Positions 1 through 64,000 of a stretch of DNA of 64,000 nucleotides are shown piece by piece. The translations under genes were made by a program, and so were the position numbers. Under the pieces are notes generated by a model. It did no database searches and was not told the origin of the DNA. It saw only the letters and a list, made by a program, of their open reading frames with translations. Position 1 is the first letter of the stretch. Every line of letters begins with the position of its first letter. This DNA comes from Loxodes magnus. Taxonomy: Eukaryota; Ciliophora; Karyorelictea; Loxodida; Loxodidae. The DNA lies in the NCBI GenBank assembly GCA_946699065.1, contig CAMPDV010000204.1, positions 62,001 to 126,000 of the forward strand, read 5' to 3'.

Positions 1-2100
1 TGCAAATGTAAATTTCAGAGTGTTTTATTTAATAGTGTCTTTATTTCAAATTATACAAAAAATTGTAACTAAAAGTCCAAAATTTGTAAATTGATCTATT
101 TCTCGAATCATTGTCTTGCTTAATATCGTGTAAGTATAGTTGGAAAATTCTGTTAATCAATGTTATTATCTTAGTAATCAAAATAAATGCATGTAGTAGG
201 CATCGCACTCATCCTTTCTATTGTATCTTAATAAAACTTTTATTCTAATTTATTTCCAATTTTGTTTAAATATTATTTGCTGCTACTAGCATCTTAAAGG
301 TCTATTTGAAAATATTAAGTCATTTATTTTAGATTCTTGAAATATTTAAGGTTATTGTTCTTTGCTTTGTTAAAAAGAAATGCTTCATCAGAGTTGGGAT
401 CCGTTTAAGATTCAGTGTAAAGTTTTATATAGAATTTGAAGAATCTCATTGTAATGTAATATTCTAAAGGTAGCCAATTCAAGTCAATAAAGCAAGATTC
501 CATAAAAGTTGAATTAGAGCTTTGTAAAGTACATCTTGCTACTTTTCTTCAGCTAGCGGTTATATCATGTTTTATTTTTTTTATACCCGAAGAATAGCCC
601 AAGGAATTACTTCTGACCTATACTTTACCTTTGGTAGCATAAATGTTCGAAAAATCTATTTAATGTTCTAAGGAGTAATAATTTGATATTTAGATAATCT
701 TTAAATATACCCATTCACACATTTTTTTTTCTTAATTGAAACTTCTTAACAATGAGCTTTATAGTTTTAATTTTCATTAATAACATATCCTAGAAGGAGA
801 CAAATTGTGATATTTAAATTTGTTAAATACTTTTAAAGCAGATATATTCACATTTTTCAGCGTTTATTGTCAATTTAACTAAACCAAATACTTCGCATGC
901 GGCCTAAATTAATTAATTCATATTACCTTCATTAGATAGCAATAATAAGTCATCTGCCCAAGCTTTGGAAACAAATAAACGTCCACAAATATTAAGGCCA
1001 AGTTGTTTCTAAAAGTTTCCAAATATCTAATTATGATGCCAGAGAAGATAAAGATGAGAACTTGACCATGAGAACTTCCTTGTAAACCCTCATTGGTATA
1101 ATTCAAATTTCTCGATAATGTTCCATCCAAAAGAAATCTAACGTTTAGATGTGAATAAAATGAATCAAGACAATTTATTAGAGCAAGAGGGAACTTAATT
1201 CTACGTAAATGTCCAAATAGCAAATCCCAATTAATGGTATCAAACGTTTTTTATAATAGAAATTCTTTTAATGACAGATTAATGGTTATAAAATGTAGTT
1301 ATTTAGAGAAAGTAATAAAGATCAAAAATAAAGAGTAAAGAAAATCCTTATTAAAAAAATAAAATGTTATGCTTCTTACAAAAAGTTTTTTATAAGCAGT
1401 ATCCATCTTAATCTATTTCGTTAAGTATTATTGCTTTAGAACTAAAATTTATTCAATAGGATATTTTTTTTGCTTTTGATAACGTTAAGATTTTAAAGGA
1501 AAAATTGTATGCCTTTTTTCTCTTTCATAAGAATGAAAACTGAAATAATTACTCAGTAAAGATCAGAATTGACCAGATATGAAGAAAATTCAATCATTTT
1601 GTAGAACTGACAGTAAATATTTCCTTTAAAATATGTCTACTATTGATCCTTTTTGCTTAAAGCCTAAGAATGTATCAGAAAATTTTTTTACATGAGTGAA
1701 AAAAACAATTCTGATTACAGAATATTTGGAAATAATAAATATATTGCTGATGCATAAAACGAAAGCCATATCAATAAAATTTATAATTATAATTTTTGTT
1801 TGTTTATTTATATTGCTTAAAGTATGACTTATTTTAACAGGAAAAAAAATACAGTGAGAGTGAAATTTTGATTGACTTTGCCTATGCTCAGCAAAGAAGA
1901 AATTATAATATATTTAGAACGTGGCATGACTGAGGCAATATACTTTTAATAAAAAAGGGTTAACGCATTACCTCTAGATATGTAGAAAAGAAGATGGTCC
2001 TGAAGAAGACTGGAAATGGAATATTTCACGAAACTAATAAACTTTACAGTGATGAAGCTGATTGAGAAGTAGAATGACTTCAGTTCATTATTATGTAATT
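1..2100 (-). mobile_element. LINE copy L1, reverse transcriptase end, cut by window edge
   Basis: Degraded non-LTR retrotransposon read on the minus strand. The stretch at 918-1,223 translates to a reverse transcriptase core with the GLQGSSHG block and, in a neighbouring frame, a WADD catalytic-type motif. Downstream (toward base 1) comes the region after the catalytic core, including a D-L-N-W-L-P block whose Trp is TGG (474-476 on the plus strand reads cca). The whole segment matches the reverse complement of 27.0-29.1 kb and, in the same orientation, 51.8-53.9 kb. Frames change several times, so this copy is dead. It continues beyond the left edge. Confidence 0.75.
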
Positions 2101-2113
2101 ATATATTTTAAAA

Positions 2114-2424
2114 AGGGAGAAGCAACCCTCCAACTGAGATTAACTTAATGCATAGTACCAGGAAGTACTTCAGGAGCGGAAAACTGGCCAAGAATCTTGG
2201 TAGGAGGCAAGAGGAAAAAAACTGGAGGCATTGAATAACGGTTGTTGAAAGATGCCAGACGATTAGATTTCTTGGGGCATCACTCTGACCATGCCCTAAT
2301 AGAAGACAGAATTTCCAAAGGAGTGAAGCACTGGAGGAAACTTCCAAAGAGAAATTTTATTAGCTTTAAATAAAATTAATTTAAAGAACTGCGGACCATC
2401 GAGAATGCTACGCGCTCTATAATC
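2114..2424 (+). repeat. SINE-like element A, copy 1
   Basis: About 310-base dispersed repeat. It starts with a gggagaagcaaccctccaac-like head and ends with the shared tail that runs from a degenerate GAGCTGCGCACC to GCTACGCGCTCTATAATC, followed by A/T-rich sequence. Nine copies lie in this window. A modest open frame on its minus strand (about 79 codons) recurs at 26.8 kb only because the repeat does; I see no protein signature in it. Confidence 0.8.
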
Positions 2425-2429
2425 TCATT

Positions 2430-3373
2430 AATTATTTATCAATTTTGCAATAAATATAAAAACAACTATATAAATACATGTAAAATTCCATTAGAAAAGT
2501 AATAGTGTAAATTAATTTGCAAGCACCAAAGAAAAAACTACATCTATAGTACAACTTCAAGAAAAACTGTAGAAAAAACATGATAATCCTTAAAAAGGTT
2601 TGGAGAATTCTTACTATTTTTTATCTAACATATAATGGAAAACTAAGAAAGAAGAATCTCGCATATAAAGTGATTAATTTAGAAAGTGAACTTTTTAAAC
2701 AATGGAATCTGAGTATCTGCTCGCTAATAGTGATTAATTTTTAACATTATATTTTCCAAAAAAGCTTTTAATTTTAATTAGTTAATTTTATTTTAAATTA
2801 TAGAAATTAATCGTTAAAACCTTAAAAATACACTTATTAATTATTATTTTAAAGTATAATTCCTACTTGCTCTGCTAAATTAAACTGATATGGATTTTAA
2901 ATTCTCTTTTCGGGATGTTTTTTAAGCTTTAAATAAATTATTCTTTTAATTTCAATAAGTGGAAATAATTTCTCTTGTAAAAAAGGATAAACTTATGGTA
3001 TCATAAAAGCATAATAATTTCCTTTTTAGATTAATAATATTTTAATGCATAGCAATCATACTTATTTCGAAATTTTTCTTAATAATCAAGAATTATGTAA
3101 ATAGTAAACCTTTTTCAGCCATTCCTTGCTTTATAATTTTACATTATTTTATTTATCAGTTAATAAAAAATTAATAATCTAAGACATTTTTTTCAAATAT
3201 CATCCCCCTTTTATTACATTTGAATAAGCATAACTTCCAATGTAATATATGGATATAAAAAGAGTATCTAAATATATCTTTTTTAAAGATGATAGTTGAT
3301 ATCTGAAAAATAATGTGCAAGATATTATTCTAGTAATAAATTAATTAATGACAAAATTAAAAGTTTCTTTTTA
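2430..3373 (+). pseudogene. Region X copy 1, small Gln-rich protein remnant
   Basis: This segment recurs beside element A at five places (also 10.3, 25.4, 39.0 and 54.7 kb). With TAA/TAG as Gln, about 2,520-2,760 reads a Lys/Gln-rich peptide containing QLQEKLQ-KHDNPQ and, later, SYYFLSNIQWK. The same peptide is seen in the 10.9 kb copy, so the frame is probably real. Tryptophan of NIQWK is TGG here (2,636-2,638) and TGA at 54,929. The remaining sequence to 3,373 is A/T-rich. Function unknown; no domain recognised. Frames break between copies, so these are remnants. Confidence 0.4.
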
Positions 3374-3670
3374 GAGGGACTGGAAACTCCTTTCCAGCTA
3401 TACGATCCAGAGTACTCTCTTGAAGCATATAACGCGGATATTCTGCTACTTAAGTCAATAAAATTCTGCCAGGGAGATCCGTAACTATGGGTTGACTGGC
3501 TGGTTTAAAGCTGCAAGCAAGATTTGATAACCAGAAAGATTTTATTCACTTGCTGAGGTTGACTCTAGCCACGGACTTTCTTTGCGACAGGTAGGAACTT
3601 GATCTTATCCATAAGACTAGAAGCCTTGATAAGAGAAGCAACCTCAACTACTGCCATCTTTTTAATTATA
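3374..3670 (+). repeat. Dispersed repeat C, copy 1
   Basis: About 290-base repeat of higher G+C than its surroundings, beginning near gggactggaaactcctttcc and ending CCATCTTTTTAATTATAT. Matching copies lie at 17,501 and 41,170, all in the same orientation. It lacks the hairpin tail of elements A, B and D. The ending and the dispersed, diverged copies suggest a SINE or a piece of a larger element; copy 3 has a weak B-box-like GGCTTCAAGCC. Confidence 0.7.
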
Positions 3671-5724
3671 TCAAATTTATACTTAAAATCTTCCAAAATA
3701 AGCATATTATATATATTTGGATTAATTTTTAATTCTTTTTTTAATATTAATAGAATTTAAATAAAAATACTTATTTTAAAATAAAATGATAGAAGGGATA
3801 TAATAAAAAGAATCAGGGAAAATGGAAAACAACAAAGAGTCAAAAATTTAGCAAAAAAAAATTAGAATATAAGACAGACTAGAAGATATGGAGTAATAGT
3901 CTCCTGAATTTTAGACCATCATAACAAGACAAATACTATAAGATACTAGGAAAATTCTTCAATAATATAAGCATAAAAAATGTGATATAATTAAAACAAT
4001 TCTCAGCAAAAAAGATACGTAGTTTACATTCTTTTAAGATAGAATAAGATAACTGTTGAAAAAAATTAGACGAATGTCCTTAGGAACAAGATATTTAGAA
4101 GTAAATTGTTCAGAATAAAGTCCTTGCAATTAACATTTGTGGCATTAATCCTAAACATACTAAATAGAAGAAGTTCTAATGATTACTGAATAAATAAAGA
4201 ATGATAGTATTATTAATCAATTAAATGTTAAATATAATTTATAGTAATTCTTCCAAATTTTGTAAAACACTGCTCTAGTTATAAAAAACTTAAATGACAA
4301 GTAGATTAAAGAATTTGAAAAGAACTAACATTAATTTTTATAAATAGTAATAGAGTATACAATAAAAAATCAGAATCTAGAATAAACCTTAGTCTGAGGT
4401 AGGGTATTTGGTACCAGCACATAAAAAATGGCTGAGGAATCTAGCCTCAATAAAAAGAGGATAGCTTGATTGGTAAAATCTAAGAAATACAAAATATATT
4501 TTAAAATTTTATTCGATAATAATGGTTAGGGCAGTAACATCAGCTCTAATAGGTGTACTAAAAGATTCCAATGGTAGTTTAATGTAAGGACAAAAAATAA
4601 GTAAGCAAAACAAAAAAAGATATCAATAAGTAATTCGGAAGGCGTTTAGTGAGAAATTTATATAGCTTTAGAGAATATAAGAAAATACAAGACAATATAC
4701 TTAGACAGAAGTTAATAAGAATCTAACCAAGAATGGTTTACAGACAAAAAGTTCTATATTCTATTTAAAGAAGATAATGTGCTCTTGCAATGGTAGCCTT
4801 TTATAATAGATCTACTACTTTAAAGTAAATTTTATAAATTAGAATTTAATTAAAAAAGTAAGAAAATTTAAATTCTTAAAAACTATATTTATTTTATATC
4901 ATAGTTTTGAAAATAAAAAAGGATAACTAATGCGTATACTTATAAAGTATTAATTTTCGTTAAACTACATTTAAAGATATAAATAGTGTAGATTCTTAAA
5001 ATTTTTAAAATTAAAATTTTAAGAAATAACCTTGATCTTATATATTATATTGGAAATAAAGATAATTTTTTAGAAAATTTCATCTTTTTAGTCAATTTTC
5101 TAATTACTTTAATTAATATATTTATTATTTTATGTTTAATTTTATTTAAAATATTTTAATTTTTTTTATCTTTCATGTAATTTTAGAGTATTAAATTTTC
5201 ATTAATAAACTTTTTTATTCATTTAGATTTAAAAATGTTTATGCGTAAAAAAAGTAAAATTAATCTTATACTTTTAGAAGAGAAACTTGAAAGCCACCAA
5301 ATCATGTACTTGTATTCTCTTAAACTAAAGGGTTGTTAGGACTTTGTTGTCCACTATAATTTTTTTAATTTTAGTTAATTAAGTGTAATCCAGGTGCTTG
5401 AATAAACTATTTTGTTAATTAATCTTGAATTATAGACTTCTTTTTATAGATTTTACGGGTCTTTGTTGGTCAAATTAAAAAAAATCATTCAATTCAGTCT
5501 ATTTATTTTAGCTGTAAATTTCTTAGTTTTTTAGTATTTGTTGTATGATGTTGCTTTTAACATATATAGCAACGTATTTTTCTTCTTATGCTTTATAAAA
5601 ATCTATTTGTTCTATATCTATAGATATACATCCCTATTATTAATAAAATCTTTAAATAATTTCCAATTATAATGACTCCTTTTCCTTCAGTTCTTTTATT
5701 TAATATTAGAAATTTATTTTCAAT
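3671..5724. other. A/T-rich region with a weak gene-like remnant
   Basis: About 3,820-4,830 on the plus strand is richer in amino-acid-like codons than its flanks and contains an ENIRKYKTIYLD-like stretch near 4,670-4,720. A similar stretch (VNIRKCKIIYLE) is found near 20,470-20,520, so an old gene is likely shared by both places. The matching frames differ upstream of this block, so both copies are broken. I do not recognise the family. From 4,830 to 5,724 I see only A/T-rich DNA. Confidence 0.3.
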
Positions 5725-6027
5725 AGGGAGGAGCAATTCTTCAACTGAGATCGTCAAAACTTAGGACCAAGGAAACATTGGACGCGAAGAATAACTCAAG
5801 AGACTTAGCAGGAGCCAAAAAGGATAGGACGAAAGTCATTCGGGTAACGCTATAGATGAAGTATGCCAGACGATTAGATCGGGGCATCACTCCAACCACA
5901 ACCTCATTGTAGACAAGATTTACGAGGGAATAAGAGCGAAAGTGTAATCTTGATTGTGAGATTTTTAAGATTTTAAAAACTTAATTTAAAGAACTGTGAG
6001 TTATTGAGTTGCTATGTACTCTATAAT
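5725..6027 (+). repeat. SINE-like element A, copy 2 (diverged)
   Basis: Matches the other A elements from the gggaggagcaattcttcaac head to a worn tail (aactgtgag...gctatgtactctataat). It is among the most diverged copies. Confidence 0.65.
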
Positions 6028-6812
6028 ATAAATTAAAAAAATTAGAATTACGAAAATTAAAATATTTGAGGATTTGACTGAATTAATTATCAATTTCTTT
6101 CTTTATTTGTCCCATTTGAGATTAGATCTTAGTAATAATCTCCTCTATAAATTAAAATTTAAGGCTAAGTTTTTCACTTATTTTCTTTAGTATCTATACT
6201 AATTTTTAAAGCTTTTATTTTTATTATTTTAACTATTATTCGAGATTTACTCATCTTTGATGTTCTGATTGAGGAAATTATTCCAAAGATTAATTTTATT
6301 CTTATTGATTGAAGGAAAAACATCTATTGAATATCCGGTTTTGGTAGTGGCTTGAAGTCTATGATCATGGAGTATGCATTCAATATATATAGTTGTCCTT
6401 GTTTGTTAAAAACTTATCAATACAATATCCTTGCTATATATCCGTCAAGATGCTGTTAAGAGAAGGCAGCAATGCGAGAATTATACTATTCTCAAACCCT
6501 AAAATTTAATAAATAATAAATCATCTAATTCTTTAATAATTTTTCAATTAACATTTCTATTTCCTTATCATTTTTCATTTAAAAATCCTATTTAGCACTT
6601 AATTACTTTTAAATAATTAATAGAATAATTTTTATTAGAAACATGAGATGAATTGATGATTTTACCATATTACTATATTATAATTTTATTACTTATTTAT
6701 AATTAATATCTTTAAACAAACTTTTTATTTATTTTACTTTTATTATTTAAAATTTATTTTTAAACTATATTTACCTCCAAATTTTTTTTAATGCATACAA
6801 TTAAAATAATAA

Positions 6813-6890
<78 letters not shown>

Positions 6891-8643
6891 TAAAAATAAT
6901 AAAATTAAATTTTTTACTTTTATTAATTTATTTTAGATTAACATAATGTCTATCAATAAGAATTGTTTTTTGGATAAAAACTTTTGATAAACTAATACAA
7001 AACTGAAATTAATAAAGATATTAAATTATTTATGAGATTTAAGCATAAATATTTGATTTAATACAGCTATAATTTATTTTTTCTATAAGTAAGTGAATCA
7101 ATTTTAACTATTTCTACTTTAAATAGAAATAGTTTTAGTAAACTAAGTTGTACTAAGTATATAATTCTAATTATATAACTATTCATTTGCAAATATCTTT
7201 GGGAATTTATTTTCTATTAAGACATTAATTTGGTTTTAACTCTTTTAAATAATTGAAATTATGATATCTATTTTATAACTGTTTGACCTTTAAATAAATT
7301 ACAATTGCATTAAAATTTCTCAATAAATATTTTTCAAAAAGGTTAAAAATAAAAAAATTTGTATTAGCTTTTTAATTTAATTAAAATATCTTTACTATCA
7401 AAATTATACTTTAATAATTTATGAATAAAACCATAAAAGTAATATTATACTTAATTTTAAGAAAAATGTAAATTTAAATATTGTATAACTGATAAAATTA
7501 AATATTTATTATACACTCAATTCATGACAAGTAATAAAACTAGTACTACTTAATTTTAAATTATTTCGAATTATTTTTTGATTATGCTTATTAAATTTTA
7601 GAGATTAGATAAAAAATTAATTATAAAATATTTATTTTTATTTTTAAATCTATTTTAAAATCAAATATTATTTTTTATCATGAAGTAATTCCAAATTTTT
7701 TTTAATTAGTCTTTCTTCAGGAAAATCTTTTTAGTGCTTTAGATATTTTAGATACTAATGTTTCATAATAAAAAAAGCAAACATTTTTTTTAATTAAGTG
7801 TAAAAATCTCTAAATAAAATAGCAAAAAAGTAGATAAAAATATTTTTAATTTAGTATTTTATTTCCTTAAAATAATTTTTTGGATATAAAACACCATTAA
7901 TTAATACAATAGTAATAGATATAAATTAAAATTACTTTTTATTTTAAATAGAAAATATAAGTATAATTTTGTGAAAATGAAATAAGTTAATAAATAATTA
8001 TAAGGTTATGAAATTTTTTTTCCTCAAATTTTAATCAAATTAATAATAAAAAAGTTACTTCATTTTAATGATCTAAATAAAATATAAAAGTAATAAATTT
8101 AAATATTTGAATATAATTTTATTTAAAAAGAAAAAGAAATATTATTTGAATCATTTTAAACATATCATAAAAAATGGTTTGTTAATACATTTTTAATAAT
8201 AAAATTTTTAGCAAAAATAATTTCGAAAATTCATAAAATTAAACTATCAAAAAGGCTAATTTTTAATAAATTAACTAGTAAAAATAAATAAACCCTTTAA
8301 ATTTTAGAATTAAAAAAATATTAATACAATATAAAACTTTTAAAAGGAATTAATTTTCAATCTATTTTCATACCAAATTTAAAATAACGTTATATAAAAG
8401 AAATTAGCAACTTACTACTTACAAAAATTTATTAAATATTTAAAAATAAACTTGAAAATAATGTATTTAATTAAAAAAAGTTAATTAGTAAAAAAATTAA
8501 ACCTTTCTAATCTAAAGCTAAATTAATTTTTAAGCTTAAATAAAATTATCTGAGTTAATGAACTTTCCCTTCTATCTTAATATATTCAGTAAAAATAATT
8601 TTTCTTTAAAAATGTTTAATTATTTATTAAATTAAATTTTTAT
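6028..8643. other. A/T-rich intergenic region
   Basis: No gene recognised. A slightly G+C-richer patch lies at about 6,340-6,480. The rest is low-complexity A/T sequence downstream of the kelch gene K4, including one long trinucleotide run. Confidence 0.5.
6804..6903. repeat. (AAT)n microsatellite
   Basis: About 100 bases of nearly uninterrupted AAT repeat with a few AAA variants near both ends. It is the longest simple repeat in the window. Confidence 0.95.
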
Positions 8644-10293
8644 TCATATGCATATGCATTCCCATTTCTAACTTTTCACATCTAATATGGATAATTTAGA
8701 ACTACGATCGTAGAAATAAATTTTATCTATAATAAATAATGGTAAGACATCTACATTATCTTTTTAGTTTTTATATCCTACTTATCTCAATTTTCCATTC
8801 TCTAATATGTTCACACTTTTTAAATTTGAATTATCATCTATTATATATATACTTTTATTCACTAGAACAGAAAGAGTATGAGAAACCTGAGGTAATTAAA
8901 TAAGCATTTTATTTCATATATCTTAAGTTATGTCATATTATCAAATATTTTAAGAATAATTTTATCCATTTTGGCCTCCAAAATTATATAAAGTATCTCC
9001 TAGTATTATTGCACTTCCTGAATGTGATACTTCAGGAATATCTGCTATCCTTTAAGATTTTAATATGGTTATACTAAACACTTCGCAAGCCTTTAAATTC
9101 TATTCATTATATCCTGATATTATAAAGATTTTGTTTCTTTGCTTATCATAAGCTATGTTATGGTTACACCTCTCAATCAACATCTAAGCTTCTTAAATTT
9201 GATTATCCCATATAATAGAAACTCTTCTTTTATACTAGTTATTCTAAACACCTCCCGTGACTACTAGGGTTTCTTGATCTATTTATAACGCTCTAAAATA
9301 CATTCCAAAGTTCTAAGTATTAACCCTCAACTTTTCTCATTATTCCTTTTCAAGATTATATTTTACTATACTACTAGTACTTCCAATTGTAAAGAATAAG
9401 TTTCTAAACTGGTTAATATCTTTCAGTTAAATAAACTCTCTTAAATCATTTCTTATTCTCTAGATGTCTATCTCAAAGCTTATTTATCTCTCACTATATT
9501 TCTAGTAATTTATTTTATTAATCATATTTATGTCTTTTTCATATATCCAACCTTCACTTCATTATTGCATTTCTTTCAGTTTATGCTAAAGCTCTATAAC
9601 TTCAATTGGATTTTTAGGTAGTTAATTTTCTTCTACTGGCTCATTTTAATTTTCTTTAAACTGACTTTAAATTTCTTTTCATTTTTATGTTTTTTGGTCT
9701 ATTTCGTTTACAAGCTCTTCAGTTAATTCTTAGTGTTCATAGCAATAAAGGTTTTTTTTGTAGTTTATAAACTCAATAGTTAGCTCTGTCTGTTCTTTTA
9801 CGAATTTTTTGAACTCTTAGTCTTTAAGAATTAGTTCTTACCTTACTTGTTAGAATTTTTGGCAGTTACGTGAAATAATATTCTACTTCTATAAGATGCT
9901 TGCTAGAAGAGCTGGTATTTCGTTTAAGAAGCTTTAGTTAACTTCACTGATTTCTTCGATTTTATGATTAGGATGAGAGTTAGTTTATATGCACTTTTAG
10001 CAGATAAGCCTTTGATCATCAAAGCAGTAAAACTTATTAGACTGATTATGAAAAACGCAGACCTATCGAAGAGTTTCAATATCTTATACCAGTCTTTAGT
10101 TAATTTCTAATCTTATGGGATCTCCTTAAGTAGGTGAACCACAGTTTTTCAGAGGACAGACTATTCTTTTTTATTTCTGGAAGAGATCGAAACAGCATTT
10201 TTTGCATAAATGATGCTAGCATTATAGAATTTAAGGTTTATTTGCTTTAGAATTAAATAAAGAATCACACCTTGTACAATGAGTAGTTTGCAT
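8644..10293 (-). CDS. RING/B-box/coiled-coil/kelch protein K4 (TRIM-like)
   Basis: Start ATG is the complement of 10,291-10,293; the frame runs 550 codons to TGA at 8,644-8,646. With TAA/TAG as Gln it gives an N-terminal RING finger (CTRC, then C-x-H-x2-C-x2-C, then C-x4-C), a textbook B-box (C-x2-H-x7-C-x7-C-x2-C-x5-H-x2-H), a Gln-rich coiled coil, and kelch repeats with TGG and FGGQNG-type turns. This is the plan of RBCC/TRIM E3 ubiquitin ligases whose kelch propeller binds substrate; the function is inferred. It aligns end to end with K1 at 21,967 despite heavy divergence, with no net frameshift. Five internal TGAs occur (codons 205, 245, 319, 451, 460); those at 205, 245 and 460 match TGAs in K1. 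Expression is unproven. Confidence 0.75.
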
Positions 10294-11181
10294 TTAAATT
10301 CTAATGATATATAAAAATAAAAAAGAATTAATTAATTAAAATATTTTTGTCATTTAAGTCAGTTTTATAATTTTAATGTTATAAAGATTTGGCACTAAAC
10401 TAAGATCTTTTTTAAATACAAAAGTTTAGATTTTCAATTTCAGTAATTTTTAGTTTTTATAATTAAATTTTTTGTTCTATAAGTTTATGTTTTTGGTTAT
10501 AAAAAAACAAAGTTAGACTAATAAGCAAAATAGAATGCTTCAATTTAAAAAATTTAGTAAAATAGACGTAAAATTTTATTCTCAATCTTATATTTTTATT
10601 TTTACAAGAGAAATTATTTCTGCTTATTGAAAGTAAAGAAAAAGATAAAATTTTAGGCTTTTTAAAATTTTGAAAAAAGTATTTTAAATATATATCGTTT
10701 TAATTTAGTAATGCAAATGGGAGTTATACTTTAAAATAATAATTAATAAGTGTATTTTTAAGGCTTTAATGGTTAACTTAATAATTTAAAATAAAATTAA
10801 TTAATTCAAATTAAAAACTTTTTTTGGAAAATATAATGTTTCAATAAAAATTCATCATTATTAGCAAGCAGATACTCAGGTTCCATTGTTTAAAACAAAT
10901 TCACTTTCTAAGTTAATCACTTTTATAAAAGTGAGATTCTTCTTTCTTAGTTTTCATTATATGTTGGATAAAAGGTAGTAAGAACTTTTCAAATCTTCTT
11001 AAGGATTATCATGTTTTGTCTACAGTTTTTCCTGAAGTTTTACTACAGAAGTAAATTTTCTTCTTTTGTGCTTTTAATCTAATTTAAATTATTTTTTTCT
11101 AATGATATTTTACATGTATTTATAGAGTTTTTTATATTTATTGCAAAATTGATAAATAAATAATAATAAATAATTAAATGA
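10294..11181 (-). pseudogene. Region X copy 2
   Basis: Minus-strand copy of the X segment, lying upstream of K4. On the minus strand near 10,900-11,070 it reads a VVKLQEKLQTKHDNPQ-type peptide close to copy 1. After this the frame shifts relative to the other copies. Bases 10,294-10,850 are A/T-rich and could hold the K4 promoter, but I see no defined element. Confidence 0.4.
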
Positions 11182-11500
11182 GATTATAGAGCACGTAGCA
11201 CCTCAATGGTGCGCAGCTCTTTAATAAGTTTTTTAAAGTTGAAAAAAATTCGCTGCTGAAGTTTTCCACAGTACTAGCATTCCCTTAAGAGTTTTGCCTT
11301 CTATAGGACCATGATCGTAATGCTAACCTAAGAGACCTTAGTATCTGTCATCTTTCATCATTAATGCTACTTGATACCTCTTCGATCTTGTCTTCTCTTC
11401 TCTTGGCTCCTACCAAAATTTTTGTTTAGTTCTTCAACTATAAGGCACTTCTTGGTACCAGAGTTTAAGTTAGTTTCAGTTGGAGGATTGCTCCTCCCTA
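11182..11500 (-). repeat. SINE-like element A, copy 3
   Basis: Minus-strand copy with a clear tail at its left end (gattatagagcacgtagcac ... ggtgcgcagctcttt) and the head at its right end (ttggaggattgctcctccc). Confidence 0.8.
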
Positions 11501-11641
11501 TTTATTTTATAATAATATAATAATAAACTGAAGTTATTCTACCTTTCAAATAGAATCATCACTGTAAAGTTTATTAATTTCGTTAAATATTTCATTTCTA
11601 GTCTTCTTTTTTACATATCAAGCGGTAATGCGTTAACTTTT

Positions 11642-12625
11642 TTATTAAAAATATCTTACAAGAAAAAAAATGGAAGGTTTCAAAAAGGGTTTCTACACCA
11701 CCTTCTCGAAGAAGGAGAGGAAATCAGAAGCAAATCTCGAATAGTCTTCTTACATTTAATCTTTACCCTTTTCTTAATAATCTTAACAACCTGGAATATA
11801 ATATAGCTACGGAGAACAAAAACAAACTCAGAAAAGCACTCATATGCTTACTCCAACATTGGAAGAGAAGCCTATAAAACAGGAAAAGTCTGCTTTGCAC
11901 CAGGAGGTCTCAGAATTTAACCCTTCTGATCAGATGAGTATGGAACAGCTCATTAAAGTGCTACTAAACCTCCAGGAAGAGGTCAAAAAGCTAATGAAAG
12001 ACAATGAGAAGCTTATGCAGCAACTTAACTTAGCAGAAGGAATAAAGTCAAGACTCATGTCCTAGGAAAGAGAGCTAAGCACCTTTTGAAACATATCACA
12101 AAGTCAGAATAGCTAATTCTAAAATTAGCTTCAGAAACAGACTGAACTGAATAATAGACTCGGAAAAATAGAAGAGAAATTGTAAACATTAAAGAAAGAG
12201 CAAAGCGAAACTGGAGCTATAAAAATAGAAATCGAAGCCTAAAAAGAGCAAACCCTCTAAGGAAAATAATTAAAAATAAAAAAGAAATGTTTCTGCTGTT
12301 GAAGCGTATGACATCTTTATCAGAAGTTTTGGATATTTAATAGAAATAAAGAAACTATTGGATGAAAGAGCAGCAAAAAAAAGAAGTCAGATTGAAAAGA
12401 ATGCATTGTAACCGGAATGGTTCAATATACAAGATCAAGATGAAGCTAAGGCAAGTTAAAGGAGAGAAAACCTGGAGAAATCCGAGTTCCCAATCTCGCT
12501 AAATTGAGTCACCTAAACTTTTATATTTAACATCAGAGATCATGAACTGTTGTCCTTCTGATGGGGCTAAAAATCCCTAAAACAGAAAGTAAAAATTAAT
12601 ATTATTATTATTAAAAGTATCTTAC
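11642..12625 (+). mobile_element. Retrocopy-like insertion with 18-base target duplications
   Basis: The bases ttattaaaaatatcttac (11,642-11,659) and ttattaaaagtatcttac (12,608-12,625) flank the insert and differ at one position. The related LINE copies have this sequence once, at 27,191-27,208 and at about 53,705-53,725 reversed, which are unoccupied sites. The insert ends in an (ATT)n run. A target duplication of this length plus a simple-repeat 3' end fits target-primed reverse transcription by a LINE enzyme. Confidence 0.75.
11844..12535 (+). CDS. Unrecognised coiled-coil protein Cc1
   Basis: Starts at ATG 11,844 (MLTPTLEEKPIKQEK...). The first 73 codons are open under any code; reading TAG as Gln and TGA as Trp extends it. 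A motif around residues 33-45 (MSMEQLIKVLLN) opens a long Lys/Glu/Gln coiled coil. After about 12,270 the frame homologous to the second copy (near 18,560) continues one register over in an A-rich run, giving AYDIFIRSF and LQPEWFNIQDQ. So this copy has one likely frameshift. The first TGA (12,088-12,090) aligns with TGG in the second copy. It may be an ORF1-type protein or a retroposed host gene; no known domain was recognised. Confidence 0.5.
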
Positions 12626-13130
12626 TTCAGTCAAGCCGAATTCCAAACATATTATAATTTCTTCTTTGCTGAGCATGAGCAAAACCCATCAAGATTTCAC
12701 TCTCACTGTAATTTTTTTCCTGTTAAAATAAAACATACTTGAGGCGATATAAATTAACAAACAAAAATTATAATTATAAATTTTCTTCAAAAAGCTTTCG
12801 ATTGAACCATCAGCAACATATGAAGCATATCCAAATCTTCTGCAATAAGAATTGTTTTTTCTTTCATGTAAAAATTATTTCTGATTAATTCTTAGGCTTT
12901 AACAAAAAAATATCATTAATAGACATATTTTAAAGGAAATGCTTACTATCAGCTCTGAGAAATGATAGAAATTTGATTATTCCGGATCGATTTTGATCTC
13001 TACTGAGTAATTATTTTAAGTTTTCATTCTACTGAATAAGAAACTATCTGTGAAATTCCTTTTAGATCTTATACGTTAAAAAATAAAAATCCAATATTTT
13101 AGAAATTTAAGTTCTTAAAGTATAATATCA

Positions 13131-13729
13131 TAACGAATCAATAGAGATGTGAACTGTTTGAAATAAATTTGTAAAAAACTAACAATTTTTTATATAAAAT
13201 ATTTTATTAGCTTTTCTCCTTGATCTTGATTATTTTTGAAAAACTATAATATAAAAGATTAAATCAGTCTTTAAAAGAATTTCATCGAGTTCTTTTTAAG
13301 AGTCTTGATTTTTTTACAAAAAAAAATGTGTGATATTTTCAAAAAATAAATAAGAAAAACAACATAAAAAAAAATATTTTAAGAATAGATAAAAAAGAAA
13401 TATTTAAAGAAAATATTTAAAATACCTTAAAAATTATAAATAACTGAAAAATGCGAAAAAGTACAAAGTAGATTTTTATAAAATTTAATATATGCTTACT
13501 AATATAAATTCCGCAATAATTAAAAATTAAAGGAACATTTCTTTTTAAAAAAAAATAAGAAATTGAGTTTTTAAAACAAAATAAATAAAAGAAAAAAATA
13601 TAGCAAGTAAAAAAATATTCAAAATAGAAAGAAAAAAAAGGTGAAATAAACAAAAAAATAAAAAATGAAAAAAAAGCAAGCTAAATTTATTTGAAAAAAA
13701 ATCATACATAAAAAATGCCCAAGATCTAA
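13131..13729. other. Low-complexity A-rich stretch
   Basis: Purine-rich A runs with no gene-like features. The open frame on the minus strand at 13,417-13,653 is almost all Phe, Ile, Tyr and Lys and is a composition artefact. Confidence 0.5.
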
Positions 13730-14790
13730 GATCATAAAATTTTTTTAAATATAATTTTAATTAAACCCCATTAAACGTAAATGATAAACGCTAAAACGAT
13801 TTTAAAACATTTAAAAAACTATTTTTTTGGTTCTTTAGTTATAATTTGGAGATAAATATAATAAAATAGATAAAATTACAAAGATTAAAAAAGAAATTCA
13901 ATATTAAGAATATTCTTCAATTTTTAAATGAAAATGTAAACGGCTCTTCTTGAAAAAGATTAAAAATCTAAATTTTGTTCTAAAAAACATTATTTAAAAA
14001 GCTTAATATTTACTGTAGATAAAAAGTAATTTTCAAATAAAACTTAAATTTTTTCAACTTGCTATTGAAATAAAAAAAATAATAATAAATTTTACTTAAA
14101 AATAGAAAAAATTTTATAATGGAAATAAAGTAAAAAATTTTATCAAGATAAATGTTCAATTTAAAAATATTTTATTTATAATTTTTATTTCGAATAAAAA
14201 GTCATTAGATGTAAAATAAAAAAAATTCTTAAATCATCATAAATATTAAAATTTTTCCAGAAACTTTTTCATCTAAATATTCTTTAAGATTTATACTAAA
14301 ATACATAAATAACATTTTATAAAAGATCTTATTGAATTTAATAAAACTAGAGAATTATAAAGCATGTTAACAATTCTAAATTTTATATATAATAGAAAAT
14401 AATGTATCAAGTTTTGAATACTTATTATGCATTATATAACTCAATCAAAACTTTTAAATCTCTTTTAAGTAAAAAAATAAGTTTTTTTCTTTTCAAGTTT
14501 TTTAAATTTTAAGATCATAAAAATTTTTTATATATAGTTTTAATTAAACCGCATTAAACGTAAATGATAAACGCTAAAACGATTTTAAAACCTCATCTTA
14601 AACTACTTTTTATATTATTTAGTTATTATTTCGAGATTAATATAAACAAATAGTTAAAACTTATAAAGATAAGAAAGAAGAAATTTAATTTTATATTCTT
14701 TCATTTAAATGAAAGTGTAAACAGCTTTTCTTGAAAAAGATTAAAAATCTAAATTTTGTTCTACAAAATATTTATTTAAGCTTTAAACTA
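13730..14790. repeat. Tandem repeat E, array 1
   Basis: Two head-to-tail units about 784 bases apart (13,730 and 14,514); the second is partial. Each carries a core with TTTAATTAAACC, AAACGTAAATGATAAACGC and TAAAACGATTTTAAAAC, then a second block containing cttgaaaaagattaaaaatc. The same unit is found twice at 29.77-31.0 kb and twice, inverted, at 49.96-51.17 kb. Confidence 0.8.
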
Positions 14791-14859
14791 AAAGAGATTT
14801 TGTATTCTATAACTGCAAGATTCATTCCCTTCAGATATAGACATTAGTAAGTCTTTTTA

Positions 14860-17340
14860 ATTTTTTAATTTATTCTTGATCTCATCAATTTTTACTTACT
14901 CTTATAATAATCTCATCTTTCATTTTTTCCTTTTTTCTTTTTCTTTTTCTTTTTCTAATAATTATTTTCTTCTTGACAAAAATTTCTAATGAAGAATTTT
15001 TATTTATAAAGCTAAGGATTTCAAGTAAGACTTCTGAAAGGAGTATATAAATTCTTAGACTTTTAATAAAAAATGTCATAAATCATAATTCTCAATCTTT
15101 TACGGTATTCAATCTCTTATATCAGAATAGTATATAAATTTAAAAATGTGCTCAAACGTATCATACTCTCCACACATACAGTAAGGATTATAAATATAAT
15201 GGTGACAATCTTAAAGATCTTTTAGAAAACTATAGGATTGGGTTCCAAGTTTATATATATTGATAATTTCTTGTCAAATTCTTTGTTCAGCTTAGCTATT
15301 CTACTCAGTATATACTTTAGCTGTTTTCATTCTCTTATACTTTTGAGTATCTGTATTATAGAAATATTGTCGTATTTTGTCTCTTGTATATTTAGTAAAG
15401 GTTTTTTAATTTGTAATAATCTTGGAATTTTGTATATGATAATATAGAGGTCTGATAATTGCTGAACTTGATCATAGCATTGAAATTATTTTGTCCAGTT
15501 GGTAATAAAAGAGAGTTTATTGTCGATCTTGGAAAATCAATGATTTCTTATAAATAGGACTAATTCTTCAACAAACATTGACTTAAGATCTGGAAATACC
15601 CATGGGAGAAGAACCGAACAAGAATCTTGGTAGGAGTAAAGAGAGAAGACAAAGAATAAAAGACATAAAGTAGCATAATTGATGAAAGATGACAGATACT
15701 AAGGTCTCTTAGGGAGCATTCTGGTCACGCTCTATAGAAGACGAGACTCACAAAAGATGCTAGCACTGTGGAAGACTTCAGAAAAAAATTGTGGACATTA
15801 AAAATCTTTATTAAAGAGCTGCGATCCATTGAAGGGTTACGCGCTCTCTAATCTTATTTATTTATTTGATTCATTTTATAGTAGAATCTGAAGAATCTCA
15901 TAGCCATAATGTACTTCAAAGGTAATCAATTCAGATCTATATATAATGATTCATTAAATGTTGAAGTTGCTACTTAAAAACATTTCCTTGAAATCAATCT
16001 CATGCTTGATTCAATTCTGTTCAGAACAATAATAACTCCTTTTTGAATACTTCATGGTACCAGTCTCCTCCATATTCTGCTTCAAGTAATGTAAAATGTC
16101 TACATAAAGTTTTAAAATGTCAAGGGGTTATATTCTTATATCTCATCAGTTAAAAAACAGCTTTCTTTAATGCAACTGTATATTTGAATGCGACTTCTTT
16201 GCAATAGGGATTAAAATTCTTCTTTTTATGTAGAATAACTCCTAAATATGTTACTTGCTCTTTTTAAGCAATTGGTTAATTTTCTAATCATAAATTTAAG
16301 ATTTATTATTTATGATTTTTCTTTAGGAATTAGATACATTCAGATTTTGTAACATTGATCTTTAAATGAGTTCATGCAAAAACTCTAATTGTTTCATTTA
16401 TTAGATTCTATATCTACTGCGCAGATTTGGAAAGAAGAATCAAATCAACTATCCATCCTCTACAAGCAAAGCTAACACTAAAGCCCTGGCATTTGAATCT
16501 TGATTGGGTACTTTTACTTTCCATATATCGAATTACAATGTCATAATACAACAATGCTAAAGCTGGTCCAGTTGAACTTTCTTACATAACTAAATTGTTT
16601 TATTATAATGTTCTAGTGTTCATTTCATCTATGATAAAAAAAGAGTTCAGGCTTTTGTAAATCGATTCTAAGGCTTTTATTAGTCCAAATAGTAGTTTTA
16701 CTCTCTTAAGCTAATAAAATAAAAGTATTTTTCTATTGAGTAAACAATATCTATCAATATTGCGATCAATTTAGTTTTCACTTTTGCACATTTCCGATAG
16801 TTATTAATTTTCAATTATATCACCCAAATTTATTAAGTAGTTTATCTATTTTCATGAATCCCATTTGAAAAGGATGAATCAAATTTCTCTAATAAATCAT
16901 ATTGCAAAGTCTTTTAGTCAAAGCTTTATCATATAGTTTTAGAATAGTATTAATAAGAGAAATAATTCTTCAGTTTTTCCAATCATCTCTATTTCCCCTT
17001 TTAAATATTGAAATTATTACTGAAGCATTTAATTCTTAATGAATCCTTCTCAGTTTTAACATATTATTTAGAAATGAGTGAACAATTAATTATCAAGAAA
17101 TAATAGTCAATTATAATCTATTAAGCAGGCTAGTTTATTTTACCCTTAATGATGCTAAAAAATAATGCTCTCTTATATATTTTGATTGATTTATTTTATT
17201 ACTTTTAGGGAATAAGTAACATATCTTCTAGTATATAGATTTAGCACTTTATATTTCTAGAGTACTGTATTTAAATGTATTAAAATAGTTCTATGTTTAT
17301 TTCTATTTTAGTTGCTAGTTTTTACTTAGGGGATATTCTT
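14860..17340 (-). mobile_element. LINE copy L3 with a nested element A
   Basis: Minus-strand LINE. Near 15,130-15,190 it encodes a C-terminal zinc finger (C-x-C-G...H-I-F) like that of the fuller copy at 42.6 kb. Reading upstream, 15,554-15,853 is an inserted element A, and reverse transcriptase-like sequence resumes at 15,870-17,340, including the D-L-N-[TGA]-L-P block at 15,926-15,928. Much diverged and broken. The run of CTTTTT near 14,925-14,957 lies at its 3' side. Confidence 0.65.
15555..15853 (+). repeat. SINE-like element A, copy 4, nested in L3
   Basis: Carries the A body and a good tail (gagctgcgatccattgaagg...gcgctctctaatc) followed by ttatttatttattt. It splits two parts of one LINE, so it inserted after that LINE. 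Confidence 0.75.
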
Positions 17341-17500
17341 TAATGTTTATAGCAGAAAGTAAAAATATAATATCTATTAATTATCATATTTAAACTAATA
17401 TTCTATCTAAAGAGGTAGAGATGCTTAATTAGCTTAAGATATAAAAGATTTATAAAGTTATTATTTTTAGTTTAATGATTAACTTAAAAATTTACTCTTT

Positions 17501-17786
17501 TGAAGGATTGGAAACTTCTTTCGATCCAGGGCACTCTCTTGTTGCACATAACGCGGATATCATGTTGCTTAATTGAATAAACTTCTGCTAGGGAGTTCCG
17601 TAACTATAGGTAGGAAAGTTTCAAACCACTAGCAAGAGTGGATAGCCAGAAAGATTTTTCTCGTTTGCTGAGATTGGCTCTAACCAGGGACCTTCTCAGT
17701 GACAAGATAGGAACTTGACCTTATTCATAATTCTAGAAGATTTTATCAGAAAATCAACCTCATCTCCTTCCATTTTTTTATTATAT
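17501..17786 (+). repeat. Dispersed repeat C, copy 2
   Basis: Same body as the copies at 3,374 and 41,170, beginning tgaaggattggaaacttctt and ending in ccatttttttattatat. Confidence 0.7.
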
Positions 17787-18559
17787 AAAGTTATTATATT
17801 CAACATATATTTAATAATTAAATTAGAACTAAAAAGAAAAATATAAATTTCTTTCTTAAGTACTAAAATATTGACTTTATAGCTTATAAAAATTTTTAAT
17901 TAGCTATTGAATCTTCTTCAATTATTTTCTATCTATAGTAGGATTTTTATCTAAACAGATAGAATTAAAAATAAACATTTGATGATAAAAATAACTTTAA
18001 AAAAGGAAAATTTTATAATTTTATTTATTTTAGTAATCTTAAAAGATAAATATACTCTTTAGCTATATCTAAAATTCTAAGTGAAAGACTTATTTTAAAT
18101 GATTAATTTTTATTTTTCTTCTTAACTTATTATTTCCCAAAGTGTAACTTAATGATTTATAGTTATTAAATTTATTATACTTTAAAATACTATATCATAT
18201 TAGAAACATTTCAAACCTAACATTTTAATAATTAACTAAACTTTTAACTCCTTTCTCTTTAAAATAGGCATTAAAGTTAGTTTTCCTATACTTTAGATAA
18301 AAATAGTAAACTAGATATCATAAACTTATTTACTTTATGTAGGCTGCTAATTTTTAAGATTATTAAACATTATTTAGATTACAAGTTTCATCTGTTATTT
18401 AGTATTACTAACAATAGATTATTTAATTGAAAATAAATATAAAAATTATATAGCAATTTAGAAAGGGATTTTTAGCTGCTTCAAGAAAGTAGGAGCATGG
18501 ATGTAGTAGAACGAAGAGGAGATTAAAAAACTGCAGAAAAAGATTTATTATGCAATAAA
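17787..18559. other. A/T-rich region
   Basis: No gene or repeat recognised, apart from the probable leader of the coiled-coil remnant after about 18,460. Confidence 0.5.
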
Positions 18560-19161
18560 ATGTCTACAGAGGAAGAGAAACTGAGAAAATAAACGAAGGT
18601 TATTTTATACCAGGAGGTCTCAGAATTAAATCCTTCTGGAAAGATGAGCATGGAACAGCTCATCAAAGTAGTGTGAAACTTCTGGTAGAGGTTAAGAAGT
18701 TCTACAAGGAAAATATACAGCTAACAAAGTAGATCAATCTCGGAATTAAAGATAAGCTTGATTTAAGAATAACGAATCAGGAGAGGGAGATTGACAGCTT
18801 ATGGGTTTACCAGCGAGAGTTGCTCAGCCAAGCAAACTCCTAAGTATAGAAGATTAAAGACTAAAACAAGAAGATTAAAGAATCTTATAGAGTTAGACGA
18901 GCCACTAAAAGTTGCAAAACCTTCTAGATCACAATATGGACTCTGAAGTGCAAGGATCATAAAAGATTAGGCAACGAGAAAAAGAGTTTGAAAATAATGC
19001 TATTTTTGTAATAGCATTTGATACTTGTACATGAATTGTCCGAAGTTTCAAAACTTTCAAAAAAAAAATTGCATCCAAGAGAATAAATTCTTTGCAATAA
19101 GAATGGAGAAATCTATAGAAGAAAATGGAATAACAAATACAAGGAGGCAAGAAATATATGA
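18560..19161 (+). pseudogene. Second copy of the coiled-coil family, Cc2
   Basis: Begins at ATG 18,560 (MSTEEEKLRKQTK...) and shares QEVSELNPS and KMSMEQLIKV with Cc1. A one-base deletion relative to Cc1 follows, near 18,675; the coiled coil continues in the next register with NQEREIDSLW, then later NNAIFVIAFD and NSLQQEWRNLQKK, which match the C-terminal part of Cc1. The LW tryptophan is TGG where Cc1 has TGA. Broken copy; no target duplication was noticed. Confidence 0.55.
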
Positions 19162-20645
19162 GTAAAATAAGACTTTCCAGATCGAGGGTTTATAGATTTA
19201 CAAATATATTTTAAACGGCGGTAATATTCTCTGCTAAACAATTTTAATCTTAAGAAATAAAAATAAATAATTTTAAATACTTAATAAAAAAACTATATTT
19301 ATCTAAATTTTTATATACTATATTCTGGGGTTATTTTATACCAAGATACTATTTTTTAATATACACAGAACAAGACAGATCCGACAAATCGAAATTTAAG
19401 AATTCTAACATGAAGCAACAACAGACCTAAAGAGGTTGTTCCAGAAGGAGACTGAAAAAAATGCTTGTTGATAGGTAACTAGGGAGAAAATAATTCAATA
19501 GCAAACTGAATTACCTTTCATTTCATAAGAAAATTAATTAAATATTTATAAGATTTTAATTTTTGTCTTTTTCCTTAAAATTTTAGTTTTGATAGTTAGA
19601 TTTTTATTTATAAATTTATTAATATAAACCATATTAAAAATTAATCTTTGATGGTCCTATTTAAAAATATCTAAAATTTTAAAATTTAGTTTAAATTAAT
19701 TTAATGTCTTATAAAATAAAATTATACAAGACTTCAAGAAATTTTCGTATCAACTCAAAGCAAGAAAAAAATTATAAGCTGCTCTTCTTAAGGTATCTTC
19801 TTTGTTTTTGTTATCTTAACCTTTTTAGAATCATTAACTGACTACAAGGAAAAAAAATGGAAAACAGTTTATATAGTAATTAATTGCATAAGTTCCTTTA
19901 TAAAAGATAAAAAAGTTCCAACGTAGTTCTACAACAGAAAAATAGTGCCAAGCAAGGAAAAATAATGGCTTAAGGGAGCATCATCAGTAAGTTAAATACA
20001 AATGATTCTCTATAGGACTTTACATAAGAAAAACATTTGGAATGAACTTAAAGCCAACAAATTAAACCTTTTTGAGACTAATAAAACTTGTTATTAACTT
20101 AAAATGCAACGGAAATATCTAAATAAAAGCATCTAAACTAATTTATTGACGAAGATTAAACATATGCTGCTTTAACTCTTTTGAAATATAGAATAAAAAG
20201 ATAGAAGTGCTATGTTACAATTTATGATTAATGACTCGTAAGAAAAAAAGCTTTTATACAGATATAAAGAAATCAAAATGAAAAAGAACTTTTAAAGAAA
20301 TAGATACAATTCTGTATTAATAAACTCAACAATACCAACTCTAAAAGGTCAATTAAAATATTCCAGTTGAGGTTAAATTATAAAACTCAAAAAGCAGGTA
20401 ATAATCAAGAACCAAGAAGAAAGGCAATTCTTATAATTTGGAAAAGTACCTAGCGAAACTTTTACAACTTTTGTGAATATAAGAAAATGCAAGATAATAT
20501 ACTTGGAAGGAGTTGGCGAGATTCTGACTAATGTATTGCAACTATGGTTTGTAGACAAAGAAATTTATATAAAAAAATATTGAACTAAAATAATTGTCCA
20601 CCTTTTTATGATAGAGCTATTTTATTAAATATTATATAATAAAAT
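19162..20645. other. A/T-rich region with coiled-coil and gene-like remnants
   Basis: At about 19,360-19,530 a short coiled-coil stretch (RQIRQIEIQEF, then TTDLKRLFQKETEKN) is readable on the plus strand. From about 19,857 codon usage looks protein-like, and near 20,470-20,570 one frame matches the remnant at 4.67 kb (VNIRKCKIIYLE). With all stop codons potentially sense, openness alone proves nothing, so I call only a remnant. Confidence 0.3.
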
Positions 20646-21047
20646 GGATGTTAGCAACGTCCAGGAGAGCTAGTGGATAATCTGGGGCAGTTTATATGAC
20701 ATTACGAGTAATCACGAACTAAATGCTACCACGGGAAGAGTGAACAAGCTCGGAAAAGACAAGCCTAACTTGCCCGAGGATTCTCTCTAGCAGTATGAAA
20801 GTTTGACTGATGAACCTTCTAATTAATGACTTAATAACTAATTCTTATTTGAATCTTATTCAAAAAGACTGGAGCATTTGATTCAAGATTCGAGAATAAT
20901 CTTTAATAAGTAGATTTTAATTTGAAGAAGCTGATGTGACTAATTGGCCTTTTAGAATTTTAGCAAGAAGTATGAGAACATTTTTTTAATATTAAATATT
21001 AATATTGAAAGATCTGTGCGTAACAAGATGCTTCGCGCTCTATAATC
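20646..21047 (+). repeat. SINE-like element B, copy 1
   Basis: About 400-base repeat with a head like gtccaggagagctagtggat and the shared tail gatctgtgcg...gcttcgcgctctataatc. Its body is unrelated to element A, but the tail is the same. Four copies are present, here upstream of kelch gene K1. Confidence 0.8.
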
Positions 21048-21966
21048 ATCATTATTTATTTAAGATAACTTAATAAATTTGAATATCGTATAACTTAATT
21101 TAATAAGTAAGAAAAATTAAAGCATCTAAAAAGATAAATGTATTAAATAATCTTTAAATTTTAAATAATTATTACAATATATATTTGAAATTAACTTTTA
21201 AAATAAACTTATAATTTATATATAACATAATCTTATTTTTCAAAATAAAAATTTGGAGAAACAATCTTAACCATTAAATCTGAAGCAAAGATGATTATTT
21301 GAAAAAAATTTCCTTTTGTTAGTTAATTTTCTATTTATTATATTATATATATTATTGCATATCTAAATTTTATTCAAACTCAATCAACATTTTTCCTCAT
21401 ATTTATAATTTTAACAGAGTAAATTTTAATAACTTTTATTCTTTTTAATTTCTAAATATTTTCACATATTTAAATTTTTTATAACAATTTTAACTCTTAA
21501 AATCTCTAATGATTCAAATGTAATATTTATAAACTATTTTTTGGCATTTTTAGATATTTTATAGATTAGGAGTTATTCTAAAAGATTCACATTAGTATTT
21601 AGGTATATTAATTTTCTATTTTATATCTAGTTTTATTAAATATTTTCATGATTTATTTAATAATTTTTGAATAATCTCTCAAAAATTAAATTTAACGATA
21701 ATCTTAATATCGTTTTATTTAGATATTGCAATTCCGTCCTAGATTTTTAATTTTTTGATTAAATTTTACAAAAAATATTATTTAATAGCGAATATGATAG
21801 TTATTATGTCAGATGATTTAATATAAAAATTTATTATTTAAGATATATAAAACAAATTTATATTTATGGTTTAACTTAAAATTAATTTTTCTTTGAGCGA
21901 AAATATCTAAATAATAAATTATTATAGAATTTATTATTTTTATATTAAAGCAAAATTAAAAAAATA
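21048..21966. other. A/T-rich leader region of K1
   Basis: Non-coding sequence between element B and K1, matching 34,715-35,624 with many small differences and indels. It probably contains the promoter and 5' untranslated region. No defined element can be named. Confidence 0.5.
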
Positions 21967-23604
21967 ATGTAGTCAGAATTTAACTGTCCTAAATGCAATA
22001 TCTAGTTCAACTATAAGGCTAATGTACCTTAAATTCTTCAATGTAGACATAACTTGTGTAAAAAATGTTGCTTTGAGTTGTTTTAAAAATAATAAAAAAT
22101 AACTTGCCATGTTCAAAATTGTGGCTAGTAAACTTTAGATGATCCTTTAGATCTTGAAGTTAATAATGATTTAATAAATAGAATGAAATAAAACGCATCG
22201 AATAATTGCAAAACTCATTAAAGGTAAATCACTTACTACTGTTTTGATGATTTATAATTTTTATGTTAGAAATGTATTGAAACTAATCCTCATACAAATC
22301 ATAAAGTTAAAGAAATATTTGAAACTTAATAAGAACTTAAAACTTAAATTCCTTAATATATCTAAAATATAAAAGAGAAGTAAAATATAATATAGAGTAA
22401 CTGTTAATAAATTTAGTAAATAAGATAATAAATCATAATAAAAGATTAGGAATTTAAATAGTTTATTTAATAAAAAGCAGAATAAGCTATTGAGTTAATA
22501 AATAATAAAAGAAACTTTTATTACTAGGAACATTAAGAATTAACTGATGAGTTATTAAAGGAGATAGATAAAAGATGTTAGAATTGATAAGAAATTTAAA
22601 ATAAATTAAGAGAATAAAATATTCAAGTTTCAAATAATCCTATAGAAGTAATTGAACTTTAGTAAAAACTATAAGATATTTTAAAATGAGGAGAAGATTA
22701 AATATAGCAAAAAGAGATATAATAGATAAACTAAATAAAGTTTAATGAATATAATAAAGTATAAATAAATTTCTAGATAGATGTTTAGCAGTTTCACAAA
22801 GATTTGCAAACTATAATTAAAAAAGGAAACTTAAACGAGTTTAAGATTCTTTTATTTGCAGTTAATGATACAAATATTATAGTGAAATATAACGTTGAAA
22901 AGGGAACTTCTGAAAAAAATCAAGTAAATACTTAGATTTTTTCAATCCATTATAGAGCATTATAAATAGCAGAAGATACTTTAGTAGTTACAGGTGGATG
23001 TGTAAATAGCACACATAGTAATAGAATATCAATAATAAAAGATACTAAAGTTTAAGAATATCAAATGATTATTTTAAGAAGAGGTCACAGTTTAGCATTT
23101 GATAAACATAGAAATTAACTACTTATAATATCTGGCTATAATGGTTAATATTTAAAGGAAAGCGAAGTGTTTAATTTGAAAACTTTAAAATCTTCAAAAA
23201 TAGCTGATATACCAGAAGCTTCTAATATGTGTAGTGCAGTAATATTTAATGATATTTTATATAATTTTGGAGGATATAATGGTTCAAAATATTCGTAGAG
23301 TATATAACAATATGAAATAAATAATGATAGATGATCTAAACTATAAATTTAACTACCTCAAGGTTCTTACACTCTTTCAGTTTTTGTTAATAAATAAATT
23401 TATATTTTTGATAATAATAGTAACTTAACTTAAGTCAAAATTTTAGAAAATGGAAAATTAACTTAAGTAGGATAAAAATACTTAAATAATTATGTATCAA
23501 CAATTCCACTTTGTAAAAACAACTAAATTTATTTTTACGATGATGGTTTAAAATTATCATTATTTGATGTGTAGAGTTTAAAGTGGGAAAATAAAAATAT
23601 TTGA
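21967..23604 (+). CDS. RING/B-box/coiled-coil/kelch protein K1 (TRIM-like)
   Basis: ATG at 21,967 to TGA at 23,602-23,604, 546 codons in one frame. Residues 7-52 form a RING finger (C7-x2-C10, C26-x-H28-x2-C31-x2-C34, C47-x4-C52). Residues 81-112 form a B-box (C81-x2-H84-x7-C92-x7-C100-x2-C103-x5-H109-x2-H112). A Gln/Lys/Glu coiled coil follows to about 320. Kelch repeats fill the C-terminus, with GG at 343-344, SGYNG from 389 and FGGYNG at 434-439. RBCC proteins are typically E3 ubiquitin ligases that self-associate through the coil and bind targets through the C-terminal domain. Dozens of TAA/TAG codons must be Gln. In-frame TGA occurs at codons 207, 241 and 456; codon 456 is the conserved Trp of a kelch blade (NDR-TGA-SKL). 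The TGA at the end aligns with the TGA that ends K4. Confidence 0.8.
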
Positions 23605-24425
23605 AAACTAAAATAAACGATTTTAATATAATATTAATCTTAATATTTTTTACATTAATTTACTCATTATATGTATATATATTTTTTAAATAAAAGTATT
23701 TTAATATTATATATATGTAGATACTTTTAACTTTCAAAAATTTTTTATTTTTTCTTAGACTAAAAATTAGTTTTATAATTGAATATAAAAGATAAATTTT
23801 AATTGATGCATTCAGATATATTTCAAACTCTTCCATCAACCTAGAAAAGTTTTTCGGAGGTTATGTAAAGATTTTAATTTTTTTTATCAGATCTTGACTA
23901 ATTCTCTTTTTTTATGTTCTATTTTACAGTATTACTATGTTTTTTCCCAATAATTATACTAGTTTCATTCTAATTTCTCATGTTACTTCTTATCCTTTTA
24001 TTAGTAATTATAGCTAATATTTGAAACTTCTAATATTTTTGTAGTTTTATGAATTGCAATAGAAGCAACTTTTCTCTCATAGTTTTACTTTTTCAAACTT
24101 TATTTTTTTATTTTCCTTCTATCACTTCTAAAATCTTGCGTTTGTCATTTTTGCTATTTCCGAACTATCTTCTCTATTCTTTCAACTTACTATCTGTTTC
24201 AAGTTTTAGTTTATATATTTACTATTTAGCTTTATAACATTATATGCTTTTAAATCTTCTTCTGTGAAATGATTCTGAATCCATTTCTTCATGCTTATTA
24301 AGATTTTCAATTGTTTAGCGTTATTCTTCTTAAATCTTTTGATATTTTCTTGTAAGAATAAGATATTATATAAAATGGTGCCTTAATATTAGCAGATCTC
24401 TTCTTCAAAACCTATTCCTAGTAGG
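23605..24425. other. Spacer between K1 and the ORF1-like remnant
   Basis: A/T-rich, almost identical to 37,263-38,085 and similar, inverted, to 57,051-57,870. A 62-codon open frame at 24,049 is Phe/Leu-rich and on the wrong strand for anything recognisable. The spacer holds the presumed K1 3' untranslated region. Confidence 0.5.
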
Positions 24426-25050
24426 ATGAATCCAATAATCTCTACCTTCTTAGATGGAGAATTAAAATTTGACAAAGGCAATCATTGGACTTAATGAACG
24501 AATTTAAGAACTGACCAACACTATGGAAATTCTAAAATCTGAAAACTCAATTTTAAGTTAGAAGATAGACTTAAACCTGTCCCTGTAAATTTAAGGAAGA
24601 ATCTCATAGAAAAAATAGATCGTAAAGGAAATTTAAAGCTCTAGAAATTCTAAACCAGAAAAACTATAGTATCTCAGCTATCCAATGGATATAGAACAAC
24701 AATCGATAGCATAAGGGGTTCCATATCAAAAAGTAGTATATGTTGGTATTGCAAACAGTCAGAGCATAAAGATGGAACTGCTGCAAATTTAATAAAATAG
24801 AAGAAAATAATATAAAATAAATGGAAAGATATATTTTAAATATACTGTATAAGTTAAAGCTAGCTTTATCGGAAAAAAATGCTTTAGCTTGACGAATAAG
24901 CTCATTATATCTAATAAGCAGTCAATTAAATAGAAATTAATAAGATTTAACATATCGGAAAAAATTAAGAAGAATAATCTTCAAATTTTCAAGATTCATG
25001 ACAGTGAAGATCCAAGTCAATTTGAGGTGAACATTAATTTAAAAAAAACT
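24426..25050 (+). pseudogene. ORF1/Gag-like remnant, copy 1
   Basis: A coiled-coil stretch (LTNTMEILKSENSIL) is followed near 24,741 by a CWYCKQSEH zinc-knuckle-like motif, as in nucleic-acid-binding ORF1 or Gag proteins. The order coil then CCHC knuckle fits a retroelement. It is broken. Related copies lie at 38,086 and, inverted, at 56,400-57,050. Whether it came from a LINE or another retroelement cannot be told here. Confidence 0.4.
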
Positions 25051-25053
25051 AAT

Positions 25054-25360
25054 ATTATAGAGAGCATAGCTCCACAAAAGTGTGCCATCCTTTAATTAAA
25101 GTTTTTTAAATTTTAAAAAGGTTTTACATTACAGTTTTATCCAGTGCTAGCATTCCTTGGAATATCCTGACTTCTATAGGGTCAGTGTCGGAGTGCTACC
25201 CTAAGAAACCTTAGTATCTGGCATCATTTAGCAAAACGTTACTTGATGCCTCAGTCTTATCTCGCTTGTCTCATGACAAAATTCTTGCTCCGTTCTTCAC
25301 ATAGAATATTTCCTGGTACCAGAGTTAAAATCATTCACATTGGAAAGATTTTTCCTCTCT
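25054..25360 (-). repeat. SINE-like element A, copy 5
   Basis: Minus-strand copy with a worn tail at the left (tatagagagcatagctccac) and the head at the right. It closely matches copies 7 and 9, which occupy the same place in the other composite units. Confidence 0.7.
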
Positions 25361-26718
25361 TTTTAAATTATATACAATATATTAATTTGTGGTAAACTAA
25401 GCAAAGATAATATCATAATAAATTATGCTATTTTATGTTAGTGATATTTAAATTGTTTTGTCAAAACTTACCAATAAGTTTTATTACATTCAGAAACCTC
25501 TTAATACAATCATTAATTAATCTATTTTATAGGTTTTAATTTAGAGTTTGAGTTACAATTAATACATAGCAACCATCTGATTATTTTACATTTCTAAGAT
25601 TATAAAATTTTCATGTGCATCTACTTCTTAGAAATTAATAAAAATCATTTTTATAATCCTCGATATCATTTTTTTATTTGCTATAATAATAAGATAATCA
25701 TTAATAATCGCTTTTATAAAAAAGTTTATTCCAGATAGATAAATTATTTTAAATGATATATATTAAATATATTAAATATATTAAATAAAAAATCATTTTA
25801 TCTAAGTTTGATTATTAGAATAATATCTTGCACATTATTTTCTCAGATATCAACTATCATCTTTAAAAAAAGAAATATTTAGATGCTCTATTTTATATCC
25901 ATATATCATATTGGAAGCTATGCTAATTCAAATGTAAAAAAAGAAGGAAATATTTGAAAAAAATGTCTTAGATTATTAATTTTTTACTAACTAATAAATA
26001 AAATAATGTAAAATTATAAAGCAAGGAATGGCTGAAAAAGATTTACTATTTGCATAAATTCTTGAATGTTAAGAAAATATTTCGAAATAAGTATGATTGC
26101 TAAGCATTAAAATAATATTAATCTAAAAAGGAAATTATTATGCTTTTATGATACCATAAGTTTATCCTTTTTTACAAGAGAAATTATTTCTGCTTATTGA
26201 AATTAAAAAAATAATTTATTTAAAGCTTAAAAAACATCCCGAAAAGAGAATTTAAAATCCATATCAGTTTAATTTAGCAGAGCAATTGGGAATTATACTT
26301 TAAAATAATAATTAATAAGTGTATTTTTAAGGTTTTAACGATTAATTTCTATAATTTAAAATAAAATTAACTAATTCAAATTAAAAGCTTTTTTGGAAAA
26401 TATAATGTTAAATTAATCACTATTAGCGAGCAGATACTCAGATTCCATTGTTTAAAAAGTTCACTTTCTAAATTAATCACTTTATATGCGAGATTCTTCT
26501 TTCTTAGTTTTCCATTATATGTTAGATAAAAAATAGTAAGAATTCTCCAAACCTTTTTAAGGATTATCATGTTTTTTCTACAGTTTTTCTTGAAGTTCTA
26601 CTATAGATGTAGTTTTTTCTTTGGTGCTTGCAAATTAATTTACACTATTACTTTTCTAATGGAATTTTACATGTATTTATATAGTTTTTTTTTTGCAAAA
26701 TTGATAAATAATTAATGA
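25361..26718 (-). pseudogene. Region X copy 3
   Basis: Longest copy of X on the minus strand; the conserved peptide lies at about 26,400-26,630 with NIQWK written TGG. The left part (25,400-26,350) is A/T-rich and matches 54,970-56,040 inverted and 39,040-39,800 directly. Confidence 0.4.
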
Positions 26719-27029
26719 GATTATAGAGCGCGTAGCACTCTTGATGGTGCGCAGCTCTTTAAATTAATTTTATTTCAAGCTAATAAAATTTCTCTTTGGA
26801 AGTTTCCTCCAGTGCTTCACTCCTTTGGAAATTCTGTCTTCTATTAGGGCATGGTCAGAGTGATGCCCCAAGAAATCTAATCGTCTGGCATCTTTCAACA
26901 ACCGTTATTCAATGCCTCCAGTTTTTTTCCTCTTGGCTCCTACCAAGATTCTTGGTCAGTTTTCCGCTCCTGAAGTACTTCCTGGTACTATGCATTAAGT
27001 TAATCTCAGTTGGAGGGTTGCTTCTCCAT
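26719..27029 (-). repeat. SINE-like element A, copy 6
   Basis: Well-preserved copy with tail gattatagagcgcgtagcac...ggtgcgcagctcttt at the left and head ttggagggttgcttctcc at the right. Nearly identical to copy 1 in its body. Confidence 0.85.
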
Positions 27030-27035
27030 TTTTAA

Positions 27036-29480
27036 AATATATAATTACATAATAATGAACTAAAGTCATTTTACTTTTCAATCAGATTCATCACTGTAAA
27101 GTTTATTAGTTTCGTGAAATATTCCGTTTCCAGTCTTCTTCAGGACCATCTTCTTTTCTACATATCTAACGGTAATACGTTAATCTTTTTTTATTAAAAG
27201 TATCTTGCTTCAGTAAAGCCACATTCCAAATATATTATAATTTATTCTTTGCTGAGCATAGACAAAGCCAATCAAAATTTCATTCTCACTGTATTTTTTT
27301 TCCTGTAAAATAATTAATGCTTTAAGCAATATAAATAAACAAACAAAAATTATAATTATAAATTTTATTTATATGGCTTTCGTTTTATGCATCAGCAATA
27401 TATTTATTATTTCCAAATCTTTTGTAATCAGAATTGTTTTTTTCACTCATGTAAGAAAAATTTTTTCTGATACATTCTTAGGCTTTAAGCAAAAAGGATC
27501 AATAATAGACATATTTTAAAGGAAATATTTACTGTAAGTTCTAAAAAATGATTGAATTTTCTTTATATCTGGTCAATTCTGATCTTTACTGAGTATTCAT
27601 TCTTATGAAAGAGAAAGAAGGTATGCGATTTTTCCTTTAAAATCTTAACGTTATCAAAAGCAAAAAAATCTCCTATTGAATAAATTTTAGTTCTAAAGCA
27701 ATACTACTTAACGAAATAGATTAAGATGGATACTGCTTATAAAAAACTTTTTGTAAGAAGCATAACATTTTATTTTTTTAATAAGGATTTTCTTTACTCT
27801 TTATTTTTGATCTTTATTACTTTCTCTAAATAACTACATTTTATAAGCATTAATCTGTCATTAAAAAAATTTTTATTAGAAAAAACGTTTGATACCATTA
27901 GCAGGGATTTTCTATTTGGACATTTACGTAGAATTAAGTTCCCTTTTGCTCTAATAAATTGTCTTGATTCATTTTATTCACATCTAGATGTTAGATTTCT
28001 TTTGGATGGAACATTATCGAGAAATTTGAATTATACCAATGAGGGTTTACAAGGAAGTTCTCATGGTCCAGTTCTCGCCATTATCTTCTCTGACATCGTA
28101 ATTAGATATTTGGAAACTTTTAGAAACAACTTGGCCTTAATATTCGTGGACGTTTATTTGTTTCCAAAGCTTGGGCAGATGACTTATTATTGCTATCTAA
28201 TGAAGGTAATATGAATTAATTAATTTAGGCCACATGCAAAGTATTTGGTTTGGTTGAATTGACAATAAATGCTGAAAAATGAGAATATATCTACTTTAAA
28301 AGTATTTAACAAATTTAAATATCACAATTTGTCTCCTTCTAGGATATGTTATTAATGAAAATTAAAACTATAAAGCTCATTGTTAAGAAGTTTCAATTAA
28401 GAAAAAAAAATGTGTGAATGGGTATATTTAAAGATTATCTAAATATCAAATTATTACTCCTTAGAACATTAAATAGATTTTTCGAACATTTATGCTACCA
28501 AAGGTAAAGTATGGGTCAGAAGTAATTCCTTGGTCTATTCTTCGGGTATAAAAAATAAAATATGATATAACCACTAGCTAAAGAAAAGTAGTAAGATGTA
28601 CTTTACAAAGCTCTAATTCAACTTTTAAAGAATCTTGCTTTATTGACTTGAATTGATTACCTTTTGAATATTACATTACAATGAGGTTCTTCAAATTCTA
28701 TATAAAACTTTACACTGAATCTAAAACGGATACCAACTCTGATTTAGCATTTCTTTTTAACAAAGCAAAGAACAATAACCTTAAATATTTCAAGAATCTA
28801 AAATATATGACTTAACATTTTCAAATAGACCTTTAAGATGCTAGTAAGAGCAAATAATATTTAAACAAAATTTGAAATAAATTAGAATAAATGTCTTATT
28901 AAGATGCAATAGGAAGGATGAGTGCGATACCTACTACATGCATTTATTTTGATTACTAAGATAATAACATTGATTAACAGAATTTTCCAATTATACTTAC
29001 ACGATATTAAACAAGACAATGATTCGAGAAATAGATCAATTTACAAATTAAGGACTTTTAGTTACAATTTTTTGTATAATTTGAAATAAAGACACTATTA
29101 AATAAAACACTCTGAAATTTACATTTGCGGAGAATAAGATACCTATTAACATATTTTTTAATGTGAAGTTCTGCAAGATTTAATAGAAGAATTTAAAGAT
29201 TTCAGGAATTACGATTCACTTAAACTTATAACTTACAACCAATATTACATTAATCTAAACTTCCCTACTCGAAAATAACTTTAATAAATTGACTAAAGGA
29301 TTAAATACTTTCATTCAAAGTTGCTTTGCTGAAGAAATTAAATTGTAGATCAAAATGATGAATAAGTGTAAGAGACATTGGAACAATTTTGTTAGTGAGC
29401 AAGCGATAAAAAAGATTATAGAAAATTGAATCAAGATTGCTTAAATGGAAGTTTCAAAACATTTTTTATTGCCTATATGA
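27036..29480 (+). mobile_element. LINE copy L4 with readable reverse transcriptase
   Basis: Plus-strand LINE. At 27,860-28,215 it reads a reverse transcriptase core with EKTFDTISRDFLF, then FLLDGTLSRNL and GLQGSSHGPVLAI. The catalytic WADDLLLL is one register over at 28,171-28,200, so this copy is frameshifted. Downstream are LPKVKYGSEVIPW (Trp TGG at 28,531-28,533) and D-L-N-[TGA]-L-P (28,654-28,656). The family copies RNA into DNA at a nicked target. The 3' end probably lies near 29,480, where similarity to LINE protein fades. Confidence 0.75.
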
Positions 29481-29759
29481 AATATGGTAAAAACATATTA
29501 AATTTTAATTAATTAAGAATTTCTATCAAGTTTTCATTAAGAGTTATTATTTTTTTAATTAGAAAAAATTTGTGCTTTTTGTAATTGAAAATGAGAAAAA
29601 TGATGTGAAAAAACAAAATTCATAATAGTTCGTAGAATGTTAATAAAAAGTAAAAAGAAGAAAAAACAAATAAATAAAAAATAGAATATAAATAAAAATA
29701 GTTAATTAAAAGCAAAAATAAATAAAATAAATTTTCAAGAAAATATCTTATTAAAAAAT
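29481..29759. other. LINE 3' flank, A-rich
   Basis: A-rich sequence between L4 and tandem repeat E, present inverted at 51,171-51,450. Possibly the LINE 3' untranslated region. Confidence 0.4.
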
Positions 29760-31000
29760 TTAAATAAAGATCATAAAAATTTTTTATAAATAATTTTAAT
29801 TAAACCCTCTAAACGTAAGAATAAACACTAAAACGATTTTAAAACCTCATGATAAACTACTTTTTATATTATTTAGTTATAATTTTTAGATAAAAAATTG
29901 TTAAAATAAAGATAAGAAATAAAAATTTCATATTTTAGTCTTTCATTTTTAAGAAATTGTAAGCAGCTTTTCTTGAAAAAGATTTAAAATTGATAATTTG
30001 TTCTACACAATATTAAAAAGTTTAATTCTGTAGATATTCAATAAAAACTTTAGTAACTTGAGTTAAATTAAATAATAATAATAAAATTTTACTTATAAAT
30101 TAAAAAAAGTTAGGATGGAAATAAAATAGAAAGTTTTATCAAGATTTTATCTTAAAAACATTTTATTTCTAATTTTTTATTTAAAAAGGCATAAGATATA
30201 AATTCAATCGTATAAAAATATTAGCTCAACATATTCTGTAAAAATTAAAATCATTATTTAAAAATTTTTCCAAAAGCAATTACATCTAAATAGTTTTTAA
30301 GATTTATACTACATATAAATCTTAATTCAGAAAACTAAAAGATTACAAAGCATGCTAAAAATTATAAAATTGTATATATAATAGAAAATAATGCAACAAG
30401 TTTTGAATACTTATTATGTATTAGATAACTCAATCAAAACTTATAAATTTTTTTAAAGTAAGAAAAATCAAATTTTTCTTTCCAAGTCTTTTAAATTTTG
30501 CATAAATTCATAAAAAATTTTTATTTATAATTTTAATTAAACCGCTCTAAACGTAAAGAATAAACGCTAAAACGGTTTTAAAACCTCATGATTAACTACT
30601 TTTTATATTCTTTAGTTATAATTTCGAGATAAATATAAACAAATAGTTAAAACTTACAAAGATAAGAAAGAAGAAATTCAAATATTAAGAAAATTCTTTC
30701 ATTTTTAATGAATATGTAAACAGCTCTTCTTGAAAAAGATTAAAATCGAAATTTGTTCTGCAAAATATTTAAAAGCTTAATGCTGAATGAAAGATTTCAA
30801 ATAAAACTTTAGTAACTTGATATTGAGTTAAATTAAAAAATAATAATAAAATTTTACTTATAAATAAAAAAACTTTATGATGAAAATAAAGTAGAAAATT
30901 TTATAAAGATTTTATCTTAAAAACATTTTATTTCTAATTTTTATTTCATTTAAAAAGATTTTTAAAACAAATCTTTATTTGCACACATACATAGATAAAT
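29760..31000. repeat. Tandem repeat E, array 2
   Basis: Two units about 739 bases apart (29,768 and 30,507). The second has the clearest core: AAACCGCTCTAAACGT, AATAAACGCTAAAACGGTTT, where AAACCG and CGGTTT form an inverted repeat. The array sits between the 3' sides of two converging LINEs (L4 and L5). Confidence 0.85.
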
Positions 31001-33480
31001 TTTATCGCGAAGAAATCGCTAATACAAATTATATTAAAAATAGAAAATATCAGTTATCGACATGATTGAAATTATTTGATGACTATTTTCCTTGCTAAAT
31101 TTAATATATTTAATGAAATTTCTATCATTTCAATTTGTTTAACAATAGTTGTTCTATTAACATGTTTCTATAATGTTAATTTATTTCTTATAAAAATTTT
31201 GTTCTAAATATTGTTTTTTGAATGTTTCTTTATGGAAAATAAATTTTAATTCATTAGTAAATCGTCTTTCTTTAGTCCATATAACTTAAACATCTTGATT
31301 GTTTGCTAGAAATATAATATTTTTAATTCCAATTCTATGCATATAGTTTTCCTAAATCAAATTCTCGATATTTCATTGCTACTTTCCGAATCATAAAGTA
31401 AAAACATAAAAGTTTTTACCATATTATGTTAGAAAGAAAGCTAGTTGAAGTTTATATAGCAGGATTCATTAAAAATAAAAATAAGTGACTGTAAAGTTTT
31501 TCTTTTCAATGTAAGAATATTTTTGTAAATTTTATCCTTCATCCTAAATGACCCTTTCAATACTAATCAAGGTACAATCTCACTTCTAAATTTAGCTTTT
31601 TAAATTTAAGCATGCGATAAAGCATTTAAAAGTGACAGGTAGTATTATTCTTAAAGTAATTTAGAGTAAAATACATTTTTTCATCAATTTAAAATATCTT
31701 TGATTCCTCTAATAGCAGTGAAAAATCTATTTATCTTTTTCATATAAGTTAACTCCAATATATATTCCTTGGTTCCTTTTATTTGATCTATTATCCTTCT
31801 ATTTTCAGATTCTTATTTTCAGATTCTTATTTTTTAAGAAATTGGATATCTTTACACTTACTAGTGCTTATTTGCAGAAAAATCTATTGGAAAACTCTAT
31901 TGCATTAGTCAACTAACAATTATATTCTAAAGTAGAACATGCAAAATTTATACTTTATAAGTTAATACCTAGTATAATATTTCTTCCTGCAAAATACCTA
32001 TTACTATATAAATATAATAAGGTGAGAGTAAAGGATCATAAGAACTCTCTAACATAACTACATTACTTTAATGATGTTTGCGAGTCTTTTATCCATCATG
32101 AAAAAAATAAAGTTCAGATTTTTGTAGAGGACTTAAGTGTTAGAATAAATCCCAGTGGAAATTTTAATCTCCTAAAATTTTGAAAATATATTACTTTCTC
32201 AATACTATCAAACATTTTTTCTACATCAATAAGAGTTGCAAGTATCTTTATTTATCTTTTTACTTCAGTTTAATAAAGATCAATTATCCATTAAGTTACT
32301 CAGATTTATCGCACCATTTGCTTCTCACTGAAGTTTTTCCAAATTAAATAAGAATGTATATAAATATTTCTAAATTTTATAGCTGTAGAAAAAGCGTTAA
32401 TTTCGTCATTTTTAGTTCTACCTTGAAAAAAATAGTGTCTTGTATTTTTAATCAGCTTTTTAACATCCATTATGTAATGAGATACTATCTTTAAAACATA
32501 GCATATTTTTATTTATTAAATTAGTAGAAATTAACGTCTTTTAACAAATTTTATGCTATTTTTACTTTAATTACTTAGATTTTTTTAGTAGTAATATACT
32601 AAAGTAAATAATTAATAAGTTCACGATGCCATCCAGGTCACCATTTAAAAAATTTAATGAGCTTGTAGATTCCAGCTTTTGCGAGTTCTGGTATTCTTGC
32701 TGTTTGTTCTTTTTCAATTTATATCCCTTCTTCCATTTATGTCATCTCTTACATTTTAACTCTAGACTATATTTTGAAATTAATCCAATTTTCAGTCATT
32801 CTTTAATCTATATATTTTACTTATTTATTACATCAAGATCTAATTGTTAATTTTTTAAATCTATCTATTAACCTTTATTTTCCATGCTTATACCTTAAAT
32901 ATCTGAAAAGTAGTACATTTCCTTCTAAAATGTTGCTTTCCATTAAGTAGTAGTATAATTTGGTATTTTTCTATGTTTGTATTTATTTACTCAAATTTTA
33001 GGGATTTCCTATTTCTATTTTATCTACTTCAGAATTTATGTTTATTCCTGTTTCCATTACCTTTTCAATTCGTTTTCTACTCTTGAAATATAATGTAGAA
33101 CTGCTTAGATTACTCCCTTATTCTTTCTGGATATTTCAAATTGCTTTCATTTCTTTTTCAAAATAAGGATTCTGGATTCCTCGCTTTTATCGTCAATTTA
33201 CTATTTCAGCTTTTTGTTCTCTTTTCTTAAGTATATCTCCTTCGTCCTATACGTTAGTTACCATCATTGCAATTTGTTAAATACTAATATATCACTTCCT
33301 AAGACGATATATTTTGACTTCTTAATGCATTACATATTTACTTTTTTCCTTATTTTTTCTTCTTTACTGATGTTTAGGAGTATGGATAGCTTTCCTCCCA
33401 ATTTATTTATTTTGTTACAAATATCCTTATTCTTTTGCTTAGAATGAGATTAGAAGCCTTAGTGCATTTCTTACTTATTT
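31001..33480 (-). mobile_element. LINE copy L5
   Basis: Minus-strand LINE matching, inverted, 61,600-64,000 (L10), and in its RT part 48,558-49,960 (L8). The reverse transcriptase signature (ATLIDVEKMFDSI in L10 and L8) lies at about 32,180-32,260. Upstream, about 32,300-33,450, the minus strand reads a coiled-coil protein part (for example an ELKRQWKQEQTQILKQIK type stretch). The plus-strand open frames at 32,626 and 33,214 are Phe/Leu-rich shadows of this. Broken copy. Confidence 0.65.
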
Positions 33481-34319
33481 TTTTAGTAGTAATATTTGCT
33501 ATGAAATCAAAAAATATAATTTTAATTTATTTTTATCAAACTAATATTCTTAAATAATATCACCTTTTGGAAAAAACGAAAGTTTTTATTAAATGAATAC
33601 AAAAATTAAAGTTTAAAAGAGATTAAATAAATTATTTAAGAGATTTAGTTATTAAAATATGATTTATCATAGCTTTAATAAATAAGCAGATAAGTTATAA
33701 ATATTTAAAGCTATGAAAATAAATTAGGAATAAAATTAAGTTTCATAAATTCTAACCATCTAATTATATTATTATTTACTTTTAAAATTTATTTGTTTTG
33801 CTAATTTAATTTTTTGTCTTATAAAAATGCTTTTTATTTTAGATGCTTTAAATCATTAAATTCATAATTTCTATTTTAATTTAAATTAAATAGGTGGTAA
33901 GCTCTTTCTTTTAGGAGTTACTTTGAGGTTCAGCAAAATTATTAGAATTGAGCGCTACTGGAGGATAAATTTTAGTAAAGCAATTCTATGTCGCAAGAGA
34001 TTTTCTTTGTAGGCCTCTCCAGGCTCAAGAACTCTAAATACCAGTAGTAATCTTATTTCATTATTGGTAGGAATATATTTACCCACAATCAACTATCTTT
34101 CTATGTGGTCATTTAATAATTTTAGATTTAAACATTTTTATTATCATAAATCTTTTTTTGCGAATCTTATTTAAATTTTCAAAAGGAACAATTAAAGTAT
34201 CTTCTGAAATTTATCTATTGTAAAAGGCTAACTCTTACTATATCCAAGTATTTTTTTCCTTTAAACTATAATTTGGATATATTCTGTCAAATTTTTATTA
34301 TGCTTATTATTACAAAAAT
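33481..34319. other. Region between L5 and element B
   Basis: A/T-rich to about 33,890, then a moderately complex 400-base patch that recurs inverted at 60,780-61,160. No protein family recognised on either strand; it may be the 5' end of the LINE. Confidence 0.35.
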
Positions 34320-34714
34320 AGATGTCGGCTCGGTCAGGAGAACTAGTAGGTGTAATTTAGTGCAGTGCATACTGTATTGCGATTAATCTCTCACTAGATG
34401 CCACCAAGGGAAGGGTGGATAAGCTTGGAAGATACAAACCTGAGGTTCTCACTAACAGTATGAAAGTTTGACTGATAGGCCTTCTAATTAATGACTTAAT
34501 AACTAATTATTATTTAGATTTTATTCAAGAAAACTGGAGCATTTGATTTAAGATTTGAGAATAATCTTTAATGAGTAGATTCCCCATTTGGAGAAGCAGA
34601 AGTTATTAATTATATACTAGAATTTTAGCAAGAAGCATGAGAACATTTTTTTAAATTTAAAATATTAATATTGAAAGAGCTGCGCGCCAATGAGGTTCTA
34701 CGCGCTCTATAATC
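34320..34714 (+). repeat. SINE-like element B, copy 2
   Basis: Head gatgtcggctcggtcaggag and a very well-preserved tail, gagctgcgcgccaatgaggt ... cgcgctctataatc, followed by atttttatttattt. It lies upstream of K2, as copy 1 lies upstream of K1. Confidence 0.85.
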
Positions 34715-35624
34715 ATTTTTATTTATTTAAGAGAACTTAATAAAGTGAAACTTAATTTAATAAGTAAGAAAAATTAAAGCATCTAAACAGTAAATGTATT
34801 TAAATAATCTTTAAATTTTAAATAATTATTATAATATATATTTGAAATTAACTTTTAAAATACACTTAAAAATTATATATAACATAATCTTATTTTTCGA
34901 AAAATTTGGAGAAAAAATCTTAACCATTAAATCTGAAGCAAAGATTATTATTTGAAAAATAATTTAACTTTTTATATTTAATTTTCTATTTATTATAATT
35001 ATATATATTGTTGCATATTTAAATTTTATTCAAACTCAATCAACACTAATCCTCATATTTATAATTTAACGAGTAAATTTTTATAGCTTTTTTCCTTTTT
35101 AATTTCTAAATATTTTCACATATTTAAATTTTTTATATCAATTTTAGCTCTTAAAATCTTAAATGTTCAAATGTAATATTTATAAATTATTTTTTTGGTA
35201 TTTTTAGATATTTTATAGATTAGGAATTATTCTAAAAAATTCACATTAGTATTTAGGTATATTAATTTTCTATTTTAGATCTATTTTTATTGGATATTTC
35301 CATGATTTATTTAATAATTTTTGAATAATCTTTCAAAATTAAATTTAACGATCATCTTAATATCGTTTTATTTAGATATTACAATTCACTTCTAGATTAT
35401 TTAATTTTTGTTAAATCTTACAAAAATTAAAATATTTAATAGCGTATATAATTAAGTTATTATGTCAGATGATTAATATAAAAATTAATTATTTAAGATA
35501 TATAAAAGAAATTTATATTTATTTTTTAACTTAGATTTAATTTTTCTTTGAGCTAAAAATAAAACTAAATTATAAATAATTATAGAATTTATTATTTTTA
35601 ATATTAAAGCAAAATTAAAAAATA
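34715..35624. other. A/T-rich leader region of K2
   Basis: Homologous to 21,048-21,966 but clearly more diverged than the gene it leads into. No named element seen. Confidence 0.5.
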
Positions 35625-37262
35625 ATGTAGTCAGAATTTAACTGTCCTAAATGCAATATCTAGTTCAACTATAAGGCTAATGTACCTTAGATTCTTCAAT
35701 GTAGACATAACTTGTGTAAAAAATGTTGCTTTGAGTTGTTTTAAAAATAATAAAAAATAACTTGCCATGTTCAAAATTGTGGCTAGTAAACTTTAGATGA
35801 TCCTTTAGATCTTGAAGTTAATAATGATTTAATAAATAGAATGAAATAAAACGCATCGAATAATTGCAAAACTCATTAAAGGTAAATCACTTACTACTGT
35901 TTTGATGATTTATAATTTTTATGTTAGAAATGTATTGAAACTAATCCTCATACAAATCATAAAGTTAAAGAAATATTTGAAACTTAATAAGAACTTAAAA
36001 CTTAAATTCCTTAATATATCTAAAATATAAAAGAGAAGTAAAATATAATATAGAGTAACTGTTAATAAATTTAGTAAATAAGATAATAAATCATAATAAA
36101 AGATTAGGAATTTAAATAGTTTATTTAATAAGAAGCAGAATAAGCTATTGAGTTAATAAATAATAAAAGAAACTTTTATTACTAGGAACATTAAGAATTA
36201 ACTGATGAGTTATTAAAGGAGATAGATAAAAGATGTTAGAATTGATAAGAAATTTAAAATAAATTAAGAGAATAAAATATTCAAGTTTCAAATAATCCTA
36301 TAGAAGTAATTGAGCTTTAGTAAAAACTATAAGATATTTTAAAATGAGGAGAAGATTAAATATAGCAAAAAGAGATATAATAGATAAACTAAATAAAGTT
36401 TAATGAATATAATAAAGTATAAATAAATTTCTAGATAGATGTTTAGCAGTTTCACAAAGATTTGCAAACTATAATTAAAAAAGGAAACTTAAACGAGTTT
36501 AAGATTCTTTTATTTGCAGTTAATGATACAAATATTATAGTGAAATATAACGTTGAAAAGGGAACTTCTGAAAAAATTCAAGTAAATACTTAGATTTTTT
36601 CAATCCATTATAGAGCATTATAAATAGCAGAAGATACTTTAGTAGTTACAGGTGGATGTGCAAATAGCACACATAGTAATAGAATATCAATAATAAAAGA
36701 TACTAAAGTTTAAGAATATCAAATGATTATTCCAAGAAGAGGTCACAGTTTAGCATTTGATAAACATAGAAATTAACTACTTATAATATCTGGCTATAAT
36801 GGTTAATATTTAAAGGAAAGCGAAGTGTTTAATTTGAAAACTTTAAAATCTTCAAAAATAGCTGATATACCAGAAGCTTCTAATATGGGCAGTGCAGTAA
36901 TATTTAATGATATTTTATATAATTTTGGAGGATATAATGGTTCAAAATATTCGTAGAGTATATAGCAATATGAAATAAATAATGATAGATGATCTAAACT
37001 ATAAATTTAACTACCTCAAGGTTCTTACACTCTTTCAGTTTTTGTTAATAAATAAATTTATATTTTTGATAATAATAATAACTTAACTTAAGTCAAAATT
37101 TTAGAAAATGGAAAATTAACTTAAGTAGGATAAAAATACTTAAATAATTATGTATCAACAATTCCACTTTGTAAAAACAACTAAATTTATTTTTACGATG
37201 ATGGTTTAAAATTATCGTTATTTGATGTGTAGAGTTTAAAGTGGGAAAATAAAAATATTTGA
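35625..37262 (+). CDS. RING/B-box/coiled-coil/kelch protein K2 (TRIM-like)
   Basis: ATG at 35,625 to TGA at 37,260-37,262; exactly the same length as K1 (546 codons) with all RING and B-box residues kept. I count only about a dozen base differences from K1. Two are TAA/TAG swaps (35,688-35,690 and 36,963-36,965), which are silent only if both codons mean Gln. A few are amino acid changes, such as Val to Ala just after TGGC, Leu to Pro before RRGH, and Cys to Gly before SAVIF. The three internal TGAs are at the same codons. Role as for K1: a probable E3 ligase with a kelch substrate-binding domain. A recent duplicate of, or converted by, K1. Confidence 0.8.
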
Positions 37263-38085
37263 AAACTAAAATAAACGATTTTAATATAATATTAATCTTA
37301 ATATTTTTTACATTAATTTACTCATTATATGTATATATATATTTTTTAAAATAAAAGTATTTTAATATTATATATATGTAGATATTTTTAACTTTCAAAA
37401 ATTTTTTATTTTTCTTAGACTAAAAATTAATTTTATAATTGAATATAAAAGATAAATTTTAATTGATGCATTCAGATATATTTCAAACTCTTCCATCAAC
37501 CTAGAAAAATTTTTCGGAGGTTATGTAAAGATTTTAATTTTTTTTATCAGATCTTGACTAATTCTCTTTTTTTATGTTCTATTTTACAGTATTACTATGT
37601 TTTTTCCCAATAATTATACTAGTTTCATTCTAATTTCTCATGTTACTTCTTATCCTTTTATTAGTAATTATAGCTAATATTTGAAACTTCTAATATTTTT
37701 GTAGTTTTATGAATTGCAATAGAAGCAACTTTTCTCTCATAGTTTTACTTTTTCAAACTTTATTTTTTTATTTTCCTTCTATCACTTCTAAAATCTTGCG
37801 TTTGTCATTTTTGCTATTTCCGAACTATCTTCTCTATTCTTTCAACTTACTATCTGTTTCAAGTTTTAGTTTATATATTTACTATTTAGCTTTATAACAT
37901 TATATGCTTTTAAATCTTCTTCTGTGAAATGATTCTGAATCCATTTCTTCATGCTTATTAAGATTTTCAATTGTTTAGCGTTATTCTTCTTAAATCTTTT
38001 GATATTTTCTTGTAAGAATAAGATATTATATAAAATGGTGCCTTAATATTAGCAGATCTCTTCTTCAAAACCTATTCCTAGTAGG
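37263..38085. other. Spacer between K2 and the ORF1-like remnant
   Basis: Almost identical to 23,605-24,425; A/T-rich 3' flank of K2 with no gene recognised. Confidence 0.5.
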
Positions 38086-38715
38086 ATGAATCCAATAATC
38101 TCTACCTTCTTAGATGGAGAATTAAAATTTGACAAAGGCAATCATTGGACTTAATGAACGAATTTAAGAACTGACCAACACTATGGAAATTCTAAAATCT
38201 GAAAACTCAATTTTAAGTTAGAAGATAGACTTAAACCTATCCCTGTAAATTTAAGGAAGAATCTCATAGAAAAAATAGATCGTAAAGGAAATTTAAAGCT
38301 CTAGAAATTCTAAACCAGAAAAACTATAGTATCTCAGCTATCCAATGGATATAGAACAACAACCGATAGCATAAGGGGTTCCATATCAGAAAGTAGTATA
38401 AGTTGGTATTGCAAACAGTCAGAAAATAAAGACGGAACTGCTGCAAATTTAATAAAAATAAAAGAAAATAATATAAAATAAATGGAAAGATATATTTTAA
38501 ATATACTGTATAAGTTAAAGCTAGCTTTATCGGAAAAAAATGCTTTAGCTGGACGAATAAGCTCATTATATCAAATAAGCAGTCAATTAAATAGAAATTA
38601 ATAAGATTTAACATATCGGAAAAAATTAAGAAGAGAAGTCTTTAAATTTTCTAGACTCATGACAGTGAAGTTCCAAGTCAATTTGAGGTGAACATTAATT
38701 TAATAAAAAACTAAT
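38086..38715 (+). pseudogene. ORF1/Gag-like remnant, copy 2
   Basis: Near-identical to the copy at 24,426 as far as about 38,630, then more diverged. Coiled coil followed by a zinc-knuckle-like region; broken. The minus-strand open frame at 38,324-38,614 is a shadow. Confidence 0.4.
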
Positions 38716-38716
38716 A

Positions 38717-39021
38717 TTATAGAGAGCATAGCCCTACAAAAGTGTGCCATCCTTTAATTAAAGTTTTTTAAATTTTAAAAAGGTTTTACATTACAGTCTT
38801 ATCCAGTGCTAGCATTCCTTGGAATATCCTGACTTCTATAGGGTCAGTGTCGGAGTGCTGCCCTAAGAAACCATAGTACCTGGCATCATTCAGCAAAACG
38901 TTACTTGATCCCCCAGTCTTATTTTACTTTTCTCCTGCCAAGACAAATATTCCATTCTTCGCATTGATTATTTCCTGGTAACGGAGTTAAAATCAATCAC
39001 ATTGGAAGGATTTTTCCTCTC
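38717..39021 (-). repeat. SINE-like element A, copy 7
   Basis: Minus-strand copy in the same position as copy 5 of the first composite unit, with the same worn tail. Confidence 0.7.
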
Positions 39022-39814
39022 TTTTTAAATTATATGAAATATATTAATTTGTGTCAAACTAAATAAAGATGACATCACAATAATAAATTATGTTATATTA
39101 TGCTAACAGTATTTAATTGTTTGTAAAAACTTACCAATAAGTTTTAGTACATTCAGAAACCTCTTAATACAATCATTAATTAATCTATTTTATAGATTTT
39201 AATTTAGAGTTTGAGTTACAATTAATATATAGCAGCCATCTGATTATTTCTAAGATTATAAAATTTTCAAATGCATCTACTTATTAGAAATTTATAAAAA
39301 TCCTTTTTATAATCCTCGATATCATTTTTTTATTTACTATAATAATAAGATAATAATTAATAATCGTTTTTATAAAAAAGTTTATTCCAGATAGATAAAT
39401 TATTTTAAATGATATATATTAAATATAGTAAATAAAAAATTAGTTTATATAAGTTTGATTATTAGAATAATATATTGCACATTATTTTTCAGATATCAAC
39501 TATCATCTTTAAAAAAGATATATTTAGATACTCTATTTTATATCCATATATTACATTGAAAGTTATGCTAATTCAAATGTAATAAAAGGGGGATGGTGTT
39601 TGAAAAAATTTCTTATATTATTAATTTTTTACTAACTAATAAATAAAATAATTTAAAATTATAAATCAAGGAATGGCTGAAAAAGATTTACTATTTGCAT
39701 AAATTCTTGAATGTAAAGAAAATATTTAGAAATAAGTATGATTGCTTCGCATTAAAATATTATTAGTATAAAAAGGAAATTATTATGTTTTTATGATAAA
39801 TAAATAAATAAATT
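39022..39814 (-). repeat. Region X copy 4 (left part only)
   Basis: Matches 25,380-26,150 and, inverted, 55,290-56,040. The part with the conserved peptide is missing; element D replaces it after an (ATAA)n run. Confidence 0.5.
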
Positions 39815-40316
39815 TGATTATAGAGCGCGTAGCACTCTCGTTGGTGCGCAGCTCTTTAAAAAAAATGTTCCATACTGACAAGAATGTTTATTACTGATAA
39901 AATTATCAGATACTGGTAGACCTTGTTCAATACTGGTATAATTATTCAGTACTGATAAAAATGTTCAATACTGATATAATTTTAGAATACTCGTAATCTT
40001 TAATACTTGCTGGAGGTCCAAGGACATGGCAGGATTGTGTCTCATTGCATCACCAAAGCAGAGGACGACATGTGTCAATTATGGGTACTTAAATTCTCCA
40101 CCTCTGATGAAGCTCGCAATATTATTTCTTTTTAGTTCCAGAATTAAAAATAAACGAAACCAAGCCAAGCCAGTGTCGAAGGTCTAAGAATCTTATGTCT
40201 CGAGGCCAAACCAAAGCAGAGGAAGACATAAAGTCGATTATGGGTACTTAACTTCCCCAACCTATGATGAAGATGACCTTGTTGTTCACCTTCGAACAAC
40301 TATGGCGGTTTTAAAA
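39815..40316 (-). repeat. SINE-like element D, copy 1
   Basis: Minus-strand element, about 500 bases. Its 3' end (left) is the same tail as in A and B. Next comes a minisatellite of about eight tactgRtaaaaatgttca-like units (39,866-39,985), then a duplicated block of about 75 bases with caaagcagagga and tatgggtacttaa (near 40,050 and 40,215). It ends in a perfect 7-base-pair hairpin, gttgttcaccttcgaacaac (about 40,284-40,303). The inverted twin is at 53,884. Confidence 0.8.
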
Positions 40317-40731
40317 AATTATAATAATGATAGTCAATATATAAGAAGAAGTAAATAAAGATATTAAATCAATTAGTAAGAATTAAAAGATATTAAAGAA
40401 TAGAAACATTTGAAAGTTGTCTGATCTTTTTTTATATCAATCTGCTGCTGCTTCAAATTATACTGATTTTCCATCCAGTGTTAAGTAGTATACATAATAT
40501 GGTGCAGATATCTTATAGATCAGTATTAATTATTATGATACAATTTTGCTAATATTTGTGCTAATATATAGTCTAATTCCTTCTTCTAACTTTTAACATT
40601 TTAAAATTCTTGACAAAATTAAGATTTAGTTTTAGTGATATTGCTTAATAGGAGTTATAGGTATTTAAAAATTTAGAGCTCTTTCTTTTTTTACATCTAT
40701 TTCATAGATTTATTATATATATATAATAAGG
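40317..40731. other. Unique A/T-rich stretch
   Basis: No gene or shared repeat recognised. Confidence 0.5.
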
Positions 40732-41114
40732 ATGTCTGTGGTCGGGGGAACAATTAGGTAATCTGGTGAAGTGTATACTGCATTGCGAGTAATCTTGCAC
40801 TAGATACTACCACGGTGAAGGGTGACAAACTCATGAAGATGCACATCTAACTTACCTGAGGGTTCTCTAGAATTATAAATATTGACTGACGGGCAATCTA
40901 ATATCATTAATAACCAATTCTTATTTGAATCTTATTCAAGAAGATTTGAGGATTTGCATCAAGAATAATCTTTAAAATGTAGATTCCTCATATGGAGAAG
41001 CTGATGAGATTCATTGGACGGCTAAAATGACATCATGAAATATGAAAACACTTGTTTTAATTTTAAAAATTAATATTGAAAGAACTGCGCGTCCACAAAG
41101 TGCTACGCATTCTA
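40732..41114 (+). repeat. SINE-like element B, copy 3
   Basis: Head gtctgtggtcgggggaacaa and tail aactgcgcgtccacaaagtg...gctacgcattctaaatt. Lies outside the kelch block, so element B moves on its own. Confidence 0.75.
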
Positions 41115-41169
41115 AATTAAATTGATTTATTATTTATTCATTTATTTAATTTTAACTACAAAATATTTT

Positions 41170-41460
41170 TGGGAATGGAAACTCCTTTCTAGTTAGACGA
41201 CCCGAAGATCTCTTTTTAAAGAATAACGGGGATATCCTGTTGTGTTCCAGACACAGCTTCCAGGGAGCTCCATCACTATGAGCAGCCAGGCTTCAAGCCC
41301 CTATCAAGAGCGGATAATCTCGAAGACAGAGTTCCCTTCATAAAATGACTCTGACCAGGGACTTTCTCAGCAACAGGAAATGAACTTGTTCCTAGCCATA
41401 AAGCCAGAAAGTTTAGTCAAGAAGACAATTCTCAGCATCCACCATCTTTTTAATTATATT
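41170..41460 (+). repeat. Dispersed repeat C, copy 3
   Basis: Most G+C-rich of the three C copies. Contains ccaggcttcaagcccctatc, which is B-box-promoter-like (inference), and ends ccatctttttaattatatt. Confidence 0.7.
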
Positions 41461-42240
41461 GATTTATTATTTATTTATATTAATCTTTCTCTTTTTCGTA
41501 ATCAAATTTAATTTTAAGCTATATTTGAATCAATTTTATTTATTATTGAAGTGATATCTTTTTAAACAGTTCAAGGTACTAATTCTCCTCCATATTCCAT
41601 TCCAGGTAAAGTAAAAAATCGACAAAAGTTTTAAAAATGTCAAAGTGTCACTTTTTTATACCTTATCAATTAATAAACATCTTTTTGTTGTGGTTAAATA
41701 TTTAAACCCTGTTTTTTACAGCGAACCTGAGTTTCTTTTTTTAATACAATAATATTCCTAAATATGTGACTAATTGTATTTCAATGCCTGACTTGCTGCT
41801 CACCAAGGTTTATACTGATCCACATGAAAAACCTTGCATTACTCCATTATTATTCTAAAATCTTCTTAATTACGTTTCTTCTATTAGAAAAGATGAATTT
41901 AAGCTATTAAAAATTACTAAGAAGCATTTATAAGGTCTAGAAGAAGTTTTAACCTTTCTAATTAACCAAAGAGCAATTTTCTCTCTATAGAATCGAACGT
42001 TTTCTTCATGTCTATTAAAGTTACTAGTAATTTGGTTTTCCCTTTGCTTATTTACTAAATATGTCTGCTATTTACACAATAACTCAAATTTCATTGTTGT
42101 TTGTTTCTTTTTCAAAAATCCCATTTTACTTTCAAATAGTTCATACTATCAATTTATATAATTTCTTTGTAAGGGCTTTATTATATAATTTTAGTACCTT
42201 TTTTATTAATTAATTAAAATATAATAGTTACAATATTTAA
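41461..42240 (-). mobile_element. LINE copy L6, truncated
   Basis: Minus-strand fragment matching part of L3 (for example ctcctccatattcc and the text after it, compare 16,060-16,200). It covers only part of the reverse transcriptase region and is heavily worn. Confidence 0.5.
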
Positions 42241-42429
42241 GAATATTGAGACATAGTTGCAATAAATATAGCTTAGACTATAAATATTAAAAATATGCTG
42301 AAAGATAAAAGTTTGTAAATTTCAATCATTTCTTCTTGTTCTTTCACTATCATATATTTTTATTTATTTTCTTGATTAAATTTTTCTTTTTTTCCCTCTA
42401 GAAAATCTTCTAATAATTCATCTTGTAGT

Positions 42430-45400
42430 TTAAACATTTCAAGACGCTTTTTGAGTAATTTGAAATTAAAATTTTTGATTAATTTGTCTATTTTAGGAAT
42501 TTTATTTTTTGAAAGATGTTTGCTTATATAGTTTTAGTCATAAAGAATTAGTTTCTTCTTGTCTTTTTCTTTAAAAACTTTATGACTTTCGAATTCCTCA
42601 ATAATATCTGCATAGTATTAGCATTCAAAAATATGATCAGTTTCATCAAAATCTTAGCCACATAAGCAAATAATACTATATCTAACGTTAATGTGGCGAT
42701 TACTAAGTTCTTATTGAAAATTATAAGAAAAAGTCCTCAGTTTATAGATAGAAATAGTCTCTCTAATATAGTGTTTATTATATTTGGTATAAGTAATTTC
42801 AGGAAATACACTTTAATTATTTTCTATTTAGTCTATAATTCTTTTTGCTGTTGGCATAAGTGTATTCCTAGAGAGACATTCCATTAAGAATTTATGTTTT
42901 ATTTTTTATTCTGTGAGCTTATAAAAATCCATATTATTCTAAACATGTGACATGTCAAAATTATACAAATCGATACATTTCTTTATATGTTTCTAGTATG
43001 GTAAATTAAATTTAGTGCATTTTTCTAATAGAAAAGCAGTATCTGAGTTAGGATTTTCTTTGCTATATTACATTAATTTTTAATAAAAGTGCATTAAATT
43101 TTTAGTTGCTATATGTGTAAAAGGAAGCCAGTTTAGGTCAATAAAGCATGACTCATTTAATGTGAATTCTTAAGATCTAAACGCCTATCTTAAGATAAGT
43201 CTTTACGATTTTGTTATCTTGTTTTTTATTCCTTTAATTCCAGAAATAGTAGCTCACGGAGTAATATCATTTCCATATTCAACCTTAGGCAAAATAAAAG
43301 TTCTAAAAAGAGTTTTGAAGTTGAGAGGGGATACTAATCCATATTTAGAAAGTATTGCAGTAGCTTTTTAAATAGCTACTCTGTATTTGGTAGCTACTGC
43401 TGTACAATGTAATTTGTAATTTTATTTTATTCCTAACTAATATCCTAAATAGGTAACTTCATCTTTTTAAGCAATTGGAATCCCATTGAGCTTTATATTA
43501 ATAGAAAGTTAGCTTTCTTTTCATTTATTTTTTTTAAAGAATTCTATTACTTCACATTTGGCTACATTAATTGTAAATTTTACTCAATCAAAAACTATAG
43601 ATGTAGCTTGTAATTATTTTTAGGCATTTTTCTAGGAAGAAGACAATTGGATTAAGTGTCAGCGAAGGCTCGTACTACGAAAGTTTTAGATAATATTTGA
43701 AATCCTAATTTCTTCTGATTATCTTCTAAATATCTTATAACAATATCATAGTATAAAATTGCAAGTACAGGTGCATGACTACTTCCTTATAATACTCCAT
43801 TATTATATTTAATTATTCTTGTAATATATCCATCAATTATAAACTTAGCATCAACATTATCGTAAAAAGATTCTAGTGCCAATATTAGATTCAAAGGTAG
43901 CCTTAGTCTTTTAATATGATCAAAAAGTAATTTCCTAGATATGCTATCAAACATTTTTTCTACATCTATTAAAGTAGCAATTAATTACTTTTTATGGGGC
44001 CATCTACGATGCAAGTCTATAATTTACTAAATTGTTAAAATTTGCTAAGTAGTGGAGCGTTTACGAATAAATCCAAATTAGGCTGGATGTAAAATGTTTC
44101 GTTCATAAATATAATTATAAAGTCGTTATGTTAGTGCTTTATCATAAATTTTGAGTAGACAGTTCAATAAAGCTATAGTTCGTCAATTACACCAATTACT
44201 TTTGCTTCTTTTTTTGAAAATCGGAAGAATGTTTATTTTTTTCATTGCATTAAGTATTTTAAATGTTCTAAGCATGTTATTAATGAAACTTGGAATAATT
44301 TGATGCAAATCTTAACCTCCATATTTAATAAGTTCAGCTTTTAGACCATCATTACATGTAGCTTTATTATTTGCAAGCTAAGATATAATTTTTTTAATTT
44401 CAAATCACGTAAAAAGAGGCATATTTTATAAATGACTTAATTTCTAATTTAAGATAAAAGATTTATTTCTAAATATTTCCTCTATTTTTCTATTTGAGAA
44501 GTCAAATTCTATCTTACTTATTTTCGAATGTTTATCAAAAACGTTAGTTTCCCAATTTTCAATAAATTGCTGTTGTTAGTTAAAATTAAAATTCATCTAA
44601 TTACGCATTTTAGGGTTTATCAGGTTTTTAGCTTGTTCAAACATTATTTAAGCATTTTACTAAGATCTTTATGTTTTTCCTTAGCTTTTTATTTTTTTCA
44701 TTTCCAAAATTTGTGAAGATAACGCTTATAAGATTAAATTTTAAGCTAGTTAAGTTTGGAAACTTCTTAATTATAACGTTCATACAAAGCTAATGCGTCC
44801 TAATATGCAATATTATCCTTTTTTGCTTGAGCAAATAACGTAGCTAAGTAACTTGGCAATTGATAATAGTTTTTTCTTTTATTTTAAGATCCAAGTGCAA
44901 TCTCAGCATTATAACTAATAAGATCGCAGATGAATTAGTACTAATTTTAAACATCGTTTTAATCAAGTTACTAGAATTGATAAAATTATCCCAAAAATAG
45001 ATTTTAATAATAGTTTCTCGTTTCCAAATCCTATAGTTTAGAAATTTTAAAGAGTAATCGTTATTGCTAATCTTATTCACTTCTTTTTAAATTATAATTT
45101 AATGTAATACTTAATGGAAAATGGTCAGTATACAAACCCGAATCTTGGATAACTTTATAGTCAACGAAATCATCAGAATTTAAATGTTAAGTTGCCAAGA
45201 AGTAGTCATTACAATAGCATTAATTATTCGCTCTATGAATAAATGTGTTGAACTCATTATCATTTAAAATTATTAATTCATTTGCTTCTATAAAGTCTAG
45301 TAATATTTAAGTATTATTATTTATTTTGTCATGAGTTATTACCATAGTTAGGAAGTAAGGCATTAAAGTTGCCACAAAGGATAGTATGGTTCTAGTCGCT

Positions 45401-45800
45401 ATTATTTATGATATTATTAAGGTATTCATATGCAATGTCCTTACAAATATTTGGCTTTTCATTTGTAGGCAAATAACATGATGCGATTATTAAATTTCCA
45501 ACTCTCACGCTTATAAAATGTCCAGGAAGATTTGAGAAATCTAATTCATTTTAACAAGAATCAAGCTACTTTTTTTACTAATAGACATACTCCACCTGCA
45601 CGATTATTTGCGTTTTAGTAATAGGTACGATATTATTCTATAACAATTGAGCAATATGTTTATTACTAGCATTTTTCGTTTATTGAAAAATGTCAAATTA
45701 ATTATCAAGGATGAATTATTATAATGCCACCTGTTTACTAGCTATTGAACTTATATTTACATGTCCTATTTTTATTTTCTTAGATTCTTGCGCTCCACCA
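42430..45800 (-). pseudogene. LINE endonuclease/reverse transcriptase (ORF2-like), L7
   Basis: Apurinic-type endonuclease: IKIGHVNISSIA start (about 45,780), SCYLPTNEKP, ILCGNFNA (about 45,360; normally GDFN) and TDHFPLSI (about 45,117). Reverse transcriptase: NNKATCNDGLKAELIK, ILPIFKKRSKSN, N-[TGA]-RTIALLN at 44,183-44,185, HPAQFGFIRKRST, ATLIDVEKMFDSI and GVLQGSSHAPVLAI, then FADT where FADD is usual. After it come LGYQLGIK, PKVEYGNDITP-[TGA]-A (43,254-43,256) and D-L-N-W-L-P (TGG, 43,128-43,130). A CCHC-type finger, CLCGQDFDETDHIFEC, is at 42,621-42,668. Together these nick the target and copy the RNA into it. Register changes and the damaged catalytic Asp make it a pseudogene. Confidence 0.8.
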
Positions 45801-48550
45801 GGAGCCCTCTCTAATATATGCTAATATATTTTAGTCCCTTATGAATCTCTTTAAATATGTACAAGTTCTTTTTTATACTCAGGGTGCTGGTGGAAATATT
45901 AGATTAAAATGTAAATTACTTAATCGAATAAGATTCTAGTAGTTTATTGTCTATTTTAATAACATTTTAGGTACTATCTACAGTGCCTTGAGTTAATTCT
46001 TTATTAATTGTTATATACCTTCCTTGAACATTGCTCATTTAATATTAATTCCTCCTTCACGAACCTTGTCTGATAAAGTTTTAGAGTTGAGGAGATTGAA
46101 AATTTTATTAACGTATTATCTTTTCACTTTCTCTTTCATTTTTTCATTTAATAGTGCGTTTAGCTGGAGGAATTTAAATTCCATCTTCTTCATGTTTTCT
46201 TTTGAAAGGATTTGATTATTTGATAACAGTGCGATTCTAGTTTTCAATATAATTAATGTTTGTTTAGCTCACTTAATCTTTTTATCAAGGTTTGGTTTTT
46301 AGATCAAATAATTATTTCATTAATTATTCATTAATTTCTTACTATTTTCTTAAGTTTTACTCAAACTTTTAATTGTTACAAATGAAGTTCATATTTAGCT
46401 AATGAAAGAATTACTGGAGTTTTATATAATTCTCATCAAGCAAACTTGTCTAGCAAAATTGATTTTATTATTCAATTTTTTTTGTACTAGATGCTAATTT
46501 CTTATTTTCTTAATATAATTTCTTCTAGTTTTCTAAGTTATTCTAGGTATTTAAAATAAATTCCATATTAAGTTAATGATATGTTTATTGTAGTTTTTAG
46601 TGATTTATATCTATAAAGTTTGTTTGACAAAATTTTTAACTTTATTCCAATTTTTCAGTGTTAGCTTCAACTTCTTAATGTTATCATTAAACTTAAATTT
46701 CCTAATCTTATTATAAATTAATTGTTTAGATAATTTTATTTTCTACATTACATTTTATTTAAAGGTTTTAATCTGTCTAAATTTATTTATTTTAGCTTAG
46801 TAATTCTGTTTAAGTAGAATTTTCTGCTGTTTATTAAAGTTTGAGATAATATTGTTTTTATATGTCTATATTACATTTTTCTATGGTTAGTAGTTATTAT
46901 ATATTACAACTTTTTAAGTGTTAAATTTCATTATGCTTTTAAGATAGCAATATTTGGAATTCCATATCTTTCTATTATAATTCTTCTTGAAACTCCATGT
47001 TTTATTTCAAATTCTACTAATTTTATATTTTTAGCTGATTATTTAAAGTTATTAGCTGTTTTATAGTTATTTTTCTTTATTTATAAGTCATTAATTTTAA
47101 ATGATCAACTATTGGTTTTGGGCTTTAGTTTCCGATAATTCAAACCCAATAGTCTTCTTTTACTAAGAGATTTCGTAATATAATTACTAAATGTAATCAA
47201 ATTTAGATAATTATTTTTTATATAGCTCAAGTTCTTCTAAAACATCCTATAAACTAGATTAAGACATATACAAGAATTCATACGAGCTAGTTTATGTCGA
47301 AGAATTTTAAATGATTATTGAAGATTAATTGGATTTTTAAGGAACTAATGAATGACTTCTTATCTACTCTTAAAATTTATCTATTTAATAGATTTAATTA
47401 ATTTCATCAGTTTATGCAGTTTAACTATTATATTGAGAAATACAATCTGTTTAAATTTCTATCTCTTTAGATTTATTTTGCTTTTTTCCAAAAATTAATT
47501 AATTACATTTCAACTATAGTTATTACTTTTAGTATTTAGATTTTAGTATTTAATTTTAATTTTAAATTTTCTTTAATTTCTTGAAAGCTTTATTTACATA
47601 CATTTTGTACTATTCTATTACTGCTTCATACTTACTTAAAATCCTTTAATTAGTTTGATCCTGATTTTCTTAAGCTTATAGAAATTTTTAATTAAAAATA
47701 ATTAGATTATTTTATAGATTTTATATTTATTATTCAAGTTCTTTAATCTAATTTAAGAACTATTTTTTACTAGTTTCAAACTCTTATTCCTAGGATTACA
47801 TTTGAATCTTTACTTCAGTAAGTTAGGCTTAAAGTTATATGTTTTTGATTTCAAGATTATTTAGATTTTTTATATTTTAATTTTCTTAATTCTTTTGGTT
47901 TAAAAGATTGTTGAATTTATAATTTGAGTACTATACATGATTATACTCTAAGTTTTAAGTAAATATGGATCATTTTATAATTCCTTTATTATTTTCATTT
48001 TGATTATTTAAAGTATTTTCTGAATCTTAAATATCTTTATTAATCCCCCTATTATTTAAATTTCCTGAAGATATTTTTCATATCTTTTATTAAATTGTGG
48101 CGGCAAAATTTGCTTTCTTTTGATAAGTATATTTCTCAACTTTTAAAATGCGCTTCAACTGGTGACATCGCTCCAAGGAATATTTAAGTTATCTTAGTGG
48201 AACCCTAAGAAAAGTATTTATTGTCTATTAGCTACATTGTTTTAGTATTTATCTTATTAAATTGGCTATTCATTTTATTTACTTCAGTTGCAGCGTTTCC
48301 AAATTCTAGATTTATGAAGGTGTAAACATCTGCCTATGCTTTTTTTATAAGATCACAGCTTCTTTATTGTTAGATAAAGAAGAGTCGCTAAGAGTTTAAA
48401 TTAGCGATTTTTAATTAGTTTCCATTTTTTTTCGATTTCATAGCAAATTGAAGTTTAATTTCACTTATTAACACTATACTAAAAATTTATAGCAAGAATT
48501 TAGCAAATAAAATTACAAAATTCTGCAAGAGTGTAACTTTATCATTTAAA
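45801..48550 (-). pseudogene. Region upstream of the L7 endonuclease, ORF1-like
   Basis: Gln/Lys/Asn-rich on the minus strand. Near 46,100-46,200 it reads NEKMKEKVKRQYVNKIF and SDKVREGGINIK, which runs in the same general register toward the endonuclease. Near 46,928-47,027 it reads a helix-turn-helix-like peptide (VEFEIKHGVSRRIIIERYG), unusual for a LINE. The rest, to about 48.5 kb, is low-complexity. Whether this is the LINE's own ORF1 or an older gene beside it is unclear. Confidence 0.35.
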
Positions 48551-48557
48551 CATAAAT

Positions 48558-49960
48558 GGTTTCTCAGTGAGAAGCAAATGATGTGATAAATCTGAGTAAT
48601 TTAATGGATAATTGATCTTTATTAAACTGAAGTAAAAGGATAAATAAAGATGCTTGCAACTCTTATTGATGTAGAGAAGATGTTTGATAGTATTGAGAGA
48701 AGTTACTTTTTCAACATATTAGGAGATTAAAATTTAAGCTTGGATTTATTCTAACACTTGAGTATTTCTACAAAAATCTGAATTTTATTTTTCTTATGAT
48801 GGATAAAATACTCGCAAACATCATTAAAGTAATGGAGTTATGTTAGAGAGTTCTCATGATCCTTTACTCTCACCTTATTATATTTATATAGTAATAAGGC
48901 TTTTGCAGGAAGAAACATTATACAAGTATTAATTTATAAAGTATAAATTTTGCTTGTATGATTTGGGCATATGACTTTAAATATTTTTCATGCTCTATTT
49001 GAGAATATAATTGTTAATTGACTAATTCAATAGAGTTTTCCAATGGACTTTTCTGCAAATAAGTACTAGTAAGTGTAAAGCTATCCAATTTCTTAAAAAA
49101 TAAGAATCTGAAAATAGAAGGATAATAGATTAAATAAAATGAACCAAGGAATATATATTGGAGTTAACTTATATGAAAAAGGTAAATAGATTTTTCATTG
49201 CTATTAGAGGAATCAAAGCTATTTGAAATTGATGAAAAAATGTATTTTACTCTAAATTACTTTAAGAATGATACTCCCTGTCACTTTTAAATGCTTTATC
49301 GCATGCTTAAATTTAAAAAGGCTAAATTTAGAAGTGAGATTGTACCTTGATTAATATTGAGAGGGTCATTTAGGATGAAGGATAAAATTTACAAAAGTAT
49401 TCTCACATTGAAAAGAAAAACTTTACAGTCACTTATTTTTATTTTTAATGAATCCTGCTATATAAACTTCAACTAGCTTTCTTTGTAACATAATATGGTA
49501 AAACACTTTTATGTTTTTACTTTATATTTCTGAAAGTAGCAATGAAATATCGAGAACTTGATTTAGGAAAACTATATGCATAGAATTGAAATTAAAAATA
49601 TTATATTTCTAGCAAGAAATAAAGATGTTTAAGTTCTATGGACTAAAGAAAGACGATTTACTAATGAATGAAAATTTATTTTCCATAAAGAAACATTCAA
49701 AAGACAATATTTAGAACAAAATTTTTATAATAAATAAATTAACTTTAAAGAAACATGCTAATAGAACAACCATTGCTAGAACAAATTGAAATGATAGAAA
49801 TTTCATTAAATTAAATATATTAAATTTAGCAAGGAAAATAGTCATCAAATAATTTCAATCATGTCGATAACTGATATTTTCTATTTTAATATAATTTGTA
49901 TTAGCGATTTCTTCGCGATAAAATTTATCTATGTATGTGTGTAAATAAAGATTTGCTTTA
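48558..49960 (+). mobile_element. LINE copy L8, 5'-truncated
   Basis: Plus-strand copy starting abruptly at ctcagtgagaagcaaatg, with reverse transcriptase signatures LIDVEKMFDSIE near 48,658 and SSHDPLLSPYY near 48,850. It matches L10 (62,720-64,000) and, inverted, L5. Sharp 5' truncation is typical of LINE insertion. Broken. Confidence 0.65.
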
Positions 49961-51170
49961 AAAATATTTTTAAATGAAATAAAAAATTAGAAATAAAATG
50001 TTTTTAAGATAAAATATTGATAAAATTTTCTACTTTATTTTCATCAAATTTTTTTTTATTTATAAGTAAAATTTTGTTATTATTTTTTAATAACTCAACA
50101 TGTAGTTACTAAAGTTTTATTTGAAATCTTACATTCATTATTAAGCTTTTAAATATTTTGCAGAATAAATTTATATTTTTAATCTTTTTCAAGAAGAGCT
50201 GTTTACATATTCATTAAAAATGAAAGAATTTTCTTAATATTGAATTTCTTCTTTCTTATCTTTGTAAATTTTAACTATTTGTTTATATTTATCTAGAAAC
50301 TATAACTAAAGAATATAAAAAGTAGTTAATCATGAGGTTTTAAAACCGTTTTAGCGTTTATGCTTTACGTTTAGAGCGGTTTAATTAAAATTATAAATAA
50401 AAAATTTTTATGATCTTTATGTAAAATTTAAAAGACTTGAAAAGAAAAAAATTATTTTTCTTACTTTAAAAAAATTTATAAGTTTTGATTGAGTTATCTA
50501 ATACATAATAAGTATTCAAAACTTGCTGCATTATTTTCTATTATATATACAATTTTATAATTTTTAGCATGCTTTGTAATCTTTTACTTTTCTGAATTAA
50601 GGTTTATATGTAGTATAAATCTTAAAAACTATTTAGATGTAATTATTTTTGGAAAAATTTTTAAATAATGATTTTAATTTTTACAGAATATGTTGAGCTA
50701 ATATTTTTATACGATTGAATTTACATCTTATGACTTTTTAAATAAAAAACAAGAAATAAAATGTTTTTAAGATAAAATCTTGATAAAACTTTCTATTTTA
50801 TTTCCATCCTAAATTTTTTTAATTTATAAGTAAAATTTTATTATTATTATTTAATTTAACTCAAGTTACTAAAGTTTTTATTGAATATCTACAGAATTAA
50901 GCTTTTAAATATTTTGTAGAATAAATTATCGATTTTAAATCTTTTTCAAGAAAAGCTGCTTACAATTTCTTAAAAATGAAAGACTAAAATATGAAATTTT
51001 TATTTATTATCTTTATTTAAACAATTTTTATCTAAAAATTATAACTAAAGAATATAAAAAGTAGTTTATCATGAGGTTTTAAAATCGTTTTAGCGTTTAT
51101 TCTTACGTTTAGAGGGTTTAATTAAAATTATATATAAAAATTTTTTATGATCTTTATTTAAATTTTTTAA
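49961..51170. repeat. Tandem repeat E, array 3 (inverted)
   Basis: Inverted form of array 2, with cores near 50,345-50,400 and 51,075-51,130. Again it lies between two converging LINE 3' sides (L8 and L9). Confidence 0.85.
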
Positions 51171-53870
51171 TAAGATACTTTCTTAAAAATTTATTTTATT
51201 TATTTTTGCTTTTAGTTAACTATTTTTATTTATATTCTATTTTTTATTTATTTGTTTTTTCTTCTTTTTACTTTTTATTAACATTCTACGAACTATTATG
51301 AATTTTGTTTTTTCACATCATTTTTCTCGTTTTTTATTGCAATAACACACATTTCTTCTAATTAAAAAATAATAACTCTTAATGAAAATTTGATAGAAGT
51401 TCTTAATTAATTAAAATTTAATATGCTTTTACCATATTTCATATAGGTAATAAAAAGTGTTTTGCATCTTCCATTTAAGCAATCTTGATTCAATTTTCTA
51501 TAATCTTTTTTTTCGCTTGCTCACTAACCAAATTGTTCCAATATCTCTTACACTTGTTCATCATTTTGATCTACAATTTAATTTCTTCAGCGAAGCAACT
51601 TTGAATGAAAGTATTTAATCCTTTAGTCAATTTATTAAAGTTATCTTCGAGTATGGAGTTTAAGATTAATGTAATATTGGTTGTAAGTTGTAAGTTATAA
51701 GTTTAAGTGAATCGTAATTCCTGAAATCTTTAAATTCTTCTATTAAATCTTGCAGAGCTTCACATTAAGAAATATGTTAATAGGTATCTTATTCTCTGCA
51801 AATGTAAATTTCAGAATGTTTTATTTAATAGTGTCTTTATTTCAAATCATACAAAAAATTGTAATTAAAAGTCCTTAATTTGTAAATTGATCTATTTCTC
51901 GAATCATTGTGTAAGTATAGTTGGAAAATTCTGTTAATCAATGTTATTATCTTATTAATCAAAATAAATGCATGTAGTAGGCATCGTACTCATCCTTCCT
52001 ATTGTATCTTAATAAAGCTTTTATTCTAATTTATTTCAAATTTTTTTTAAATATTATTTGCTGCTACTAGTATCTTAAAGGTTTGTAAAGTCATTTATTT
52101 TATATTCTTGAAATATTTAAGGTCATTTTTCTTTGCTTTGTTAAAAAGAAATGCTACATCAGAGTTGGGATCCGTTTAAGATTCACTGTAAGATTTTATA
52201 TAGAATTTGAAGAACCTCATTGCAATGTAATATTCAAAAGGTAATCAATTCAAATCAATAAAGCAAGATTCCATAAAAGTCGAATTAGGGCTTTGTAAAA
52301 CACATCTTGCTACTTTTCTTTAGCTAGTGGTTATATCATGTTTTATTTTTTTATACCCCGAAGAATAGTCCAAGGAATTATTTCTGACCCATACTTTACT
52401 TTCGGTAGTATAAATGTTCAAAAAATCAATTTAAAGTTCTAAGGAGTAATAATTTGATATTTAGATAACTTTTAAATAGACCCACTCGCAAATTTTTTGT
52501 ACTTCATTGAAACTTCTTAATAATGAGCTTTATAGTTTTAATTTTCATTAACGACATATCCTAGAAGGAGACAAATTGTGATATTTAAATTTGTTAAATA
52601 CTTTTAAAGCAGATATATTCACATTTTTCAGCGTTTATTGTCAATTCAACCCAACCAAATACTTCGCATGTGGCCTAAATTAATTAATTCATATTACCTT
52701 CATTAGATAGCAATAATAAATCATCTGCCCAAGCTTTGGAAACAAATAAACGTCCACAAATATGAGGCCAAGTTGTTTCTAAAAGTTTCCAAATATCTAA
52801 TTACGATGCCAGAGAAGATAAAGATGAGAACTTGACCATGTGAACTTCCTTGTAAACCCTCATTGGTATAATTCAAATTTCTCGATAATGTTCCATCCAA
52901 AAGAAATCTAACGTCTAGATGTGAATAAAATGAATCAAGACAATTTATTAGAGCAAAAGGGAGCTTAATTCTACGTAAATGTCCAAATAGAAAATCCTGA
53001 TAATGGTATCAAACGTTTTTTCTAATAGAAATTCTTTTAATGGCAGATTAATGCTTATAAAAGATAGTTATTTAGAGAAAGTAATAAAGATTAAGAATAA
53101 AGGGTAAAGCAAATCCTTATTAAAAAAATAAAATGTTATATTTCTTACAAAAAGTTATTTCTAAACAGTATCCATCTTAATCTGTTTCGTTAAGTAATAA
53201 TGCTTTAGAACTCAAATTTATTCAATAAGAGATTTTTAGACTTTTGATAACGTTAAGATCTTAAAGGAAAAATTGTATGCCTTTTTTTTCTTTCTTAAGC
53301 TGAAAACTGAAATGTTTAATCAGTAAAGATCAGAATTGACCAGATATAAAGAAAATTCAATCATTTCGTAGAACTGACAGTAAGCATTTTCCTTTAAAAT
53401 ATGTCTATTATTGATCCTTTTTGCTTAAAGCCTAATAATATATCAGAATACATTTTCTTACATGAGTGGAAAAAAGCAATTCTTATTACATAAGATTTGG
53501 ACATAATAAATATATTGCTGATGATTCAAACGAAAGCTTTTCAAGAAAATTAAAAGTATAATTTTCGTTCGGTTGCTTAAATTGCTCAAAGTATGTCTTA
53601 TTTTAACAAGAAAAAATGACAGTGAGAGTTAAATCTTGATGGACTTTGCTCATGTTCAGTAAAGAAGAAATTATAATATATTTGGAATGTGGCTTGACTG
53701 AAGTAAGTTACTTTTAATAAAAATGGATTTATTCATTACCGATAGATATGTAGAAAAGAAGATGGTCCTGAAGAAGACTGGAAATGGAATATTTCACGAA
53801 ACTAATAAACTTTAAAGTGATGAATCTGATTGAAAGGTAGAATGACTTCAGTTCATTTATATATTATTAT
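51171..53870 (-). mobile_element. LINE copy L9
   Basis: Minus-strand LINE, an inverted twin of L4 (27,036-29,480) plus its A-rich 3' flank. Reverse transcriptase core at about 52,690-53,000 with the same GLQGSSHG block; D-L-N-[TGA]-L-P at 52,245-52,247. Broken. Confidence 0.7.
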
Positions 53871-53883
53871 ATATAATATTTTA

Positions 53884-54380
53884 AAACCGCCATAGTTGTT
53901 CGAAGGTGAACAACAAGGTCGTCTTCATCAGAGGTTGGGGAAGTTAAGTACCCATAATCGACTTTATGTCTTCTTTGCTTTGGTTTGACCTCGAGACATA
54001 AGATTCTTAGGCCTTCGAAGTTGGCTTGACTTGGTTTCGTTTATTTTTAATACTGGAACGAAAAAGAAATAGTATTGCGAGCTTCATCAGAGGTGGGGAA
54101 TTTAAGTACCCATAATTGACACATGTCGTCCTCTGCTTTGGTGATGTAATGAGACACAATCCTGCCATGTCCTTGGACCTCCAGCAAGTATTAAAGATTA
54201 CGAGTATTCTAAAATTATATCAGTATTGAACATTTTTATCAGTACTGAATAATTATACTAGTATTGAACAAGGTCCACCAGTATCTGATAATTTTATCAG
54301 TAACAAACATTCTTGTCAGTATTAAACATTTTTTTTTAAAGAGCTGCGCACCAACGAGAGTGCTACGCGCTCTATAATCA
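53884..54380 (+). repeat. SINE-like element D, copy 2
   Basis: Inverted twin of the copy at 39,815. The 5' hairpin gttgttcgaaggtgaacaac (53,897-53,916) is perfect, the minisatellite lies at 54,205-54,330, and the shared tail gagctgcgcaccaacgagag...tgctacgcgctctataatca closes it. An (ATTT)n run follows. Confidence 0.85.
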
Positions 54381-54403
54381 AATTTATTTATTTATTTATT
54401 TTG

Positions 54404-54715
54404 GATAGGGAGAAACAATCCTCCAACCGAGATTAACTTAATGTATAGTACCAAGAAGTACTTCGGAAGCGAAAAACTGACCAAGAATCTTGGTAAGAGC
54501 CAAGAGAAAATAACAGGAGACATTGAGTAACGGTTGTTGAAAGATGCCAGACAATTAGGTCACTTGGGATATCACTCCGGCCATACCTAATAGAAGACAG
54601 AATTTCCAAAGGAGTGAAGCACTGGAGGAAACTTCCAAGGAGAAATTTTATTGATTTTAAATAAAATTAATTTAATGAGCTGCACATCATCAAGAGTGCT
54701 ACACACTCTATAATC
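54404..54715 (+). repeat. SINE-like element A, copy 8
   Basis: Head ggatagggagaaacaatcct and tail gagctgcacatcatcaagag...gctacacactctataatc. It directly follows the tail of D copy 2, so two unrelated bodies with the same tail stand head to tail. Confidence 0.8.
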
Positions 54716-56070
54716 GAAATTATTTATTTATCAATTTTGCAACAAATATAAAAGCAGCTCTCAAAATACATGTAAAATTCCATTAGAAAAGTAATAATGT
54801 AAATTAGCTTACAAGCACCAAAGAAAAAAACTATATCTGTAGTAGAACTTCAAGAAAATCTGTAGACAAAACACGATAATCTTTAAGAAGATTTGGAGAA
54901 TTATTACTACTTTTTATCTAACATATAATGAGAAGTTAAGAAAGAAGAATCTCGCATATAAAATGATTAATTTAGAAAGTGAACTTTTTTAAACAATGGA
55001 ATCTGAGTATCTGCTCGCTGATAGTGATTAATTTTTAACATTATATTTTCCAAAAATGCTTTTAATTTGAATTAGTTAATTTTATTTTAAATTATAGAAA
55101 TTAATCGTAAAAGCCTTAAAAATACACTTATTCATTATTATTTTAAAGTATAATTCCATTTGCGTTGCTAAATTAAAGTGACATATATTTTAAATTTTCT
55201 TTTCGAGATTTTTTAAGCTTAAAATACATTTTTCTTTTAATTTCAATAAGCAGAAACAATTTCTCTTGTAAAAAAAAGCATAAACTTGAGGTTATCATTA
55301 AAACATAATAATTTCCTTTTTAAACTAATAATATTTTAATGCTTAGCAATCATATTTATTTCGAAATATTTTCTTAACATTCAAGAATTTATGCAAATAG
55401 TAAATCTTTTTCAACCATTCCTTGCTTTATAATTTTACATTATTTTATTTATTAGTTAGTAAAAAATTAATAATCTAAGAAAATTTTTTCAAACACCATC
55501 CCCCTTTTATTACATTTGAATTAGCATAACTTCCATTATTATATATGGATATAAAATAGAGTATCTAAATATATCTTTTTTAAATATGATAGTTGATATC
55601 TGAGAAAATAATGTGCAAGATATTATTCTAATAATCAAACTTATATAAAATATTTTTTGTTTACTATATTTAATATATATCATTTAAAATAATTTATCTA
55701 TCTGGAATAAACTTTTTTATATTAGCGATTATTAATGATTATCTTATTATTATAGCAAATAAAAAAATGATATCGAGTATTATAAAAATGATTTTTATTA
55801 ATTTATAATAAGTAGATGCACTTGAAAATCTTACAATCTTAGAAATAATCAGATGGCTGCTATAAATTAATTGTAACTCAAACTCTAAACTAAAACCTAT
55901 AAAATAGATTAATTAATGATTGTACTAAGAGGTTTCTGAATGTACTAAAACTTATTGGTATGTTTGACAAAAAAATTTAAATATCACTAACATAAAATAA
56001 CATAATTTATTATTATGATCTTATCTTTGTTTAGTTTACAACAAATTAATTTATTGTATATAATTTAAAT
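54716..56070 (+). pseudogene. Region X copy 5
   Basis: Plus-strand copy of X; the NIQ-[TGA] codon is at 54,929-54,931 where copies 1 and 3 have TGG. It then reads TMESEYLLADSDQFL as in copy 1. Register changes mark it as a remnant. The right half is A/T-rich. Confidence 0.4.
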
Positions 56071-56378
56071 AGAGAGGAAAATCCTTCCAATGTGATTGAT
56101 TTTAACTCTGTTACCAGGAAATACTCCATGTGAAGAACGGAGCAAGAATCTCGGCAGGAGACAAGCGAGATAAGACTGAGGCATCAAATAACGTTTTGTT
56201 AAATGATGCCAGATACTAAGGTTTCTTAGGGCAGCACTCCGACACTGATCCTGATGAAGACAAAATATTCCAAGGAATGCTAGCACTGGATAAGACTGTA
56301 ATGTAGAACCTTTTTTAAAATTGAATAGATTTTAATTAAAGAGTTATATATCATTATCGGGCTATGCTCTCTATAATA
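56071..56378 (+). repeat. SINE-like element A, copy 9
   Basis: Inverted equivalent of copies 5 and 7, next to the third ORF1-like remnant. The short minus-strand open frame at 56,065-56,286 is a shadow of the repeat. Confidence 0.7.
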
Positions 56379-56399
56379 TTATTTATTTATAAAAAAGTG

Positions 56400-57050
56400 T
56401 TAACATCAAATTTGCTTGGTCTCACTATCATGAATCTTGAAAATTTTAAGATTATTCATCTTAATTTTTTCTGATAGTTAAATTCCATTCATTTTCTATT
56501 TAATTGACTGCTTATTAGATATAATGAGCTTATTTGTTCAGTTAAAGCATTTTTTTCCGATAAAGCTAGCTTTAACTTATACAGTATATTTAAAATATAT
56601 CTTTCCATTTATTTTATATTATTTTCTTTTATTTTTATTAAACTTTTAAGCATTTCTTAGCATTATGCTCTGACTGCTTGCAGTACCAACTTATACTACT
56701 TTCTGATATGGAATCTCTTATGTTAATGGTATTTGTTCTATATCCATTGAATAGCTGATTTTTTATAGTTTTTCTGGTTTAGAGTTTCTAGGGCTTTACA
56801 TTTTCTTTACGATCTATCCTGTCTATTAGATTCTTCTTTAATTTACAGGGAAAGGTTTAGATCTATTTCTTATCTTAAAATTGAGTTTTCAGATTTTAGA
56901 ATTTTCATAGTGTTGGTTAGTTATCAAATTCGCTCATAAAACTCAGTAATTGCCTTTATCAAATTTTGATTCTCCATCTAAAGAAGGTAGAGATAATTGG
57001 ATTCATCCTACTAAAAATAGGTTTTGCTGGAGAGATTTGTTAGTTTTAAG
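56400..57050 (-). pseudogene. ORF1/Gag-like remnant, copy 3
   Basis: Minus-strand copy with the coiled coil (TMKILKSENSIL) and a knuckle-like WYCKQSEHNAKKC at about 56,660-56,700. Broken; more diverged than copies 1 and 2 are from each other. Confidence 0.4.
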
Positions 57051-57870
57051 GCACCATTTTATATAATATCGTAATCTTACGAGAAAAGATCAAGTGATTT
57101 AAGAAGAATAACGAAAAATAATTGAAAATCTTACTAAGCATGAAGAAATATATTCAGAATCATGCTACGGAACAAGATTTAAAAGAATCTCAGATAATTT
57201 TATAAAGCTAAATAATAAATATATCAACTATAGTTTGAAACAGTGAGTAAGTTGAAAGAATAGAGAAGATAGTTCGAAAATAGCAAAAAAAATGAAACGC
57301 AAGATTTTAGAAGTGAAAGAAGGAAAATAAAAAAATAAAGTTTAATAGAACATAACTATGAAAGAAAAGTTGCTTTTATTGCAATTCATAAAATTTCAAA
57401 ATTTCAGTAGTTTCTAGTATTCAAATGTTATTACTATTCAAAGGATAAGAAAAAACAATAAGAATTTAAGAAAAAATATAAGAAGTAACATGAGAAATTA
57501 GAATGAAACTAGTATAATTATTAGGAAAAAACATAGTAATACTGTAAAATAGAAAATAAAGCAAGAGAATTATTCAAGATCTGATAAAAAAAATAAAATC
57601 TTTAAATAATCTCCGAAAAACTTTGTAGGTTGATGGAAGAGTTTGAAATGTATCTGAATGCATCAATGAAAATTTATCTTTTATACTTAATTATAAATTT
57701 AATTTTTAGTCTAAGAAAAATTAAAATTTTTTGAAAGTTAAAAATATCTACATATATATATAATATTAAAATACTTTTATTTAAAAAAATATAAATATAT
57801 ACATATAATGAGTAAATTAATGTAAAAAATATTAAGATTAATATTATATTAAAATCGTTTATTTTAGTTT
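57051..57870. other. Spacer between K3 and the ORF1-like remnant
   Basis: Inverted, somewhat diverged form of 23,605-24,425. The K3 frame runs on into it for about 95 codons because the usual terminal TGA is changed. Confidence 0.5.
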
Positions 57871-59508
57871 TAAAATATTTTTATTTTCCCACTTTAAACT
57901 CTTCACATCGAATAATGATAATTTTAAACCATCATCGTAAAAATAAATTTAGTTGTTTTTACAAAGTGGAATTGTAGATACATAATTTTTTTAGTATTTT
58001 TATCCTACTTAAGTTAATTTTCCATTTTCTAAAATGTTTACTTGCGTTAAACTACTTGCATTATCAAAAATATAAATTTACTTATTAACAACGACTGAAA
58101 GAGTGTAAGAAGCTTGAGGTAATTAAATTTATAGTTTAGATCATCTATCATTATTTATTTCATATTGCTATATACTTTATAAATAATTTTAACCATTAGA
58201 TCCTCCAAAATTATATAAAATATCATTAAATATTACTGCACTACCAAAGTAATAAGTTTCTGGTATATCAGCTATTTTTTAAGATTTTTAATTAATCAAA
58301 TTAAACACTTCACTTTCCTTTAAGAATTAACCATTATAACCAGAAATAATAAATAGTTAATTTCTTTGTTTATCAAATGCTAAACTGTGACCATATCTCT
58401 AAGTAATCATTTAATATTCTTTAACTTAAGAATCTTTTATTATTGATATTCTATTACTATATGTGCTACTTACATATCCACCTGTAACTGCTAAAGTATC
58501 TTCAGCTATTTATAATGCTCTATAATAAGTTGAAAAAATCTAAGTATTTACTTATATTTTTTCAGAATTTCCTTTTTCAACGTTATATTTCACTATACTA
58601 TTTGTATTATTAACTGCAAATAAAAGAATTTTAAACTCGTTTAAGTTTCCTTTTTAAATTATAGTTTGCAAATCTTTGTGAAACTGCTAAACATCTATCT
58701 AGAAATTTATTTATATTTTATTATATTAATTAAACTTTATTTAGTTTATCTATTATATCTCTTTTTGCTATATTTAATCTTCTCCTCATTTTAAAATATC
58801 TTATAGTTTTTACTAAAGTTCAATTACTTCTATAGGATTATTTGAAAGTTATACATTTTATTCTCTTAATTTATTTTAAATTTCTTATCAATTCTAACAT
58901 CTTTTATCTATCTCTTTTAGTAACTCATCAGTTAGTTCTTAATGTTCCTAGTAATAAAAGTTTCTTTTATTGTTTATTAACTCAATAGCTTATTCTGCTT
59001 TTTATTAAATAAACTATTTAAATTCCTAATCTTTTATTATGATTTATTATCTTATTTACTAAATTTATTAACAGTTACTCTATATTATATTTTACTTCTC
59101 TTTTATATTTTAGATATATTAAGGAATTTAAGTTTTAAGTTCTTATTAAGTTTCAAATATTTCTTTAACTTTATGATTTGTATGATAATTAGTTTCAATA
59201 CATTTCTAACATAAAAGCTATAAATCATCAAAACAATAGAAAGTGATTTACCTAGAATGATGTTTGCAATTACTTGATGTGTTTTAATTAATTCTAATTA
59301 TTAAATCCTTATTAACTTCAAGATCTAAAAGATCATCTAAAGTTTACTAACCGCATTTTTACACATGGCAAGTTATTTTTTGTTGTTTTTAATAAAATTC
59401 AAAGCAACATTTTTTACATAAGTTGTGTCTACATTGAAGAATCTAAGGTACATTAGCCTTATAGTTGAACTAAATATTGCATTTAGGACAGTTAAATTCT
59501 GACTACAT
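57871..59508 (-). CDS. RING/B-box/coiled-coil/kelch protein K3 (TRIM-like), terminator altered
   Basis: Start ATG is the complement of 59,506-59,508. The distance to the last homologous codon is identical to K1 (545 codons), so no net frameshift has built up. RING and B-box residues are kept (for example tgccatgtgtaaaaatgc still gives C-x4-C). The three internal TGAs are at the same codons, 207 (58,888-58,890), 241 (58,786-58,788) and 456 (58,141-58,143). The terminal TGA of K1, K2 and K4 is TTA here (57,871-57,873), so the frame would run about 95 codons further to the next TGA. Either it has a longer C-terminus or it has recently become a pseudogene. Same likely ligase role as K1. Confidence 0.7.
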
Positions 59509-60426
59509 TATTTTTTTAATTTTGCTTTAATATAAAAATAATAAATTCTATAATAATTTATAATTTAGATATTTTCACTCAAAGAAAAATTAAATCTAAG
59601 TTAAACAATAAATATAAATTTCTTTTATATATCTTAAATAATTAATTTTTATATTAAATCATCTGACATAATAATTTAATTATCTTCGCTATTAAATATT
59701 TTAATTTTTGTAAGATTTAACAAAAATTAAATAATCTACGAGTGAATTGTAATATCTAAATAAAACGATATTAAGACGATCGTTAAATTTAACTTTTGAA
59801 AGATTATTCAAAAATTATTAAATAAATCATGGAAATATCCAATAAAAATAGATCTAAAATAGAAATTTAATATACCTAAATACTAATGTGAATCTTTTAG
59901 AATAGCTTCTAATCTATTAAATATCTAAAAATACCAAAAAATACCAAAAAAATAATTTAAAATATTACATTTGAATTATATAAGATTTTAAGGGCTAAAA
60001 TTGATATAAAAAATTTAAATAAGTGAAAATATTTAGAAATTAAAACGAAAAAGCTATAAAATTTTCTCTGTTAAAATTATAAATATGATGAAAAATGTTG
60101 ATTGAGTTTGAATAAAATTTAAATATGCAACAATATATATAATTATAACAAATAGAAAATAAACTAAAAAAGGTAATTTTTTTCAATAATCATCTTTGCA
60201 GATTTAATGGTTAAGATTATTTCTCTTTTTTTTTTCGAAAAATAATATTATGTTATATATAAATTATAAGTGTATTTAAAAGTTAATTTAATTTCAAATA
60301 TATATTATAATAATTATTTAAAATTAAAAGATTATTTAAATACATTTACTGTTTAGATGCTTTAATTTTTCTTACTTATTAAATTATATTATATTATATT
60401 ATTAAGTTATCTTGAATAAATACAGA
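59509..60426. other. A/T-rich leader region of K3
   Basis: Inverted homologue of the K1 and K2 leaders, with a short tandem duplication (ataccaaaaa) near 59,930-59,950. Presumed promoter region; no defined element. Confidence 0.5.
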
Positions 60427-60742
60427 TTATTATAGAGCATGTACCTCCTCATTGGTGTGTAGATCTTTCTATTTTAATATTTAAAATTAAAAAATTTCTC
60501 GTGCTTCTTGCTAAGATTCAAGAAGTCTAAATAGTCACATCTGCTTCTCTAAATGAGGAATTTACTTATTAAAGATTATTCTCGAATCTTGAATCAAATG
60601 CTCCAGTTTTCTTGAGTAAAATCTAAATAAGAATTAGTTATTAAGTAATTAATTAGAAGGCATCTAGTGAGAGATTAATCGCAATACAGTATGCATTGCA
60701 CTAAATTACACCTACTAGTTCTCCTAACCGAGCTGCCATCCA
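60427..60742 (-). repeat. SINE-like element B, copy 4
   Basis: Minus-strand copy with a worn tail (tatagagcatgtacctcctc) and the head at about 60,742 (gatggcagctcggttaggag on the complement). It lies upstream of K3, as in the other composite units. Confidence 0.75.
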
Positions 60743-61599
60743 TTTTTGCAATAATGGGCATATTAAAAATCTGACAGAGTATATCCAATTTATAGTTTAA
60801 AGGAAGAAAATACTTGAATCTAGTAAGAGTTAGCCTTTTACAATAGATAAATTACAGAAGATACTTTAATTGCTACTGTCGGAAATATAAATAAGATTCG
60901 CAAAACAGATTTATGATAATAAAAATGTTTAAACCTAAAAATATTAAGTGACCACATAGAAAGATAGTTGATTGTGGGTAAATATATTCCTACCAATAAT
61001 GAAATAAGATTTCTACTGGTATTTAGAGTTCTTGAGCCTGGAGAGACCTACAAAGAAAATCTCTTGCGACATAGAATTGTTTTACTAAAATTTATCCTCC
61101 AGTAGCGCTCAATTCTAATAACCTTGCTGAACTTCCAAGTAACTCCTAAAAGAAAGAGCTTACCACCTATTTGATTTAGATTAAAATAGAAATTATGAAT
61201 TTAATGATTTAAAGCATCTAAAATAAAAAGCATTTTTATAAGACAAAAAATTAAATTAGCAAAGCAAATAAATTTTAAAAGTAAATAATAATATAATTAG
61301 ATGGTTAGAATTTATGAAACCTGACTTTATTCCTAATATTTTTTCTTGCTTTAAATATTTATAACTTATCTGCTTATTTATTAAAGCTATAATAAATCAT
61401 ATTTTAATAGCTAAATCTCTTAAATAATTTATTTAATCTCTTTTAAACTTTAATTTTTGTATTCATTTAATAAAAACTTTCGTTTTTTCCAAAAGGTGAT
61501 ATTATTTAAGAATATTAGTTTGATAAAAATAAATTAAAATTATATTTTTTGATTTCATAGCAAATATTACTACTAAAAAATAAGTAATAAATGCACTAA
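60743..61599. other. Region between element B and L10
   Basis: Inverted copy of 33,481-34,319. The patch at 60,780-61,160 is moderately complex, but no family is recognised. Confidence 0.35.
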
Positions 61600-64000
61600 G
61601 GCTTCTAATCTCATTCTAAGCAAAAGAATAAGGATATTTGTAACAAAATAAATAAATTGAGAAGAAAGCTATCCAAACTTCTAAACATCAGTAAAGAAGA
61701 AAAAATAAGGAAAAAAGCAAATATGTAATGCATTAAGAAGTCAAAACATTCAGTCTTGAGAAGGAATAGATTAGCATTTAACGAATTGCAATGATGGTAA
61801 CTAACGTATAGGATGAAGTGGATATACTTAAGAAAAGAGAACAAAAAGCTGAAATAGTAAATTGACGATAAAAGCGAGGAATCCAGAATCCTTATTTTGA
61901 AAAAGAAATGAAAGCAATTTGAAATATCCAGAAAGAATAAGGGAGTAATCTAAGCAGTTCTACATTATATTTCAAGAGTAGAAAACGAATTGAAAAGGTA
62001 ATGGAAACAGGAATAAACATAAATTCTGAAGTAGATAAAATAGAAATAGGAAATCCCTAAAATTTGAGTAAATAAATACAAACATAGAAAAATACCAAAT
62101 TATACTACTACTTAATGGAAAGCAACATTTTAGAAGGAAATGTACTACTTTTCAGATATTTAAGGAATAAGCATGGAAAATAAAGGTCAATAGATAGATT
62201 TAAAAAATTAACAATTAGATCTGATGTAATAAATAAGTAAAATATATAGATTAAAGAATGACTGAAAATTGGATTAATTTCAAAATATAGTCTAGAGTTA
62301 AAATGTAAGAGATGACATAAATGGAAGAAGGGATATAAATTGAAAAAGAACAAACAGCAAGAATACCAGAACTCGCAAAAGCTGGAATCTACAAGCTCAT
62401 TAAATTTTTTAAATGGTAACCTGGATGGCATCGTGAACTTATTAATTATTTACTTTAGTATATTACTACTAAAAAAATCTAAGTAATTAAAGTAAAAATA
62501 GCATAAAATTTGTTAAAAGACGTTAATTTCTACTAATTTAATAAATAAAAATATGCTATGTTTTAAAGATAGTATCTCATTACATAATGGATGTTAAAAA
62601 GCTGATTAAAAATACAAGACACTATTTTTTTCAAGGTAGAACTAAAAATGACGAAATTAACGCTTTTTCTACAGCTATAAAATTTAGAAATATTTATATA
62701 CATTCTTATTTAATTTGGAAAAACTTCAGTGAGAAGCAAATGGTGCGATAAATCTGAGTAACTTAATGGATAATTGATCTTTATTAAACTGAAGTAAAAA
62801 GATAAATAAAGATACTTGCAACTCTTATTGATGTAGAAAAAATGTTTGATAGTATTGAGAAAGTAATATATTTTCAAAATTTTAGGAGATTAAAATTTCC
62901 ACTGGGATTTATTCTAACACTTAAGTCCTCTACAAAAATCTGAACTTTATTTTTTTCATGATGGATAAAAGACTCGCAAACATCATTAAAGTAATGTAGT
63001 TATGTTAGAGAGTTCTTATGATCCTTTACTCTCACCTTATTATATTTATATAGTAATAGGTCTTTTGCAGGAAGAAATATTATACTAGGTATTAACTTAT
63101 AAAGTATAAATTTTGCATGTTCTACTTTAGAATATAATTGTTAGTTGACTAATGCAATAGAGTTTTCCAATAGATTTTTCTGCAAATAAGCACTAGTAAG
63201 TGTAAAGATATCCAATTTCTTAAAAATTAAGAATCTGAAAATAAGAATCTGAAAATAGAAGGATAATAGATCAAATAAAAGGAACCAAGGAATATATATT
63301 GGAGTTAACTTATATGAAAAAGATAAATAGATTTTTCACTGCTATTAGAGGAATCAAAGATATTTGAAATTTATGAAAAAATGTATTTTACTCTAAATTA
63401 CTTTAAGAATAATACTCCCTGTCACTTTTAAATGCTTTATCGCATGCTTAAATTTAAAAAGCTAAATTTAGAAGTGAGATTATACCTTGATTAGTATTGA
63501 AAGGGTCATTTAGGATGAAGGATAAAATTTACAAAAGTATTCTTACATTGAAAAGAAAAACTTTACAGTAACTTATTTTTATTTTTAATGAATCCTGCTA
63601 TATAAACTTCAACTAGCTTTCTTTCTAACATAATATGATAAAAACTTTTATGTTTTTACTTTATGATTCGGAAAGTAGCAATGAAATATCGAGAATTTGA
63701 TTTAGGAAAACTATATGCATAAAATTGAAATTAAAAATATTATATTTCTAGCAAACAATCAAGATGTTTAAGTTCTATGGACTAAAGAAAGACGATTTAC
63801 TAATGAATGAAAATTTATTTTCCATAAAGAAACATTCAAAAGACAATATTTAGAACAAAATTTTTATAAGAAATAAATTAACATTATAGAAACATGTTAA
63901 TAGAACAACTATTGTTAAACAAATTGAAATGATAGAAATTTCATTAAATATATTAAATTTAGCAAGGAAAATAGTCATCAAATAAATTCAATCATGTCGA
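61600..64000 (+). mobile_element. LINE copy L10, continues past the window
   Basis: Plus-strand LINE. From 61,860 to 62,450 one register reads a coiled-coil protein part (MQEMTQMEEGIQIEKEQ, then IPELAKAGIYKLIKFFK). Reverse transcriptase signatures follow at about 62,815 (LATLIDVEKMFDSIE) and 63,000. The minus-strand open frames at 61,611 and 62,108 are Phe/Leu-rich shadows. Register changes show it is broken. Confidence 0.65.

Follow-up and report, generated by a model that had tools for sequence, protein, structure and literature searches.

The kelch gene family

The window, by which we mean the whole 64 kb stretch of DNA analysed, contains four copies of a kelch gene, each of which maintains a single frame when TAA and TAG are translated as glutamine. 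The extent of K1 was taken from its frame and from alignment.

K1, 21967–23604, forward strand: 545 codons plus a terminal TGA; RING-like, B-box, coiled-coil and kelch regions
K2, 35625–37262, forward strand: copy of K1, differing at 12 of 1638 sites
K3, 57871–59508, reverse strand: copy of K1, differing at 116 of 1638 sites; final codon TTA, not TGA
K4, 8644–10293, reverse strand: diverged paralog, 549 codons plus a terminal TGA; about 52% protein identity to K1

Each copy would encode one protein of approximately 545 residues with a RING-like zinc finger, a B-box, a coiled coil and kelch blades. Pfam matches in K1 include zf-B_box (3.5e-9) and Kelch_1 (9.9e-11); the B-box (37.1 bits against a cut-off of 24.1) and the kelch domains exceed the Pfam cut-offs, while RING_UBOX, at 15.1 bits, lies under its cut-off of 25.2. 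The zinc-ligand positions expected from the familiar patterns, eight of RING type and eight of the B-box, are invariant in all four copies, and structure prediction from the four sequences, of low quality (mean pLDDT 43.2), places helices at residues 114–215 and 226–286. The architecture is likely TRIM-like and the protein likely a ubiquitin-ligase scaffold, to judge from these domains. The K genes have the B-box and kelch regions in common with TRIM-like RING/B-box/coiled-coil and kelch proteins, TRIM72 and KLHL12 being among the solved relatives, but their RING match is below cut-off and no orthologue was found; no relatives were confirmed among viral_contigs (where a pattern search also gave no matches) or genome_contigs. 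We judge the glutamine-rich protein to be ciliate-like. K1 and K2 have apparently been joined by recent gene conversion and are thus hardly independent.

Positions of the in-frame TGA codons

Alignment of the four copies places the TGA codons, and one TGG, as follows.

22585–22587, forward: K1 codon 207, in-frame TGA in the coiled-coil region; TGA in all four copies
22687–22689, forward: K1 codon 241, in-frame TGA in the coiled-coil region; TGA in all four copies
23332–23334, forward: K1 codon 456, in-frame TGA where a kelch blade has its conserved Trp; TGA in all four copies
23584–23586, forward: K1 codon 540, TGG six codons ahead of the terminal TGA; TGG in all four copies
23602–23604, forward: K1 terminal TGA, read as stop (alignment, end of similarity)
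36243–36245, forward: K2 codon 207, in-frame TGA
36345–36347, forward: K2 codon 241, in-frame TGA
36990–36992, forward: K2 codon 456, in-frame TGA
58888–58890, reverse: K3 codon 207, in-frame TGA
58786–58788, reverse: K3 codon 241, in-frame TGA
58141–58143, reverse: K3 codon 456, in-frame TGA
9679–9681, reverse: K4 codon 205, in-frame TGA
9559–9561, reverse: K4 codon 245, in-frame TGA
9337–9339, reverse: K4 codon 319, private TGA at a kelch Trp place
8941–8943, reverse: K4 codon 451, private TGA preceding the YD of a blade
8914–8916, reverse: K4 codon 460, in-frame TGA at the kelch Trp aligned to K1 codon 456
8644–8646, reverse: K4 terminal TGA, read as stop (alignment, end of similarity)

A sequence-only reading of this DNA had described the starts of K1 and K4, their kept frames and three TGAs within each (K1 codons 207, 241 and 456; K4 codons 205, 245 and 460), and alignment bears out all of these, as well as the presence of all three in K2 and K3. 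The anchor that it gave for one TGA, ten residues beyond NPIEVIEL, is correct in K1 and K4; the second, a TGA said to lie eight or nine residues before QLPQ, needs correction, the distance being six residues before the first Q in both genes. Codon 456 of K1 does lie at the conserved blade Trp, as had been proposed, and Trp fits the profile best there. The TGAs at codons 319 and 451 of K4 are absent from the earlier list; opposite them K1 has a serine (TCT) and a glutamine (TAA) respectively. In all, TGA makes up 3 of 545 codons in K1 and 5 of 549 in K4.

Purifying selection across the TGA codons

The earlier reading named dN/dS near 1 between K1 and K4 as one result that would tell against it, and the value that we find is 0.19 (Nei–Gojobori). 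This estimate is quoted because the codon-model distances are saturated: for codons 208–455 and 208–545 of the K1–K4 and K3–K4 pairs, the codon model returns omegas of zero with runaway distances.

The K1–K3 pair gives a codon-model omega of 0.226 for the whole gene (LRT 40.0), 0.245 for codons 208–545 (p 8.6e-7), and 0.112 for codons 457–545, which follow the last internal TGA (p 1.7e-4). As a control, three flanking stretches in six frames each (18 fits) gave omegas of 0.49–1.31 with a top LRT of 8.4. Among the kelch gene's reverse frames, two likewise deviate from unity, with omegas of 0.47 and 4.01, which is expected since they mirror the coding frame. In neutral simulations that drew on the flank's own substitution spectrum, none of 2000 whole-gene K1–K3 runs had a nonsynonymous fraction as low as that observed, and the region after codon 456 gave p 0.0035; selection is weaker in the middle of the gene, with p 0.033 for codons 208–455 and p 0.216 for codons 208–240, where there are four differences. 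Comparison of units A and C reveals no gap in the 1638 bp gene and 39 in 3653 bp of flank. For a gene free of gaps the Poisson probability is 2.5e-8, or 1.9e-5 if only the 1017 bp beyond codon 207 are counted. As the three TGAs are common to K1, K2 and K3, they are older than that split, and the protein-level constraint on K1 and K3 thus acted on genes that already carried these TGAs, also downstream of them.

Assignment of TAA, TAG and TGA

Within the K1/K4 pairs, CAA faces TAA or TAG in 7 of 19 cells, and TAA also falls on the Gln of GVLQG, a reverse transcriptase motif; both observations correspond to the glutamine assignment of TAA and TAG in NCBI table 27. For TGA as tryptophan, the corresponding evidence is selection and profile fit, at the DNA level in one gene family. 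With Trp at the TGAs, PF24681, the main kelch family, scores 52.2 bits in K4 and 56.6 bits in K1, in each case the best of ten residues, the next being Tyr in K4 (42.2) and Cys in K1 (51.2). PF25210 in K4, a weak family match in which all residue scores are far under the cut-off of 70, gives 21.2 bits with Trp, which is not the best (Arg 22.2, Phe 22.1, Leu 22.0). Among five residues tried at each of the private K4 positions, a kelch family is listed at codon 319 with Trp alone, weakly (E 0.083), and the top score at codon 451 is with Trp. By extension we infer Trp at the two coiled-coil codons, 207 and 241, on which the profiles are silent. The earlier proposal that TGA is probably tryptophan is thus supported by the dN/dS of 0.19, the K1–K3 omega of 0.23 and the profile fit.

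At the aligned gene end there is a TGA in three of the four copies, including K1 and K4 as previously proposed, and K2; K3 has TTA. These represent only two independent ends because K1 and K2 are almost identical, and in this very small sample no copy ends at TAA or TAG by alignment. The similarity of the K1 and K4 proteins stops at the terminal TGA, evidence that translation would end at this codon, the stop of NCBI table 27. Over their final 20 codons both genes together contain TAG and TGG, and neither TAA nor TGA; among Gln and Trp codons of the two genes, TAA and TGA account for 0 of 4 in the last 20 codons and 84 of 141 elsewhere (Fisher p 0.030, a post hoc and weak result). For Loxodes, depletion of sense TGA and TAA is reported in the roughly 20 codons ahead of the stop (PMC11441545), and such a depletion is a feature of the NCBI table 27 code.

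A proposed dual reading of TGA and its alternatives

We propose that K1–K4 are real protein-coding genes in which TAA and TAG would be read as glutamine and TGA, inside the message, as tryptophan; it is probable from the patterns described above that they are of the NCBI table 27 type, an internal TGA standing for Trp and a final one for stop. Ribosomes would insert Trp at internal TGAs, and translation would terminate at a TGA close to the 3′ end of the message, as with NCBI table 27, presumably set by closeness to the poly-A tail. This is the simplest reading, and a karyorelict host is plausible; most likely the code is one already known and the K family another gene using it. Use of one codon as sense within a gene and as stop at its end is rare, being known from very few nuclear codes, and for TGA it has been described in a small group of ciliates; the diverged copies of a repeated family here reveal selection across in-frame TGAs without transcripts. 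If the host is Loxodes, this is one further gene for a known code, and if otherwise, a new case. It is fairly unlikely that the host is instead a non-karyorelict AT-rich ciliate, perhaps oligohymenophorean-like, with an unreported dual Trp/stop TGA, or that translation through TGA is confined to genes carried by this repeated element of germline type.

We consider it quite unlikely that K1 and K4 are separately decayed pseudogenes in a genome where TGA is only a stop (eliminated Tetrahymena germline DNA, for example), TGG having become TGA in both. In its favor, the genes sit in repeat-rich DNA that contains a decayed LINE, the end codon is lost in K3, the two private TGAs of K4 lie opposite Ser and Gln, and the G+C content of K1 (21.7%) and K4 (27.2%) is under the 33.5% of L. 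magnus coding sequence (PMC11441545). Sharing of positions is by itself weak evidence: where DNA is AT-rich, the nonsense change to be expected first is TGG to TGA, so that dying genes too should show TGA at Trp places; by our reckoning, a match at three of the four Trp columns common to K1 and K4 would arise about one time in four under independent decay, so that shared positions are not decisive and the selection tests must decide. The earlier argument that decay is hard to square with the kept frame is supported by the selection and gap results (omega 0.23, no gaps): the TGAs predate the K1/K2/K3 split, selection on protein and frame continued, and the omega of 0.11 past codon 456 disfavors decay.

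Stop codon readthrough, or UGA-to-UGG (A-to-I) editing of the mRNA, with TGA remaining a stop and full protein made from some messages or at one life stage, would leave the same selection footprint as a reassigned TGA. We nonetheless regard it as very improbable, as yield would be lost at each of three to five TGAs per gene. In known readthrough a C after the stop codon is the favored context, and no internal TGA here is followed by C; we know of no UGA-to-UGG editing in ciliates. That TGA encodes another amino acid, such as cysteine as in Euplotes or selenocysteine, is hardly credible: codons 207 and 241 lie where profiles carry no information, but Cys scores below Trp with PF24681 by 12.6 bits in K4 and 5.4 bits in K1, the kelch family at K4 codon 319 appears with Trp only, and TAA and TAG, which serve as stops in Euplotes, are sense in the K genes.

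Short introns that would remove the TGAs were also considered and are disfavored. Candidate GT..AG spans lie over codons 207 and 241 in K1–K3, including one of 15 nt over codon 207 that would preserve the frame, and over codons 205 and 319 in K4; no candidate is common to K1 and K4, and no span of 14–40 nt crosses codon 456 in K1–K3 or codons 245, 451 or 460 in K4.

Comparison with known codes

In NCBI table 27, used by the karyorelicts Parduczia and Loxodes magnus, TAA and TAG encode glutamine, and TGA is both Trp and the sole stop, as we propose for the K genes. The TGA share of K1 and K4 exceeds that of Parduczia, 0.120% (PMC4967479). Besides the G+C difference given above, L. magnus departs from the window in that 1-kb tandem arrays fill much of its assembly, and there are none in the 64 kb here (TRF, periods to 500). 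In Condylostoma magnum (NCBI table 28) each of the standard stop codons may also have a sense meaning, Trp in the case of TGA (PMC4967479), but genes there also end at TAA and TAG, and the three of four K copies with a standard stop at the end all have TGA. Amoebophrya sp. ex Karlodinium veneficum likewise has the three stops inside genes, and the authors consider UGA likely to be read by a tRNA-Trp(CCA) whose anticodon stem is 4 bp long (PMC12005148). Amoebophrya, however, is a syndinean dinoflagellate and the K protein looks to us ciliate-like. NCBI table 6, used by Tetrahymena and others with AT-rich genomes, resembles the K genes in reading TAA and TAG as glutamine and has TGA only as stop; the purifying selection seen beyond the shared internal TGAs argues indirectly against that code. 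Classified transposons of the T. thermophila germline are mostly DNA elements (PMC5182062), and no transposase domain was found at E 0.001 in 78 pieces of the window.

Remainder of the window

Those pieces (36 and 42, in six frames) cover approximately 37.7 kb of the 64 kb; the balance consists of the kelch genes and of sequence that for the most part duplicates what the scans covered. Searches of the 64-kb window for tRNA genes and Rfam families gave no match. The Pfam scans found nothing but a single reverse transcriptase, which belongs to a LINE whose frame is broken; 15 TGAs fall in 1000 codons of one frame of this decayed element, which is uninformative on the code. In a codon-usage scan, eight segments exceed the threshold: the four kelch genes, a glutamine-rich piece at 45934–47133, and three weaker segments.

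A kelch gene family visible under a modified code

The G+C content of the window ranges from 16 to 31% in 2-kb steps, and under the bacterial code there is no closed reading frame of 150 codons anywhere in it. Once TAA and TAG are read as glutamine, a single gene family becomes visible as four long frames:

8644-10293, minus strand: K4, the diverged paralogue
21967-23604, plus strand: K1
35625-37262, plus strand: K2
57871-59508, minus strand: K3

The B-box and kelch domains of K1 and K4 score above the Pfam cut-offs and the RING-like finger of both falls below its own; the matches of K1 to solved structures include kelch chains and TRIM72. Searches of viral_contigs and genome_contigs confirmed no relative, and the window gave no match to rRNA, tRNA or any further RNA family.

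The blocks that carry K1, K2 and K3 (units A, B and C, respectively) are repeats, in part inverted, with 20620-26153 matching 34293-39798 at 94%, and 20815-27052 matching 54384-60660 at 89% in reverse. The DNA adjoining K4 (10599-11657) is about 77% like 26169-27206 near K1, and relative to this shared neighbour the two genes are oppositely oriented. We note also short arrays, in inverted copies, of tandem repeats with 19- and 38-bp units (39873-39981 and 54213-54333); adjacent copies of an approximately 180 bp AT-rich element with a AAACGCTAAAACGATTTTAAAAC-like core (13727-14772 and 29821-30942), which are retained in diverged units and whose exact 26-base core has no match in viral_contigs; and two related, decayed coding-like stretches (11650-12470 and 18460-19180) in which we read by eye the common motif MSMEQLIKV.

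Sharing of in-frame TGAs

The sequence-only reading proposed that TGA probably encodes tryptophan inside these genes and would stop them at their ends. Small slips aside, its in-frame TGAs at K1 codons 207, 241 and 456 are borne out, being present in all four copies; K4 has two more, at its codons 319 and 451. When K1-K4 pairs are counted in both directions and the terminal codon is excluded, TGA lies opposite TGA in six of eight cells, as well conserved as cysteine (26/35); glutamine is kept in 60/132.

Decay of a dying gene is the alternative that has to be weighed. Flanking G sites most often differ by A, so that a TGG in a dying gene of this DNA would become TGA. Four tryptophan columns are common to K1 and K4, three of them TGA in both, and the sole column that is TGG in all four copies lies six codons before the end; by our own reckoning, independent decay of three of four columns in each gene would produce such a coincidence in roughly a quarter of cases. 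Position sharing alone is therefore insufficient, and the argument must rest on evolution after the TGAs were present.

Selection after the TGAs arose

Because the three TGAs are common to K1, K2 and K3, they are older than the split of these copies. Between the K1 and K3 units there are 39 gaps in the flanks (3653 aligned sites) and none in the gene (1638 sites), where the flank rate predicts 17.5 (P of none, 2.5e-8); for the 1017 bp that follow codon 207 the prediction is 10.9 (P of none, 1.9e-5). A codon model with TGA as tryptophan gives a K1-K3 omega of 0.226 for the whole gene (LRT 40.0); over codons 208-545 the value is 0.245, and over codons 457-545 it is 0.112 (p = 1.7e-4). The same model applied as a control to three flanking stretches in six frames returned omega values of 0.49-1.31, with p < 0.05 in two of the 18 fits and a largest LRT of 8.4. 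In 2000 neutral simulations, with the substitution spectrum taken from the flank itself, no run fell at or below the nonsynonymous fraction observed for the whole gene; p is 0.0035 after codon 456, weaker for codons 208-455 (0.033), and uninformative for codons 208-240 (0.216, with four differences). For the older K1-K4 split, where a dN/dS near 1 had been named as the result that would count against sense TGAs, the Nei-Gojobori value is 0.194, and the sense reading survives; differences at codon positions 1, 2 and 3 number 185, 127 and 262. It is most likely that TGA is sense, as tryptophan, inside the kelch genes and a stop at their end.

Two observations call for caution with these tests: the near-identity of K1 and K2 and a quiet gene middle between K1 and K3 suggest gene conversion. 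Across the kelch gene and roughly the next 1 kb (22065-24564 versus near 35723-38222), units A and B are near-identical; their divergence is 9.6% on the upstream side and 7.1% farther downstream, and this stretch and its counterpart are likely to be a conversion tract. At 22315-22814 only 10 of 500 sites differ between K1 and K3, and silent changes number 6 in codons 117-283, 14.5 in 1-116 and 26.5 in 284-545, a pattern that suggests either gene conversion or unusual constraint. The stretch after codon 456 lies outside this zone.

Short introns that would remove the TGAs are disfavoured: no candidate GT..AG span is common to K1 and K4. Spans of 14-40 nt are absent over codon 456 in K1, K2 and K3 and over K4 codons 245, 451 and 460; those found in K1-K3 are of 15, 34 and 36 nt over codon 207 and 29, 32 and 35 nt over codon 241, and those in K4 are of 37 nt over codon 205 and 31-39 nt over codon 319.

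The residue encoded

TGA was read in turn as each of ten residues and scored against kelch families. With the best-scoring family, PF24681, tryptophan gives K4 52.2 bits (tyrosine 42.2, phenylalanine 40.9, cysteine 39.6, others less) and K1 56.6, any other residue giving K1 at most 51.2. A weak family, PF25210, is contrary for K4 (21.2 with tryptophan, up to 22.2 with arginine; cut-off 70). Taken singly, K4 codon 451 prefers tryptophan among five residues, and codon 319 yields a kelch match solely with tryptophan, albeit a weak one (E = 0.083). For codons 207 and 241, both within the coiled-coil region, no profile assignment is possible, and they are assumed to be tryptophan.

Termination and comparison with known codes

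The proposed aligned terminal TGA holds for K1 and K4, and also for K2; K3 ends in TTA. Similarity of the K1 and K4 proteins stops at this codon, the DNA match stopping 15 bases earlier, and no further in-frame TGA occurs within 98 codons after it in K1. Over the first 76 or so bases beyond (23605-23680), units A, B and C do not differ, with gaps thereafter, and this stretch might represent a short, conserved 3' UTR; PMC11441545 gives a median 3' UTR of 41 bp for Loxodes magnus. The same source describes depletion of coding TGA and TAA, not TAG, over the roughly 20 codons that precede the stop. In the last 20 codons of K1 and K4, TAG and TGG are present and TAA and TGA absent (TAA/TGA 0/4 versus 84/141 elsewhere; Fisher p = 0.030, a comparison chosen after the data were seen).

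A code with TGA as both tryptophan and stop is already described. For Parduczia and Condylostoma, Swart and colleagues report TAA/TAG as glutamine, TGA as tryptophan and termination close to the ends of transcripts (PMC4967479); TGA is commoner in the kelch genes here than the 0.120% given there for Parduczia. Coding G+C is 21.7% in K1 and 27.2% in K4, compared with 33.5% for Loxodes magnus (PMC11441545). Tandem arrays make up 231-359 Mb of L. magnus assemblies, whereas no 1-kb array was found in this window. These three differences, in TGA share, G+C and arrays, weigh against Loxodes as host. On balance a karyorelict is judged the most probable host.

A decayed LINE

In the Tetrahymena germline, DNA transposons predominate, with non-LTR elements accounting for 4.75% of the repeated DNA (PMC5182062). 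One decayed LINE was found here (41400-45802, minus strand), with endonuclease and reverse transcriptase remnants in shifting frames; of the two domains recognised in it, one falls below its cut-off (E = 0.0033). It has TAA at the glutamine of a GVLQG motif, and TGA before RPI, where other elements often carry tryptophan or tyrosine. Upstream of its endonuclease, a Q-rich, coiled-coil-like frame with four TGAs (45934-47133, minus strand) is perhaps its ORF1.
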